Assembly: GCA_002070215.1 (NCBI GenBank)
Contig: MWCV01000016.1
Location: 1-55,166, forward strand
DNA length: 55,166 nt
DNA from: Chloroflexi bacterium ADurb.Bin180
GTDB lineage: Bacteria > Chloroflexota > Anaerolineae > UBA2200
Reading direction: 5' to 3'
The notes beneath the pieces are model-generated. The model searched no databases, was not told the DNA's origin, and was given only the letters and a program-made list of their open reading frames with translations. The position numbers were made by a program, and so were the translations under genes. Shown here in pieces: positions 1-55,166 of this stretch (the stretch's first letter is position 1; each line of letters starts with the position of its first letter).

Positions 1-147
1 AACCTGCAGGAACGATCCTGAAAATACGCGCTCCCGCTCTTCGTCCTGCATTTCAGCGAACAACGGCAATTGGGCAATTTCTGGTTTTTCACCGGCGCGC
101 ACGGAACAGGTATCTCCTCATTGATCGCGCAATCTCTACAGGCACAC

Positions 148-161
148 TTGATGTACATCAA
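148..161 (+). promoter_or_regulatory. FNR-type box 1
   Basis: TTGATGTACATCAA is a perfect match to the TTGAT-N4-ATCAA palindrome bound by FNR/DNR/NnrR-type regulators. It lies about 160 bases upstream of the NarK-like start. A shorter TTGATCGATCAA palindrome follows about ten bases later. Regulation by low oxygen or nitrogen oxides is inferred from the motif and from the transporter downstream. Confidence 0.65.
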
Positions 162-240
162 TCATAACCTTGATCGATCAACTGCCCAGAATATGGCTAG
201 ATCAAGCCATTTTCACTTTGATCACTGCACGTCGCGTTCT

Positions 241-254
241 TTGATCTGGATCAA
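241..254 (+). promoter_or_regulatory. FNR-type box 2
   Basis: TTGATCTGGATCAA is a second perfect TTGAT-N4-ATCAA palindrome, centred about 72 bases before the ATG at 319. If the transcript starts near 289, this is the class II activator position around -41. Two perfect sites in 110 bases is far above chance. Confidence 0.7.
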
Positions 255-318
255 CCAGGCCACCAGCCTCTTGTCCATGGTCGCGCTCAACAGAGCAAAA
301 GGAAGACGGGAGTCTATC

Positions 319-1491
319 ATGCCAGTACGGGACGCGGTGAGCGCGGGGCAGCAGAACAGGGCACTGGGGCTGAGTACCTTTGCGTTCACGATCTGCTTTG
401 CAGTGTGGACGTTGTTTGCGATCACCGGGATAGCCATCAAGGACGATCTTGGGCTGAACGATACGCAATTCGGATTGCTGGTCGGCACGCCGATCTTGAC
501 CGGATCGCTAGTGCGCCTGTTTCTGGGTGTCTGGACCGACCAATATGGCGGCCGCATCGTCTTTCCGTTGACGATGCTGGCATCGGCACTTTCGACCTTT
601 CTGCTCTCTTATGCCGACAGTTACATCCTGATGTTGATCGCGGCCCTTGGTCTGGGGCTGGCGGGCGGCGGCTTTGCCGTGGGCGTTGCCTATGTCTCCA
701 AATGGTACCCACAAGAAAAGCAGGGCTCCGCACTCGGCTTTTTCGGCATGGGTAATGTCGGTGCAGCCGTTACCAAATTCGTCGCGCCCTGGATCATGGT
801 TGCGGCAGGATGGCAGGTCGTCGCACAGATCTGGGCAGCGGTTCTCGCTGTCACCTCACTCGTCTTTTTCTTGTTTGCCAAGGACGATCCAGAGCTAACT
901 GCAAGAAAGAAGAGCGGAGCAAAGCCGCGCGGCTTGAAGGAGCAACTGGAGCCGCTCAGGAACGAACAGGTTTGGCGCTTTTCACTCTACTATTTCTTCG
1001 TTTTCGGGGCCTTTGTAGCGCTGGCACTGTGGTTGCCGAAATATCTGATCGGCGTTTACGGCGTGGACGTGAAAGTCGCAGGCATGTTGGCGGCAACCTT
1101 CAGTCTCTCCGCCAGCCTGTTTCGCGCTTATGGCGGAATCCTCTCCGACAAATATGGCGCGCGCAAGATCATGTACGCCACCTTCGGCGTTTCGATGCTG
1201 TGCCTGTTCATGCTCTCATACCCGGCAACCGATTACACGATCCATGGGATCAAGGGGGACATCAACCTATCAACCTCGATGAGCCTGGTGCCGTTTGTCT
1301 TGACGATCTTCGTGCTCGGCTTCTTCATGTCGCTGGGCAAGGCAGCGGTCTACAAGCACATTCCGGTCTATTATCCTGAGAATGTTGGCTCGGTAGGCGG
1401 TTTGGTCGGTCTGGCCAGTCTCACCCTTGGCAGGTACGGGACCCGCCGTTTGCCATCGCTGGCCAACGTGGTCCGATACCTTCAGCCGTGA
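319..1491 (+). CDS. NarK-type nitrate/nitrite MFS transporter, C-terminus replaced
   Basis: Inner-membrane major-facilitator protein of the nitrate/nitrite porter family, expected to move nitrate in or nitrite out. The start at 319 (MPVRDAV) is preceded by a GGAAG purine run; an in-frame extension back to 70 looks non-coding. Family marks are the Gly/Asn-rich segment GFFGMGNVGAAVTKF and the late motif YYPENVGSVGGLVGL. NarK proteins normally continue past that motif with another Gly-rich helix. Here the frame runs into unrelated residues (ASLTLGRYGTRR) and stops, so about the last one or two helices are missing. The break coincides with the end of a T-box on the opposite strand. GC and codon style differ from the rest of the window and look proteobacterial. 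FNR-type boxes upstream fit anaerobic control. Confidence 0.8.
   Translation: MPVRDAVSAGQQNRALGLSTFAFTICFAVWTLFAITGIAIKDDLGLNDTQFGLLVGTPILTGSLVRLFLGVWTDQYGGRIVFPLTMLASALSTFLLSYADSYILMLIAALGLGLAGGGFAVGVAYVSKWYPQEKQGSALGFFGMGNVGAAVTKFVAPWIMVAAGWQVVAQIWAAVLAVTSLVFFLFAKDDPELTARKKSGAKPRGLKEQLEPLRNEQVWRFSLYYFFVFGAFVALALWLPKYLIGVYGVDVKVAGMLAATFSLSASLFRAYGGILSDKYGARKIMYATFGVSMLCLFMLSYPATDYTIHGIKGDINLSTSMSLVPFVLTIFVLGFFMSLGKAAVYKHIPVYYPENVGSVGGLVGLASLTLGRYGTRRLPSLANVVRYLQP
1414..1426. other. Junction between two unrelated sequences
   Basis: NarK homology on the plus strand ends at about codon 365 (near 1413), while the minus-strand T-box remains recognisable down to about 1425, inside what should be its terminator hairpin. 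Base composition changes at the same place. The join is either an assembly chimera or a recombination point. No direct repeat or transposon end is visible at it. Confidence 0.7.
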
Positions 1492-1648
1492 TAACGGTGG
1501 CGACTCCGGCGCGGGTTACTCAGCTCGCGGCCTTTGGCCCTGCAACTCCCAGGTCCATTCGGCGTCCGCACCAGTACCCGGTTCGCACCTGGCCCGGGCT
1601 CTCTGCACTGGCTGTCGCACGCCTACTAGCCCTGTTCGCAGTCTTTCG
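1425..1648 (-). promoter_or_regulatory. T-box riboswitch, tryptophan specifier, truncated 3' end
   Basis: Read on the minus strand, this leader has T-box parts in order. The Stem I lower helix (CAGG with CCTG) opens into a loop holding AGTA on one side and GAATGGA on the other. Upper helices follow: GGCGT/ACGCC, CCAGT/ACTGG and CCCGG/CCGGG. The AG-bulge element GCAGAGAGC and the distal loop GGTGCGAACC are present. Further on come CCGTTATC and an antiterminator-like TGGCAAACGGCGGGT, where TGGC can pair with the GCCA end of tRNA-Trp. In the specifier loop the codon after GAA is TGG, i.e. tryptophan. In this family uncharged tRNA raises expression of trpS, trp biosynthesis genes or transporters. 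The expected downstream half of the terminator and the target gene are absent because the sequence switches to the NarK fragment. Confidence 0.85.
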
Positions 1649-1654
1649 GACGAG

Positions 1655-1683
1655 ATACTAGCACACTTGGCGTTTCCTGTCAA
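1655..1683 (-). promoter_or_regulatory. Sigma-70 promoter for the T-box transcript
   Basis: On the minus strand TTGACA (1678-1683) and TAGTAT (1655-1660) are separated by 17 bases, close to the sigma-70 consensus. Transcription would begin near 1648, just before Stem I of the T-box. The promoter sits right after the stop of the DUF6584 gene, so the lost T-box gene had its own transcript. Confidence 0.75.
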
Positions 1684-1690
1684 ACCCACG

Positions 1691-2230
1691 TCAGCGCGCC
1701 CGCTGAATCAGGCTGACCACCGCCAGCAAGCCAATCGCTGCCAGCACCACCAGCCCGATCAGGAAAGCAGCAAAGAGAACGGCGACCACCCGGTCGGCTG
1801 TGGTCAGCCTGCGTGCCGGCTTCCATCTCTCTCGTCCCCGGCGGCGCAGGTCTGGATAGTAGCCATGCTGCTCCACAGAGTGCCGCTGCAGCCCCTCCAG
1901 AATCTCCCTGGAGTGGGTCGGCAGAACCGCCGGATCTCCGCGGAACTTGATCGCCAGCAGCATCTGCAGCGCGTCGCGGCCGCACGATTCCTCAAAGGTG
2001 CGGCAGGCCTGGAGCATGCCGGGCGTCTTTTCCGGCTCCAGATACCAGTAACGCCCGGCCATGCGCGGGTAATGGAGCTCTGCGTAGACCTCAGCCAGCC
2101 GGGCCCTCAGAGTCAGGTCGTCGGGATACCGTGCGACCAACCCGTGCAGCCGGTCGCGGGCCTTGCCGAGATCGCCTCTCTGGATGTCGTCCTGGACGCG
2201 GCTCAGCGCCCGCGGCCCGTGGTCCTCCAT
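1691..2230 (-). CDS. DUF6584 family protein with C-terminal membrane helix
   Basis: A 179-residue protein of unknown function. The N-terminal half resembles a short TPR-like helical repeat (RARDRLHG, PDDLTLRARLAEVY). It is followed by the motif AGRYWYLEPEKTPGMLQAC and the segment LLAIKFRGDP, a pattern I associate with DUF6584. Residues near 145-175 form one hydrophobic helix, so it is probably anchored in the membrane. The ATG at 2230 is preferred over an upstream start because it falls three bases after the pckA stop. It is the last gene of the xdhC-MFS-pckA unit. No catalytic motif is visible. Confidence 0.7.
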   Translation of the reverse strand: MEDHGPRALSRVQDDIQRGDLGKARDRLHGLVARYPDDLTLRARLAEVYAELHYPRMAGRYWYLEPEKTPGMLQACRTFEESCGRDALQMLLAIKFRGDPAVLPTHSREILEGLQRHSVEQHGYYPDLRRRGRERWKPARRLTTADRVVAVLFAAFLIGLVVLAAIGLLAVVSLIQRAR

Positions 2231-2232
2231 GC

Positions 2233-3873
2233 CTAGCGCCCGGGGCACTCTGCCGCAATCGCTGCCGCGATGCCCTTCTTGCCATAGGTTTTGTCAAAGG
2301 CCCGGGCAAAGTCAGCCGCCAGCTTGTGCGCCTGCCGCTGGAAGGCCTCCTGGTCGGACCAGTTCAGGCTCGGCTTGAGCAGCGACGGGTCGACGTCCGG
2401 GCAGCTTCGCGGCACCCAAACGTGAAAGAGCGGGTCGAGGTCATATTCCACCTGCCGCATCTGTCCACTCAGAGCGGCGTTCACCAGCGCTCGCGTGACA
2501 TCAATGTCGATGCGGTGCCCGACCCCAAAGACCCCTCCGGTCCAGCCGGTGTTGATGAGGTAGACCTCTGTCTTGTGCTCGCGCATCTTGTCTCCGAGCA
2601 TGTTGGCGTACACATCGGGGTTGCGCGGCATAAACGGCGAGCCAAAGAACCGCGAGAAGGTGCTCTCCGGGTCGATAATCCCCGTCTCGGTGCCGGCCAG
2701 CTTGCTGGTGTAGCCCATCAGGAACCACAGCATGGCCTGCTCCGGGCTCAGCCTGGCCACTGGTGGCAGTACGCCATTGGCATCGGCCGTGAGAAAGAGG
2801 ATCGTGCGCGGGTGTCCGCCTACTGGCGGCTCCTTCACATTGTCCAGAAAACTGAGCGGGAAGGAGGCACGCGAGTTGGGGGTCAGACGCGCGTCGTCCA
2901 CATCAAAAAGACCGTTGGGATAGATCATAGCGTTCTCTACGATGGCACCGTGCTCCAGATACGGCGCCTCGTGGAACACGGCATTCCAGATCTGCGGCTC
3001 CTTGCTCTGCCTCAAGTTGATCAGCTTGGCGTAGCAGCCGTACTCAAAGTTGGCCACGCCCTCGTCGCTCCAGGAGTGCTCGTCGTCGCCGAGCAGCTTT
3101 CTCCTGGGATCCGCGGACAGGGTCGTCTTGCCTGTGCCAGACAGCCCCAGCAGCAGCGCGATGTCGCCCTGTGCCCCCTCGTTGGCCGAGCAGTGCAAGG
3201 GCAGGACGCCGACGCTGGGCAGAACATAGTTCATCACGCTGAACATCATTTTCTTAACTGACCCACCGTAGGCCGATCCGTAGATGATGCCCATACGGCG
3301 GTCCATATCCATCGCCACCGCCATGTTCGAGGTCTTGGCTCCCACGCGTCGCAGCCGACCTTCGTAGCGCGCCCGGTCCAGCTTGTCGTAGGGCGCCGCC
3401 ACCAGCGTGAATCCTCTTTGCGCCAGAACGCTATCCTGAATGTTCGGCGGTACCGGCCGAAACATATTGTCGCAAAAGAGCGCAGTCAACGCGCGGTCTG
3501 AGATCACCCGTACCGGCATGGCGTATTTGGGGTCCGCCACGAGTACTCGGTCGGTCACCCAGAGGGTGGCCTTGGTGGCCAGAGCCTGCAGCGCGTCCTC
3601 AAGCAGCATCTCAAAGGTGTCCGGCGCCATCGGGATGTTGTTGGGCGAGTCCCAGTCGATTTCGCCCTCGCTCTCCGGCCGCCTGACCGTGTAGGTATCC
3701 ATTGGGCTGCGCCCGCTGGACTCGGGGGGAGTCCAGGTGGCCAGGCAGCCGTTGGCGGCTACCATGGCTTCTCTGCGCTGTACCACAGCAGCAATAAGCT
3801 CACGCCGTGGCGAATTGAGCAGCACCTCTTTGTGTTGACGCAGCATCGCGTTCACCCGGTCTTGCAGATTCAT
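2233..3873 (-). CDS. pckA: Phosphoenolpyruvate carboxykinase (ATP)
   Basis: Cytosolic enzyme converting oxaloacetate and ATP to phosphoenolpyruvate, ADP and CO2, the entry step to gluconeogenesis. The 546-residue length fits the ATP-dependent family. Visible motifs are the P-loop GLSGTGKTTLS (243-253), the metal-binding LGDDEH (261-266), the HCSAN segment (227-231), YAKLINL, and MGYTSKLAGTETG in the C-terminal lobe. GRSPMD near 54-59 corresponds to the family's substrate-binding GRSPKD. The start overlaps the preceding MFS stop by four bases (ATGA), indicating translational coupling. A membrane transporter and XdhC upstream in the same unit are an unusual combination and do not by themselves explain a pathway. 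Confidence 0.95.
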   Translation of the reverse strand: MNLQDRVNAMLRQHKEVLLNSPRRELIAAVVQRREAMVAANGCLATWTPPESSGRSPMDTYTVRRPESEGEIDWDSPNNIPMAPDTFEMLLEDALQALATKATLWVTDRVLVADPKYAMPVRVISDRALTALFCDNMFRPVPPNIQDSVLAQRGFTLVAAPYDKLDRARYEGRLRRVGAKTSNMAVAMDMDRRMGIIYGSAYGGSVKKMMFSVMNYVLPSVGVLPLHCSANEGAQGDIALLLGLSGTGKTTLSADPRRKLLGDDEHSWSDEGVANFEYGCYAKLINLRQSKEPQIWNAVFHEAPYLEHGAIVENAMIYPNGLFDVDDARLTPNSRASFPLSFLDNVKEPPVGGHPRTILFLTADANGVLPPVARLSPEQAMLWFLMGYTSKLAGTETGIIDPESTFSRFFGSPFMPRNPDVYANMLGDKMREHKTEVYLINTGWTGGVFGVGHRIDIDVTRALVNAALSGQMRQVEYDLDPLFHVWVPRSCPDVDPSLLKPSLNWSDQEAFQRQAHKLAADFARAFDKTYGKKGIAAAIAAECPGR

Positions 3874-5189
3874 GATCCGTTCTCCTCCAGATTGTGAGTC
3901 AATGCCGCGCTCCTAACCGAGCCGCGCGGGTCAGAAAGACCAAACACGGTGATCACGGCGACCACCGACATGGCGGCGCTCAATAGGAACACCGCCTCCA
4001 GCCCCCAGCGCTCCACGATCCAGCCTCCCAGAACCAGCAGCAGGCTGACCACACCGAGGGCCGAGTTGAGCAGGCCCAGGTAGGCGCTGCGCTGCTCGGG
4101 CGGCGCCAGCTCCAGGCCCATCGCCAGACTGGCAATGTCGCTGCCGCTGGATGCGGCGCCCATCAGAACAAAGACCACGGTATAAGCCAGGTACGAAGCG
4201 CGCGGTCCGAACACCAGTGGCAGCACGGAAAGCACCAGAAAGCCGGCACTCACCAGCCGGAGCAGCAGCAGGTTGCCCTTGCGGTCGCTCAGCCTGCCCC
4301 ACACCAGCGTTGAGACCACCATAGCCGCGGTCAGTGCACCCGAGTACGTTCCGGCCATGTCGTCCGGTGCACCCAGGCGCTCTTTCGCGTAGAGTCCAAA
4401 GAAGGGCAGAGCGACGTTTGCCGCCAGCAGCGCAATGCGCGCCAGCACAAACAACCGAAAGCTTCGATCCAACAGCGGTGCCCGCCAGTCAACAGGCGCA
4501 CACTGCGCTCCGGTGGACGCCGCGGCGCTGCGCTCCGGAGGCGGCTCGTCGATCTTGCCGAACGCGTAATAGCCCGCCGCCGCTGCTACTCCGGCCAGCG
4601 CCAACAGCAGGCCATAGTTGTGGGGGAATTCTGGGCCGGTCGCCTCGTTCAACGTCACACCCACCAGGACCGAGGCGCCGATGGCCAGGATACCGCCAGT
4701 GAAATCGCGCCAGCCAAAGAACTGCCCTCGCTGATTGGCCGGAATTGCCCGGGCGATCACGTCGAACCACGACAGCCCGGACACGCCCGAGCCAAAACAA
4801 AAGAGGGTGTAGAGCACGATGAACGACCACAGAGTAAGAGTGGGGTTCGTCGCACCGGCGACCAGTGTGATGATCACCATGATGATCCACAGCACCACCC
4901 GTATCGCTGATACGGCCCGAAAGAGCGGCAGCTTTTGCGGCAGCGAGTGCACGGACCGCGCCATGAGCAACTGTGGCAAGAACCACCCGCCGGCGGTGAT
5001 GGGCAGAAGCAGTCCCACCGCAACGGCCGAACCCCCGAGCTGCGCCACGAACCAGGGCAGGACCAGCGACGGGCCGGCCAGGGTATCGAGAACGCGCATC
5101 AGTGTGCCGTTCAGGATGCCCAGAACCACGTTTCTCTGCACTTGAGCAGTCGTTCGCGACGCCTTCTGGATTGCCTGCTCACTCTGCAC
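3870..5189 (-). CDS. MFS transporter, 12-helix type
   Basis: Integral membrane transporter of about 439 residues with two six-helix halves and a cytoplasmic loop near residues 195-215 (DEPPPERSAAAS). The helix 2-3 loop of the second half holds WGRLSDRKGN, a standard MFS A-like motif. Substrate is not deducible. The GTG at 5189 follows AGGAAGG and overlaps the xdhC stop slightly; an ATG at 5237 in the same frame would add 16 residues and overlap xdhC by about 60 bases. The gene is co-directional with xdhC and pckA and coupled to pckA by a 4-base overlap. Confidence 0.85.
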   Translation of the reverse strand: MQSEQAIQKASRTTAQVQRNVVLGILNGTLMRVLDTLAGPSLVLPWFVAQLGGSAVAVGLLLPITAGGWFLPQLLMARSVHSLPQKLPLFRAVSAIRVVLWIIMVIITLVAGATNPTLTLWSFIVLYTLFCFGSGVSGLSWFDVIARAIPANQRGQFFGWRDFTGGILAIGASVLVGVTLNEATGPEFPHNYGLLLALAGVAAAAGYYAFGKIDEPPPERSAAASTGAQCAPVDWRAPLLDRSFRLFVLARIALLAANVALPFFGLYAKERLGAPDDMAGTYSGALTAAMVVSTLVWGRLSDRKGNLLLLRLVSAGFLVLSVLPLVFGPRASYLAYTVVFVLMGAASSGSDIASLAMGLELAPPEQRSAYLGLLNSALGVVSLLLVLGGWIVERWGLEAVFLLSAAMSVVAVITVFGLSDPRGSVRSAALTHNLEENGS

Positions 5190-6006
5190 TGGCGGCCGGA
5201 TTGTCCTTCCTGCACATGGGTTCGCCCGTTCCCCCATGCTGCACAGCGATGATCTCGGCCAGAATGCTCAGCGCGATCTCGGCTGGCGTCTGGCCGCCAG
5301 TGCGCAGTCCAATCGGCGCATAGACCCGGGCCAGGCTGGCCTGGGAGACGCCTCTGGCCAGCAAACTGTCAAAGACCGTGCGCACCTTGCGCTTGCTGCC
5401 AATCATGCCAATGTACGCTGCGGGGCAGTCAACAAACTCGTGCAACACCAGCTCATCGAACTCGTGGCCACGCGTGGCGATGACGATGTAGGTCCGCGGC
5501 CCTGGCTCGACTCTCCGCCTCAGTTCCTCGTAGGGGCCGACGATGAGCTGGTCGGCACCCGGAAAGCGTTCTGCATTGGCGAATTCGGCCCGGTCGTCGG
5601 CCACCACTACGCGAAAGCCGAGCTGCTGACCGAACAGCGCCATAGGTTGCCCCACGTGCCCCGCCCCGGCGATGAGCAGCGTCGGCTTGGGCCGCAGCAC
5701 CTCAATGAACACGCGAGCGTCGCCGCCGCATACCCCGAGGTCAGTGCTCGACGTGCCTTCCAGAGAGTAGTAGCTGCTGCGCGACGTGCCCTCGGTCAGG
5801 GCCTGCCTCGCTTCTAGCAGCGCTGCTGCCTCCATCGGGCCGCCGCCGATGGTTCCCACCGTGGACCCATCAGCACGGAGCAGCATCTTGGTGCCCACCT
5901 CGCGCGGCGTAGAGCCGCGCACTTCAATGAGCGTCAGCAGGCAGCCCGGCTCTCCGGAGCGGATCGCTGCCAGCACTGCTTCATAGACCAGTTCCTTCTC
6001 GTCCAC
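5179..6006 (-). CDS. xdhC: XdhC/CoxI family molybdoenzyme maturation factor
   Basis: XdhC proteins bind molybdenum cofactor, help its sulfuration, and hand it to xanthine-dehydrogenase or CO-dehydrogenase type enzymes in the cytoplasm. This 275-residue protein has the N-terminal XdhC domain (RGSTPREVGTKML at 30-42, GTIGGGPMEAAAL at 51-63, GVCGGDARVF at 91-100). The C-terminal Rossmann part follows, with LLIAGAGHVGQP (110-121) and the segment IGMIGSKRKV. The GTG start at 6006 has GGGAGG at the right distance. No molybdopterin hydroxylase subunits are in the window, so its client lies elsewhere. First gene of the minus-strand unit. Confidence 0.92.
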   Translation of the reverse strand: MDEKELVYEAVLAAIRSGEPGCLLTLIEVRGSTPREVGTKMLLRADGSTVGTIGGGPMEAAALLEARQALTEGTSRSSYYSLEGTSSTDLGVCGGDARVFIEVLRPKPTLLIAGAGHVGQPMALFGQQLGFRVVVADDRAEFANAERFPGADQLIVGPYEELRRRVEPGPRTYIVIATRGHEFDELVLHEFVDCPAAYIGMIGSKRKVRTVFDSLLARGVSQASLARVYAPIGLRTGGQTPAEIALSILAEIIAVQHGGTGEPMCRKDNPAASAE

Positions 6007-6025
6007 GGTCGCCTCCCAGCCCGAA

Positions 6026-6060
6026 ACAAGCGGGACGGGTTGAATCCCGTCTCCGCTTGT
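6026..6060 (-). promoter_or_regulatory. Stem-loop in the xdhC leader
   Basis: ACAAGCGG...CCGCTTGT enclosing GACGGG/CCCGTC gives a stem of about 14 pairs with a one-base bulge and a short loop. Just upstream on the minus strand is a perfect TATAAT (6063-6068) with no good -35, so the hairpin would sit at the very start of the xdhC transcript. It could also serve as a terminator for the preceding 6106-9843 gene, although no U-run follows. Confidence 0.4.
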
Positions 6061-6105
6061 CGATTATACACCAGAAAGCCGGTATTGCCAGATTGCGTCC
6101 GGCGG

Positions 6106-9100
6106 CTACTGCCCCGACCAGCGGTGATACCAGATGTTCAGCAGTTGCGCAAACTCACCACTGGCCTTCTGGTGCCCGGCCGCAGTGGGGTGGCTGTCAC
6201 CCGAAGAGGAGCCGTAAGCGCAGGAGTTGCTGGCCACCGTCTGAATATGCTCGATGGCTCCGTTCCGCCAGCGATGGTGGTTTCCGGTCGCCCAGCCCAG
6301 GTCGTTCGTATTCGTGTTCCCGCCATTCGACGTCAGAACCGAGTAATAGTCAAAGACCACGACATTGTTGTAGGCATAACCGCTCAGCCAGTCGTTGACC
6401 AGCCAGTTGTTGAAGGCACGGGCGTTGGCCGCTGCTGCAGCTGAAGTGCTGGCCTGGGTCAGGGGCGGCGCAGTGATGACCACGAACAGCTTGTCCTGCC
6501 GCGTGGCAAAGTAGCCCAGGATGTCATTGTAGATGCCCTTGGCGTTCGCCACGGTCAGGCTGGAGCCGACATACTGACCGCGCAGCGGGTTGTCGCCCAC
6601 CGTGGGCGGATCGTTGGGATTTCCGCCGATATCCGAGTTGGGGAAACAGGACTTGAACATGATGATCTGGTTCTGCCCGCCCGGATCTGTCGCCAGGCGA
6701 GAATAGCTGGCGTGCTGCGCGGATTCGGCGTAGAGGGCCGCGGTGTACGTGTTCCGGTTGGGACCCACAAACCAGGTCCACCAGTGTCCGATGTCGGTGA
6801 GGTTGCCGATGCCGTCTGGCCCCCAGCCATAGTTGGTGTCGCTCACAAAATAGTTGTTGTCTCTGAGGGTGATGCCCAGCCGGCCGCTGTCGTCCAACCA
6901 GCCCGAACCGGTCGAGTGATGGATAAAGATGAGCTTGACTGTCTGCGCGGGTGGATTCGGGTTCAGCGAGCCAGCCGCTGTCGGCGTAGGAGTGCGGGTC
7001 CGCGTGGCGGTGGCTGTCGCTGTTGCCGTTCTGGTCTGGGTAGCCGTTGGCACCAGGGTTGGGGTCGCCGTGGCTGTGGCTGTGCGCGTCGCAGTACGGG
7101 TCGGGGTTGGCCCGCCAGCACCGCTGCGGTAGCAGACAATGAGCCTGGGGCGCAGCGCGCTCGTGCCGTACTCGCTGCTGGCGAACTGGAAGCTGGCCGC
7201 TTCTGTGGCCGAGGCGCCGCGGAGCAGCATGCCCCGGTTGGCCAGGGCACCGCTCACCCACTCTGCCACCAGCGAGGTCACATCAAAGGCGTACCAGCGC
7301 GGCGCGCTGTTGGTCGTGATTCCGCTTTCGCGAACCAGCCTGCGATCGGTAGCGCCGTTGCAGCCTGGCGCCCCCCACGGGTTCCCTGTCGCGGCATTGG
7401 TCCACGTCTCCTGGCACAGGTCCGCTTCCCGCAGCACAGCAAAGAGGTCCAGTCCCATGTTCTCGGCAGACCAGCCTGCGGCATAGAGTTCGAGCTGAGC
7501 CGACAGGACCGTGGCGTCGAAAGGCACCTGACTGAGATCAAAGCTGAAGTGGGAAGCATACTGCTGGCGGTAGCCCACCTTGAGCAGTGTGGCTGTGCAC
7601 TGGCTGGTCTCCCCGCCATAGGCGTACAAGTATGTGTCCGCCGCACCGGCATAGCCGCCATTTCCCGCCTGCAGCACCGTAGTGATCGGTTGGCCACCAC
7701 CACCGACAGTGGCTGTTGGCGTGAACGTCGGCGTGCTGACCTGGTCGGTGGTGGCAGTGGCGGTTGGCGTCCTGCTTGCCATTGGCGGAGCAGTCGAGGT
7801 CAGCGTCGCCGTTCGGGTTGCCGTGGGCGACCCGGCCGCTCCGCCGCGATAGGTGATCACCAGTCTTGGCCTGCTGCCTGAGTTTGCATACTCGGCGCTG
7901 GCCAGGTAGAAAGTCGCTGCGGAAGCGGCGTCCCTGGCTTGCAGCAGGATACCCTCATTGGGTATGACATTGCTGACCCAGTCCTGCACCAGCGCGGTAA
8001 GGTTCAGACGATAGGTCTTGCCGACCCCGCTGGTGCTCACTGAGCCATCGGCCGTCTGGCGCCTGTCCAGCGCGCCCTTGCCGCCCGGCACCTGCCAGGG
8101 TCCGCTCGCACCGCTGCTTGTCCAGTTTGCCGCGCAGATGTTCACATCGCGCAACACCGCGTAGGCGTCGAATGTAAGGTCGCTGCCGGACCAACCTGCT
8201 GCGTAAAGATAGAGATCAGCCTGGGTCACCGTCGAACCGCTGGGAATCGCGGACAGGTCAAAACGCACCAGTCCGACCTGCTGTCCTTTGTAGCCGACCT
8301 TGAGCAGCCCATCGAGACAATAGTTCTGGCCGTTATCGTACACATGTAGCCAGGTGTCCTCGCTGCCGACGTAGCCGTTCAGGCCCTGCCGGAGCTCGAC
8401 GGTCTGCTCCTGCCCGCCGCCAGCCGTGGTCGGACTGGCGGTTGGCGTGGCCGTCAGGGTGGCCAGCGCAGTCTGGCTCGCCGTGGCGGTCTGGGTTCTC
8501 GTCGCCGTCGGCGTGCCAGTGCGGCTGGGTGTAGCTGTCAGAGTGGCTGTCCGCGTCGGCTGGGGCGTCCCCGATTCGCTGTAGCACAGTTGCAGCCTGG
8601 GCCGCTGAGCAACTGTCCCGTATTCGCTGCTGCGGTAGGTGGCCGACCCTGTGGCCGCCGGATCATCCAGCAGCAATCCATAGTTGGGCCAGGTGCCTGC
8701 GACCCAGCCGCGCACGAGCTCCGTCACGTCCACCTGGCGCCACCCGGTCGCTGTGGAGAACGAGCCCAGTACCGCGGGCTCGTAACCGCCATAGTTGTTC
8801 CAGGTGACCGACGTCTCGGCCCAGTTGGCGCTGCTGCGGTACAGATTCACCGTGTGGCCTGCGTCACCGGAGTAGAGGTAAATGGAGAAAGTGGCCGAAA
8901 CCACCGCCGCACCGGCTGGCACTGTGGACAGGTCAAACCGAATCAGGGTGCGCTTGCGCCCTTCGCCCACCATGCCGGTGTACAAAGTGTCCGAATTGCC
9001 GGTATAGTCCGGTGAGGACTGCCAGACGTAGGCGTCGTTGACCGTGCCGGAGGTGCCGCGCTGAGCCAGCCACAGGGTGCACTCGCCTGTCCCTGTGGTG

Positions 9101-9843
9101 GTCGCACTGGGTGTCGACGTGACCGTTGGGGTCTGCGTGGCAGGCGCTCCCCCGGCATCGTAGGTGATGACCAGCCTGGGTCTGAGTGTCGGCGTGGCGT
9201 GCTGCGCGCTGGCAAAGTAGAACAGACCATCGGGCGAGCCTGCCCCGCCCTTGAGCAAGAATCCGTTATTGGCCAAACTGCCGCTCACCCACTCCTGAAC
9301 CACGGAGGTCAAGTCAAGCGAGTACCAGCGGAATATGCCACTGGTCGTGAAGCGGCCCTCGGCCGTGCTGCGTCGGTCCGCCGCGCCGTTCGCGCCCGGC
9401 GCCTGCCAGCTTGTACCTGGCTGAGCCAGAGTCCAGTTAGTGCTGCACATCTCCACCGGGCGCAGCAGAGCAAAGACATCGACTGTCATGTCAAAGCTGC
9501 TCCAGCCCGCCGCGTAGAGTTCGAGCCTGGCTGACTCAATGGCGCTGCCCGGTGGCACTGCGCTCAGATCAAAGCGCAGCAGCCCCTCATAGCGGCCCTT
9601 CTGATCCACGCGCCAGAGGTCGCCGTTGCAGTAGTTGGTGCCCGTTGGGGCGTAGACATAGAGGTAAGTATCTTCCGTTCCAGCGTACCCGTTCAGCCCT
9701 TGCTGCAGCACCAGCGTCTCTGAACCCAGAGCCGCGGCCCGGGCGGCCGAGAGCGGCCTCGCCCCGGAGGGCAGAACCACAACCAGGCTGCAGGCCAGTA
9801 CGATCCAGGCAATGGTCCGTACACAGCGGTGACGCTTATCCAT
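6106..9843 (-). CDS. Secreted protein: four DNRLRE-type domains plus SGNH-like domain
   Basis: A 1245-residue exported protein with signal peptide (MDKRHRCVRTIAWIVLACSL, cleavage near AARA). Four beta-rich domains lie at about 40-225, 254-422, 479-665 and 719-904. Each carries LxRFDLSxxP, xLELYAAGWS-like and VxxWVSGxxxNxGxLL motifs of the DNRLRE/TGF-propeptide-like family. Thr/Pro linkers of TPTATRTATATAT type separate them. Domains 1, 3 and 4 are closely similar; domain 2 is shorter. The last ~285 residues form an SGNH-like fold: FIHHSTGSGWL (possible Ser), KSCFPNSDI (Asn) and SGDSHPTAAGH (Asp/His), with HHSTG replacing the usual GDS. A cell-surface hydrolase or esterase acting on an extracellular carbohydrate is a reasonable guess. 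The gene is monocistronic. Confidence 0.85.
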   Translation of the reverse strand: MDKRHRCVRTIAWIVLACSLVVVLPSGARPLSAARAAALGSETLVLQQGLNGYAGTEDTYLYVYAPTGTNYCNGDLWRVDQKGRYEGLLRFDLSAVPPGSAIESARLELYAAGWSSFDMTVDVFALLRPVEMCSTNWTLAQPGTSWQAPGANGAADRRSTAEGRFTTSGIFRWYSLDLTSVVQEWVSGSLANNGFLLKGGAGSPDGLFYFASAQHATPTLRPRLVITYDAGGAPATQTPTVTSTPSATTTGTGECTLWLAQRGTSGTVNDAYVWQSSPDYTGNSDTLYTGMVGEGRKRTLIRFDLSTVPAGAAVVSATFSIYLYSGDAGHTVNLYRSSANWAETSVTWNNYGGYEPAVLGSFSTATGWRQVDVTELVRGWVAGTWPNYGLLLDDPAATGSATYRSSEYGTVAQRPRLQLCYSESGTPQPTRTATLTATPSRTGTPTATRTQTATASQTALATLTATPTASPTTAGGGQEQTVELRQGLNGYVGSEDTWLHVYDNGQNYCLDGLLKVGYKGQQVGLVRFDLSAIPSGSTVTQADLYLYAAGWSGSDLTFDAYAVLRDVNICAANWTSSGASGPWQVPGGKGALDRRQTADGSVSTSGVGKTYRLNLTALVQDWVSNVIPNEGILLQARDAASAATFYLASAEYANSGSRPRLVITYRGGAAGSPTATRTATLTSTAPPMASRTPTATATTDQVSTPTFTPTATVGGGGQPITTVLQAGNGGYAGAADTYLYAYGGETSQCTATLLKVGYRQQYASHFSFDLSQVPFDATVLSAQLELYAAGWSAENMGLDLFAVLREADLCQETWTNAATGNPWGAPGCNGATDRRLVRESGITTNSAPRWYAFDVTSLVAEWVSGALANRGMLLRGASATEAASFQFASSEYGTSALRPRLIVCYRSGAGGPTPTRTATRTATATATPTLVPTATQTRTATATATATRTRTPTPTAAGSLNPNPPAQTVKLIFIHHSTGSGWLDDSGRLGITLRDNNYFVSDTNYGWGPDGIGNLTDIGHWWTWFVGPNRNTYTAALYAESAQHASYSRLATDPGGQNQIIMFKSCFPNSDIGGNPNDPPTVGDNPLRGQYVGSSLTVANAKGIYNDILGYFATRQDKLFVVITAPPLTQASTSAAAAANARAFNNWLVNDWLSGYAYNNVVVFDYYSVLTSNGGNTNTNDLGWATGNHHRWRNGAIEHIQTVASNSCAYGSSSGDSHPTAAGHQKASGEFAQLLNIWYHRWSGQ

Positions 9844-9905
9844 GGTCAGCTCCTTGAGCAGATGTCACCATATGGTAACCCAATGCTGACGCATTGTCAA
9901 CTATC

Positions 9906-9913
9906 TTGCTCCT
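9906..9913. repeat. Target-site duplication, left
   Basis: TTGCTCCT directly abuts the left end of the miniature element and is repeated exactly at 10158-10165 beyond its right end. Confidence 0.85.
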
Positions 9914-10157
9914 GAGAGTGTGGAATAACTGCCCAGGGAGCGTGAACGACAGGTTCGTAGTTGCCGTAGGTCTCTGAGCTACTGCGAAGAGGCGCTTTAG
10001 CGCTCCCCTTCCGGACGGTCTCACCGCGTCAGTGGGTGGGGACAGGCCAAAGCCTGTACTACGAACCTATCGAGGTCCGTAGTTGCCCCGAGTCTTGGCA
10101 CTACCAGGCACAGGCGCCAGGGTGCTCCCATCCCTGGCCCGCTTTTTCCACACTCTC
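9914..10157 (+). mobile_element. Miniature inverted-repeat element (MITE-like), 244 bp, copy 1
   Basis: The element begins GAGAGTGTGGAA and ends TTCCACACTCTC, so its termini are perfect inverted repeats of about 12 bases. It is flanked by identical 8-bp direct repeats TTGCTCCT, the footprint of transposition. It encodes no plausible protein. Inside are nested palindromes: AGGTTCGTAGTTGCC (9951-9965), the inverse CTACGAACCT (10059-10068), a second AGGTCCGTAGTTGCC (10073-10087) and GGCGCTTTAGCGCT (9991-10004). A near-identical inverted copy lies at 54892-55166. It sits in the gap between the Fe-S gene and the DNRLRE gene. The mobilising transposase is not in the window; 8-bp duplications are made by several IS groups. 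Confidence 0.85.
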
Positions 10158-10165
10158 TTGCTCCT
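10158..10165. repeat. Target-site duplication, right
   Basis: Second copy of TTGCTCCT, immediately after the right inverted repeat of the miniature element. Confidence 0.85.
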
Positions 10166-10176
10166 GGATCGATCAT

Positions 10177-11268
10177 CTATACGAGGTCGTCCAGCGGCAC
10201 TCCCCTGGCATCGGCGCGCTCCTGCTGCCAGGCCTGGCGGTCCACCGGCGGCGGTGCCTCAACACTGGCCTTGCGCTGTTCGAGGCTGAGGGCATCGCTT
10301 GGGCAGGCGCTCACGCACAGCCCGCAGCCCATGCACTTGCTCCCGTCAACGTGGCACACGCCATCGTCCATGGCCAGCGCGCCAAAGTGACAGCGCTCCA
10401 GGCAGGCCTCGCAGCCCACACAGGCGTCATCATCCACGCGCGCGATATAGTTCGAGTGCGCCAGTGCGTGCGCCTGGCCAAACTCGACCACCCCGCGCAG
10501 AATCCCGCAGCAGCAGGGGCAGCAGTTGCAGATGTAATGGATGTCCTGCTGATAGTTGTACACCGTATGCACCAGGCCCGCCTCTTCGGCCTCGCGCAGG
10601 ATGCGCAGCGCCTCTTCCTTGGTCACCTGACGCACATGCGGAAGGTGGGCAAACACTCCCTCCACCGGGGCAAAGTTCACGCAGTTGAACTTGGGATACT
10701 CGCAGCGCTGCCCGATGAGCTCTCTCTGCTTGCGGCAGATGCACTCCCTCACGCCCCAGTCCTTGGCGTTCTCGACCAGCGCGCTCACCCGCTCATAGGG
10801 AGCCAGCTCGATGTCCGCCGGCACGGCCTGCTGCACAGGAATGACACGAACTAGAGAGGGTCCGGGCCCGCCGACCATGCCCTCGCCGCGTGTCTCCTGA
10901 ACGAGCTGCTCGAACAGCTCGGCCATCTCCTTGTCGTAGTAGGCCAGCGACTCTTCGTAGGAGCCCACCACGAACGGTTCCAGCCCAAAGACGAGGCCAT
11001 TCTCTCCGCGTCGGACACTCACCAAACCGCGCCTGGCCATGCCCTTGAGGGTAGCCAGGGCGGCCTTTTCCTCTACCCCGGCCCGTGCGGCGATGGTCGC
11101 CGCATCCTCGCGCCTCATGCGCATTGCCGCGCCCAGCTCGGCCTGCTCGGGAGAAAACATCTTGGCCAGCACCTTGAGCTCGGTGCCTTTGGGGCTGCGG
11201 GGCAGCCCGTTCGGGGTTCTGCTCAAACGGTCAGCGAGACGCTCATAGACGGCCTGAATCTTGCTCAT
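10177..11268 (-). CDS. 4Fe-4S protein with N-terminal winged-helix-like region
   Basis: A 363-residue soluble protein. Residues 1-110 look like a winged-helix module (EDAATIAARAGVEEKAALATLKGMARRGLVSVR). The centre has unusual cysteine groups, CICRKQRELIGQRC near 178-191 and CNCCPCCCG near 250-258. Two classic 4Fe-4S motifs follow, CVGCEACLERCHFGAL and CMGCGLCVSACPSDAL, near 282-330. This arrangement is common in ferredoxin-like proteins of anaerobes annotated only as 4Fe-4S binding protein. It is likely a redox or electron-transfer partner. Substrate and partner are unknown. It diverges from the ABC exporter operon across a 200-base gap. Confidence 0.8.
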   Translation of the reverse strand: MSKIQAVYERLADRLSRTPNGLPRSPKGTELKVLAKMFSPEQAELGAAMRMRREDAATIAARAGVEEKAALATLKGMARRGLVSVRRGENGLVFGLEPFVVGSYEESLAYYDKEMAELFEQLVQETRGEGMVGGPGPSLVRVIPVQQAVPADIELAPYERVSALVENAKDWGVRECICRKQRELIGQRCEYPKFNCVNFAPVEGVFAHLPHVRQVTKEEALRILREAEEAGLVHTVYNYQQDIHYICNCCPCCCGILRGVVEFGQAHALAHSNYIARVDDDACVGCEACLERCHFGALAMDDGVCHVDGSKCMGCGLCVSACPSDALSLEQRKASVEAPPPVDRQAWQQERADARGVPLDDLV

Positions 11269-11377
11269 GCTGTGCCTCCACGCCCGGATTTACGCATTGT
11301 GTCGATGCCTGCTCATTCTATCACCGCCCCGTTCGCCGCGCAACTGGCAGGCCCTGCCATTTGGCCTCCGGCTCTGT

Positions 11378-11406
11378 TTGCTCGAACGGCGGCGCTGTGC
11401 TAAACT
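11378..11406 (+). promoter_or_regulatory. Candidate promoter of the ABC exporter operon
   Basis: TTGCTC and TAAACT are 17 bases apart, a weak sigma-70 match placed about 60 bases before the first ABC gene. It is the best candidate in this divergent gap. Confidence 0.3.
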
Positions 11407-11467
11407 TGACTGTCCTTGCTCTGGATGAACGCGGCAAGCGCACCTCGCGTATTAGTGAGGGCCCGTC

Positions 11468-13312
11468 GTGACCACTATGGCTAACCACACTCAACCGCTT
11501 ACCACGCCTGAATACGACCTGAGCCACGCCGTTCACGCCAACCGACTGATCGGCATCTGGCGGCTCTCCAGAGGCTTCCGCTGGGCCTACCTCGCCGCCA
11601 CGGTGAGTCTGGGCATCGCCGCGGCTGGCCGCGCCGGGGCCTATCTCACCCTGCGCTATCTGGTCGACACGGTGCTGGTCGGCAACCGCTTTGGCCGGGA
11701 ACTGGCTTACGTCGTGGTTGCCTTCCTCGCGGCCTCGGCCGCAGAGGGATTGTTCAGCTACCTCAGCGGTCTCTGGGCCGCGCAGACCGCCGAAGGCGTG
11801 GCCATGCGCCTGCGCAACTATCTCTTTGACCATATCCAGCGGCTCTCCTTCACCTATCACGACTATGCGCAGACCGGCGACCTGATCGCGCGCTGCACTT
11901 CCGATATCGACAGCGTCCGCCGCCTCTTTGCCGATCAGGCCATTGGCATTGGGCGCATCATCTCGCTGTTCCTCATCAACCTCATCGCCCTCGTGCGCCT
12001 GAACGGACCGCTAGCCTGGCTGGCCTGCGCGGTTCTGCCGCTGCTCTTCGTCGCCTCGGCGCTCTTTGGCCGGCGGGTCGGAGCGGCCTTTGAGGCTTAT
12101 CAGGCCCAGGAGGCTCGGGTCTGCACTGTGCTCCAGGAAAACCTCACCGCCGTCCGCGTAGTTCGCGCCTTTGCGCGGCAGGATTTCGAGCGGGACAAGT
12201 TCGACCGCGAGAACGCCCTCAAACTGGAACGGGCACGCGGTCTGTGGACTATGCACGCGCTCTACTGGCCCATCTCCGACACGCTGTGCGGCCTGCAGAT
12301 GCTGCTCTGTGTCTGGGTGGGTGCTCTGCGCGCGATAGACAAGGTCATCACACCCGGTACCTACGTGGCCTACCTGGGTATCGTCATTGGCATCATCTGG
12401 CCCATGCGCAACCTGGGCCGGTTGATTGTGAATATGTCAACGGGCCTGGTTTCTTACGTGCGCCTGCGCGACGTGATGCAGCAGCCGCGTGAGCCGCTGG
12501 ATCAGGGCGACTATGTTCCGCCTGCACCGCTGCGCGGTGAGCTGGCCTTTGACAACGTGTCGTTCCACTATCAGTCGGGCCACGAGGCCATCTCCAACGT
12601 CAGCTTTTCCTGCCAGCCAGGGCAGATCATCGCCTTGCTCGGTTCCACCGGCTCAGGTAAGACTACCCTGGCCAACCTGCTGCCTCGCTTCTACGACTAT
12701 GACTCGGGTTCCATCCTGCTGGACGGCATCGAGCTCAAACGCTATCCCCGCCGCTACCTGCGGCAGCAGATCGGCATCGTCGAACAGGAACCGTTCCTCT
12801 TCTCTCGTACCATTCGTGAGAACATCCGCTATGGTGTTGACCGCGTGGTCAGCGACGACGAAATCGAGCAGGCCGCGCGCTCTGCGGCGATCGACAACGA
12901 GATCCGCGCTTTTTCCCAGGGCTACGACACCCTGCTGGGCGAAAGGGGCATCACCCTGTCCGGCGGTCAGAAGCAGCGCGTTGCCATCGCCCGCACACTG
13001 CTCAAGAACCCGCGCATCCTCATCCTGGACGACTCGACCTCCTCTGTAGACGCCGAGACCGAGGCCCTCCTGCGCTCGGCCCTCGACCGCCTGCTGGCGG
13101 GTCGAACCACCTTTGTCATCGCCCACCGCGTACAGAGTCTGATGACCGCCGACGAGATCCTGGTCTTGAAGCAGGGTCGCATCGTGCAGCGCGGCACCCA
13201 CGCCTCCCTGCTGACCGAGGAGGGCCCCTACCGCCAGATCTACAACCTGCAGGTGCGCATCGAGACGGAACTGGAACGTGAGCTGTCCTCGGCCGACAAG
13301 GATCACCAGTGA
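11468..13312 (+). CDS. ABC exporter half-transporter A (degenerate Walker B)
   Basis: Fused membrane/ATPase half-transporter of 614 residues. Six helices lie in the first ~330 residues. The nucleotide-binding domain has Walker A LLGSTGSGKTTL (near 389-400), signature LSGGQKQR (near 496-503) and Walker B ILILDDSTSSVD (near 516-527). The residue after the Walker B aspartate is Asp instead of the catalytic Glu. In heterodimeric exporters such as TM287/288 this marks the degenerate-site subunit. The partner gene overlaps its stop. Start is GTG 11468 or the ATG at 11477, neither with a strong Shine-Dalgarno. The substrate is likely a lipid, drug or peptide. Confidence 0.93.
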   Translation: MTTMANHTQPLTTPEYDLSHAVHANRLIGIWRLSRGFRWAYLAATVSLGIAAAGRAGAYLTLRYLVDTVLVGNRFGRELAYVVVAFLAASAAEGLFSYLSGLWAAQTAEGVAMRLRNYLFDHIQRLSFTYHDYAQTGDLIARCTSDIDSVRRLFADQAIGIGRIISLFLINLIALVRLNGPLAWLACAVLPLLFVASALFGRRVGAAFEAYQAQEARVCTVLQENLTAVRVVRAFARQDFERDKFDRENALKLERARGLWTMHALYWPISDTLCGLQMLLCVWVGALRAIDKVITPGTYVAYLGIVIGIIWPMRNLGRLIVNMSTGLVSYVRLRDVMQQPREPLDQGDYVPPAPLRGELAFDNVSFHYQSGHEAISNVSFSCQPGQIIALLGSTGSGKTTLANLLPRFYDYDSGSILLDGIELKRYPRRYLRQQIGIVEQEPFLFSRTIRENIRYGVDRVVSDDEIEQAARSAAIDNEIRAFSQGYDTLLGERGITLSGGQKQRVAIARTLLKNPRILILDDSTSSVDAETEALLRSALDRLLAGRTTFVIAHRVQSLMTADEILVLKQGRIVQRGTHASLLTEEGPYRQIYNLQVRIETELERELSSADKDHQ

Positions 13313-15141
13313 TAGACACCGAGCTCGATCAGGAACTCAACAAGGCCCGCCCGGCTGCGGCGACGATGCGCCGTATCCTGGCCCTTGCCGCGCCCTACCC
13401 CCGCACCACGGTTGGCTTTCTGCTCGCCGTCGCCGTCGTTTCCGTCCTCGACTCGGGCTATTCGATGATTCGGCGCGCCATCCTCGACCGCTACGTTATG
13501 CTCGGCGAGCGGACCATTCTGGCTCCAGCACTGTGGGCCTATCTGGGCACCATCTTCCTAGAGGCCCTCTGCGTTCTGGCCTTTATCTACCTGGTCGGCA
13601 TGCTCGGTGAACGAATCGAGTACGACCTGCGTCGGCGCCTGTTCAGTCACCTGCAGGACCTGTCCTTCTCCTACTTTGACCGTACCCCCGTCGGCTGGCT
13701 GATGGCGCGCGTCACCTCAGATACCGAGAGGCTCGCGCAGCTCGTAACCTGGGGTGCGCTCGACGTGGTCTGGGGCATTGTTAACATCGCCGCCTCGCTC
13801 ACCTTTATGTCCATCATCAACTGGCGTTTGACCCTGGTGGTCATCGCCTCCCTTCCCGTGCTGGCCTGGGTCGCCGTCCAGTTCAGCGAGCGGATTCTGA
13901 TCGAGTTCCGTCGGGTTCGCCGCCACAACTCGATGATCACCGCATCGTTCAACGAGAACATCACCGGCGTCAGGGTCGTCAAGGCACTGGGCCGAGAAAA
14001 GGCCAACCTGACCGAGTTCAGTGCCCTGACGCAGCAGATGCACGATTCCAGCTACCGTGCGGCGCGCCTGTCGGCGCTCTTCCTGCCGGCGGTAGAGATG
14101 ATCAGCGCCGTGACCGCCGCCGCTGTGATGGCCCTCACCGGCTGGCAGTCGCGTGTCGCCGGGCTGACCATCGGCGACGTCCAGGCGTTTGTGTACCTCA
14201 TCGCCTCGATGCTCTGGCCCATTCAGGACCTGGCTCGCGTCTATGCCGAGATGCAGCACGCGGTGGCCTCGGCCGAACGCATCTTTGGACTGCTGGACAC
14301 GCCCCCTGACATCCGCGACCGCCCTGACGCCATTGACCCGGGAACGATCCTGGGCGACATCGAGTTCGACCACGTCGGCTTTTACTACGATGCGGACAAG
14401 CCGGTCTTGTCCGACTTGAGCCTCTCGGTTCGTGCCGGCGAGATGATCGCTCTGGTGGGCCCGACCGGCGGCGGCAAGTCGACCATCGTCAATCTGCTGT
14501 GCCGCTTCTACGAGCCGCGCTCTGGCACGATCCGCTTTGGCGGCAGGGACTATCTGCAGCTCTCCTTGCATGCCATTCAGTCCCGGCTGGGAGTGGTCCT
14601 GCAGACCCCGCACCTCTTCTCGGGAACGTTGCGTGAGAACATCCGCTATGGTCGCCTTTCGGCCACTGACGCTGAGGTAGAGGAAGCTGCGCGGATGGTC
14701 GGGGCCGCTGGCTTTATTCAGCGGATGGAGCGGGGGTTCGATTCGCCAGTCGGTGAAGGCGGCCAGCTCCTGTCGGTGGGCCAGAAGCAGTTGATCAGCC
14801 TCTGCCGCGCAGTGCTCGCCCGCCCCGAGCTGCTGGTTATGGATGAGGCTACGTCCTCGGTGGACACGCTGACCGAGGCGCTCATCCAGAAGGGGATGGA
14901 AACCCTGCTCACCGGGCGCACCAGCTTTGTCATCGCGCACCGCCTCTCTACCATCAAGCGTGCCGACCGCATTCTCTTCATCGATGGCGGGCGCATCGTC
15001 GAGTCAGGAACACACCGCGAGCTGCTACGCCAGCGCGGGCGCTACTACAATCTGTACACCAGGCAGTTCCGCCGCGACCTCGAGAGCGAGCAGGAAGAGT
15101 TCGGCCCTGGCGAGGCCGAGCTCCTGTCCCAGGTATCCTAG
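13309..15141 (+). CDS. ABC exporter half-transporter B (degenerate signature)
   Basis: Partner half-transporter of 610 residues starting with GTG overlapping the upstream TGA (GTGA). N-terminal transmembrane domain of six helices. The ATPase domain has Walker A VGPTGGGKSTI (near 383-393), signature LSVGQKQL (near 487-494, a departure from LSGGQ) and a normal Walker B LLVMDEATSSVD with catalytic Glu. Complementary defects in the two subunits predict one active and one inactive ATP site, as in TM287/288 or TmrAB. It is followed 39 bases later by the ferredoxin/MinD-like gene. Confidence 0.93.
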   Translation: MIDTELDQELNKARPAAATMRRILALAAPYPRTTVGFLLAVAVVSVLDSGYSMIRRAILDRYVMLGERTILAPALWAYLGTIFLEALCVLAFIYLVGMLGERIEYDLRRRLFSHLQDLSFSYFDRTPVGWLMARVTSDTERLAQLVTWGALDVVWGIVNIAASLTFMSIINWRLTLVVIASLPVLAWVAVQFSERILIEFRRVRRHNSMITASFNENITGVRVVKALGREKANLTEFSALTQQMHDSSYRAARLSALFLPAVEMISAVTAAAVMALTGWQSRVAGLTIGDVQAFVYLIASMLWPIQDLARVYAEMQHAVASAERIFGLLDTPPDIRDRPDAIDPGTILGDIEFDHVGFYYDADKPVLSDLSLSVRAGEMIALVGPTGGGKSTIVNLLCRFYEPRSGTIRFGGRDYLQLSLHAIQSRLGVVLQTPHLFSGTLRENIRYGRLSATDAEVEEAARMVGAAGFIQRMERGFDSPVGEGGQLLSVGQKQLISLCRAVLARPELLVMDEATSSVDTLTEALIQKGMETLLTGRTSFVIAHRLSTIKRADRILFIDGGRIVESGTHRELLRQRGRYYNLYTRQFRRDLESEQEEFGPGEAELLSQVS

Positions 15142-15180
15142 CAGCCAGGTGTCGCTCAGAGCGGCAGAAAGGAGAGCTCG

Positions 15181-16044
15181 ATGACCATCAAACAACTGGT
15201 AGTGGTCGCGGACCACTCCTGGCCGAACATAGCGGAGGTTTTGCGTGCTCTGGCGGCTCTGGCTGCCCGCGACGGCGCCGTGGTCCTGTTCGACGGCAAC
15301 GTGCACAGCGGCCGCCTGGCGGAGCAGCTCTGTGCCTCCCCTGCCGAGGTGGTTCGCTTCGTTGGCGGCAGGGTGGCCGCGATTGACCCGACTCGCTGTG
15401 ACGGCTGCGGCCTATGTCTGTCGGCCTGCCGCCTGTGCGCGATCCAGCGGACCGATTCCGGCATAGCGATTGATCCTGCCATCTGCGAGGCCTGCCAATC
15501 CTGCTACTACCAGTGCCCCATCCACGCTATCGACATGCTGGAGCGGGATACGGGCACCTGGACCAGGTCTACCTGGGCGATGGGGGCGCTTTTCTCGGCC
15601 AGGCTAGACGTGGGCCAGCCAGACTCGGGCAAGCTGCTCAACGTGGCGCGCCTGCAGGCCCGCACGGCAGCAATGGCGGCGCGCCCTGCGACGCTGATCG
15701 TGGCTGCGCCAGCGGACCAGCCAGAGGCGGTCTCATCCTGCCTGTTTGGCGCTGACCTGGCGCTCTTGCTGGTCACCTCAGAGCAGGACCTCCAGGGCCT
15801 CGGCGCGCAGAGTGCGATGGCCGCAACGGCACGCGTCCGCGCGATGGCCCTGGACTGCGCGTCGCAGGGGCTGGAGCCGCTGCGCGGCCAGGTCGAGGCG
15901 GTGTGTCGTGACCTCGCGCTGGACCTGGCAGTGGCGTCGCCTCCCCTGCACCGCGAGAGCACCGCCAGCCCCGCAGCGGCGCAGTCCGTCGGGTCGCTCA
16001 GCCAGGCCTGGCCGGGCATCCGCCGTCGTCTGTGGGTCCGGTGA
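15181..16044 (+). CDS. MinD-superfamily Fe-S protein (COG1149 type) with lost P-loop
   Basis: A 287-residue protein resembling MinD-superfamily ATPases with an inserted ferredoxin domain. Two cluster motifs, CDGCGLCLSACRLCAI and CEACQSCYYQCPIHAI, lie near residues 77-120. RSTWAMGALFSARLDVGQPDSGKLL matches the conserved region after the ferredoxin insert in that family. The N-terminus, where the family has a GKGGTGKTT P-loop, reads VVVADHSWPNIAEVL with no Lys/Thr nucleotide motif. The downstream half also lacks the usual switch-like features. It may be a redox or scaffold protein derived from the ATPase. AGAAAGGAGAG supplies the ribosome site. Part of the ABC exporter operon. Confidence 0.75.
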   Translation: MTIKQLVVVADHSWPNIAEVLRALAALAARDGAVVLFDGNVHSGRLAEQLCASPAEVVRFVGGRVAAIDPTRCDGCGLCLSACRLCAIQRTDSGIAIDPAICEACQSCYYQCPIHAIDMLERDTGTWTRSTWAMGALFSARLDVGQPDSGKLLNVARLQARTAAMAARPATLIVAAPADQPEAVSSCLFGADLALLLVTSEQDLQGLGAQSAMAATARVRAMALDCASQGLEPLRGQVEAVCRDLALDLAVASPPLHRESTASPAAAQSVGSLSQAWPGIRRRLWVR

Positions 16045-16059
16045 CCAGAGACCCGACCG

Positions 16060-16827
16060 ATGATGTACGAGCGCTACGCCGAGGTATATGACGAGTCCGG
16101 GCAGATTGGCTTTAGCCTGCGCATGCTCGAGTACCTTGATCGCGTCCTTGAGCGCCATCCTCCGCCCGCGCACTCTCTGCTTGATCTGGCCTGCGGCACT
16201 GGCACCGTGGCCCTCGCCTTCGCCCAGCGCGGTTGGGAGGTGTACGGCGTGGACGCCTCTCCCGAAATGCTCGAACGCGCCAGAGCCAAAGCCGCTGCGC
16301 TGGGACAATCCGTCGCCCTGAGCTGCCAGGATATGCGCCGCTTTGTGCTGCCGCACCCCGTAGCGCTGGTCACCTGCCTCTACGACAGCCTGAACTATAT
16401 GCTCACCGAGTACGACCTGCGGCGGGCCCTCTCTGCCGCCGCTCAAGCCCTTTTGCCCGGCGGTCTGTTTGTGGCCGACGTCAACACCCGCTATGCCCTG
16501 GAGCACGGCTGGGGAAACAACTGCTTCTTCACTGAGGGCAAGAACCTGGCCATGGTGATGGACAGCTCCTGGGACCCCACGCGCGAGCTGTCTACAGTTC
16601 ACCTGGTGGGGTTCATCCGCAACGACGCTGGCCTGTACGAGCGCTTTGACGAACAGCACGTCGAGGCAGCCTTCGATGACGCGACCATGCGCTGTGCCTT
16701 TGCCAGCGCGGGTCTGGAGGTGAACGCCGTCTACGAGTGCTTTACCTTCTCGTCAGCCAGCGCCGACGCCAATCGCCTGCTCTGGGTGGCAGGCACTCCT
16801 CCCGCGAAGCAGAATGGAGGTGGCTGA
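16060..16827 (+). CDS. Class I SAM-dependent methyltransferase
   Basis: A 255-residue soluble methyltransferase. The AdoMet-binding motif I is LLDLACGTGTVALAFAQRG near 42-60, followed by YGVDASPEMLERAR (motif II) and the acidic CQDMRRF region. YDSLNYML is typical of a subgroup related to UbiE/SmtA. The acceptor substrate cannot be read from sequence. It lies 15 bases after the Fe-S protein gene and runs into the next membrane-protein gene, so the five genes from 11468 to 17482 form one unit. Confidence 0.88.
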   Translation: MMYERYAEVYDESGQIGFSLRMLEYLDRVLERHPPPAHSLLDLACGTGTVALAFAQRGWEVYGVDASPEMLERARAKAAALGQSVALSCQDMRRFVLPHPVALVTCLYDSLNYMLTEYDLRRALSAAAQALLPGGLFVADVNTRYALEHGWGNNCFFTEGKNLAMVMDSSWDPTRELSTVHLVGFIRNDAGLYERFDEQHVEAAFDDATMRCAFASAGLEVNAVYECFTFSSASADANRLLWVAGTPPAKQNGGG

Positions 16828-16828
16828 G

Positions 16829-17482
16829 ATGGACCTTGTTCTGCGCTTCCTGGGGATCCTGCTGGCCCTGGCCTATGTGCTCGAGCGAGCACGCTTCGCC
16901 TCCGTACGGCTGCGCTGGGTGGCCCTGGCCGGCGTGTGGGTAGTGTCGGTCTACACCATCATGCTCATTTTCCGCGATGGCCTGAGCCTGGGCCGGGTAC
17001 TGCTGGTGGTTCTGGCGCCGCTGTTCTCGCTCACTCTGCTCTGGGCACGCCGTCAGCTCTACGTGCTCGTGCGCTGCTCTGACGCTGACCCACCTCTCGC
17101 CGACTGCCCCCCAGCCCCTGAGGAAAAGCTCTTCCTGCGCGCCAGCGGCCTCTTTGAAGTCAACGAGCAGAAACGGCTCCTGGCGGATGTGCCTGTGGTC
17201 TTTTGGACTACTCGCCTCGGCGATCACATCATCGCCGCCAAGGTCAGTGCACCCAGCATCCTCGGTGTGGGCGTGCCTGGCGACGAGCGCGGCTGGTGGT
17301 ATGCCTTTGTCGAACCGCAACAGGTGCTACGGCTTGCGGCAGGCGTGCTCTACTTTGGTCCCTGGGCCCGGCAGGCTCTGGGCCTGCTCTATGCCAGGTC
17401 GATGGAGCTGAAGCTGCTGTACTTTACTTGCGCCGACCCTCTGACCTTGCAGCGCCTGGCGACCGCCCTGCAGTCTCCCTGA
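16829..17482 (+). CDS. Hypothetical membrane protein
   Basis: A 217-residue protein of unknown function. Hydrophobic helices lie near residues 3-20, 29-48 and 52-72, followed by a soluble part of about 140 residues with no recognisable catalytic motif. The start at 16829 is chosen because GGAGGTGG sits six bases upstream; an in-frame ATG at 16814 would overlap the methyltransferase. Last gene of the ABC exporter operon, ending just before a strong hairpin. Confidence 0.7.
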   Translation: MDLVLRFLGILLALAYVLERARFASVRLRWVALAGVWVVSVYTIMLIFRDGLSLGRVLLVVLAPLFSLTLLWARRQLYVLVRCSDADPPLADCPPAPEEKLFLRASGLFEVNEQKRLLADVPVVFWTTRLGDHIIAAKVSAPSILGVGVPGDERGWWYAFVEPQQVLRLAAGVLYFGPWARQALGLLYARSMELKLLYFTCADPLTLQRLATALQSP

Positions 17483-17488
17483 ACAAAG

Positions 17489-17516
17489 CAAGGCGACACA
17501 GCACGGTGTCGCCTTG
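17489..17516 (+). terminator. Bidirectional terminator between convergent genes
   Basis: CAAGGCGACAC and GTGTCGCCTTG form a perfect 11-pair stem with a 6-base loop between the ends of the convergent 17482 and 17534 genes. U-runs are short (TTGTT, AACAA), so termination may be partial. Confidence 0.65.
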
Positions 17517-17533
17517 TTGTGCCGCCAGTCTGG

Positions 17534-18496
17534 TTACTTCTGGATCTGGGTTCCGGTCTTGCCGTCCAACGCCTCGACGGCCTTGTCCAGGGAGGTGATG
17601 ATGGCCCTCCGCCCGCCCCACTCCAGAAAGCGCACGCAGGCCCTGACCTTGGGGCCCATGCTTCCGGCCAGGAAATGCCCCTCGGCCAGGTACTTTTTGG
17701 CATCGGCCAGGCTCACCTCGCGCAGCGTCTTCTCTGCCGGTTGGCCATAGTTCAGCCGCACCTGCTCCACGTCGGTGAGGATGAGCAGCGTGTCCGCCTT
17801 GACTACCTCGGCCAGCCTTTCGCCGGCCAGGTCCTTGTCGATTACCGCTTCTACCCCGCGCAGCGAGCCATCCGTCTCCCGCACCACGGGGATGCCTCCG
17901 CCGCCTGAGGCAATCACGATGATCCCGGCGTCCACCATCAGGCGGATGGCCTCATCTTCGCAGTTGGCGATGGGATCTGGCGAAGCCACCGTGCGCCGCC
18001 AGACCTTGTCCCCCGTTGGCTTGACCTTCTTGACGATGTACTCGGGGTGCTCCACCTTGAGCTGACTGGCCTCTGGCTCGGTCATAAAGTTGCCCACCGG
18101 CTTGCTGGCCACCTCGCCAAAGAACTCGGGGTCATCCTCTCTTACCAGCACCTGATTGACTACCGCGATGACCGGTGTTTTGAGCCCGTGCCTCCGCATA
18201 TAGTTCTGCAGCGACTGTTGGAGCATGTAGCCGATCTGCCCCTGTGTCATCGCCCCGACAATGTCCATACTCTGCGCTGGCACCGCCGCCTTGCCTGCGT
18301 CTTGCTGCACCATCAGGTTGCCCGCCTGTGGGCCGTTGCCATGGGTGATGATCAGGCGGTCCTCTTTCTTCATCTGGGCAACGATGTTCGCTAGTAGCTC
18401 GGTCGTGATGCGGCAGTTGTGAAACTGCTCCGCCGAGCTGCCCTTTTCGTGGGCCTGCTTGATGGCATTGCCCCCCAACGCGACCAGTAACCTCAT
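17534..18496 (-). CDS. arcC: Carbamate kinase
   Basis: Cytosolic kinase of the amino-acid kinase fold that makes ATP and carbamate (then NH3 and CO2) from carbamoyl phosphate and ADP. The 320-residue length is standard. Visible motifs are VALGGNAI (5-12), THGNGPQAGNL near 51-61, VVNQVLV, VASPDP, the glycine-rich IASGGGGIPV and VIDKDLA near 220, and the C-terminal GSMGPKVRACVRFLE. It sits 53 bases after the carbamoyltransferase-like gene in the same direction. Together these would release ATP from a carbamoylated substrate, as in ygeW-yqeA or arginine-deiminase type routes. Confidence 0.95.
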   Translation of the reverse strand: MRLLVALGGNAIKQAHEKGSSAEQFHNCRITTELLANIVAQMKKEDRLIITHGNGPQAGNLMVQQDAGKAAVPAQSMDIVGAMTQGQIGYMLQQSLQNYMRRHGLKTPVIAVVNQVLVREDDPEFFGEVASKPVGNFMTEPEASQLKVEHPEYIVKKVKPTGDKVWRRTVASPDPIANCEDEAIRLMVDAGIIVIASGGGGIPVVRETDGSLRGVEAVIDKDLAGERLAEVVKADTLLILTDVEQVRLNYGQPAEKTLREVSLADAKKYLAEGHFLAGSMGPKVRACVRFLEWGGRRAIITSLDKAVEALDGKTGTQIQK

Positions 18497-18549
18497 CTTG
18501 CTCTCCTGGATGACTCGGATAAACGCAAGGCTCCCGCCGGAGCCCGCAC

Positions 18550-19536
18550 CTACATGGTCAGTGCCATCACCGCCTTTTGCGCGTGCAGGCGGTTTTCAGC
18601 CTCATCGTAGACCGCCGATTGGTGGCCGTCCAGCACGTCGTCCGTCACTTCGACGTTGCGGTCGGCTGGCAGAGGGTGCATAAAGATGGCATCGGGCCTG
18701 GCCAGGGCCATCTTGCGCTCATCGGTGATCCAGTGCTTGTACCTCTCAATGATCCTGGCGCTCTCCTGGGCATCGGTTGTGTGTACCAGAGGGCCCCAGG
18801 ACTTGGCATAGATGACGTCGGCATCCCGGAAGGCCTTGTCCATGCCGTTGGGCTCGCTGATGACCTCGAATTGCGTGCCGAACTTGTCAGCCTGCTCCCG
18901 GGCCTGCTGCATGATCTGAGGCATCAGCATGAATTCCGGCGGATGTGCCAGCACCACATCCATGCCAAAGCGCGGCATCTGCAGGATGAGCGACTGCGGC
19001 ACCGACAGGGGCTTTTGATAGGAGGCGGCATAGGCCCACGAGACCACGATCTTTTTGTGCCGCAGGTCACGCCCCTTCTTCTCCATGATCGTCATCAGGT
19101 CGGCCAGGCACTGGAAGGGGTGATAGATGTCGCACTGCATGTTGAATACCGGCACACGCGATGCCTGCGCGACCGCATTGAGATACCCGTTGCCCACGGC
19201 CCAGTCGCAGTGGCGGATGGCAATGCCGTCGAAATAGCGGCCATAGATCTGGCCGATTTCTTTGGGCGTGTCGCCGTGCGCGATCTGCGTAGTCGCGCTT
19301 TCGATGAACGCGGCGTGTCCGCCCAGTTGCGCCATGCCCGCTTCAAACGAACCGCGCGTGCGCGTGCTGCTAAAGAAAAAGAGCATGGCCAGAACCTTGT
19401 CGCGCAAGTAGGCGTGTGGCTCACCCAACGCCCGCTTGCGTTTGAGATCAAAGGCCACCTCGAGGGCCGTCTCTACTTCCTCTCTGCTGAAATCCAGATC
19501 ACTGATCAGGTCACGGCCGCGCAAATTGGTTTGCAT
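18550..19536 (-). CDS. YgeW-like knotted carbamoyltransferase
   Basis: Member of the aspartate/ornithine carbamoyltransferase superfamily, 328 residues from the ATG at 19536 (GGGAGAGG upstream). The carbamoyl-phosphate loop is SSTRTR (56-61). Other marks are the IYHPFQCLADLMT segment (HPxQxLxD) and the late HPLPADRNVEV, which replaces the HCLP of ornithine enzymes and is seen in YgeW and acetyl-/succinyl-ornithine types. VVSWAYAASYQKPLSVPQS lies where classical OTCases place their substrate loop, so ornithine is unlikely. Company with a YgeY-like hydrolase and carbamate kinase supports a YgeW role. It is shorter than the E. coli protein. The true substrate remains unknown. Confidence 0.82.
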   Translation of the reverse strand: MQTNLRGRDLISDLDFSREEVETALEVAFDLKRKRALGEPHAYLRDKVLAMLFFFSSTRTRGSFEAGMAQLGGHAAFIESATTQIAHGDTPKEIGQIYGRYFDGIAIRHCDWAVGNGYLNAVAQASRVPVFNMQCDIYHPFQCLADLMTIMEKKGRDLRHKKIVVSWAYAASYQKPLSVPQSLILQMPRFGMDVVLAHPPEFMLMPQIMQQAREQADKFGTQFEVISEPNGMDKAFRDADVIYAKSWGPLVHTTDAQESARIIERYKHWITDERKMALARPDAIFMHPLPADRNVEVTDDVLDGHQSAVYDEAENRLHAQKAVMALTM

Positions 19537-19655
19537 TAGCACCTCTCCCTCTGCTCATCGCGATTGAAGGTCAGTGTGACCGAAATGGCCACTCATTCTC
19601 GCGCTCGGCTCGCCGGCTCCGTGCCGCGCGCCGAGCCCGTCTTCTCCGGCGAATA

Positions 19656-20876
19656 CTACCGCAGCTTGTCGGCCAGGACTCGAGGCAGCCAGGCGTACCA
19701 CTCGGTGGCGCGTACCACATCGTCGAGCAGAACGTGCTCATTCATCGTGTGTGCCGTGACCTCGTCGCCTGGCCCAAACCCGATGGACGGAATCTGCGCC
19801 TTGCCCATCCAGTATGTGCCGTTGGTGGAGAAATCCCATTTCCCCAGTGGCAGTGCCTGGCCCCACAATGCCTGGAGCGCCTGTTGCCCCGCCTGCACCA
19901 GCGGATGGGTATCTTCCATCGCCCAGGCCGGAAAGTACTTTGCTACCGGAAAGACAAAGCCGGTGTACGACGGCGTGTCATAGAACAGCTCTTTCACGAC
20001 GATCTCTTGCTGCAAGTAGTCGGGGATGAGCCCCCTGATCTGCGCAATGACCTCGTCGTGGGGCTCGTTCAGCGTGATGCGTCGGTCAAGGTATATCGTG
20101 AACAGATCCGGCACGGCATTGAGCGAGGCCGTGCGCACCGTGGCATCGGTCACGACTACCGTGCCGTTTCCCAGAATCGGGTGGCTGCCCAGGCCCGAGC
20201 GCAGGCGCTGGTCAAGGTCCCGGATCCCCTGGATCACCGGCATCATCTTGTAGATGGCATTGTCGCCCAGATAGTGCGACGCAGCGTGGGCCGACGCGCC
20301 GCTGGCCGTGACTTGCAGCTCGATGCGCCCCTTGTGCCCGCGGTACACCCGCATGCAGGTGGGCTCGCCGATGACGACATAGGCGGGCCGTACCCCGGGG
20401 TCAACCTGCACAAAGGTGTTGGGGGCAATGCCATCGCACCACTCTTCCATGTTGCCGAAATAGTAGGCTGTATAGCCGTCGAGTAGGCCCAGATCGCGCG
20501 CGATGGCCAGGCCGTACACCATTCCGGGGGTACTGCCTTTCTCGTCACAAGCCCCGCGGGCAAACAAGCGACCGTCCTCAACCTTGCCCACGAACGGATC
20601 CCACGCCCATTCACTAGCATCACCGATGCCAACCGTGTCGATGTGCGAGTCGTAGACAATGACTCTGGGCCCGTTCCCGATGCGCCCAATGGTGTTGCCC
20701 ATCCGGTCGAAACGCACCTCGTCGTAGCCCAGCAGGCGCATTTCGGCCTGAATTCGTTCGCCCACCGGCCCAATTTCCGAGTTCATCGAAGGAATGGCGC
20801 AGATGTCACGCAGGAAACGAACGATGTCCCCCTGTGCGGCTTGCACGCGTTGTCGGATGTCAGTGACTGCTGGCAT
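19656..20876 (-). CDS. YgeY-like M20 family metallohydrolase
   Basis: Zinc-dependent M20 deacylase/aminopeptidase, 406 residues. Metal and catalytic residues are visible: HID (78-80), GACDEKG (108-114) with the bridging Asp, EE (144-145), the IGEPTC region and a late His in EVTAHTMNEH. The lid dimerisation domain lies near 185-290 (GHKGRIELQVTASGASAHAA). The family member YgeY is linked to the ygeW/ygeX/yqeA gene set in enterobacteria and clostridia. The ATG at 20876 follows GGGGGAGAG; a TTG 24 bases upstream is less likely. First gene of the ygeY-ygeW-arcC-like unit. Confidence 0.85.
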   Translation of the reverse strand: MPAVTDIRQRVQAAQGDIVRFLRDICAIPSMNSEIGPVGERIQAEMRLLGYDEVRFDRMGNTIGRIGNGPRVIVYDSHIDTVGIGDASEWAWDPFVGKVEDGRLFARGACDEKGSTPGMVYGLAIARDLGLLDGYTAYYFGNMEEWCDGIAPNTFVQVDPGVRPAYVVIGEPTCMRVYRGHKGRIELQVTASGASAHAASHYLGDNAIYKMMPVIQGIRDLDQRLRSGLGSHPILGNGTVVVTDATVRTASLNAVPDLFTIYLDRRITLNEPHDEVIAQIRGLIPDYLQQEIVVKELFYDTPSYTGFVFPVAKYFPAWAMEDTHPLVQAGQQALQALWGQALPLGKWDFSTNGTYWMGKAQIPSIGFGPGDEVTAHTMNEHVLLDDVVRATEWYAWLPRVLADKLR

Positions 20877-20953
20877 ATCTCTCCCCCTGTGTTTCTTCAA
20901 GGCCGGTCATCTCGTTGAAATCGACTCCACCCGGGTACAGCGTCTTGGCTTCT

Positions 20954-20982
20954 AGTATGGCGGAGGCGGCCAGAATCGCCAA
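20954..20982 (-). promoter_or_regulatory. Candidate promoter of the ygeY-like operon
   Basis: On the minus strand TTGGCG (20977-20982) and CATACT (20954-20959) are 17 bases apart, about 80 bases before the YgeY start. Moderate match to sigma-70. Confidence 0.45.
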
Positions 20983-21031
20983 ACTACCCCGTATTGCGCC
21001 GAAGCGGCTGTACCGGTCCCGACGCACGGTC

Positions 21032-22201
21032 CTAGGTGCCAACGCGGCGCTCCTTGACCCCCGCCCAGGTGGCGACGCCGGCCATTACGCTCATCACCGA
21101 AGTGACCATCAGCATGCTGCTCAGCCCGATGCGCTCGGCCAGCATCCCGCTCACCAGTGGCCCGCCCCACATTCCCAGCGCGTACACCGCCTGGAACACG
21201 CTCATCGCCGAGGCCCTCTCGCCCGGGGCCACGGTCTTGATGGACAGCCCCGTCAGCAGCGGGTAGATTGGTCCGTAGCAGAGGCCGTAGGCGCAGCGGG
21301 CCAGGGCCAGCATGGCCAGGCTGCTGCTTCGGCCTGAGGCGAGAATGCTCAACGTCAGCCCGGCGAGGGCAACGATGATGATCGTTCGCTCCGACCTGGC
21401 CTGCACCAGCCAACCCGCCGCCAGGGCGGTTACCGTGGCCGCGATCTGGCCTCCCGCTACCAGCCAGCCAATCTGCGCGGCGTTGGCCCCGAGCTGTTCG
21501 GCGTAGACGGGCACAAATCCATTCACCACATAGTTCACGTACATCAGCATCGCGCCGATCACCGACACCAGCAGCAGCCCGGGCTCGGTGATCGTCTTGA
21601 GCAGCCCCTGCAGGCGCACCGGCTCCCCGCGCTCTGTCGACTCTTCCGGAGCTCGCAGCACCAGCAGCAGGCCGATTGTGGCCAGCACAGCACCGGCATA
21701 GAACGGCCCGATGTAACCGTAGCGCCCCGCAACCAGTGCCCCCAGCACCGAGGCGATCACCAGACCGAACTGCTGAAAGAACGCCACCAGCGACACGGCG
21801 CGCACCGCATCGCGCCGGGGAAAGTAGCTGACGAAAAGCACCGCAACAGACGAGTAGAACGAAGCGGCCACGCCGGCCAGCGTGCGGAACACGGCCAGCC
21901 ATTCCGGCGCCGGCGACGAGGCCAGGCCCAGGCAGCTCACTACGATGATCGAGAACCCGGCCAGCACAAAGGGCTTGCGTCGTCTCCAGCGGTCCGAGAT
22001 CATCCCCAGTGGAATACGCAGCACGGACTGCACAAACCCGTACCCGGCGACGACAATGCCCACCAGGGTCAGCGACGCGCCGATATCTTTCGCATACACC
22101 GGCAGAAAGGCCGAGTAGACATGCTGCGCCGCCCAGAAGCACGAGACGGCAACACAGTAGGCCGCCAGCAAGAGCCGGTGTTGTTTGCCTGTGTCGATCA
22201 C
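21032..22201 (-). CDS. MFS transporter
   Basis: A 389-residue, 12-helix major-facilitator protein. The A motif between helices 2 and 3 is GMISDRWRRRKPF (near 66-78); a shortened repeat in the second half reads GWLVQARSERT. Helix 4-5 carries RTLAGVAASFYSS. Drug or sugar efflux is typical for the subgroup but the substrate is not determinable. It lies upstream of the ygeY-like operon on the same strand with a separate promoter in between. Confidence 0.85.
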   Translation of the reverse strand: MIDTGKQHRLLLAAYCVAVSCFWAAQHVYSAFLPVYAKDIGASLTLVGIVVAGYGFVQSVLRIPLGMISDRWRRRKPFVLAGFSIIVVSCLGLASSPAPEWLAVFRTLAGVAASFYSSVAVLFVSYFPRRDAVRAVSLVAFFQQFGLVIASVLGALVAGRYGYIGPFYAGAVLATIGLLLVLRAPEESTERGEPVRLQGLLKTITEPGLLLVSVIGAMLMYVNYVVNGFVPVYAEQLGANAAQIGWLVAGGQIAATVTALAAGWLVQARSERTIIIVALAGLTLSILASGRSSSLAMLALARCAYGLCYGPIYPLLTGLSIKTVAPGERASAMSVFQAVYALGMWGGPLVSGMLAERIGLSSMLMVTSVMSVMAGVATWAGVKERRVGT

Positions 22202-22299
22202 GATGAGGTCAACTCCTCGAGCTGCTCGACCTGACCCGGTTCACGAGCCTGTCCACGGCAGGTTCAGGCCCCGTACCAGCGTCTCTCTCCTGGTGTCGC

Positions 22300-23139
22300 T
22301 CAGAACGACGGCATGGCTTTCTGCGCCAGCATCCAGAACTCGCGCACGTCGGCCAGGATGCTCGAATCAGGCAGGTGTTCGTACAGGTCGTCGTGGGTCA
22401 CCCAGCGCAAAGTCAGGGTCTCTATCCTCTCGGGCATGCTCGGCGGATAGTACCACCCCGCTTCGTGGCGGTGCTCCTCCGTTCGACATGTCCCCATCAG
22501 ATCCCACAGGATGGCCCTCTTGTCGGACGAGTACTCCTCGTACTTGTAATGATAGAGCCGCGACCTGACCGGAGCGCTCTGCAGAAAGGCCGGAGTCACC
22601 AGAGTCACAAAGACGCGTTCGGCATAGCGGCCGTTCTTCTGAAAGCACAGCGCGTTCTCGATTACGCGCAAGAGCTGGTTGCGATGGCAGAGATACCTGG
22701 TGTCCGGCGAGATGTCCGATAGCCACTTGAGCTCGACCATACACACCCAGGGATGCTTGACGTTCTCCATCTCGATGCCGCTCTCGGTTTCCTTACGCAG
22801 CGCCACCGAGCCCAGCGCAAGGTCCAGGCGAGTGTTCCCCTCTCGCTTGAGTGGCGGCACGGGCAGGGCTTCCAGCCAAATTCGGGGCTCTGCGGGCTGT
22901 TCGAGCCTTTCTCCGGTCAGAACGGCCGTCAGCGCCTCCAGCCCTCGTTCCCTGGCCGCAGCATAGCCGCAGGCCAGAGCAAAGGTGCGCACGCGCTCAT
23001 CGCGCGATTCTTCGTTCTCCCGTTCCCAGCAGTGCGCCGTCAGTCGCAGCAGGCTCTCCCACTGCGCGTCGCTGCATTGCAGGTGCTTGCGGAGCGTGTC
23101 CTGTTCACGCTCCAGTACGACCGACAGATCCCTGGCCAC
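22300..23139 (-). CDS. Hypothetical protein with possible PD-(D/E)XK core
   Basis: A 279-residue protein I do not recognise. The GTG at 23139 has GGGGAGGGG five bases before it; the open frame extends further upstream through a terminator hairpin and is not likely translated there. LDLALGSVAL near 128-137 followed by WVCMVELKWLSD near 154-165 gives the Asp...Glu-x-Lys spacing of PD-(D/E)XK nucleases. NQLLRVIENALCF and FVTLVTPAFLQ further on would fit the fold's later helix and strand. A nuclease or restriction-like role is only a suggestion. No methylase or other defence gene is adjacent. Confidence 0.55.
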   Translation of the reverse strand: MARDLSVVLEREQDTLRKHLQCSDAQWESLLRLTAHCWERENEESRDERVRTFALACGYAAARERGLEALTAVLTGERLEQPAEPRIWLEALPVPPLKREGNTRLDLALGSVALRKETESGIEMENVKHPWVCMVELKWLSDISPDTRYLCHRNQLLRVIENALCFQKNGRYAERVFVTLVTPAFLQSAPVRSRLYHYKYEEYSSDKRAILWDLMGTCRTEEHRHEAGWYYPPSMPERIETLTLRWVTHDDLYEHLPDSSILADVREFWMLAQKAMPSF

Positions 23140-23178
23140 TTGTCCCCTCCCCTGGGCTTGCCGCAGGCACACAAAAAA

Positions 23179-23213
23179 AGACACCGCACCCCGCCGAGCG
23201 GTGGTCGGTGTCT
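23179..23213 (-). terminator. Intrinsic terminator with 7-U tail
   Basis: On the minus strand AGACACCG...CGGTGTCT forms an 8-pair stem extended by an inner GC helix, followed by TTTTTTT. It lies 106 bases after the acyltransferase stop and 40 bases before the next gene's start. It therefore ends the acyltransferase transcript or attenuates the downstream gene. Confidence 0.8.
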
Positions 23214-23226
23214 GTACTGCTCCCTC

Positions 23227-23244
23227 GGCGCGAACCCTCGCGCC
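23227..23244 (-). other. Short hairpin preceding the terminator
   Basis: GGCGCGAGGGTTCGCGCC on the minus strand is a perfect 7-pair stem with a 4-base loop. Together with the terminator it makes a tandem hairpin leader. No antiterminator pairing was found. Confidence 0.5.
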
Positions 23245-23318
23245 GCGGCACCCTTGCCCGGCATGGCCCACGACAACGACGGGTCATCGCCCTATTCTAG
23301 TCGCTGCCGGACTCGTGG

Positions 23319-24125
23319 TCAAGCAGGCTGCCGCGCCGAGAGCCCCCCGATCAGTTCGCGCAGCCTCTGGGCTAGGTCGGAGGTGAACCGCTGATATGCT
23401 TCGCGGCGCTGCTCGATGCCTGCCGGTATCTCGCCGAACAGAGCGGGGTAGTGCACGTCCGACATGCTGGCGTAGGGCGCTCCCACGCGCACCCTGACCT
23501 TGCCCCAGAAAGGCCGGCCCGGCTCGGTCAACGCCACCGGCACAATGGGGAGAGCATTCCGGGTGAGCTCAAAGAACCGTCTGGCGATGGCGGCCACACC
23601 GTGCGTCAGCGGCCGCAGGCCAGTGGCGTCCCGGTTAGAGTCATTTCCGCGTTCCGGGGCAATCGTCACCAGCCTCCCCTCCATCAGGCTATCGAGCACC
23701 TGCTGCCGCGACCCTGAATCGTCACCTTCGCGGAAGATGGGGATGACGTCCACCTGGCGCAACAGGCGCGGCACCAGCGGTGCCCCCACCATGGCTATGA
23801 GCGTCGCCAGCGGACCGAGTCGCGGGCGGGCGTCAAGCAGGGCGCTTTCGGTAAAGCGGCGAAAGCGCGCCTTGTCCAGCATGTCCGCCGACACGACGTA
23901 TTGACCGTCCGACCGGCCGACGTGCCGCAGCAGAGCCAGGCAGAACAACAGGTCAACGGGACTGGAATGGCTGACCACCATCAGTGCCGCTCCCTGCGAC
24001 GGGATGTTGTGCGCGGCCTGGAACTCCATCCCGCGCAGGTACTGCAGGGTCGTGACTACGAGCTGCACAGTGGGCAGTCTGCCTCCTGCGAACAAGAACA
24101 CCACCGCGTCTGTATCGCTACGCAC
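23319..24125 (-). CDS. PlsC-like acyltransferase
   Basis: Probable membrane-associated glycerolipid acyltransferase of 268 residues. The HX4D catalytic motif is SHSSPVD (His53, Asp58). Later motifs are VIPIFREGD (block with the family's Phe-x-x-Arg) and TIAPERGND, which corresponds to block III (FPEGTR) in altered form. VPVALTEP corresponds to block IV. A hydrophobic segment at residues 8-30 precedes the catalytic block. The acceptor could be lysophosphatidate or another alcohol. The altered EGTR block is a reason for caution. Confidence 0.75.
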   Translation of the reverse strand: MRSDTDAVVFLFAGGRLPTVQLVVTTLQYLRGMEFQAAHNIPSQGAALMVVSHSSPVDLLFCLALLRHVGRSDGQYVVSADMLDKARFRRFTESALLDARPRLGPLATLIAMVGAPLVPRLLRQVDVIPIFREGDDSGSRQQVLDSLMEGRLVTIAPERGNDSNRDATGLRPLTHGVAAIARRFFELTRNALPIVPVALTEPGRPFWGKVRVRVGAPYASMSDVHYPALFGEIPAGIEQRREAYQRFTSDLAQRLRELIGGLSARQPA

Positions 24126-24220
24126 CGTGGCGGCGCCGCTACCTTGCCCTTACGCAAGCAGCACACCGGCCGGCACTGGAGCTTGGCGACGACCCTGCAG
24201 ACACTCACTCGCTGTCGCTG

Positions 24221-25333
24221 CTACTTGCAGCGGATCTCGACAGTCCCTTTCACCCACTTGCCTTTGACCTGGCTGGGGATCATCGCATCGAGCACATCGG
24301 TACCGACCCAGTTGAGGATGCTCTGATTATCGAGATCCTTCACCGCGACATCGGCCGAGTACCCATCGCTGGCCAGCAGGGTGATTGTGGTCGAGCCCTC
24401 GGCCTTGGCTGCCTTGAGCAAGTCGAGCAGGCCGACCCCCTTGTAAGCCTTTCCATCAAAGTCGTAGGCCACTACCGGGAGAGCTTTGAGCTGGTCTAGG
24501 CTAAACGGCTGGCCGCAGACTTTCAGGATGGCCGTGCCGCCGCCCACTTCGTTGACCGCGACCACAGCGCGCACCCAGGCACCCTTGCTCACGCCGGGCA
24601 AGACAGCGTCCAACGCATCGTTCTTGCCAAAGGCCAGCATGCAGTCCTTGGTGAGCTGCGCCACCTTGACTTCAGCCTTGTAGCCGTCAGCAGCCTGGAG
24701 CGTGATCGCCTCAGCCCCGCCGATCCCGGCCGAAGCCAGCAGGTCGAGCAGCCCCACACCGGTGTAGGCAGTGCCGTCGACGTCCGCCTTTACCGCAGGC
24801 AGGGCCTTGAGCTCATCGAGAGTAAAGCCCTTCCCGGCCACCGCGAGCACCGGCTCTGCGGCGACCTCGGGTTTGTATTCGATCTTGACCAGATTCTTGA
24901 CCCAGGCACCCTTGCCCTGACCCGGAATCACCGTCTGCAGAACGTTTTCGGCACCGATAGCCAGCAGGCTCTGCGCATCCATCTTGGCCAGCGATACCTC
25001 CGCCTGATAACCATCCGCCGCAACAAGCACCAGTGTGCCCGTAGCCGGAACGCCGGCATTGTGCAGCAGCTCCAGCAGCGGCACTCCGTCGTAGGCCTTG
25101 CCGTCGCTCTCGAGATGCTTCTGTGGCAGGGCGTGCAACTGGCTCAGCCCGTACTCTTTCCCGGCCACAGTCAGGACCACCGGCTCCTTGGTGGGCACGG
25201 GAGTGGGCGGAACGGGTGTTGCGGTCGGCCTGGGAATCGGCGTCGGCGTAGGTGTCGGCGTCGGGGTGGCACAGCCAGCCAGCGCAATCGCTGCGACCAC
25301 CAGCAATACTACCAGGTTCTTGAACTTGATCAC
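24221..25333 (-). CDS. Lipoprotein with three molybdopterin-oxidoreductase-like repeats
   Basis: A 370-residue lipoprotein. The GTG at 25333 follows GGGGAGG. The signal ends in LAGC (lipobox Cys near 20), then a Pro/Thr stalk ([18 protein letters not shown]). Three repeats of about 105 residues follow, each with xLxLxELKALPxVxxxxxGxAYxGVxLLDLL, LxAADGYxAEV and a closing GxWVKxxVxI. The pattern resembles the substrate-binding half of Oxidored_molyb (sulfite-oxidase fold) domains seen as repeats in surface proteins. The single conserved molybdopterin Cys of the true enzymes is not evident. It probably binds a ligand outside the membrane. A long regulated leader precedes it. Confidence 0.8.
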
Positions 25334-25623
25334 TTCTTGACCTCCCCTCGCAGGTTTGTCCGGGCGTACAACCCCGGCTGACAACAAAAAACGGCGCCCC
25401 TCATTCGGAAAGGGAACGCCGCCTGCCTCTGACAGGGTTGGTCGTCCTCCTTTCCGAGTACGGGAGGCGTGTCCGTTTCCTGGCACGCCCTGTACCGGCT
25501 CTGGGCCGGGATGCGCTCGACCGCCATGGTCTGTCACCGAAGGTCGGCCGAGTCGGAGAACCGGGAGCGAATGCGCTATTCGGTGTGGCCTGCCCTTGGG
25601 CGGAGCAGGCTCGTTCGCTGACG
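25334..25623 (-). promoter_or_regulatory. Structured ~290-nt leader with terminator/antiterminator switch
   Basis: From the predicted start site near 25623 to the GTG at 25333 the transcript is non-coding. On the minus strand CGGCG (25421-25417) and CGCCG (25396-25392) close a hairpin followed by seven U (25391-25385), an intrinsic terminator. The 9-mer CCTTTCCGA inside it (25413-25405) is exactly complementary to TCGGAAAGG upstream (25457-25449), which can sequester it and stop the terminator from forming. The upstream 150 bases hold further GC-rich helices. This is the layout of a riboswitch or attenuator. I could not assign it to a known class. A molybdenum-cofactor switch would suit the downstream domain family but is not shown. 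Confidence 0.7.
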
Positions 25624-25629
25624 CGCACG

Positions 25630-25658
25630 AGCATACCACAAATCCCGTTGGGAGGCAA
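25630..25658 (-). promoter_or_regulatory. Promoter of the lipoprotein leader
   Basis: Minus-strand TTGCCT (25653-25658), 17 bases, TATGCT (25630-25635). Confidence 0.55.
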
Positions 25659-25680
25659 CTTGCCGGGCCCCGCGTTCAAT

Positions 25681-25708
25681 TTGACTTTTCGCGGGTTCGT
25701 ATTACAAT
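25681..25708 (+). promoter_or_regulatory. Promoter of the cold-shock gene
   Basis: TTGACT (25681-25686), 16 bases, TACAAT (25703-25708). The predicted start near 25715 gives a leader of about 120 bases before the cold-shock GTG. Confidence 0.7.
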
Positions 25709-25748
25709 TGTTACCGAAGGACGAAGTGAGTTCTGGCCGTGACGAGAA

Positions 25749-25787
25749 GACTGCCCTGAACTGCGGAGACTGGGCAGTCCTTTTTTT
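25749..25787 (+). terminator. Terminator inside the cold-shock leader
   Basis: GACTGCCC and GGGCAGTC pair around a 15-base loop and are followed by C then seven T. It lies between the promoter and the csp start, so it would end most transcripts early unless antiterminated. Cold-shock proteins are known to act as antiterminators in other bacteria, which makes autoregulation plausible. Confidence 0.7.
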
Positions 25788-25836
25788 ACCCCCGGTCCTG
25801 CTTCGCCTCAAATCAACGTTCGAAGGAGTTAGTTTC

Positions 25837-26046
25837 GTGTCCGACAGGGTTACGGGAACCGTCAAGTGGTTCAACAACGCAAAGGGCTATGGCTTTATCA
25901 CTCGTGAAGGTGAGAAGGACGTATTCGTCCATCACACCGCCATCGAGTCCCAGGGCTTTCGTACGCTCGAAGAAAACCAGCGTGTCGAGTTCGAGGTCGA
26001 GCAGGGCCCCAAGGGCCTGCAGGCCGTCCGCGTGCGGGCGCTCTAG
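25837..26046 (+). CDS. Cold-shock domain protein
   Basis: A 69-residue single cold-shock domain (OB fold) that binds single-stranded RNA or DNA. It has [16 protein letters not shown] (RNP1 KGYGFIT) and DVFVHHTAI (RNP2 VFVHH) in the standard positions. The GTG at 25837 (VSDRVTGT, read as Met) is preceded by GAAGGAG at a proper distance. Length matches the CspA family. An RRM-type RNA-binding gene follows 41 bases later, probably on the same transcript. Confidence 0.95.
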
Positions 26047-26087
26047 CCTCCGCAAGCCATTCTTTACCCAATCAAGAGGAGAAAGCA

Positions 26088-26378
26088 GTGACTAAGAAAT
26101 TGTACGTCGGCAACCTGAGCTACAACACCACCGAGGATCATATCCGCGAGGCCTTCGCCGCCATCGGCGAGGTCCAGTCCGTAGCTCTGATCATGGACCG
26201 CGAGACCGGCCGCTCCAAGGGCTTTGCCTTTGTTGAGATGACCGACGACGCTGCCGCCCAGCAGGCCATCAGCCAGCTCAACGAGCAGCCGCTCGACGGC
26301 CGCAACATCCGCGTTTCCGAGGCCCGTCCGAAGGCCGAGGGCGGATCTGGCCCGCGCCGCGACAATCGCCGCTGGTAA
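26088..26378 (+). CDS. RRM-type RNA-binding protein
   Basis: A 96-residue protein with a single RNA-recognition motif: RNP2 LYVGNL (5-10) and RNP1 KGFAFVEM (44-51). A short glycine/arginine tail (GGSGPRRDNRRW) follows. Such proteins in cyanobacteria and other bacteria are often cold-induced, in line with the cold-shock gene just upstream. The GTG start follows GAGGAGAAA. A strong hairpin ends the unit. Confidence 0.95.
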   Translation: MTKKLYVGNLSYNTTEDHIREAFAAIGEVQSVALIMDRETGRSKGFAFVEMTDDAAAQQAISQLNEQPLDGRNIRVSEARPKAEGGSGPRRDNRRW

Positions 26379-26430
26379 TCGCTTTCCAGACCCAGCAGCG
26401 CGCAGTAGCGCAAAAGGTTAGCTGACAAAC

Positions 26431-26466
26431 ACTGCCGCATGGCCCCTCCGCAAGCCATGCGGCAGT
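26431..26466 (+). terminator. Terminator after the RRM gene
   Basis: ACTGCCGCATGGC and GCCATGCGGCAGT form a perfect 13-pair stem with a 10-base loop, flanked by CAAAC and TTTGTTTG. It separates convergent units and may work in both directions. Confidence 0.8.
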
Positions 26467-26496
26467 TTGTTTGTCTCGGTCAGGCGCCTCGGCAGA

Positions 26497-28305
26497 TCAT
26501 AGTGCCACGCTCTCGCCCTGGGCGGGAGCGGACTGCCGTTGCCGTCTCGCTGCGCGCCAGCGGGCGCTGTCGTCGACCTGTACTTCGTTCAGGCGCCGGT
26601 ACAGCCCCTGGCCGGCCATGAGCTGCTCGTGGGTGCCCTGCTCTACAATCCGGCTTCCCTCCAGAACTACGATCGTGTCCGCGGAACGAATCGTGGACAG
26701 GCGATGCGCGATGACAATCGTCGTTCGTCCGACCATCAGCCTCTCCAGCGCCTGCTGAATGAGCATCTCCGTTTCGGCGTCCACCGAGGAAGTGGCCTCG
26801 TCGAGAATCAGGATCGGCGCATCCTTGAGCACCGCTCTGGCAATGGCCACGCGCTGCCTCTGCCCGCCCGAGAGCTTGACTCCCCTCTCGCCAATCACCG
26901 TGTCATAGCCCTGAGCCAGCGCCGTGATGAACTCGTGCGCATTGGCTACCCTGGCTGCGGCGATCATCTCCTCTTCGCTGGCACCCGGTCGGCCAAAGAG
27001 GATGTTCTCGCGCACCGTGCCGTGGAACAGGAACACGTCCTGCAGCACGATGCTGATCTGCTTGCGCAGGCTGCGCAGCTTGATGTCGCGTACGTCTACG
27101 CCATCCAACTGAATCGAGCCCTCGCACACGTCGTAGAACCGGGGAATGAGCTTGGACAACGTGGTCTTGCCAACCCCCGTGGGCCCGACCAGGGCAGTCA
27201 CCGTTCCCGCGGGAATATCCAGGTTCACCTGCTGCAGCACCACGTCGCCCTGGCGGTACCAGAAGGCCACGTCGCGCATGGTGATGGTGCCTCTGGCCCG
27301 CTCCTTGAGCTCGACCGCGCCGGGCCGGTCCGCGACGTCCGGCTTTTCGTCGAGCAGCTCGGCGATGCGCTCCGCTCCGGCCAGCGACTGCTGAACTGCG
27401 TCCCAGGCCTCGCTCAGGGCGCGCACCGGTTCATAGAGCCGCTCCAGGTACAGGAAAAAGGCCACCAGAGAGCCGAGGCTCAATGCACCGACCAGCACGA
27501 GCCGTCCGCCAAAGAACACGAGCACCAGCGTGCCCAGCCCCGAAAAGAACTCGACCAGCGGCTGAAATGCGGCCATCAACCGCAGTGCATGCAAGTTCGA
27601 GTCGCGGTAGCGCACGATGTGCCCGAGGATACGCGTGGCCTGTGTGTCCTCACGGGTAAAGGCCTGTATCTCACGGATGCCGGACAGGTTATCGTTGAGC
27701 ACGGCGTTGAGTTCGCCCAGCTCCACCTGCCGCTGCCTGAAGGCCGGCCGCACGTACCTGCCGTAGCCCCGCATCGCTACCACGATCAGCGGAATGGGCG
27801 CCATGCTCAGGAGGGCCAGCGTCGGGCTGACGCGCGTCAGCACAACCGTGACCCCCACCAGCATGAGCACGTTCACTGCTACATCAGGCACTGCGTGAGC
27901 CATCAACTGCTCGATCAGATCCGAGTCGTTGACCACCCGTGACATGAGCTGCCCGGTCTGCTTGTCTTCGTAGAACGATGGCGAGAGCTGCTGTAAGTGC
28001 TCGTACACCGCCGCCCGTACGTCCGCTACCACGCCCCACCCCGCTACGTGCGCCATGTACGAGCGGACAAAGCGCAGCACAACCTGAGCGGCATAGGCCG
28101 CCAGTCCCAGCAGCGCCAGCCGCGTCAGGCTGGCCATCTGCTCCGCGCGGACGCCACTCGACGTCACCGTATCGACCATCGTTTTCACGACCCAGGGAAC
28201 AACAAGGCGGACGGCCGTCAGCAGGAACATACTGACGACCGTCCAGATGAGAGGCCAGGTGTATTTCCTGGCAAAGCGAAACACAAAGCGCAACGGCCTC
28301 ATCAC
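26497..28305 (-). CDS. ABC exporter (MsbA-like, fused TMD-NBD)
   Basis: A 602-residue half-transporter expected to act as a homodimer. Six helices lie in residues 1-320. The ATPase domain has Walker A VGPTGVGKTTLS, Q-loop, signature LSGGQRQRVAIARA and Walker B ILILDEATSSVD with catalytic Glu, so all motifs are intact, unlike the 11.5-15.1 kb pair. It overlaps the MacB-type ATPase stop by four bases, so it is translated with the efflux operon. Substrate unknown; lipids, drugs or peptides are typical. Confidence 0.93.
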   Translation of the reverse strand: MMRPLRFVFRFARKYTWPLIWTVVSMFLLTAVRLVVPWVVKTMVDTVTSSGVRAEQMASLTRLALLGLAAYAAQVVLRFVRSYMAHVAGWGVVADVRAAVYEHLQQLSPSFYEDKQTGQLMSRVVNDSDLIEQLMAHAVPDVAVNVLMLVGVTVVLTRVSPTLALLSMAPIPLIVVAMRGYGRYVRPAFRQRQVELGELNAVLNDNLSGIREIQAFTREDTQATRILGHIVRYRDSNLHALRLMAAFQPLVEFFSGLGTLVLVFFGGRLVLVGALSLGSLVAFFLYLERLYEPVRALSEAWDAVQQSLAGAERIAELLDEKPDVADRPGAVELKERARGTITMRDVAFWYRQGDVVLQQVNLDIPAGTVTALVGPTGVGKTTLSKLIPRFYDVCEGSIQLDGVDVRDIKLRSLRKQISIVLQDVFLFHGTVRENILFGRPGASEEEMIAAARVANAHEFITALAQGYDTVIGERGVKLSGGQRQRVAIARAVLKDAPILILDEATSSVDAETEMLIQQALERLMVGRTTIVIAHRLSTIRSADTIVVLEGSRIVEQGTHEQLMAGQGLYRRLNEVQVDDSARWRAARRQRQSAPAQGESVAL

Positions 28306-29021
28306 GCGCCTCCTGCGGCTGCCGCCTTTGACTGCACTTCGTCTGCTACCAGCATCCCGTCCCTGAGTCGGATCAGCCGCCTGGCTCTGGCGCTGACCGT
28401 GGGGTCATGGGTCACGATGATCAGTGTGAGCCCCTGCTCCGCGTTCAACCGCTCCAGGATCCCCATCAACTCCTGTCCGGACTTGGAATCCAGGTTGCCG
28501 GTGGGCTCGTCGGCCAGGAGCATGAACGGATCATTGATCAGTGCCCTGGCCACTGCCACTCTCTGCTGTTCGCCGCCGGAGAGCTCGGTCGGGCGGTGCT
28601 TGAGCCGACCGGCCAGCCCGACGCTGCCCAGCAGTTCCGCGGCCCGCTTCTGGTCGCCCCTGCCGGCGGTATAGTAGTGCGGCAGCTCCACGTTCCGCAC
28701 TGCGCTAAAGCGCTTGAGCAGCGAATAGTCCTGAAACACAAAGCCGATGCCTGTCCCCCTGAGCCGCGACAACTGCGCGTCTCCCAGACTGCGTACGTCC
28801 TTGCCACGCAAGCGGTACGTCCCCTGCGTGGGCAGGTCCAGGCAGCCCAGCAGGTTCAGCAGAGTGCTCTTGCCCGACCCCGACGGTCCCACAATGGCCA
28901 GATACTCGCCCTGCGCGATGCTCAGGTCGAGGTTCTTGAGCGCGGGCACGGTCACTTTGCCCATGCGGTACTCTTTACCCACATCGACCATTTCGACCAG
29001 TGTCTTGCCAACTTCGTTCAT
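28302..29021 (-). CDS. MacB/LolD-type ABC ATPase
   Basis: A 239-residue cytoplasmic ATPase: Walker A GPSGSGKSTLLN, signature LSGGEQQRVAVARAL and Walker B LLADEPTGNLDS. GNLDS is the D-loop typical of the MacB/LolD/FtsE group, which drive FtsX-type permeases. Its permease is the adjacent upstream gene (6 bases away). With the two HlyD-like adaptors it makes a MacAB-like efflux or lipoprotein-release machine. Confidence 0.93.
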   Translation of the reverse strand: MNEVGKTLVEMVDVGKEYRMGKVTVPALKNLDLSIAQGEYLAIVGPSGSGKSTLLNLLGCLDLPTQGTYRLRGKDVRSLGDAQLSRLRGTGIGFVFQDYSLLKRFSAVRNVELPHYYTAGRGDQKRAAELLGSVGLAGRLKHRPTELSGGEQQRVAVARALINDPFMLLADEPTGNLDSKSGQELMGILERLNAEQGLTLIIVTHDPTVSARARRLIRLRDGMLVADEVQSKAAAAGGA

Positions 29022-29027
29022 CGTCGG

Positions 29028-30347
29028 CTATCCTCTCCGCAGGGCCGCGGTCGGCTGAAGCGACGCGGCTCGCCAAGCCGGGTAGATGCTGGCCAACACA
29101 CCCACGATGAGCGAGACAATCACTGCGATGGCGACGACCTCCGCCGACACAGTGGCCATACCCTTGACCTGTTCGATGAGCCGACTGGCAACATAGGAAC
29201 CGCCCAGCCCCAGTGCGAGACCGCCCGCCCCGCCGAGCAGGGCAATCAGCACACCCTCGCTGAGAAACTGCAGCAGGATATCGCTCTTTTCCGCACCAAC
29301 CGAGCGTCTGAGGCCGATCTCCCAGGTGCGCTCCGCCACCCCGACCAGCATGATGTTCATCAGCCCGATGCTGCCCACCACCAGCGAGATCCCGGCAATG
29401 GCCGACAGGATCACCGTGATCGTCCGGATAATGGCCATGCTCTCTTCGCTCCATTGCAGGGTGTCCTGCACCATAAAGTCCTCCGGCGACCCGGCGGCGA
29501 TGCCCCGTCTTGCCCTGAGGATAGTGTTGATCTCGGCCACGGCCGTCTTGCGCCGTGCCGAGTCGCGGTCGTCCACCCGCGCCGCAATGTAGCTGATGAT
29601 GGTCTTGCCCTCCGTGGACAGGCGCATCTGAGCGGTATGCAGCGGCAGCAGCACGGCGCGGTTGGCAATGCCCACGACTCCCGGCCTTCGGCTTGTCACC
29701 CCGATGATGGTAAAGACCTGCGGCACGTCGGATTGCACGATTCTTAGGGTTTCGCCCACTGGATTGGCCCCTTTGCCCCATACCTGGTCCACCAGGCTCT
29801 CGTCGAGCACCACCACTGCCGCGGCCTGGTCGTTGTCCTCCAGCGTGACAAAGCGCCCGTACTTCATCGTCGTCCGAAACACGGTCAGGTACTCGGGCAG
29901 CACGCCGTCGATACCCGGGTTTGGCACGTATTGCCCCTTGTAGATGACCTGTGCCCAGCCCTCGTAGAGTGGCGTGATCGCCACTACCCTGGTGGCCAGC
30001 CGGCGCAGCGCTTCCACGTCCTGGGCTTCCAGGCCCCTCGGCTGAGATTGCTGAGGCACACCCGGCCCAGGGAGAGCCGCCCCCTTGACGCTTGCGGCAA
30101 GGGAGGACGCCTCCATCTCAAGAGGCATCACACCCATGTACGGCATGAACTGCGGGCGAATCTCCACCGTCCCGGCTGACCAGGCCTCCATCTGCTCCTG
30201 AGTGGAGCGGCGCAGGCCGTTGCCGAGCGACACGATCATGATTACCGCCCCCACGCCGATGACCACACCGAGCATGGTCAGGCCAGAGCGCAGCTTGTTC
30301 GTCCGTAGCCCGAGCAGGGCAAACCAGAAGTTGACCAGTCTCCTCAT
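29028..30347 (-). CDS. MacB-like ABC permease (FtsX family)
   Basis: A 439-residue membrane protein with the MacB layout: one N-terminal helix (ALLGLRTNKLRSGLTMLGVVIG region), a large extracytoplasmic domain (about 50-310) and three C-terminal helices (LSAIAGISLVVGSIGLMNIMLVGV, then ILLQFLSEGVLIALLGG, then VVAIAVIVSLIVGVLASIYPA). RTWEIGLRRSVGA is the conserved FtsX cytoplasmic coupling loop. MacB-like permeases push substrates from the outer face of the membrane by mechanotransmission instead of moving them across it. Confidence 0.92.
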   Translation of the reverse strand: MRRLVNFWFALLGLRTNKLRSGLTMLGVVIGVGAVIMIVSLGNGLRRSTQEQMEAWSAGTVEIRPQFMPYMGVMPLEMEASSLAASVKGAALPGPGVPQQSQPRGLEAQDVEALRRLATRVVAITPLYEGWAQVIYKGQYVPNPGIDGVLPEYLTVFRTTMKYGRFVTLEDNDQAAAVVVLDESLVDQVWGKGANPVGETLRIVQSDVPQVFTIIGVTSRRPGVVGIANRAVLLPLHTAQMRLSTEGKTIISYIAARVDDRDSARRKTAVAEINTILRARRGIAAGSPEDFMVQDTLQWSEESMAIIRTITVILSAIAGISLVVGSIGLMNIMLVGVAERTWEIGLRRSVGAEKSDILLQFLSEGVLIALLGGAGGLALGLGGSYVASRLIEQVKGMATVSAEVVAIAVIVSLIVGVLASIYPAWRAASLQPTAALRRG

Positions 30348-30395
30348 AATGACCTCACGCTATGCAGGATCCTCACAGGATATCCTTGTCCGCGC

Positions 30396-32012
30396 CTATT
30401 GCCAGCGCGGCCTGATCGGCGACTGCAGCACGACTCGCACCAGCTCACCCTCGGCCAGGCCCTCGACGATCTCCGTCTCGATGCCGTCGCTGACGCCGGT
30501 CTTGACCGCGCGACGGTTGGCCCGGCCCTTTTCGACCACGAGCACGAATGTACCCTCCAGGTCCCTCTGTACGGCCATGGTGGGCACCTTGAGCACATTC
30601 TCTTTGCGGTCCAGAGGAACAGCAACGTTCGCCGACATGCCCACGCGCAACTGCAGGTCGCCTGGCTCGAACGTCACCGGCACGTTGAACACGGTGATGC
30701 CATTCTGATAGGTGCCATAGCGCGGGATTTCACCAAGCTGACCGGGCACGCTCTCCCCGGGGAAGGCGTCAAAGGTCAGCGTAACATCCTGCCCTTCGGT
30801 GAGCCGGCCAATGTCCATCTCATTTGCCGCCGCTTTCACTCGCAACGATTCGGCGCTCATCAACGTCAGGAGCGACTGCCCCGGCGCAACCGTGGCCCCG
30901 GGAGCCACCGTGACCTCTCCGATGACCCCCGTGAAGGGCGCCACGATGGTCGCCTCTTTCACGCTGGCTTCAGCGTCGGCGGCCCGCCGCTGTAGCTTGA
31001 CTACCTGGGCCTGGGCCTTGGCCACATCGGGGTCCACGTCGCCCTCTTCCAGGGCGCGCAGGCGGTCCTGAAGCTGCTGCACCCTGGCCTGGGCCTGCTG
31101 AACGGCCGCCTGATGCTTCTCGAGTTCGATGGCTGCGCTTCCAGCCGCGATCTCTTTCACCAGCACATCAACGTCTCGCCTGGCCTGCTCCACCTTCTGC
31201 TCGGCTGCTCGCACGTCCATATCATGTCGCAGCAGAGCTTGATTGTAGGTCTCTCGAGTGTTCAACATGACGATGCGCAGCAGCCACTCGCGGTCGCGAT
31301 CCTCTTCGCTCGGGTGGGTGATCCAGGCATAGGGCCCGTGCTCGATCTCGGCCAGGTCCGCCGTGATACGCTGGCCCTCCAGAGCATCACGGGCTGCTTG
31401 GCCATCTCTCGTTTCCACCAGCGCGTCGCGGGCCAGCTCGAGCTCGGCCCTGGCCGTAGCCAAACGGTCAGCAGGTGTTCCCTTGCCCTTCTTGAACCGC
31501 TCCAGCTCGCTGCGCGCATCATCCAGCGTTTGACGGGCCTTGCGCAGCTCTTCCTCTAGCGCGATACGCTTGCTCAGCCCGCGGTCCTCCACCAGCCGGT
31601 CGAGGTCGTTCCTGGCCGTCAGCAGCTCGCCTCGCACTTTGGCCAGGTCGCGCTGCAATGCGGCCGCATCGAGTTCGATCAGGAGCTGCCCTTGCTGCAC
31701 CACATCGCCAGGGGTGGCGTAGACCATGGCCACGCGTCCCGCAGCTTCCTGAAAGGAGAGCCGCACCGTGCGCAGGGGCTCGATTGTGCCGCTCAGAAGC
31801 AGCGCCTCGGCCAGCGGTCCCCGCGTGACAGCGACATCATTGGTCTGTTCCACCATGAGACCCGGTGTCTGTTGCTTCGGACTGAACAGGTTCTTGGCTC
31901 GTGGGTAGGCCCAGACGGCACACAGAAGCAGTGCCAGCAAAGCAACTCCACCCACAATCGCATTCACTCGGCGGCTGCGCCGCTCGTCAATGTCGTACTG
32001 GTCGTTTGCCAT
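30396..32012 (-). CDS. HlyD/MacA-like adaptor protein
   Basis: A 538-residue membrane-anchored adaptor. One helix lies near 17-36 (IVGGVALLALLLCAVWAYP). A lipoyl-like half (LLLSGTIEPLRTVRL, GDVVQQGQLLIELD) and a long coiled-coil hairpin (about 100-330) follow. The second lipoyl half (APFTGVIGEVTVAPGATVAPGQSLLTL) and beta-barrel regions close the protein. The ATG at 32012 is used because GGAG lies seven bases before it. It partners the MacB-like permease immediately downstream. In an organism without a classical outer membrane such adaptors may shape a periplasm-like tunnel. Confidence 0.9.
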   Translation of the reverse strand: MANDQYDIDERRSRRVNAIVGGVALLALLLCAVWAYPRAKNLFSPKQQTPGLMVEQTNDVAVTRGPLAEALLLSGTIEPLRTVRLSFQEAAGRVAMVYATPGDVVQQGQLLIELDAAALQRDLAKVRGELLTARNDLDRLVEDRGLSKRIALEEELRKARQTLDDARSELERFKKGKGTPADRLATARAELELARDALVETRDGQAARDALEGQRITADLAEIEHGPYAWITHPSEEDRDREWLLRIVMLNTRETYNQALLRHDMDVRAAEQKVEQARRDVDVLVKEIAAGSAAIELEKHQAAVQQAQARVQQLQDRLRALEEGDVDPDVAKAQAQVVKLQRRAADAEASVKEATIVAPFTGVIGEVTVAPGATVAPGQSLLTLMSAESLRVKAAANEMDIGRLTEGQDVTLTFDAFPGESVPGQLGEIPRYGTYQNGITVFNVPVTFEPGDLQLRVGMSANVAVPLDRKENVLKVPTMAVQRDLEGTFVLVVEKGRANRRAVKTGVSDGIETEIVEGLAEGELVRVVLQSPIRPRWQ

Positions 32013-32038
32013 GATTGGCTCCATTCCGTCACCTGGTC

Positions 32039-33595
32039 TCAACGCATGTACACGCCGCCGCCATAGGGGCTTGTGGCGGCCACGAGCGGCACCATCACCG
32101 TTTCGCCTTCAACCAGCCCGGACAGCACCTCAACCTGGATGCCATCGTTCATCCCCAGTTCGACGGTGCGCTGCTCGATGCCGTTGTCCTTGCGGCGCAC
32201 GTCGACGTAGGTTTCTCCCATCTGGTTGTAGCGGACTGACGCCGAGGGGATGGTCAGTACGTTATGGCGCTCGCCGATGAGGATGCGGGCGTTGCCGTAC
32301 ATCCCCAGCCGAATGGCCGATTCGCCTGGCTCCAGCGTGGTGACGACCTGGTAGTAGGCAATGCCGCTCTGATTGACCACCTGTTGCGGCAGGTCAAGCA
32401 CCGTCCCAAGGAAGATCTGGCCTGGGTACATATCAAAGGTCACGCGCACTGTCTGCCCCACTTCGACCCGGGGGACATCGACCTCGGTGACCTGCGCCTT
32501 GAGTCTCAGCTCGCGGAAATCGGCCAGGAACAGCACCTTCTGGCCGGAAGCCACGGTGTCGTTGGCTCCAACGTACAGCGCCACCACCGTGCCATCGAAG
32601 GGAGCGCGCAGCGTGCCCGCATCCACCGACGCCCGCGCCGACTGCATCGCTGCCTGCGCTGCCTCATAGGCGGTGCGCGCAGCCTCAACCGCTCCGCTCT
32701 CGCCGCCGGCCTTGAGTGCATCGACTTTGGCCTGAGCCGTAGCCAGGGCCTCCACAGCCGCGCGGTAGGCCAGTCTGGCCGCAGCGGCCGGATCGTCTTT
32801 TGCCTGGAGCGCCCGGTCGAGGTCCTCTTGAGCGCGCGCCAGCTCCCGCTGTTTGCTCTGAACCGCGTCGCGTTCCTTCTCCAGGGCCTGCCCGCGCGCG
32901 GTGCGCGCCTTGTTCAAGGCTCTTTCTGTTTCGGCCAGGCTTTTCTGCGTCTCCGCCCGCTGCGGATCATCGGGGGACATATCGCGCAGCACACGCTGGC
33001 GAAAGGCCTGGTCGTATTCGAGCCGTCGGATTTCTGCCTGCCCTTCACCGATCTCTTTGAGGCGCAGCTCGTCCTGAGCCACGCGCAGCGCAAACGCCGC
33101 GTCAGCCACTTGCTGCTTGAGCGGGCCTGTGCCACTCTCTTCGGCCAGAGTCAGCGCCATTTTGGTGTGCTCGGCCCCGTACTGTGCCATCGCCAGGTCG
33201 GCCTCGGCCCTGGCCAGCTCACCCTGTCCTGAGCCCTTCTGCGCCGCCTGCAGTGCCGCCTCGGCGGCCTTCAGGTCGGCTTCGGCCTCGCGCAGGGTGC
33301 GCTGGTATCCGGTAGTGTCCAACTGGAGCAGCTCTTGCCCTGCCTGTACCTCCTGGCCAGTGCGTACGGCCAGGTTCACGATTCGGCCAGAGACGCTGCC
33401 CAGATCAAGCTCCAGCGAATGTACCGCGACTACCTGCCCGGCCATCTGCACTACGGTGGCCACAGCGCCGCGCTTTACCTCGACTGCCGACGCATAGGCC
33501 TCGCCGGAGCCCGAGTTGCTGCGGCAGGCGGCCGTCAGCAGCAGGATGGCAATCATCAGCAGGGCTCGGCATTTGTGTTGCCAACGCTCTCTCAT
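32039..33595 (-). CDS. Lipoprotein HlyD/MacA-like adaptor
   Basis: A second adaptor of 518 residues. The ATG at 33595 has GGAGG about ten bases upstream and gives MRERWQHKCRALLMIAILLL with a lipobox LTAAC, so the protein is a lipid-anchored form. The lipoyl, coiled-coil (about 70-320) and barrel regions are in the same order as in the following gene, and the two are clearly paralogous. Two adaptors for one MacB-like permease suggests a hetero-oligomeric adaptor. First confident gene of the five-gene efflux operon. Confidence 0.9.
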   Translation of the reverse strand: MRERWQHKCRALLMIAILLLTAACRSNSGSGEAYASAVEVKRGAVATVVQMAGQVVAVHSLELDLGSVSGRIVNLAVRTGQEVQAGQELLQLDTTGYQRTLREAEADLKAAEAALQAAQKGSGQGELARAEADLAMAQYGAEHTKMALTLAEESGTGPLKQQVADAAFALRVAQDELRLKEIGEGQAEIRRLEYDQAFRQRVLRDMSPDDPQRAETQKSLAETERALNKARTARGQALEKERDAVQSKQRELARAQEDLDRALQAKDDPAAAARLAYRAAVEALATAQAKVDALKAGGESGAVEAARTAYEAAQAAMQSARASVDAGTLRAPFDGTVVALYVGANDTVASGQKVLFLADFRELRLKAQVTEVDVPRVEVGQTVRVTFDMYPGQIFLGTVLDLPQQVVNQSGIAYYQVVTTLEPGESAIRLGMYGNARILIGERHNVLTIPSASVRYNQMGETYVDVRRKDNGIEQRTVELGMNDGIQVEVLSGLVEGETVMVPLVAATSPYGGGVYMR

Positions 33596-33807
33596 TGAAC
33601 AGAATCCTCCCTCAGTAGCGGGTAAATGCACGGGTAGTGGACGTCGTACCGGACGACCTTGTTCCACTGGCGGCGCGGGTCGCGGGCCTGCTGCGGCCAG
33701 GGGCGGCCGGCCAGCCACCCCTGTCGAGCCCACTCCTCGTTTGCATGCGCCCTCGTCTCGCCGTGTTCCCGGGCCCGGCGTTCCGTATGGATGACGCTTT
33801 CACGCAA
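33592..33807 (-). CDS. Possible small protein, coupled to the adaptor gene
   Basis: An open frame of 71 codons (from TTG at 33807) ending with a TGA that overlaps the adaptor ATG (ATGA). Codon third positions are GC-rich like real genes here and the product is Arg/Trp-rich (EEWARQGWLAGRPWPQQA). There is no convincing Shine-Dalgarno and I recognise no family. A competing frame covers the same bases. It may simply be leader sequence. Confidence 0.25.
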   Translation of the reverse strand: MRESVIHTERRAREHGETRAHANEEWARQGWLAGRPWPQQARDPRRQWNKVVRYDVHYPCIYPLLREDSVQ

Positions 33808-33838
33808 TCCGCCAGGGAAGTCAACTCCCCTGGCGGAT
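33807..33838 (-). terminator. Hairpin after the dehydrogenase gene
   Basis: ATCCGCCAGGG and CCCTGGCGGAT make a perfect 11-pair stem with a 10-base loop, about 90 bases downstream of the dehydrogenase stop. There is no U-run, so factor-independent termination would be weak. Confidence 0.45.
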
Positions 33839-33927
33839 CTGTCACCTCGAGCTGGTGCATCGGTGCAGTCCTTCTCGGGTTGGCGGGCGGGCAGCTTCCT
33901 TAGGCTATGGATTGACGGTGGCCGCGC

Positions 33928-35061
33928 TCACAGCCACTCGTCATAGCCTTCAAGGTGCAGGTCGTCGCACACCGCGCGCAGGTCGCGCCGCAGGTTGGCG
34001 TTGAGCCCGATGCCGTCCCTCATGACTCGCTGCACGCTCTCGTATTCCTTCTCCCCGGCCACATAGATGCGCTCGTGACCGGGCTCTTTCCGTGACCCCT
34101 GCAACTGGCGCATGATCTGGCCGGTCGTGTGCCGCGACTCTTCCAGCGGCACAAAGTGACCCACATCCACGGCCAGGAAGAAATGGCCCAGCATGAACGG
34201 CCTCCTGGCGCCCTTTTCGTCTACTCCCAGCAAATCCTGCAGGAACGCGCCTCCCGCCAGCGACGCCGAAAGGATCTCGACCATCGTGCCCAGACCGTAG
34301 CCCTTGTGCCCGCCCATCGCCTCGCCCTGGCCGCCCAGCGGCAAAAAAGCCGCCTGCCCCTTGTCCAGAGCCTTGAGGATCTGCTCGGCATTGGTGGACG
34401 GCCGTCCCTGCGCATCGATCAGCCAGCCCTCTGGCACTGGCTTTTCGGCCCTGGCCAGCACTTCGATCTTGCCGCGCTGGGTGATCGGCGTTGCGCCATC
34501 GTAGCAGAACGGAAACGGCCCGTCCGACGGTGCGGCAAAGGCGATGGGGTTGGTACCCAGCATGGGCTGCGTACCAAAGGTCGGAGCCATCGCCGGTCGC
34601 GCGTTGGTCACCGTGAGGCCGATCATTCCTTCCTCGGCCGCCATCAGCGAGTAGTAGCCAGCGATGCCAAAATGCGTCGAGTTGCGCACTGCGGCCGCGC
34701 CGAGCCCGTATCGCCTGGCCTTGCCGATAGCCATTCTCATCGCGCGGTAGGCGATGACGTGCCCCATCCCATGGTGCCCGTCGAGCACCACCGTCGTCTC
34801 CGTCTCGCGCACGACCTCCAGGACGGTGACCGGCAACTGGATGCCCAGCCTGATGCGGTCGCAGTAGTACTTGAGCCTTCCGATGCCGTGCGATTCGATG
34901 CCGCGCAGGTCGGAGGAGATGAGCACGTCAACGCAAATGCTCGCATCGTCCCCCGGCACACCCAGGGCGACAAAGGCGTCCTGTATCAGTCGCTTCGCTG
35001 CTCCGACCGGGAGGCGAACCTCCTCACCTGCTCGCCCAGGCGCTATTTCGGGATGCGCCAC
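33928..35061 (-). CDS. Ldh/malate dehydrogenase family oxidoreductase (Ldh_2)
   Basis: NAD(P)-dependent 2-hydroxyacid dehydrogenase of the YlbC/AllD/MDH type II family, 377 residues. SSDLRGIESHGIGRL (about 49-63), NSTHFGIAGYYS, GTNPIAFAAP and GHKGYGLGTMVEILS are characteristic. The family includes malate, ureidoglycolate, sulfolactate and Delta1-piperideine-2-carboxylate enzymes; sequence alone does not choose. The GTG start overlaps the end of the multiheme gene by 19 bases, so the two are coupled although no metabolic link is evident. Confidence 0.9.
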   Translation of the reverse strand: MAHPEIAPGRAGEEVRLPVGAAKRLIQDAFVALGVPGDDASICVDVLISSDLRGIESHGIGRLKYYCDRIRLGIQLPVTVLEVVRETETTVVLDGHHGMGHVIAYRAMRMAIGKARRYGLGAAAVRNSTHFGIAGYYSLMAAEEGMIGLTVTNARPAMAPTFGTQPMLGTNPIAFAAPSDGPFPFCYDGATPITQRGKIEVLARAEKPVPEGWLIDAQGRPSTNAEQILKALDKGQAAFLPLGGQGEAMGGHKGYGLGTMVEILSASLAGGAFLQDLLGVDEKGARRPFMLGHFFLAVDVGHFVPLEESRHTTGQIMRQLQGSRKEPGHERIYVAGEKEYESVQRVMRDGIGLNANLRRDLRAVCDDLHLEGYDEWL

Positions 35062-37229
35062 TGGTGGTATTCTTCTTTCAGCACCGCACTGGTCACGCCA
35101 GGCAAGAGCTCCTCCGCCTCAACGACCAGTTCGTTGTAGAAGCGATCCGCTACCTCATAAAAGCCGTGCCACTGCACATAGTCGGGTCCCATCATCGCGG
35201 CGCCGTGGCGTGCCCTGCGGCCTTCGTGGTGCCAGAGCATGTAGTAGGTCCACTCGATCTTTTCGTCAAACTCCATCGGTGTCAGCTTGCCCGCGGCGCG
35301 CAGAGCCTTCATGATCTCCCCTGCCGGCAGGGCGAACTTGTTGTTGTACAGCTCGACCGCGTCGTCATACTGCTGGAAGAAGCTGGCCCGGAACGGCGGC
35401 GAGTGGCACTGGGCGCACACCGAATCCATGCGCGCTCGTTTGGTGTCGGCATCCTCCACCTTGACCGAGACTGCCGGCCTGAGCGTCCACGAGATCCTCA
35501 GCCCGACGTCGTGGTTGACCCCCATGCCCGGCACAGCGCTCATGTGGCAGGTGGCGCAGGTGGGAGCCGCGCTGTAATCCTCGCCCAGCACCCAGGGGCG
35601 CTGCGCCAGGGCCATCCGCTCACGGTTGGCCTTGAAGGCCACGCCGTGCTTGCTCTCGTCATAGATCTCGACCTGCGGGTGATCCGGCCCCATATGGCAG
35701 TTGCCGCACGCTGCCGGCTCTCTGCCCACCGCCACGGTGAACCTGTGTCTGGTGTGACAGGTGGAGCAAGCGCCCAGGCTGCCATCGGGATTGATGCGCC
35801 CCATGCCCGTGTTCGGCCAACTGGCAGCGGTAGGCTTGTGGTTCTCATCGAGCATTACCTGCGAGCCGTGGCACTGTCTGCAGCCCATCACTGCTGCTGC
35901 CTCACCCTCGACTCGCTCACCGAGAATGTTGTCCAGCGAAGCCAGGATGTTTCCTGCCTGCGCGTGGCGGCTGGCGCCGAACTGACCCGCTTCAGTCAGG
36001 TGGCACTTGCCGCAGTCCTTCGGCGTCACCAGCAAGCTGATGGTGAACCCGTTGTGCGCGAACGCATCCGGTTCATCCGGCTGAGCACCGTGGCACTCGT
36101 AGCAGGCAGTGCCCGCTTTGGCCATTACGCTACCGCTCCACTCCTCAAGCTGCGCCTGGCCAAAGTTGTTCGTCTTGTGGCAGGCGATGCACTGCCGCGA
36201 TTCGTCCGAGAGTGGCGCGAGCTGCACCACTGGCACGGATGGTGCGGCCTTCTGGAGCGTGAATCCCCACTTCCACCAGGCAACGCACATCAAGATGCCC
36301 AGCACCAGCAGCAAGTTGAGGTAGGCTACCCTTACAAAGGTGCGGTGGGCGCGCGGCCCCTGGCCGTCTTCCGCTGCGGCTGTGCTGCCTGCAGCCAGCG
36401 TGCCCGCTGCGGTCACCCGCTCCATCACTTCAGCCCCGTGCGGCGCAGCCTTTAGCTCTTCGGTCAGGTCCTGGCCAGCGAGGTGCTTCCGCATGTGCTG
36501 GCCTTCTTTCCACAGGCGGTTGCCGGTCACATCATAAACCTTGCCGTCCACTGCTACCAGGGCCTTGCGCCCCTCCTTGCCGTCGAACCCCGCCAGGGCA
36601 GCCACCGTCATTCCTTCACCGGCCGCAGACGGCGGGGCGGTCTTGGGCGCCTTCATTCTCCTGTCCAGCACGAACGTGGCCACGGCAGCCATCGCCACCA
36701 GCAGCACATACTGAGCTAACTTGATGATGAATACTTTGCCCCACGTCCCGGCAAAGATGGTGCCGGTGTTCGCGTAGCGCAATGTCGTGAGGATCACCCC
36801 GCTGATACCCATAATCGCGATGCTGATCCAGCCCAGCTTGCGTTCGGCCTTGGGTAAGCCGGTCGTCAGAAACTGTGGCCGCACCATCAGGTGAACGTAG
36901 AGGATTGTGCCGAGCCACAGCACCGCCGTGAAGAGATGGATGTAACCTACCACCAGCTTGAGCACGTTGAGTGCCGGCGATGTGGGTGGGTTTGGCGCGG
37001 TCACTCCAGCCGGAATGGGCCAGACATAGCCGCCTTTGGCATAAGCCGCTCCTTTAGAAGTGAGCGTCCCCCCGCCTTCCGGCGCCACGTGACAGATGCC
37101 GCAGGGTTGCCCGGTCCTCGCAGCATAGTCTGGCGTAGCATGGGAAACTTGACGAGGAAGAGCAGCCCACACGACGAGGGCTACAAAGAGAATACAGACT
37201 AGACTCAGACTGCGTGACATCCGTCTCAT
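35043..37229 (-). CDS. Nine-heme fusion: CopD-like membrane, cytochrome b5-like and HAO-like octaheme domains
   Basis: A 728-residue exported membrane cytochrome. The ATG at 37229 follows AGGAGG; the signal peptide spans about 1-31. A first heme site CGICH (43-47) precedes a four-helix CopD/DUF2269-like domain (about 88-190). A cytochrome b5-like segment follows (about 212-275: DGKEGRKALVAVDGKVYDVT, then HMRKHLAGQDLT), and a helix near 300-318. The C-terminal ~390 residues carry eight CxxCH sites (347, 376, 406, 450, 488, 508, 558, 605). CAQCHSPPFRASFFQQYD and LYNNKFALP resemble hydroxylamine-oxidoreductase-like octaheme proteins. It probably moves electrons between the membrane pool and an extracytoplasmic N- or S-compound. 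The catalytic substrate is unproven. Confidence 0.8.
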   Translation of the reverse strand: MRRMSRSLSLVCILFVALVVWAALPRQVSHATPDYAARTGQPCGICHVAPEGGGTLTSKGAAYAKGGYVWPIPAGVTAPNPPTSPALNVLKLVVGYIHLFTAVLWLGTILYVHLMVRPQFLTTGLPKAERKLGWISIAIMGISGVILTTLRYANTGTIFAGTWGKVFIIKLAQYVLLVAMAAVATFVLDRRMKAPKTAPPSAAGEGMTVAALAGFDGKEGRKALVAVDGKVYDVTGNRLWKEGQHMRKHLAGQDLTEELKAAPHGAEVMERVTAAGTLAAGSTAAAEDGQGPRAHRTFVRVAYLNLLLVLGILMCVAWWKWGFTLQKAAPSVPVVQLAPLSDESRQCIACHKTNNFGQAQLEEWSGSVMAKAGTACYECHGAQPDEPDAFAHNGFTISLLVTPKDCGKCHLTEAGQFGASRHAQAGNILASLDNILGERVEGEAAAVMGCRQCHGSQVMLDENHKPTAASWPNTGMGRINPDGSLGACSTCHTRHRFTVAVGREPAACGNCHMGPDHPQVEIYDESKHGVAFKANRERMALAQRPWVLGEDYSAAPTCATCHMSAVPGMGVNHDVGLRISWTLRPAVSVKVEDADTKRARMDSVCAQCHSPPFRASFFQQYDDAVELYNNKFALPAGEIMKALRAAGKLTPMEFDEKIEWTYYMLWHHEGRRARHGAAMMGPDYVQWHGFYEVADRFYNELVVEAEELLPGVTSAVLKEEYHQWRIPK

Positions 37230-37303
37230 CGGTCTGCCTCCTGATGACGTGGATAGCTCATTATACCGGCAGTCCTCGCGAGCCGACAACTCGTTGCGAC
37301 GAT

Positions 37304-38557
37304 TCATGCTGCGGCTGGCCTGGTGCACATGCCCCTTCCGATGCTGAACAGACGATCCGACAGCCAGCCAACGCTAATGGCCAACAGCAACATGAGCAAG
37401 AGCTCGGGGATCAACAGGTAGCGCTGCCAGTCCAGCCTGGTAAGCAAAGCAGGTATGCTGGTCCCGGCCACGGCCGCCACAACAACCAGGTGCAGCGGTT
37501 GAGCGTGATGCCCGGCGAGCCAGTCTGAGGCACCACGCAGTAACCGCCACAATCCGATCAGCGCGAGCGCCAGGTTCACCGGCAACAGCGCCGCCAGAGG
37601 AAGAGGTGCGTCCTTCCTGGCCAGGTCAAAGAGCAGTGTCGTCCAGCGGCCCCACCCTGCGGGCATTACCGCAGTGGGATAATCGCTCGCCTGTTGCTCC
37701 ATCTCATTCAAGCGCTGCTCGAACATCTTGATGCCGCGACCGACCGGGTCGCGGTAGAGAAACGGGTTCCAGAGCACAAAGGCGACGAGCGCCGCCGTCG
37801 TCAGCAGCAGCGCCACTGCTCCGATGAAGGCCGCCCGGGACCGTAGCGAACCTGACCCACGCCTGGCAACGGCACCTGCCAGAACTAACCCGCTTCCGAC
37901 CAACGCCAGGCCGTTGAGTTTGATCGCCCCGGCAGTGCCCGCCAGCAGTCCAAAGACGAGCAGCCAGGCCAGAGCGACTCGCCGGCTGTTGCTCGACAGC
38001 GCCCTCTGCCCAACCCACACTGCCGCAGTCAGCGCCGCCAACACCGGCGCTTCGGCCATCGCCTTCCCCAGGGTCTTGGACCAATAGGAACTCACCAGGC
38101 ACTCTGCCAGCCAGATCCAGGCGGACGCGCGACCAAAGGCCTGGCGCAGCCAAAGGTACCAGGCCCAGCAGCTCAGGGCCGCCAGCACCGCCATCGGCAG
38201 ACGGGACCACCACAGCAGTCCCGGCGATGGCATCGCTCCCCGCTCTACGTTCTCTTCCTGCGTCAGGTAGAAGCGCCAGGGAGCGTTCACCGTGGTGTAT
38301 CCGCCCAGCCGCCTGCCCAGCCCTATGACGTACCTCGTCACGGGCGGCTGAGTGAGCGTCCAGTAGTGTTCGTTCCAGACCGGTGAGGACCACCGCAGCT
38401 TGACGAACTGTTCAAAAGCCACGCTGCTATAGATCCACTGGCTCTCATCGGGGAAAAAGGCGACCTGCGGGATCCGGTGCACAAAGTACAGCAGGAGCAC
38501 CAGGGCCACCAACACGGACTCGATGCGCGCCAGACGCACGCCCGGCCTAGCTACCAT
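37304..38557 (-). CDS. GT39-type membrane glycosyltransferase
   Basis: A 417-residue polytopic protein of the dolichyl-phosphate-mannose/ArnT class. FFPDESQWIYSS (about 33-44) carries the acidic pair of the first extracytoplasmic loop, and TQPPVTRYVIGLGRRL is the conserved PP segment. About ten hydrophobic helices follow. It would transfer a sugar from a polyprenyl phosphate donor to a protein or lipid outside the membrane. AGGAGCTGGG precedes the ATG. It lies 74 bases before the multiheme gene on the same strand. Confidence 0.85.
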   Translation of the reverse strand: MVARPGVRLARIESVLVALVLLLYFVHRIPQVAFFPDESQWIYSSVAFEQFVKLRWSSPVWNEHYWTLTQPPVTRYVIGLGRRLGGYTTVNAPWRFYLTQEENVERGAMPSPGLLWWSRLPMAVLAALSCWAWYLWLRQAFGRASAWIWLAECLVSSYWSKTLGKAMAEAPVLAALTAAVWVGQRALSSNSRRVALAWLLVFGLLAGTAGAIKLNGLALVGSGLVLAGAVARRGSGSLRSRAAFIGAVALLLTTAALVAFVLWNPFLYRDPVGRGIKMFEQRLNEMEQQASDYPTAVMPAGWGRWTTLLFDLARKDAPLPLAALLPVNLALALIGLWRLLRGASDWLAGHHAQPLHLVVVAAVAGTSIPALLTRLDWQRYLLIPELLLMLLLAISVGWLSDRLFSIGRGMCTRPAAA

Positions 38558-38600
38558 AGCAGACCCAGCTCCTGTCTTCCCAGGTCGCGCCAGTCCTGGC

Positions 38601-38879
38601 TTAAGTCGTTAGTTCCAGTCTGACCTGGGCTGACCCGTCGGATGATTCTGGCCCACATAGCCTGGCGGGCTGACCAAAGGCGGCGCAGGTCTCGCACAGC
38701 CAGCCCTGGCTCAATACCGTGACCTCGCTCGTTGCGAGTGCATCGAGCAGCGCCTGATGCAACTCGGCGCACTCGGCGGGTGCGGCGCTGGCTCGTGCCT
38801 GGTCACTCAGGTCGATGAGGTGGTGCCAGTACCGACCGCCGCCATCTGAACACAATACGTCGGCATCCAAAACCTTCAA
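38601..38879 (-). CDS. Small hypothetical protein
   Basis: An open frame of 92 codons starting at TTG (LKVLDADVL, read as Met). Composition is protein-like (DGGGRYWHHLIDLSDQARA, WLCETCAAFGQPARLC) with a CxxC pair and a late Cys. No domain is recognised and no good ribosome site is visible. It lies between the zinc-ribbon gene and the GT39 on the same strand and may belong to either unit. Confidence 0.45.
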   Translation of the reverse strand: MKVLDADVLCSDGGGRYWHHLIDLSDQARASAAPAECAELHQALLDALATSEVTVLSQGWLCETCAAFGQPARLCGPESSDGSAQVRLELTT

Positions 38880-38922
38880 GCGCGCATCGTCGAGAAGCGA
38901 TTCGTGGCGCCCGTTTCAAACG

Positions 38923-39624
38923 CTACCGAACCGCCGCTCCGATTGCATTGCGCAGGATCTGTCGTGCTTCCTTGCCATTGCCAGCGGTCAGGTGATACTC
39001 GTACTTGCCTGAGACAGCTTCGATCTTGCACATGGTCCACGACGGGCGATCGTCGTTGTCCTGCTCCCAGATACTCACCTTGTGGATGGTGTTGTTTGGG
39101 ATGAAAAAGTTGTCCTTGCTTTCGGCCAGCGCGGCGTCAGGGCCCATCGCCGAGTACTTTTCCACTAGCACGTTCATCCAACCCAACTGCTGCCTGATTA
39201 TGCCGAACACGCCCTTGCCCGCAGCCTTGGCCCGGCGTTGCATCTCCTTGACTGCTTCGTTCGCCATCTTGTTGCTCATCTCGGCAAAGACCAGCCGCTG
39301 CGGGGTGACCACGATGCTGAACGCCTGAAAGCCGAACAAGCCTTTGCGCCGCTGCGCTCCGGTGATCACACCCAGCACCGGCTCGCCGGAAACCTGGGCC
39401 GCCGCCGGGGCTGGAGCCGCCGGTGCTGGTTGGGCCTGCGCCACCGGGGACACGGCCACGGTGCTGCCGCATTTGCCGCAGAACTTGGCGTTGGCGTCCA
39501 TCGGTGCCCCGCACTTGCCGCAGAATCGCGGGATGTCGAGTGGTTTGCCGCAGCCCGTGCAGAAGCGATTGCCCGCTGCAACTGCCGCTCCACAGGAAGG
39601 ACAAATGGTGTTACCCGCAGTCAT
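38923..39624 (-). CDS. Double zinc-ribbon protein with PH-like C-terminus
   Basis: A 233-residue protein. Two zinc ribbons are formed by CPSCG/CTGCG (about 8-26) and CGKCG/CGKCG (about 35-53). An Ala/Pro linker (75-80) precedes a C-terminal domain with LGVITGAQRRKGLFGFQAFSIVVTPQRLVFAEM, similar to bacterial PH-like domains found behind zinc ribbons. No enzyme motif. It is transcribed from its own strong promoter. Confidence 0.75.
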   Translation of the reverse strand: MTAGNTICPSCGAAVAAGNRFCTGCGKPLDIPRFCGKCGAPMDANAKFCGKCGSTVAVSPVAQAQPAPAAPAPAAAQVSGEPVLGVITGAQRRKGLFGFQAFSIVVTPQRLVFAEMSNKMANEAVKEMQRRAKAAGKGVFGIIRQQLGWMNVLVEKYSAMGPDAALAESKDNFFIPNNTIHKVSIWEQDNDDRPSWTMCKIEAVSGKYEYHLTAGNGKEARQILRNAIGAAVR

Positions 39625-39664
39625 ACTGTTCCCTCCATGGTGAATAGTCGCCTAGACTGGTTGA

Positions 39665-39694
39665 ATTGTACTGAAAAGGTACTCTTTGTGTCAA
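39665..39694 (-). promoter_or_regulatory. Strong promoter of the zinc-ribbon gene
   Basis: Minus-strand TTGACA (39689-39694), 18 bases, TACAAT (39665-39670), about 40 bases before the ATG. Confidence 0.75.
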
Positions 39695-39719
39695 TTGCCT
39701 GGCCGGCAATGCGCCGCCT

Positions 39720-41309
39720 TCATCTGCTGCCGTCTTGGTCGGCGCAGACAATGTCGTTGGTACAATCCTCCGGGTAATAGTTGTCCTCGTCACGGTCGTG
39801 GTTGGGATACCACACCTGGGCAAAGAAGGGGTTGCGTCTGGCCTCGGCGTCCCATTCCCAGGGCGGCGGGAGACAGGCGGGGCACCAGTGGCCTGCCTTC
39901 AGGACCGTATAGGGTCTCATCGCGAATTCGTGACCCACGGCGCACTTCCACCGTATCGACGAGTACAGGTTGCCGTCCCACTCGGCAGAAAGACATTCGC
40001 CGCCGCGGAACCGCGCGGCGCCCTGCAGGTCACCCAGGTCGAACACGGCCTTGCTCTCATCATAGCCGTGATCGAGGCGGCGAATCGGCAAATCCGGGCT
40101 CATCGTGGGCAGAGCAGCTCCCCAGTCGGGGATGGCCTCGTAGGTGGCCCTATCCTTGAAAAAGGCGGTGATGCGCCGGTCGTTGCCCTGCTTGTACCAG
40201 TAGGCGGTGCCGTTGCGGTGCTCCTCGGCCATTCGTCTCATTCGCTCGTAGGTCATACGCTCGACCTGCCTCCTCATCCACGGCCAGCGCCTGTTGACTG
40301 CGGCCAGCGCCTTCATTGCTGCTGGCATGTCGTTCTCGATCATCTGCCAGTAGTGCTTCAGGTCGTCCCGCCAGTGGTGCAGGTACTCGTTGAGTTCGCC
40401 GCTGTCCTCGTACCATTGCATGTGAAAGTTGCGCAGGGCGAACCAGCGGCGTTCGGTGCAGGCCTCCAGGCCCGTTAGCCCGTTCAAGCGGTAGCTCTGC
40501 TGCTGGAAATCGTAGGCCACGCAACGCATCCCCGGGCCACCGCCCATGTTATAGACCCGTCGCCAAAAGTCGCTGTCGTCGGCAATGTCAAGGCAATTCA
40601 CCAATCCAAACCCCGCGTCGCGGTCAGTGATGTTCTCCATGAAGGCATTGAGTGGCATGTGGAAGGCGATGGGATCCTGCAGCGCCAGCAGCTCGCGGAA
40701 GGTGGTGGGCATGATGTAGGTCATGCGCAGCGAGACCCAGTGGCGGAGCTGCGACTCGAGCACCGCCCTTTCGCCGTCGACCTTGGTCGTAGCGTAGAAA
40801 TCAAAGATCGAGGGCTTGAGCGGATCTCCCACCCGGCCCCAGTGAATTGGCGGCAAACGGTCACCCGTCTCAGCAACGGTGCCGGTGTAGATCAGCCTGA
40901 TGCGCTCTGCCCCGCCAGGCTGCTGCTCAATGGCTCGCACAATGTGGCGGATGCCCTCCGTGTTGACGGCACGGGCCATCTCGGGGTGGTAATCCGCCTG
41001 AGGCGAGATGTAGGCCATGGCATCGAGCACCCAGTCGGCACCGGCCACGGCCAGTTCGACCTCTTTATACTCGGTGGCATCCCCCCACACGATGGTCAAT
41101 CCGTCGCCCTCAGCTCGGCCCTTGCGCACCTCACCCGGCACGCGCGCCTCTGTGATGTAAGGCGCCAGAATGCGCCGGTTCTTCTCCGACGGACGGCTCA
41201 GGAGTACCAGCTCGTAGCGCTCACGGCGCCTCCACAACTCCTTGAGGGCCTCCAGACCCATCGTCCCCGTCGCCCCGAACAGCACCACCCTCTGTCTTTC
41301 CTGGCTCAC
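39720..41309 (-). CDS. NAD(P)-dependent epimerase/dehydratase-like protein with zinc-knuckle C-terminus
   Basis: A 529-residue protein. The Rossmann motif VVLFGATGTMGLEAL is at 8-22; an extended-SDR part follows with YTGTVAET and a candidate catalytic YATTK (Tyr-x-x-x-Lys). The last ~170 residues include KCAVGHEFAMRPYTVLKAGHWCPAC, which has the Cys/His spacing of a treble-clef zinc site. I do not know this fusion as a named family. The GTG at 41309 is chosen because GGAGAG lies just upstream. It diverges from the glycan operon, so it may modify nucleotide sugars, but no product can be named. Confidence 0.75.
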   Translation of the reverse strand: MSQERQRVVLFGATGTMGLEALKELWRRRERYELVLLSRPSEKNRRILAPYITEARVPGEVRKGRAEGDGLTIVWGDATEYKEVELAVAGADWVLDAMAYISPQADYHPEMARAVNTEGIRHIVRAIEQQPGGAERIRLIYTGTVAETGDRLPPIHWGRVGDPLKPSIFDFYATTKVDGERAVLESQLRHWVSLRMTYIMPTTFRELLALQDPIAFHMPLNAFMENITDRDAGFGLVNCLDIADDSDFWRRVYNMGGGPGMRCVAYDFQQQSYRLNGLTGLEACTERRWFALRNFHMQWYEDSGELNEYLHHWRDDLKHYWQMIENDMPAAMKALAAVNRRWPWMRRQVERMTYERMRRMAEEHRNGTAYWYKQGNDRRITAFFKDRATYEAIPDWGAALPTMSPDLPIRRLDHGYDESKAVFDLGDLQGAARFRGGECLSAEWDGNLYSSIRWKCAVGHEFAMRPYTVLKAGHWCPACLPPPWEWDAEARRNPFFAQVWYPNHDRDEDNYYPEDCTNDIVCADQDGSR

Positions 41310-41319
41310 AGCTCTCCTT

Positions 41320-41345
41320 TGTACACTCCGCTGCGCAAGTGTACA
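41320..41345 (-). promoter_or_regulatory. Operator-like inverted repeat
   Basis: TGTACACT and AGTGTACA, 8-base inverted repeats with a 10-base spacer. The repeat overlaps the -10 (TACACT) of a minus-strand promoter whose -35 TTGGCA lies at 41362-41367 with an 18-base gap. Repressor control of the epimerase-like gene is a reasonable inference. Confidence 0.5.
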
Positions 41346-41377
41346 CAAAAAGCTGCTGACGTGCCAAACGCTGCGAT

Positions 41378-41406
41378 TTGTCGGCGCCAGAAACACGTGA
41401 TATACT
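41378..41406 (+). promoter_or_regulatory. Promoter of the NRPS-glycan operon
   Basis: TTGTCG (41378-41383), 17 bases, TATACT (41401-41406). The transcript would start near 41413, 25 bases before the first ATG. No other credible promoter was seen before the end of the operon at 54874. Confidence 0.55.
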
Positions 41407-41437
41407 AGGGTCCTATCCTGGCTTCGGGTCCGGTGCC

Positions 41438-42487
41438 ATGTCCGAATCAGAACAACTGAGCGTCTCGATCACTGTCCCGACTGCCCGGGCGGACGACAAC
41501 CTGCGTCTGTGCCTCTCGAGCATCGTTGCTGCTCACCCCCCGCCCGACGAGCTTCTGGTGCTGGTCGATGGGGGCGACCCCGAGGCCTGCGCGCTCGCTG
41601 CCCAATTCGGCGCTCGGGTGATGCCGACGGCCCTGCGCTCCGGCCCGGCCGCCGCACGCAATGCTGCCGCCCAATTGGTCACCGGCGCCATTCTCTTCTT
41701 CGTCGACTCGGACGTAGTTATTCCGCCCGACGCCGTGGCCCGCGTGCGCCAGGCCTTTGTTGACTATCCGGATGCCGCAGCCATCTTTGGTTCCTACGAC
41801 GACGCCCCGGCTGCCCCCAACTTTTTCTCTCAGTACAAGAACCTGTTGCATCATTATGTCCACCAGCAGGGCTGCGAAGAAGCCTCGACCTTCTGGGCTG
41901 GCTGCGGCGCCATTCGCGCTGATGCTTTCCGCGCCGTGAATGGCTTTGACGCCGGCTATCGCATCCCCTCGATGGAAGACATCGAGCTGGGCTACCGGCT
42001 GCGCGCTTCCGGGCGGCGCATCCGCCTGGTCAAGTCGTTGCAGGTCAAGCATCTCAAGCACTGGACGGCCGGGTCGCTCATCCGTGCCGACTTTTTGGCC
42101 CGTGCCCTCCCCTGGAGCCGGCTCATCCTCAGCAGTGGCGTGCTGATCAACGACCTCAACGTGACCATTCGCAGCCGCGTGTGTGCGGTTCTGGTGTACG
42201 GGCTGCTCCTTGCCCTGGGGCTGGCGATCCGCTGGCCGGTGCTGCTCTGGCTGGCCGCAGTGCAGGTCGCTGCATTGCTCGTCCTCAACGCTGACCTCTA
42301 CCGCTTTTTCTTGCGCAAACGCGGGTTCTGGTTCACCCTCGCGGTCATCCCCTGGCACTGGTTCTATTACTTTTACGGGGCCCTTGCCTTTGCCATTGCC
42401 TGGACGCAGCACAACCTGCGCCGCCTGTCTCGCCTCGGCGCGCGCCCCACAGGGCGCCCGACCTCGGCAGGAGGGCTGCAACCGTGA
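41438..42487 (+). CDS. GT2 glycosyltransferase with C-terminal membrane helices
   Basis: A 349-residue GT-A fold glycosyltransferase: SITVPTARADDNLRLCLSSI (N-terminal strand), LVDGGDP, the DxD-like FFVDSDVVIP, and SMEDIELGYRL (ED acid/base region). Two or three helices near 235-310 (ALGLAIRWPVLLWLAAVQVAALLVL) suggest membrane association. It likely adds the first or second sugar to a lipid-linked intermediate. The ATG at 41438 lacks a clear Shine-Dalgarno and sits near the predicted transcript start. The stop overlaps the next start (GTGA). Confidence 0.88.
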   Translation: MSESEQLSVSITVPTARADDNLRLCLSSIVAAHPPPDELLVLVDGGDPEACALAAQFGARVMPTALRSGPAAARNAAAQLVTGAILFFVDSDVVIPPDAVARVRQAFVDYPDAAAIFGSYDDAPAAPNFFSQYKNLLHHYVHQQGCEEASTFWAGCGAIRADAFRAVNGFDAGYRIPSMEDIELGYRLRASGRRIRLVKSLQVKHLKHWTAGSLIRADFLARALPWSRLILSSGVLINDLNVTIRSRVCAVLVYGLLLALGLAIRWPVLLWLAAVQVAALLVLNADLYRFFLRKRGFWFTLAVIPWHWFYYFYGALAFAIAWTQHNLRRLSRLGARPTGRPTSAGGLQP

Positions 42488-43923
42488 CCACAGACGGAGA
42501 GCGCATTCTGGTGATTGGCGCTGGGCCGGCCGGCCTCTCTGCTGCCTACGAGCTAGTCCAGCGCGGATGGAAGCCTTTGGTTCTCGAGAAAGCTTCCCAG
42601 GTCGGCGGCATCTCTCGTACCGAGCTGCACGATGGCTACCGTTACGATGTTGGCGGCCACCGCTTCTTCACCAAGGTACCCGAGGTGGCACAGCTCTGGA
42701 CCTCCATGCTCGGCGATGACCTGATCAAGGTCTCCCGCCTCTCGCGCATCTATTACCGGGGCAAGTTCTACCAGTACCCCCTCAACCTCTGGAACACGCT
42801 CTCCAACCTGGGTCTGTGGGAGAGCGGACTGATCCTGCTGAGTTACCTGCGATGGCAGGCGCTGCCCTACAAGGAAGAAGAGACCTTTGAGCAGTGGGTC
42901 ACCAATCGCTTTGGCCGGCGCCTGTACCGCACCTTCTTTCAGGGTTATACTGAAAAGGTGTGGGGGATCCCCTGCTCGCAGATTCGGGCCGACTGGGCTG
43001 CACAGCGCATCCAGGGACTCTCCCTTACCCAGGCGGTGCTCAACGCCATTGTCGGCACCGAGAGCGCCAAGTCGCTCATCAGCGAGTTCCTCTACCCGCG
43101 CTTGGGGCCGGGCATGATGTGGGAGCGCTTTGCCGAGCGAGTCACTGCCGGCGGCGGTGAGGTGTGGCTCAACAGCGAGGCCGTGCGCATCGACCGGCAG
43201 TCCGAGCGAGTCACAGCGGTGACCGTGCAGCGAGGGCAGGAAACGCTCCACATCCCGGTCAGCGGCATATTGACCAGTATGCCTCTTCCCGAACTGATTG
43301 CCGCCCTGTCTCCCGCCTCTCCGCCCGCGGTCCAGCGCGCCGCGCGAGCCCTGCGCCACCGCTCTTTCCTGACGGTCGGTTTGCGCGTCCCGCGAGCGCC
43401 CCTCTTCCCCGACAACTGGGTCTACGTTCAGTCTCCGGAGGTGCAGGCGGGGCGCATTCAGAACCTGGGCAACTGGAGCGCGGCCATGGTACCCGTTGCC
43501 GGCCAGACCAGCCTCGGCATTGAGTATTTCTGCAACGAGGGCGACGCGCTGTGGACCGCTGACGACGCCGACCTGGTGCGCCTGGCGCGCCACGAGCTGG
43601 CCCAGATGGGTCTGGCCGTCGAGTCCGAGGTTCTGCCCGGCCCGGTCATCCGCCAGCCCAAGGCCTATCCGGTCTATGATCCCGAGTACCGGACCAATGT
43701 CAACCTGGTGCGCGGTTTCCTGGCTGGTTTCGACAATCTGCAGACCATCGGCAGAAACGGAATGCACCGCTACAACAACATGGATCACTCCATGCTCACC
43801 GGCATCCTGGCTGCCCGCAACGTTTTCGGCGAGCACAACGACCTGTGGTCCGTCAATACGGAGGACACGTACCATGAGCATATGTCTGGCCACAGGAACG
43901 ATCAGGGCGGAGGCATGCTCTAG
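42484..43923 (+). CDS. FAD/NAD(P)-dependent oxidoreductase (COG1232 / UDP-galactopyranose-mutase-like)
   Basis: A 479-residue flavoprotein. The dinucleotide motif is ILVIGAGPAGLSAAYEL (8-24), with EKASQVGGISRT next. The GYRYDVGGHRFF motif is common to protoporphyrinogen-oxidase-like and UDP-galactopyranose mutase-like enzymes. The C-terminal FAD segment is GRNGMHRYNNMDHSMLTGI. Relatives occur in polysaccharide clusters and probably act on a nucleotide sugar or lipid-linked sugar. The GTG start overlaps the previous stop. Confidence 0.88.
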   Translation: MTTDGERILVIGAGPAGLSAAYELVQRGWKPLVLEKASQVGGISRTELHDGYRYDVGGHRFFTKVPEVAQLWTSMLGDDLIKVSRLSRIYYRGKFYQYPLNLWNTLSNLGLWESGLILLSYLRWQALPYKEEETFEQWVTNRFGRRLYRTFFQGYTEKVWGIPCSQIRADWAAQRIQGLSLTQAVLNAIVGTESAKSLISEFLYPRLGPGMMWERFAERVTAGGGEVWLNSEAVRIDRQSERVTAVTVQRGQETLHIPVSGILTSMPLPELIAALSPASPPAVQRAARALRHRSFLTVGLRVPRAPLFPDNWVYVQSPEVQAGRIQNLGNWSAAMVPVAGQTSLGIEYFCNEGDALWTADDADLVRLARHELAQMGLAVESEVLPGPVIRQPKAYPVYDPEYRTNVNLVRGFLAGFDNLQTIGRNGMHRYNNMDHSMLTGILAARNVFGEHNDLWSVNTEDTYHEHMSGHRNDQGGGML

Positions 43924-44007
43924 CTCGTATCTTCTTCACTTTTGGCGCCTGCTCAGTGTCGGCCTCTGCTGCGCGCCCTTCTGCCACACCCGTCGAGGCG
44001 ATCACCG

Positions 44008-44790
44008 ATGACCACATCGCTCCCCATACTGACCTTCCACGACCTCAGCCCGAGCCGGGACCTGCTTTCCCTGCCGCCGGCCCGTTTCGAGCGCATTCTA
44101 ACCACTCTGGTCAATGCTGGCTGGCAGTGCTGGCCGTTGTTGCGTCTGGCTCAGCGCCTTCGCGACGGTCTGAACCTCCCGTCCCGCACCTTTTGTATCA
44201 CCCTTGACGATGGCTATCGCTCCGTCCACCAGGTGGCCTTGCCCATCCTGCGTGAACTGAACCTCACCGCCACCGTCTTTGCCCTGGTCGGGCAGCGCCT
44301 GGCCGATCCCGACGGTGTGGCCTCGTACCGAGGCCGCCCTCTCCTGACCTGGTCAGAGCTGCGCGAACTCGCGGAGGCTGGCTGCTCCATCGGCGCACAC
44401 ACCATCACGCACCGCAACCTGGCCCGGCTGAGCCCCTCGCAGGCCCTCGATGAGGCGCTCCAATCCCGCCGGGTGCTCTCCGACCGTATCGGTCTTGCCG
44501 AAGCCGAGATCCGCGCCTTTGCCTTCCCTGGTGGGCGGGCGAGCACTGCTGCGTGCCAGGCCCTCGAGCCCTTCTTCGCCTGCGCCTGCACCGACGAGCT
44601 GGCCCTGGTCACTGCCCACAGCCGCCCGATGGCCCTGCCACGCATCGACACCTACTACCTGCGCCACCCGCGTCTGGCCGCTCTGCTGCCGGGCCGCTGG
44701 TTCGAACCCTACATTCGCACCATCTCCATTCCGCGCCGGCTGCGTCGCTCCATCTCCGACCTGGTGGGCGACGGCGTGATCAGAGTGTGA
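44008..44790 (+). CDS. Polysaccharide deacetylase (NodB domain)
   Basis: A 260-residue carbohydrate esterase 4 protein. The metal-binding motif TLDDGYRS (near 64-71) supplies the catalytic Asp and the metal Asp, and HTITH (near 130-134) supplies the metal histidines. FAFPGG is the third motif. There is no signal peptide, so it may act on a cytoplasmic, lipid-linked sugar. It would free an amine on the glycan, which an NRPS-derived acyl group could then modify. The ATG at 44008 is preferred to an upstream in-frame start. Confidence 0.88.
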   Translation: MTTSLPILTFHDLSPSRDLLSLPPARFERILTTLVNAGWQCWPLLRLAQRLRDGLNLPSRTFCITLDDGYRSVHQVALPILRELNLTATVFALVGQRLADPDGVASYRGRPLLTWSELRELAEAGCSIGAHTITHRNLARLSPSQALDEALQSRRVLSDRIGLAEAEIRAFAFPGGRASTAACQALEPFFACACTDELALVTAHSRPMALPRIDTYYLRHPRLAALLPGRWFEPYIRTISIPRRLRRSISDLVGDGVIRV

Positions 44791-44791
44791 C

Positions 44792-45565
44792 ATGCTGCCT
44801 CCCCTCGAGTGGTCCACACCGCCGCGCGATGTCGTGATTGGCCCGGGTCAGTGCCATCTGTGGCGCTTTCGGCTCGAACCACCCGAGGCGCACCTGTGGG
44901 ACCTCCTGTCATCGGACGAGCTGGAGCGTGCCCAACGCTACCGCTTCTCACACCACGAGCAGCATTTCGTCGCCGGCCGGGCGACGCTGAGGCAGATCCT
45001 TTCCCACTATCTGGGTCTGGAACCCGGCCGCATCTGCTTCATCTACTCGGGGCACGGGCGGCCCGCCCTGGACCCGGCCTGCCTGCCTGACGGTCAGCCG
45101 CCGGCACTGGATTTCAGTCTGGCCCATTCAGAGGACCGCGCCCTGCTCGCGGTGGGTCTTGGAGTCCGCGTCGGCGTCGACCTGGAGCGAATCGACCCGG
45201 ACAAGGTCGACCAAGACCTCCTCAGCCTGGTCTGCTCCCCTGGCGAGCTGGGCCAACTGACCCCGCTGTCGCACACGGACCAGGTGACCCGTTTCTATCG
45301 CTGCTGGACGTGCAAGGAAGCCTATTTGAAGGCCCGCGGCGAAGGGCTTATACTACCAATGAGCAGCATTGCCGTCCTGCGCGATGATGGGGAGACGTTG
45401 ACTGGGCCCGAGTTGTCTGACGCTGCCTACTGTCCCGGCGCCTGGTCGCAGCTTGTTCTGACTGCCTGGCCCGGATTCGCCGCGGCGCTGGTCTGGGCCA
45501 GCCCCCAAGATTCGGACGCTGTCCGGCCATCGTTTCGGCAGTGGGAATGGAGGTCACCTGCATGA
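44792..45565 (+). CDS. 4'-phosphopantetheinyl transferase, Sfp type
   Basis: A 257-residue enzyme that transfers the phosphopantetheine arm of coenzyme A to a serine of carrier proteins. GVDLERI (near 127-133) and [15 protein letters not shown] (near 172-186) hold the magnesium-binding Asp, Glu and the conserved Lys. [15 protein letters not shown] is the first Sfp motif. The length matches Sfp and not the small AcpS type. Its targets are very likely the free carrier protein and the T domain encoded just downstream. Confidence 0.93.
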
Positions 45566-45780
45566 GCAGCGAAGAACCAGACACGAAAACCTACCGGGTC
45601 GTTATCAATCACGAGGAACAGTACTCCATCTGGCCGACGGACCAGGAGAACCCCCTCGGCTGGCGCGATGCCGGCCAGAGTGGCACGCGCAGCGAGTGTC
45701 TGGAGTACATCAAGCGCGTCTGGACCGATATGCGCCCGCTGAGCGTCCGCCGGCGCATGGAGCACACACAACCCCAGTGA
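45562..45780 (+). CDS. MbtH-like protein
   Basis: A 72-residue chaperone/activator of NRPS adenylation domains. The family signature is nearly complete: [40 protein letters not shown]. The ATG at 45562 overlaps the preceding stop (ATGA) and has GGAGGT upstream. MbtH proteins bind A domains, here most likely the one in the 46115-49402 gene. Confidence 0.95.
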
Positions 45781-45787
45781 GGCCTTT

Positions 45788-46072
45788 GTGACTACTCAAT
45801 CGCCTTCTGCTGACGCCACCTTGCCTGCCGCCCCGCGTTCGGCGGTCGAAGCCGAGATCGCGGCCATGGCTGCTGAGGTGCTTGGCCTGCCAACCGTTGG
45901 CGTGGAGGACAACTTGCTCGACCTCGGAGCCGCATCTCTCGAGCTGGGCCAGATCATCGTCCGCGTTCGCCAGCGCTATGGTGTGGAGGTGCGAATGGTT
46001 CCTTTCTTCGACACTCCCACCGTCGCCTACCTCGCGACCTTGGCGGAACAAGCTACAACGAGAACCTCATGA
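45788..46072 (+). CDS. Free peptidyl/acyl carrier protein
   Basis: A 94-residue carrier protein with an N-terminal extension of about 18 residues. DNLLDLGAASLEL (about 41-53) has the phosphopantetheine Ser in GAASL, near residue 50. A-domain-linked carriers usually have GGxS; AAS resembles stand-alone ones. It sits directly before an NRPS whose first domain is a condensation domain, which needs a donor on a carrier. The loading enzyme for this carrier is not in the operon. Confidence 0.9.
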   Translation: MTTQSPSADATLPAAPRSAVEAEIAAMAAEVLGLPTVGVEDNLLDLGAASLELGQIIVRVRQRYGVEVRMVPFFDTPTVAYLATLAEQATTRTS

Positions 46073-46114
46073 CGATCAAATCGCTTGTCCTCGTGCGCGC
46101 CCAGGATATGAGGA

Positions 46115-49100
46115 ATGTCCGCTGAACCATACGGTCACTCCCAACTCGATACCGAAGGACCGGGCTCGTCGGTCATCGTGCCGCGCCAGCCGCCGGGTTC
46201 TACCGTTCCGGCGTCCTTCGCCCAGAGCCGGCTCTGGTATATCGACCAGTGGCAGCCCAACAGCCCGCTCTACAACGTCGCCGACGCCTATCGACTGAAG
46301 GGACCGCTTGACGTCGACATCCTGAATCGCTGCCTGACTGAGATCGCCCGACGCCACGAGGTGCTGCGCACGCGCTTTGTTGCTCCAGAGGGCTTGCCTC
46401 TGCAGGTCATCGAGCCACCCTCGCCCATTGCCAGTACCCTGCGCGACCTGTCTGCGGAGCCTCGCGCGGAGGTGGAAGCACGCCTCCAGGCGCTGATCAC
46501 CGCCGAAGTGCACCGCCCTTTTCGTCTCGACGAGCTTCCACTCTGGCGCAGCCTGCTCATCCGCCTGGCTCCTGATGAGCACGTCTGGGTCTTGACCATC
46601 CATCACATCATCTACGATGCCTGGTCCGGCCAGATACTGCACCGCGAACTGGCAGCGCTTTATCGCGCCTTCTCCCAGGGCCAACCGTCGCCTCTGCCCG
46701 AGCTGGGAATCCAGTACGCCGACTTTAGTGTTTGGCAGCGCAAGCAGGCCCACAGTCCGCTCTTTCGCGAGCAGCTCGAGTTCTGGCGGTCGAGACTCTC
46801 CGGAGCCCCGGCCCTGCTAGAGTTGCCCGCGGACCGACCGCGCCCGTCGGAAATGACCACCTCCGGCGCGACCGTGCGGACGGAGCTACCCGCGGAGTTG
46901 GACGCGGCCCTGACCTCCTTCTCTCGAGCGCAGCGCGTCACGCCATTCGTTACGCTCCTGGCTGCCTTCGCCGCTACCCTGTACCGGATCAGCGGCCAAT
47001 CCGACCTGGTCATCGCCGCCCCTGTGGCCAACCGTACTCAAGTGAAGATCGAGCCGCTGCTGGGGTTCTTTGTCAATACCCTGGCCCTGCGCATCGACGT
47101 CTCGGGCCGGCCGAGTTTCCGACGCCTTGTCGAGCGTGTGCGAGACGTCGTTTTCGACGCCCTCGATCACCAGGACCTGCCTTTCGAGCGGCTCGTGGAA
47201 GAGCTGCAGCCACAGCGGGCACTGACCCATACTCCGATTTTTCAGGTGCTTTTCCAGCTCAACGAGATCGGACGCGTTCCGCTGCTCTTTGACGACATCT
47301 TGGTCGAGGAGACACCCTTCGACTATGGCGTCGCTCGAATGGACCTGGCCGTTACTCTGAATCGCTCTCCGGCCGGCCTGCGCGGGTTCGCCATCTACAA
47401 CTCGGACCTCTTCGATGCTGCCACCATTCAGAGTCAGCTCGCCGCTTTCGCCGCTCTGCTGGAGAAGGCTCTGGCCAACCCGGACACCCCGGTGGAGCAA
47501 CTGCCCCTGCTGGCACCGGCGGACCGCCAGCGCGTCCTGGTCGACTGGAATCGCACCCAAGAGGCATACCCGGCTGACCTCTGCCTGCATCAGCTCTTTG
47601 AGCGGCAGGCTCAGAGCCGTCCTACCGCCTGTGCCGTGAGCGACCAGGCAGGCGACCAGTTGAACCGCCGCGCCAACGCTCTGGCTCGCCAACTGCTGCA
47701 GCGCGGGGTTGGCCCCGAGGTGCCCGTCGCTCTGCTCGTCGACAACTCGGCGGCTGCCGTGGTTGCCATCCTGGCTGTGCTCAAGGCCGGTGGCGCCTAT
47801 GTCCCGCTCGATCCCACCGCCCCTGATGAGAGGCTGGGCCTCATCATCAGAGACTCGGGCGCGCGCCTGGCTCTGGCTGTGCCCGCTCTGGCGCCGCGCC
47901 TCCGCGCTTCGGGCCTGCAATGCCTCCTGGTTCAACACCACGACCCTGCCCCACCTGGCGACTGGGCCGAGAATCCCTCTACTGGGGTCACGCCGGATAA
48001 CCTGGCCTACATCATCTACACCTCTGGCTCCACCGGCACCCCCCGCGGCGTGCAAATTGCCCACCGCGGCCTGGTGAACCTCATCCACTTTGACCTGCGC
48101 GCCTTTCGCATCGGCTCCTCGGCCCACGTGCTTCAACCCCTGGCCATCAGCTTTGACGCCGCTACCATGCAGATCTTTAACGCTCTGGGCGGGGGCGGGT
48201 GCGTATATATGCCCGACGCGGAGACGCTCCTCTCTCCGCCAGCGCTCCTGCAGTACGTCTCGCAGAACAAGGTCAGCCACACCACTTTTGTCGTCTCGAT
48301 GATGATGGCCCTGCCTTATGCCCACTTGCCCGATTTTTGCGACGTGGCCGTTGGCGGCGAAGCGGTTCCCCCAGAACTGGTCGCCCGCTGGATCAAAGGC
48401 CGCCGCCTGTACAATGTGTACGGTCCGACCGAAACGAGCATTCTGACCGTTTGGGCGCCGTGCGCTGTCGATGCCCAGAAACCGCCCATCGGCCGCCCGA
48501 TCGCCAACTGCTTCGCCTATGTGCTTGACAGCAACCTTCAACCGATGCCCGTCGGGGTAGTAGGCGAGCTCTGTCTCGGCGGGGTCGCCGTGGCCCGCGG
48601 TTACCTCAATCAGCCCGCGCTCACCGCGGAGAGGTTCGTGCCCGATCCGTTCTGCGGCGAGCCGGGAGCCAGAATGTACCGCACGGGCGACCTGGTGCGC
48701 TTCCTGCCAGACGGCAACATCGACTTTGTGGGTCGGCGCGACTTTCAGGTAAAGGTGCGCGGCTTTCGCGTCGAGCTGGGCGAAATCGAGAGTGCCCTGC
48801 GCCAGCACCCGGCGGTGGCCGAGGCCGTCGTTCAGACCTATGACGCGCCTGGCAGTCAGCATCAGCTTGCGGCCTACGTGGTGTTGAAAGCCGACCGCAC
48901 TGTCTCCGTGGCCGACCTGATGGAGCACCTGTCGCGGAAAGTACCCCCCTACATGCTTCCCACGTCCCTGACGGTCCTGCCGGCCATGCCCCTTACCTCG
49001 GCAGGCAAACTGGACCGCCGGGCCCTGCCTGCCCCCGCTAGGCCGGTTGGCGTTGGTACCCTCATCGAACCAACCACCGCGATGGAGCGCCTGGTGGCTG

Positions 49101-49402
49101 CCGTCTGGTGCCGTGCGCTCGGGCTGGAGAAGGTCAGTGTGAGGGACAACTTTTTCGACCTGGGCGGGCACTCGCTGCTGGCGATGCAGGTCATCGCCCA
49201 GGTTCATCAGCAGACGGGCATCCAGCTCAGTCCGCGTGAGATGGTCCTGGGTACACTGGCACAGGTGGCAGCCGCTCTTGAGCGCTCGGCCAAAACGACC
49301 ACTCCCGAGCCAGGTCCGTCGGCGCCCTCGCCTGTGGCCGCAGCCGGCCGCCTTTCGGGTCTAGTGGACCGCCTGTTGCGCCGCTGGCGCGGTGGCCAAT
49401 GA
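46115..49402 (+). CDS. Nonribosomal peptide synthetase, single C-A-T module
   Basis: A 1095-residue synthetase. The condensation domain (about 25-450) has HHIIYDAWSG (162-171), the HHxxxD active site. The adenylation domain (about 465-970) has YIIYTSGSTGTPRG (631-644), NVYGPTETS (766-774), YRTGDLVRFLPDG (855) and SAGKLDRRALP with the catalytic Lys (about 962). The carrier domain has DLGGHSLLA with Ser near 1019. No thioesterase or reductase follows; the last ~40 residues are a Pro/Ser/Arg tail. The A1-A2 region (TACAVSDQAGDQLNRRANALA) lacks about seven residues of the usual LTYxELN stretch. The binding pocket has the Asp expected for an alpha-amino acid (SFDAATM); specificity is not predictable with confidence. 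Confidence 0.95.
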   Translation: MSAEPYGHSQLDTEGPGSSVIVPRQPPGSTVPASFAQSRLWYIDQWQPNSPLYNVADAYRLKGPLDVDILNRCLTEIARRHEVLRTRFVAPEGLPLQVIEPPSPIASTLRDLSAEPRAEVEARLQALITAEVHRPFRLDELPLWRSLLIRLAPDEHVWVLTIHHIIYDAWSGQILHRELAALYRAFSQGQPSPLPELGIQYADFSVWQRKQAHSPLFREQLEFWRSRLSGAPALLELPADRPRPSEMTTSGATVRTELPAELDAALTSFSRAQRVTPFVTLLAAFAATLYRISGQSDLVIAAPVANRTQVKIEPLLGFFVNTLALRIDVSGRPSFRRLVERVRDVVFDALDHQDLPFERLVEELQPQRALTHTPIFQVLFQLNEIGRVPLLFDDILVEETPFDYGVARMDLAVTLNRSPAGLRGFAIYNSDLFDAATIQSQLAAFAALLEKALANPDTPVEQLPLLAPADRQRVLVDWNRTQEAYPADLCLHQLFERQAQSRPTACAVSDQAGDQLNRRANALARQLLQRGVGPEVPVALLVDNSAAAVVAILAVLKAGGAYVPLDPTAPDERLGLIIRDSGARLALAVPALAPRLRASGLQCLLVQHHDPAPPGDWAENPSTGVTPDNLAYIIYTSGSTGTPRGVQIAHRGLVNLIHFDLRAFRIGSSAHVLQPLAISFDAATMQIFNALGGGGCVYMPDAETLLSPPALLQYVSQNKVSHTTFVVSMMMALPYAHLPDFCDVAVGGEAVPPELVARWIKGRRLYNVYGPTETSILTVWAPCAVDAQKPPIGRPIANCFAYVLDSNLQPMPVGVVGELCLGGVAVARGYLNQPALTAERFVPDPFCGEPGARMYRTGDLVRFLPDGNIDFVGRRDFQVKVRGFRVELGEIESALRQHPAVAEAVVQTYDAPGSQHQLAAYVVLKADRTVSVADLMEHLSRKVPPYMLPTSLTVLPAMPLTSAGKLDRRALPAPARPVGVGTLIEPTTAMERLVAAVWCRALGLEKVSVRDNFFDLGGHSLLAMQVIAQVHQQTGIQLSPREMVLGTLAQVAAALERSAKTTTPEPGPSAPSPVAAAGRLSGLVDRLLRRWRGGQ

Positions 49403-49433
49403 GACTGCCCGTGCCTCGCGCGGAGGGCGAACC

Positions 49434-50252
49434 GTGAGCCAGATGCCGCTGGCTCCATGGTCAGAGCCCTTCTTCATCGACAGTCAGTTCGCTCTCTATG
49501 GCTGCCTCTCGCGGGCCCTCACGAGCACCAGGCGAACTGCGGTGCTGCTTTGCTACCCCTGGGGCGACGAGTACCAGCGCTTTCACCGTGCCTTTCGTCA
49601 GCTCGCCCTCTTGCTCAATGGCGCTGGTTTTACCGTGTTACGTTTTGACTGGACCGGCTGCGGGGATTCGGCCGGCGAGCCCGCTGACTGGACTCTGGAG
49701 CGCTGGCGCCAGGATGCGCTCACGGCGGCAGCGGCTTTGCGGGAGCGAACAGAAGCGAGACCTCTGGCAGTGGTCGGTTTGCGCCTCGGCGCTACGCTGG
49801 CGGCGCTGGCGGCGCCGGCCCTGCCGGACCTGCGCGCCCTGGTTCTGTGGGATGTGGTGGCCGATGGTGCGGCCTACCTGCGCGAGCTGCGGAAGCTGCA
49901 GCGAACGATGCTCGCCCGTGCCCATGTCCTGGAGTTTCCCCCGGGTGAGCCCACGCAGCAGGCTCACGCCCGCGGCGAAGAGAGCCTCGGCTTCCCCCTG
50001 CCGCCCCGGCTATGCCAGGAGCTGGACGCCCTTCGTTTTCCGGTCTCCCCCTTCGTTGAGCAAGCCAGATGCCTGTGGATCAATACCCGGTCGGACTCGC
50101 CGCCGCCGCTGGCGGGCCAGAGCGCGGCGCACGACTGCTTTGACCTGCCGTCGCCCGATATGTGGGTCTGGCGAGAAGCGATGAGTCGCACCATAGTGCC
50201 CCGCCTGATCCTCGAGCGCATCGTCTCCTGGCTGTCGGAGGCCTGTCCGTGA
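49434..50252 (+). CDS. Alpha/beta hydrolase-like protein (exosortase-A-associated hydrolase type, no nucleophile)
   Basis: A 272-residue alpha/beta fold protein. LRFDWTGCGDSAGEPADWTLERWRQD resembles hydrolases annotated with exosortase-A systems. At the nucleophile elbow the sequence is VVGLRLGATLAAL, with Leu where Ser is expected, as in the second type of those hydrolases. It may be a binding or accessory partner of the next hydrolase. The GTG at 49434 follows GGAGGG. Its position right after an NRPS lacking a thioesterase suggests involvement in release of the product. Confidence 0.75.
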   Translation: MSQMPLAPWSEPFFIDSQFALYGCLSRALTSTRRTAVLLCYPWGDEYQRFHRAFRQLALLLNGAGFTVLRFDWTGCGDSAGEPADWTLERWRQDALTAAAALRERTEARPLAVVGLRLGATLAALAAPALPDLRALVLWDVVADGAAYLRELRKLQRTMLARAHVLEFPPGEPTQQAHARGEESLGFPLPPRLCQELDALRFPVSPFVEQARCLWINTRSDSPPPLAGQSAAHDCFDLPSPDMWVWREAMSRTIVPRLILERIVSWLSEACP

Positions 50253-51154
50253 GGGAGACCGCCCTGCTCACCGGCCCGTCGCATGCGCTGGTTGCGGTGT
50301 TGTCTCACCCGCAGGCCGCTGCCTCCGGCCGCCCGCCTCCCGCCGCCCTCTTCCTCAATGCCGGCTTCCAACACCACGTTGGCCCGCACGACATCTACGT
50401 CCGCCTGGCCAGAGAGCTGGCCGACCTCGGCTTTCTGGCCGTGCGCCTGGATTGCTCGGGTCTGGGCGACAGCCCCGCTCGTACCGACAACGCTCCGCCC
50501 GAGCAGAGCCATCTCAGCGAGGCCAGCGCAGTGATGGACGACCTCGCGGCGCGGTTTGGCTGTCGCTCCTTTGTGTCGCTGGGAGTCTGCTCTGGAGCAC
50601 GGGACAGTCTTCGTCTGGCCTTCCTCGACGAGCGGGTCCGCGGCGCGCTGCTCATCAATCCCACAGAGCACTTGCACGACGACACCGCTCTGCAGCTCAC
50701 CTCATCGCTCCGGGCGCGCACCCTGCGGCGACACTATCTGCGCCTCCTCCTGCGCAGCTCCTTCCGCGCCCAGGTGCTTCGCCAGGTCCTGCGCGGCGAT
50801 TTCGACACTGCACTCCTGGGCCAGGCCCTCCGGGGCCTCTCTCAAGCGCGGCCCTCGACGGCGACCTCCGAAGGGCTTTTTCCTTCCACCGCCGCCATCC
50901 TCGGCCAGTTGCGCTCATTGCTCAAGGGCGGGGTGAACGTGCAGCACGTCTACTCCGAGGGCGACCAGGCCATAGACTACTTTTATCTGCTCCTGGGCCC
51001 TCACGCCCGCGAGGTACCCCATATCGTCGTCCGCGGGGTCAACCACACCTTCACCCCTCTGTGGTGCCGTGACCGGCTCTCCTCCATCGTGTCGCACTGG
51101 GCGCAGGAGACGCTGGCGGTGCTTCAGTCGGGACAGGAGGGAGCAGCCCAATGA
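50249..51154 (+). CDS. Alpha/beta hydrolase (exosortase-A-associated hydrolase type, Ser nucleophile)
   Basis: A 301-residue alpha/beta hydrolase. FLNAGFQHHVGPHDIYVRLAREL and DCSGLGDSPAR match the group, with the nucleophile elbow LGVCSGARDSL (Ser near 117) intact. VRGVNHTFTP near 278 supplies the likely catalytic His. It is coupled to the preceding hydrolase (GTGA overlap). A stand-alone thioesterase or transacylase role for the T-bound intermediate is an attractive inference. Confidence 0.78.
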   Translation: MRETALLTGPSHALVAVLSHPQAAASGRPPPAALFLNAGFQHHVGPHDIYVRLARELADLGFLAVRLDCSGLGDSPARTDNAPPEQSHLSEASAVMDDLAARFGCRSFVSLGVCSGARDSLRLAFLDERVRGALLINPTEHLHDDTALQLTSSLRARTLRRHYLRLLLRSSFRAQVLRQVLRGDFDTALLGQALRGLSQARPSTATSEGLFPSTAAILGQLRSLLKGGVNVQHVYSEGDQAIDYFYLLLGPHAREVPHIVVRGVNHTFTPLWCRDRLSSIVSHWAQETLAVLQSGQEGAAQ

Positions 51155-52119
51155 CCATCGCTGCGCCTCTGGTCTCTGTGGTCATCCCGACCTATGACCG
51201 TCCACAACTGCTCCTGCGGGCGGTGCAGTGCGCTCTCGCACAGACATTGCGTGACATCGAGGTCATCGTCGTCTTTGACGGGTCCCCTTCGTCGGTGCGC
51301 GGAGCACTGGACTCGCTGTCCGACTCGCGCCTGCGGGTGCTCTGCCTGGAGCAGAATCAGGGCGCTCCCGCCGCGCGAACTGCCGGCGTGGAGGCTGCTC
51401 GGGCGGATTGGATCGCCTCGTTCGACGACGATGACGAGTGGGACCCGCTCAAACTCGAACTGCAGTGGCAGCACGCCCGGCGCTCTGCGGCGCCGCTGCC
51501 TATCGTGCCGTGCCGCTTTGTGGCCTGCACGGACGCGGGAGACTATGTGTGGCCCAGACGCTGGCCGCGCCGCGGCGAGCCGGTGAGCGAGTACCTGTTC
51601 TGCAGCTCGAGTCTGGCTTTTGGCGAAGGTGTTGTGCCATCCTCGGTGCTCTTTGCGCCGCGCGAGCTCTACCGTCTGGAGCTGCCACGTTGCACCCCCG
51701 CCTATCACGACGACCTCGACTGGCTGCTCCGCGCTGCCTCGCATCCCGGCGTGGCCATCGACCCTCTGCCAGACCCTTGCCCTCTGGCCATCTGGCACCG
51801 TGAGGGGCGAGCCCGCTCCCGGCGCCGCTTCGACTGGCGTCCATCGCTCGAGTGGGTCGCTGCCCATCCACAATTGATCACCCCGCGGGCGCGTTCGGCC
51901 TTTTTGCTGCGGTGGACTGGCAACGTGCTGTCGGCACGCCGGCAGTGGGATGGCTTCTGGCCGGTCCTGAACGCCGCCCTGCGGGTGGGCCAGCCCTCTG
52001 CCCTGGACGTGCTGCTCTACCTGGCGAACTGGCTGCTCCCTCTCAGCTTTAGACGTGCTCTGGCATCGTGGGTGGGCCGTGCGCGCCGCCCCTCTGCCTT
52101 CAGGGAGCAGCACTCATGA
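51151..52119 (+). CDS. GT2 glycosyltransferase
   Basis: A 322-residue GT-A glycosyltransferase: VSVVIPTYDRPQLLLRAV (8-25), VVFDGSPSS, and the DxD-type ASFDDDDEWDP (about 89-99). AYHDDLDWLLRA (about 184-195) holds the likely base. No membrane helix is obvious. The start overlaps the hydrolase stop (ATGA). Sugar donor unknown. Confidence 0.88.
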   Translation: MTIAAPLVSVVIPTYDRPQLLLRAVQCALAQTLRDIEVIVVFDGSPSSVRGALDSLSDSRLRVLCLEQNQGAPAARTAGVEAARADWIASFDDDDEWDPLKLELQWQHARRSAAPLPIVPCRFVACTDAGDYVWPRRWPRRGEPVSEYLFCSSSLAFGEGVVPSSVLFAPRELYRLELPRCTPAYHDDLDWLLRAASHPGVAIDPLPDPCPLAIWHREGRARSRRRFDWRPSLEWVAAHPQLITPRARSAFLLRWTGNVLSARRQWDGFWPVLNAALRVGQPSALDVLLYLANWLLPLSFRRALASWVGRARRPSAFREQHS

Positions 52120-53390
52120 CCCGTCCACTGCACCTGGCCATGGTCACGACCTTCTACCCGCCCTACCATTTTGGCGGCGATGCGGTCTACTTGCAGCGCC
52201 TGTGCTGGGAGCTGGCCGAACGCGGGCACCGGGTCGACGTGATTCACAACCCCGACGCCTACCGGTTGCTCGGTGGCAGCGAGCCCACTCGCCCCGGCCA
52301 CAGCCACCCGAACATCACTATCCATCCGCTGACCAGCAGATCACCCCTGTTCGCCAACCTGGTGATGCAGCAAACAGGCACCCCGGGGCCCTTCTCCCGG
52401 CAACTGGCCAGCCTGCTCGAGCGCAATCTGGACGTCATTCACTTTCACAACGTGTCGCTGGCCGGCGGCCCGACTGTCCTCACTTACGGCTCTGCCTGCA
52501 AGCTCTACACCACCCACGAGTACTGGCTCGTCTGCCCGACCCACGTGTTGTTCCGCATGAACCGCGAGGCCTGCACCAGACGCACCTGCCTGGCCTGCCA
52601 GCTCGCCTATCGCCGGCCCCCGCAGCTCTGGCGCTACGGCCATCTCCTGGAGCGTTGCGCGCGCCAGGTTGATCTCTTCCTTGCGCCGAGTCACTTTGCC
52701 GCTGCGGCCCACCGTGAGCGCGGCCTGGACGTGCCAATGGTGCAGCTCAATCATCCTGGCCCTCAACCGGCGCCCCCAGCCGAGCGGAACTCGCATTCGC
52801 CGCCCTACTTCCTTTACGTTGGCCGCCTGGAGTATCTCAAGGGAGTGCACACGCTGCTTCCGTTGTTTCAACGACGCCGGGAGCTCCAGCTCTGGATAGT
52901 CGGCACAGGGACGCAGGAGCCTGAGCTCCGCCGCCTCATCGGCTCCAGCAGCAATGTCCGCCTGCTGGGCTGGACCGATCACCGTGAGCTGGAGGGCCTC
53001 TATCGCAATGCCATTGCCCTGCTGGTGCCATCGCTGTGCTACGAGGTCCAGTCGCTCGTCCCTCTCGAGGCCTTTCAGCAGGCCACGCCGGTCATCGCCC
53101 GCGACATCGGTGCACTCAGCGAGGTGATTGCCGCCAGCGGCGGCGGCCTGCTCTACCGCACCGAACAGGAGCTCGAGGAAGCCATTGGCAGGCTGCACGC
53201 GGACCCGGCGCTGCGCGAGGAACTCGGGCAAAAGGGACAGCAGGCCTATCTCGCCCACTGGACCCCGGAGGCGCACTTGTCTCGTTACCTTCAACTGGTG
53301 GACCAGTTGCTTGCCTCTCGCTCTGGCCCCACCGCACACGCCGCCGCATCTCCTGCTACCTCGTTGGGTTCTACCGGCGATACTCCATGA
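52116..53390 (+). CDS. GT4 glycosyltransferase
   Basis: A 424-residue GT-B glycosyltransferase. The N-terminal FYPPYHFGGDAVYLQRLCWELAERGH loop and the C-terminal YVGRLEYLKGVHTLL are typical of GT4. VPSLCYEVQSLVPLEAFQQATPVIARDIGALSEVI is the EX7E nucleotide-sugar site. A cysteine-rich insert (CTRRTCLACQLAYRR near 159-173) is common in a subgroup of these enzymes. The start overlaps the previous stop (ATGA). Confidence 0.9.
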   Translation: MTRPLHLAMVTTFYPPYHFGGDAVYLQRLCWELAERGHRVDVIHNPDAYRLLGGSEPTRPGHSHPNITIHPLTSRSPLFANLVMQQTGTPGPFSRQLASLLERNLDVIHFHNVSLAGGPTVLTYGSACKLYTTHEYWLVCPTHVLFRMNREACTRRTCLACQLAYRRPPQLWRYGHLLERCARQVDLFLAPSHFAAAAHRERGLDVPMVQLNHPGPQPAPPAERNSHSPPYFLYVGRLEYLKGVHTLLPLFQRRRELQLWIVGTGTQEPELRRLIGSSSNVRLLGWTDHRELEGLYRNAIALLVPSLCYEVQSLVPLEAFQQATPVIARDIGALSEVIAASGGGLLYRTEQELEEAIGRLHADPALREELGQKGQQAYLAHWTPEAHLSRYLQLVDQLLASRSGPTAHAAASPATSLGSTGDTP

Positions 53391-54874
53391 CTCCATCTGT
53401 CTCGAACGCCCCGATGGACTCAACCTCGACTGGCAGGTCGCCCGGTCTGAGTGCTGCCGTGGGCACCGTGCAGCTCCTGGCGGCCCAGGTGCTGGGCCTG
53501 TTGATGGGCTTTGCCATTTCTGCCGTGCTCACGCGGGGCCTCGGTCCCGAGCTCTATGGCCTGTACAGTGTGGCCTTTGCCGTGGCGATGTGGGTCGAGA
53601 TGAGCAGCAATGCGATGTTTCGCCACACCACGATCAAGTTCCTGGCCCAGGCTGACGACTGGCGCGACACCGGCCTGGCGCTCATGCAGTCCGAGCTGGC
53701 GGTGAATCTGGTGGCGGGTCTTGGGCTGGCCCTGGCCGCTCCCCTGCTGGCACGCCTGCTTCGGTCGACCGAGCTCGTGCCTCTGCTGCGCCTGATGGGA
53801 CTCTACCTGCCCCTGCGTGCTCTGGTCCACTCGCAGGCGTCCATCCTGCTGGGACGCGGCCAGTTCGCCCGCGCCTCCGTGACGGCGTTTGTTCACTGGC
53901 CTGCGCGCTTGCTGCTGGCTGTGCTGCTCCTGAGGCTGGGCTGCTCTACCTCCGCCGGGGTCTGGGCGGTGATCGGGGCATCGTTTGCGGAGGCGGCAGT
54001 GCTGCTGGGCATGCTGCGCCTGCTGCCCTTTGGCCGGCCGACCTTCTCTCACCGTCGGGTTCTCGGCTACGCCCTCCCGCTGTTCTTCAACGGGCTGGGA
54101 ATACGCCTGCTGACGCGTATTGACCTCTGGCTGGTGCAGGTCCGCAGCGGCGACGCTGCCGCCGGGCAGTACAGCGCGGCGCAGAACGTCGGCCTGCAGC
54201 CCCTGGGCTTCCTTGGAGCTTCGATCTCGGCCCCCATGCTGTCGGTCGTCTCCGGCCTCGCACGGGACAACGCCGTCGTTGCCGCCAGGCGAATCATCGA
54301 GAGTACCCTTCGTTTCCTAGTTTGCCTGCTACCCTGGGTGGCTATGGCCGCCGCCGCTTCGAGCGAAATCGTGCGCTTTCTCTATGGCCGCTCGTTCCTG
54401 CCTGCGGCGCCACTCCTGTCCTGGCTGCTCTTGGCCGGGCTGGCCCTGGACCTGGTGAGCGTTTCCGGCTCTCTGCTCACCGCCGCCGGCAAGCCGGCCT
54501 GGAATCTCTACGTGACCATACCGATCGTGCCAGTAGCATTGCTGGCGCACTGGTTCCTCGTTCCTCGCTTCGGAGCTGTGGCTGCTGCCGCCGTCACGGC
54601 CACCCTGGCCAGCCTCGATGCCATTGCCGCGACGTTGCTGATGCGCCGACTGTGGACTGTTGCTCTCCCCTGGCGCAGTATCTTGCGCAGTCTCTTCCTG
54701 TCGGGCGTAGTTTATCTGCTGTCGTCAGGCTGGAGCTCGCCCGGTTGGTACCTGCTGCCCAAGTTCGCTGTGCTCTCCCTCTTCACGGTAGTGGGATACT
54801 GGGCACTGGGCGAGTTGACCCGGCAGGATCTTGCCGCCATCAGGTCGTTCCTCCCGCGGTTGTTCGGGCGCTAG
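53387..54874 (+). CDS. Wzx-like flippase / oligosaccharide exporter
   Basis: A 495-residue polytopic protein of the MOP/MATE superfamily with about fourteen hydrophobic segments. VQLLAAQVLGLLMGFAISAVLTRGLGPELYGLYS is the family's N-terminal helix 1-2 pattern. LTRIDLWLVQVRSGDAAAGQYSAAQ is the repeat-half equivalent. It is expected to flip a lipid-linked oligosaccharide outward. It is the last gene of the operon as seen; the miniature element begins 18 bases after its stop. No Wzy polymerase or initiating phosphoglycosyl transferase is in the window. Confidence 0.88.
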   Translation: MTPSVSNAPMDSTSTGRSPGLSAAVGTVQLLAAQVLGLLMGFAISAVLTRGLGPELYGLYSVAFAVAMWVEMSSNAMFRHTTIKFLAQADDWRDTGLALMQSELAVNLVAGLGLALAAPLLARLLRSTELVPLLRLMGLYLPLRALVHSQASILLGRGQFARASVTAFVHWPARLLLAVLLLRLGCSTSAGVWAVIGASFAEAAVLLGMLRLLPFGRPTFSHRRVLGYALPLFFNGLGIRLLTRIDLWLVQVRSGDAAAGQYSAAQNVGLQPLGFLGASISAPMLSVVSGLARDNAVVAARRIIESTLRFLVCLLPWVAMAAAASSEIVRFLYGRSFLPAAPLLSWLLLAGLALDLVSVSGSLLTAAGKPAWNLYVTIPIVPVALLAHWFLVPRFGAVAAAAVTATLASLDAIAATLLMRRLWTVALPWRSILRSLFLSGVVYLLSSGWSSPGWYLLPKFAVLSLFTVVGYWALGELTRQDLAAIRSFLPRLFGR

Positions 54875-54891
54875 CGGCCCGCACGCATTGT

Positions 54892-55166
54892 GAGAGTGTG
54901 GAAAAAGCGGGCGAGAGATGGGAGCACAATGGCGCCTGTGCCTGGTAGTGCCAAGACTCCGGGCAACTACACACCTCGATAGGTTCGTAGTACAGCTCTG
55001 CTTCTGGCGCCCCGACGTGCTGGTCGGGGTCAGCCTGTCCCCACCCACCGACGCGGTGAGACCGTTCGGAAGGGGAGCGCTAAAGCGCCTCTTCGCAGTA
55101 GCTCAGAGACCTACGGCAACTACGAACCTGTCGTTCGCGCTCCCTGGGCAGTTATTCCACACTCTC
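54892..55166 (-). mobile_element. Miniature inverted-repeat element, 275 bp, copy 2
   Basis: The reverse complement of this stretch matches the 9914-10157 element end to end, with the same GAGAGTGTGG termini. It differs at about ten positions and in the middle: between GACAGG and CTGTACTAC there are 38 bases here against 7 in copy 1. The extra bases include a CCCCGAC/GTCGGGG hairpin. The last base of the window is the last base of the terminal repeat, so the right-hand duplication is not visible. The sequence probably ends here because the repeat broke the assembly. Confidence 0.85.

Follow-up and report, generated by a model that had tools for sequence, protein, structure and literature searches.

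The fused gene and its modules

We analysed positions 1 to 55,166 of contig MWCV01000016.1 of Chloroflexi bacterium ADurb.Bin180 (assembly GCA_002070215.1), a stretch that we refer to as the window. A single gene at 35043..37229 on the minus strand, the strand of all of its features described below, encodes a protein of 728 amino acids with nine CxxCH motifs, at residues 43, 347, 376, 406, 450, 488, 508, 558 and 605. It is one frame from the ATG at 37229 to the stop codon that ends at 35043, with a Shine-Dalgarno sequence (AGGAGG) seven bases 5' of the ATG. A motif scan of the protein found neither CxxCK nor a long-spaced C-CH motif, including CX15CH.

From the N-terminus, the protein comprises a signal helix, a monoheme site, three helices, a cytochrome b5 domain, one further helix and a domain with eight CxxCH motifs. 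In Pfam searches it matched Multi-haem_cyto (PF13447) with 84.6 bits (cut-off 21.9) and Cyt-b5 (PF00173) with 25.7 bits (cut-off 23.7), while its CopD score of 31.8 bits falls slightly below the cut-off of 32.1. The full-length AlphaFold model (pLDDT 60, pTM 0.36) served for helix boundaries only; together with hydropathy it places the signal helix at residues 6-23, three helices at 85-116, 127-155 and 162-192, and the helix after b5 at 291-321. The preliminary description of this DNA had read the gene as one chain with nine hemes that joins monoheme, CopD-like, b5 and octaheme modules, and the single open reading frame, Pfam and AlphaFold bear this out. It put four helices ahead of the b5 domain, where there are three, with one more after it.

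The same full-length chain occurs in three more of the order's seven genomes, which makes four in all, with 77% (G001), 64% (G005) and 60% (G004) identity to the protein studied here. Because dN/dS is well below 1 in each module for which dS could be computed, all of these modules are under purifying selection, which indicates that selection preserves the chain as a whole. The possibility that the reading frame represents two genes, or a joint made in assembly, is ruled out by its recurrence in four genomes, its single frame and this purifying selection.

The membrane module

The signal or anchor helix (residues 1-30; 37140..37229) precedes the monoheme module (residues 31-84; 36978..37139), which has its CGICH at residues 43-47. 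Residues 31-70 are rich in positions invariant among all four fusions, and the motif ATxDYAxxTGQPCxxCH..GGG is also carried by small proteins of the class that stand alone. The CopD-like membrane part (residues 85-195; 36645..36977) consists of three helices, and in a small test set it matched stand-alone four-helix CopD/DUF4149-like proteins with an E value of 5e-9. These relatives carry one His in the first transmembrane helix (TM1) and another at the end of the third (TM3). All four fusions have kept the TM1 residue, the invariant His98, and have lost that of TM3, so that no bis-His membrane heme b can be named in them.

The cytochrome b5 domain (residues 205-282; 36384..36617) matches PDB 6NZX (6e-18) and 6VZ6 (2e-15), and shares with both its three conserved His residues (245, 249 and 264). 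The fourth membrane helix (TM4; residues 291-323; 36261..36359) contains an invariant AHR at 294-296. We considered a possible origin of TM4 from the last helix of a four-helix CopD-like protein into whose loop b5 was inserted; removal of b5 in silico did not improve the score.

Hemes of c type are necessarily located on the outer side of the cytoplasmic membrane. Since three helices separate the monoheme site from b5, the latter is expected in the cytosol, with the monoheme and octaheme facing outward; positive charges after TM3 agree with this topology.

A reading in which the membrane part is a mere anchor, b5 serves in sensing or maturation, and electrons arrive from a soluble extracytoplasmic carrier would fit the lack of a heme ligand pair within the membrane and the small b5-only proteins that are common in the class. 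We regard it as quite unlikely, given that purifying selection has kept all of the modules together and that a plain anchor would need neither b5 nor the monoheme.

The octaheme domain belongs to the HAO family

The octaheme domain (residues 338-728; 35046..36218) carries its eight CxxCH motifs within residues 347-609. In phmmer and profile searches the best match was the octaheme protein IhOCC of Ignicoccus hospitalis (PDB 4QO5; profile match 9e-71), followed by hydroxylamine oxidoreductase (HAO; 2e-39), Kuenenia HAOr and hydrazine dehydrogenase (HDH). An AlphaFold monomer model of the domain, built from a 30-sequence alignment (pLDDT 85.1, pTM 0.83), gave a VIA-align Z of 31.1 to 4QO5 and of 22-25 to HAO, HAOr and HDH, and Foldseek matched it to HAO-fold structures with E values of 3e-17 to 4e-10. 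By modelled fold the domain is thus a member of the HAO family, as the preliminary description had proposed; the model does not place it outside.

Other multiheme families are more distant. For ONR and NrfA the VIA-align Z is about 11, and the CxxCK motif is absent, so we rejected that identity. MccA was rejected likewise on its distant fold (Z 6.4, rmsd 6.1) and the absence of CX15CH, and hydrazine dehydrogenase on an NCBIfam HDH score of 80 against a cut-off of 900. OTR was not among the structural matches of the model, an observation from which no exclusion of OTR follows.

The comparison with MccA and OTR bears on the suggestion, made earlier for this gene, that a sulfur compound might be its substrate. 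A reductase of sulfite or tetrathionate would have precedents in these two multiheme relatives, which act on sulfur compounds, and the failure to find a siroheme sulfite reductase in any of the order's seven genomes speaks for it. With MccA so far removed in fold, its CX15CH missing, and OTR not among the matches, we consider this reading highly improbable.

Active site and direction of catalysis

Alignment to Nitrosomonas europaea HAO (1FGJ) identifies Asp516-His517 (35679..35684) as the equivalents of its active-site pair Asp267-His268, and both residues are invariant in the 42 octahemes that we compared. At the site of the HAO cross-link Tyr (Met679 to Trp687, 35169..35195) the sequence is M679-x7-W687-H688, with no Tyr at either candidate position. 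Trp occupies the 687 site in all 42 octahemes, and Met the 679 site in 40 of them. W687 (model residue 353) corresponds to residue 467 of 1FGJ when counted back, assuming no gap, from the last aligned pair (model 377/1FGJ 491). N. europaea Tyr334 aligns with Arg584, and Arg is found at this position only in the four fusions and in the octahemes L108 and L117.

A Trp at the Tyr position with a Met eight residues before it is the published signature of reductive-type Hao (PMC8940962), while another definition gives His as the residue of the key site (PMC12758564). As the Tyr is absent under both definitions, reduction is favoured, though the substrate is not thereby identified. From these alignments, the octaheme probably belongs to the reductive branch rather than to the enzymes of hydroxylamine oxidation, for which the preliminary description had allowed and for which the cross-link Tyr would have been expected. 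A hydroxylamine or hydrazine oxidase that sends electrons inwards would share the fold and the Asp/His pair; with W687 and H688 where the Tyr should be, and with no ammonia oxidation or anammox genes found in the neighbourhood, we think such an activity very unlikely. Two other Chloroflexota octahemes (L115 and L116) have a Tyr beside the invariant Trp (W-Y-G) and a His in place of Met679, and these are possibly oxidative-type HAO.

The active-site residues are also relevant to an extracellular role. OcwA, a cell-surface terminal reductase that reduces nitrite and hydroxylamine as well (PMC6703420), shares part of the octaheme's fold, as does an S-layer undecaheme (Z 10-11 for both). By this precedent the fusion could be a cell-surface conduit of extracellular electron transfer, with minerals, shuttles or partner cells as recipients and nitrogen-oxide reduction being incidental. 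We judge this unlikely, as the 42 octahemes show no variation at the enzyme-type active-site residues, only one HAO-family gene was found in the genome, and no further multiheme cytochrome system was noticed nearby.

Distribution of the fusion and electron partners of its relatives

No match to the fusion was found in G002 and G003, which belong to the same family, or in G006, of the same order. HAO-family octahemes are present in 74 of the 396 genomes of the class. Among those inspected, the combination of nine hemes and several helices occurs only in the four fusions; for octahemes beyond the fetched loci, fusion status was judged by the length of the open frame. In the octaheme tree the four fusions form one clade (100/99), grouped with L108 and L117 (100/99), and this clade stands apart from the NrfH-linked clade. 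In a small tree that included PDB fragments the branches were long and the placement of IhOCC unsure. The open-licence papers that we searched contain no description of a CopD/b5/multiheme fusion or of Anaerolineae octahemes, and within that literature the fusion of an HAO-family octaheme with a membrane and b5 module is previously undescribed.

The relatives of the octaheme are found time and again together with various membrane modules that deliver electrons. Sixteen inspected octahemes adjoin a four-heme gene, and the three of these genes that were run against Pfam proved to be NapC/NrfH. The L108 octaheme comes after a Rieske protein and cytochrome b, and that of L032 after a fusion of cytochrome b with ferredoxin and FlpD-like parts. 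Directly 3' of another octaheme lineage is a gene for a protein of about 310 amino acids (L032:11330-12280, L033:6512-7531, L101:2703-3620 and L107:3429-4394), and the one at L032 matched nothing in Pfam.

Genome context and gene neighbourhood

Across the order's seven genomes there was no match to NapC/NrfH (PF03264), NrfA, cytochrome b or siroheme nitrite/sulfite reductase (NIR_SIR), while control genomes were positive. These genomes are drafts (the one studied here is 95% complete), so that single absences are weak, but all seven agree. As no separate partner, NrfA or siroheme nitrite reductase was found, the fused module offers itself as the replacement, in keeping with the earlier proposal of a built-in membrane part. 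The genome has genes for cytochrome c maturation.

The genome also encodes the hydroxylamine reductase Hcp (826 bits), adjoining a Crp/Fnr-type regulator. Hcp is found in G001 as well, and G004 has a protein of matching length; G005 is seemingly without Hcp, having only a longer prismane-family protein. We did not retain Hcp as an indicator of the fusion: three of four fusion genomes against none of the three others are too few, and G004 and the negatives were called by protein length only.

The neighbours of the fusion gene are not nitrogen-respiration genes. An Ldh_2/AllD-like dehydrogenase gene lies downstream of it in the genome studied here (G000) and in G001, synteny that is confined to the genus, and a functional link between the two was therefore rejected. 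In G004 the fusion gene abuts genes for ureidoglycine aminohydrolase and allantoinase (L029:6430-9549), which, with the Ldh_2/AllD-like gene, may hint at purine catabolism near the fusion. Elsewhere in the window (5182-6006 and 17537-20900) are genes for an XdhC-type factor, carbamate kinase, a YgeW/ornithine-type carbamoyltransferase and a YgeY hydrolase, which look like a cluster for selenium-linked purine or carbamoyl degradation. MacB-like ABC efflux genes and two membrane-fusion proteins are located near the fusion in G000, G001 and G004 (window 26497-33733; L029:12046-17360), and window positions 44792-49399 hold an NRPS module (condensation, adenylation, carrier) and an open reading frame that by eye resembles a phosphopantetheinyl transferase.

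A proposed function

We favour, at slightly better than an even chance, the explanation that the protein is a membrane-anchored, outward-facing HAO-family reductase, similar to IhOCC, in which the fused module replaces a separate quinol-linked partner, and which reduces nitrite, NO or hydroxylamine. The replacement module would comprise the monoheme c, the CopD-like three-helix part, the cytosolic cytochrome b5 and the fourth helix. Electrons, from quinol or by way of the cytosolic b5, would enter at this module and pass into the octaheme relay, and the small nitrogen oxide would be reduced at the open heme beside Asp516/His517. A reverse hydroxylamine module, with reverse HAO and Hcp, has been proposed for Nautilia (PMC2628731); by analogy, at least two of the four fusion genomes have an Hcp that could complete the reduction intracellularly.

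Several observations count against this proposal: the loss of the TM3 His of the CopD-like relatives leaves the membrane route of the electrons unexplained, G005 seems not to have Hcp, the gene neighbours are of other kinds, and IhOCC itself has Val at the His517 site. The self-contained electron path put forward in the preliminary description is plausible in outline, though with one of the two CopD-type His residues kept it has no nameable membrane heme b. A rather unlikely variant is a single-chain conduit in which a cytosolic donor feeds the chain's own b5 and, through it, the extracytoplasmic octaheme as a nitrogen-oxide reductase, bypassing the quinone pool. If true, this would be a third wiring of an HAO-family enzyme, beside NapC/NrfH and Rieske/cytochrome b.

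HAO-family enzymes play a central part in the nitrogen cycle, and their membrane partners have been described as separate proteins. In this small Chloroflexota lineage, where neither cytochrome b nor NapC/NrfH was detected, enzyme and partner form one chain, and if the module works as we propose, it is a third, independently assembled way to feed a reductive octaheme. As a one-gene system it would allow donor, membrane crossing and catalysis to be tested together. Counts of hao genes should not be read as nitrification: in this class every octaheme examined has the Trp (two with a Tyr one residue on).

Comparison with known systems

IhOCC (Igni_0955) is the closest known protein in both sequence and fold (32% identity over 370 residues), and like the fusion it is a membrane-associated octaheme; it reportedly lacks the Tyr cross-link. 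It differs in standing alone, with neither membrane helices nor b5 nor monoheme, and in its Val in place of His517. Kuenenia HAOr (kustc0458, PDB 6H5L) and the epsilon-type reductive Hao share the HAO fold (Z 24.0), an identical GPDHP motif and the absence of the Tyr cross-link, and nitrite reduction is reported for them in the literature. HAOr, however, has a separate diheme subunit (kustc0457) and Hao a NapC-type partner, and neither has a fused membrane part. Nitrosomonas HAO and hydrazine dehydrogenase (6HIF) have the fold (Z 22-24) and the equivalents of the Asp/His pair, but those two are oxidative and possess the cross-link Tyr.

In the Kuenenia R/b-3 complex an HAO-like protein (Kuste4574) is attached to a membrane electron module, and the L108 locus, with its Rieske protein, cytochrome b and octaheme, follows the same logic. 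That complex is built from separate genes and includes a true cytochrome b, whereas the fusion is a single chain without one. The reverse hydroxylamine:ubiquinone redox module (HURM) of Nautilia (Hao and cM552, with Hcp) resembles our proposal in its direction and in its pairing with hydroxylamine reductase, but its partner is a tetraheme NapC-type protein rather than a fused CopD-like/b5 module. HURM in general joins an octaheme to a quinol-linked membrane cytochrome, a separate NapC/NrfH-type partner of a kind without a PF03264 match in the seven genomes of this order; the fused module may do the work of that partner.
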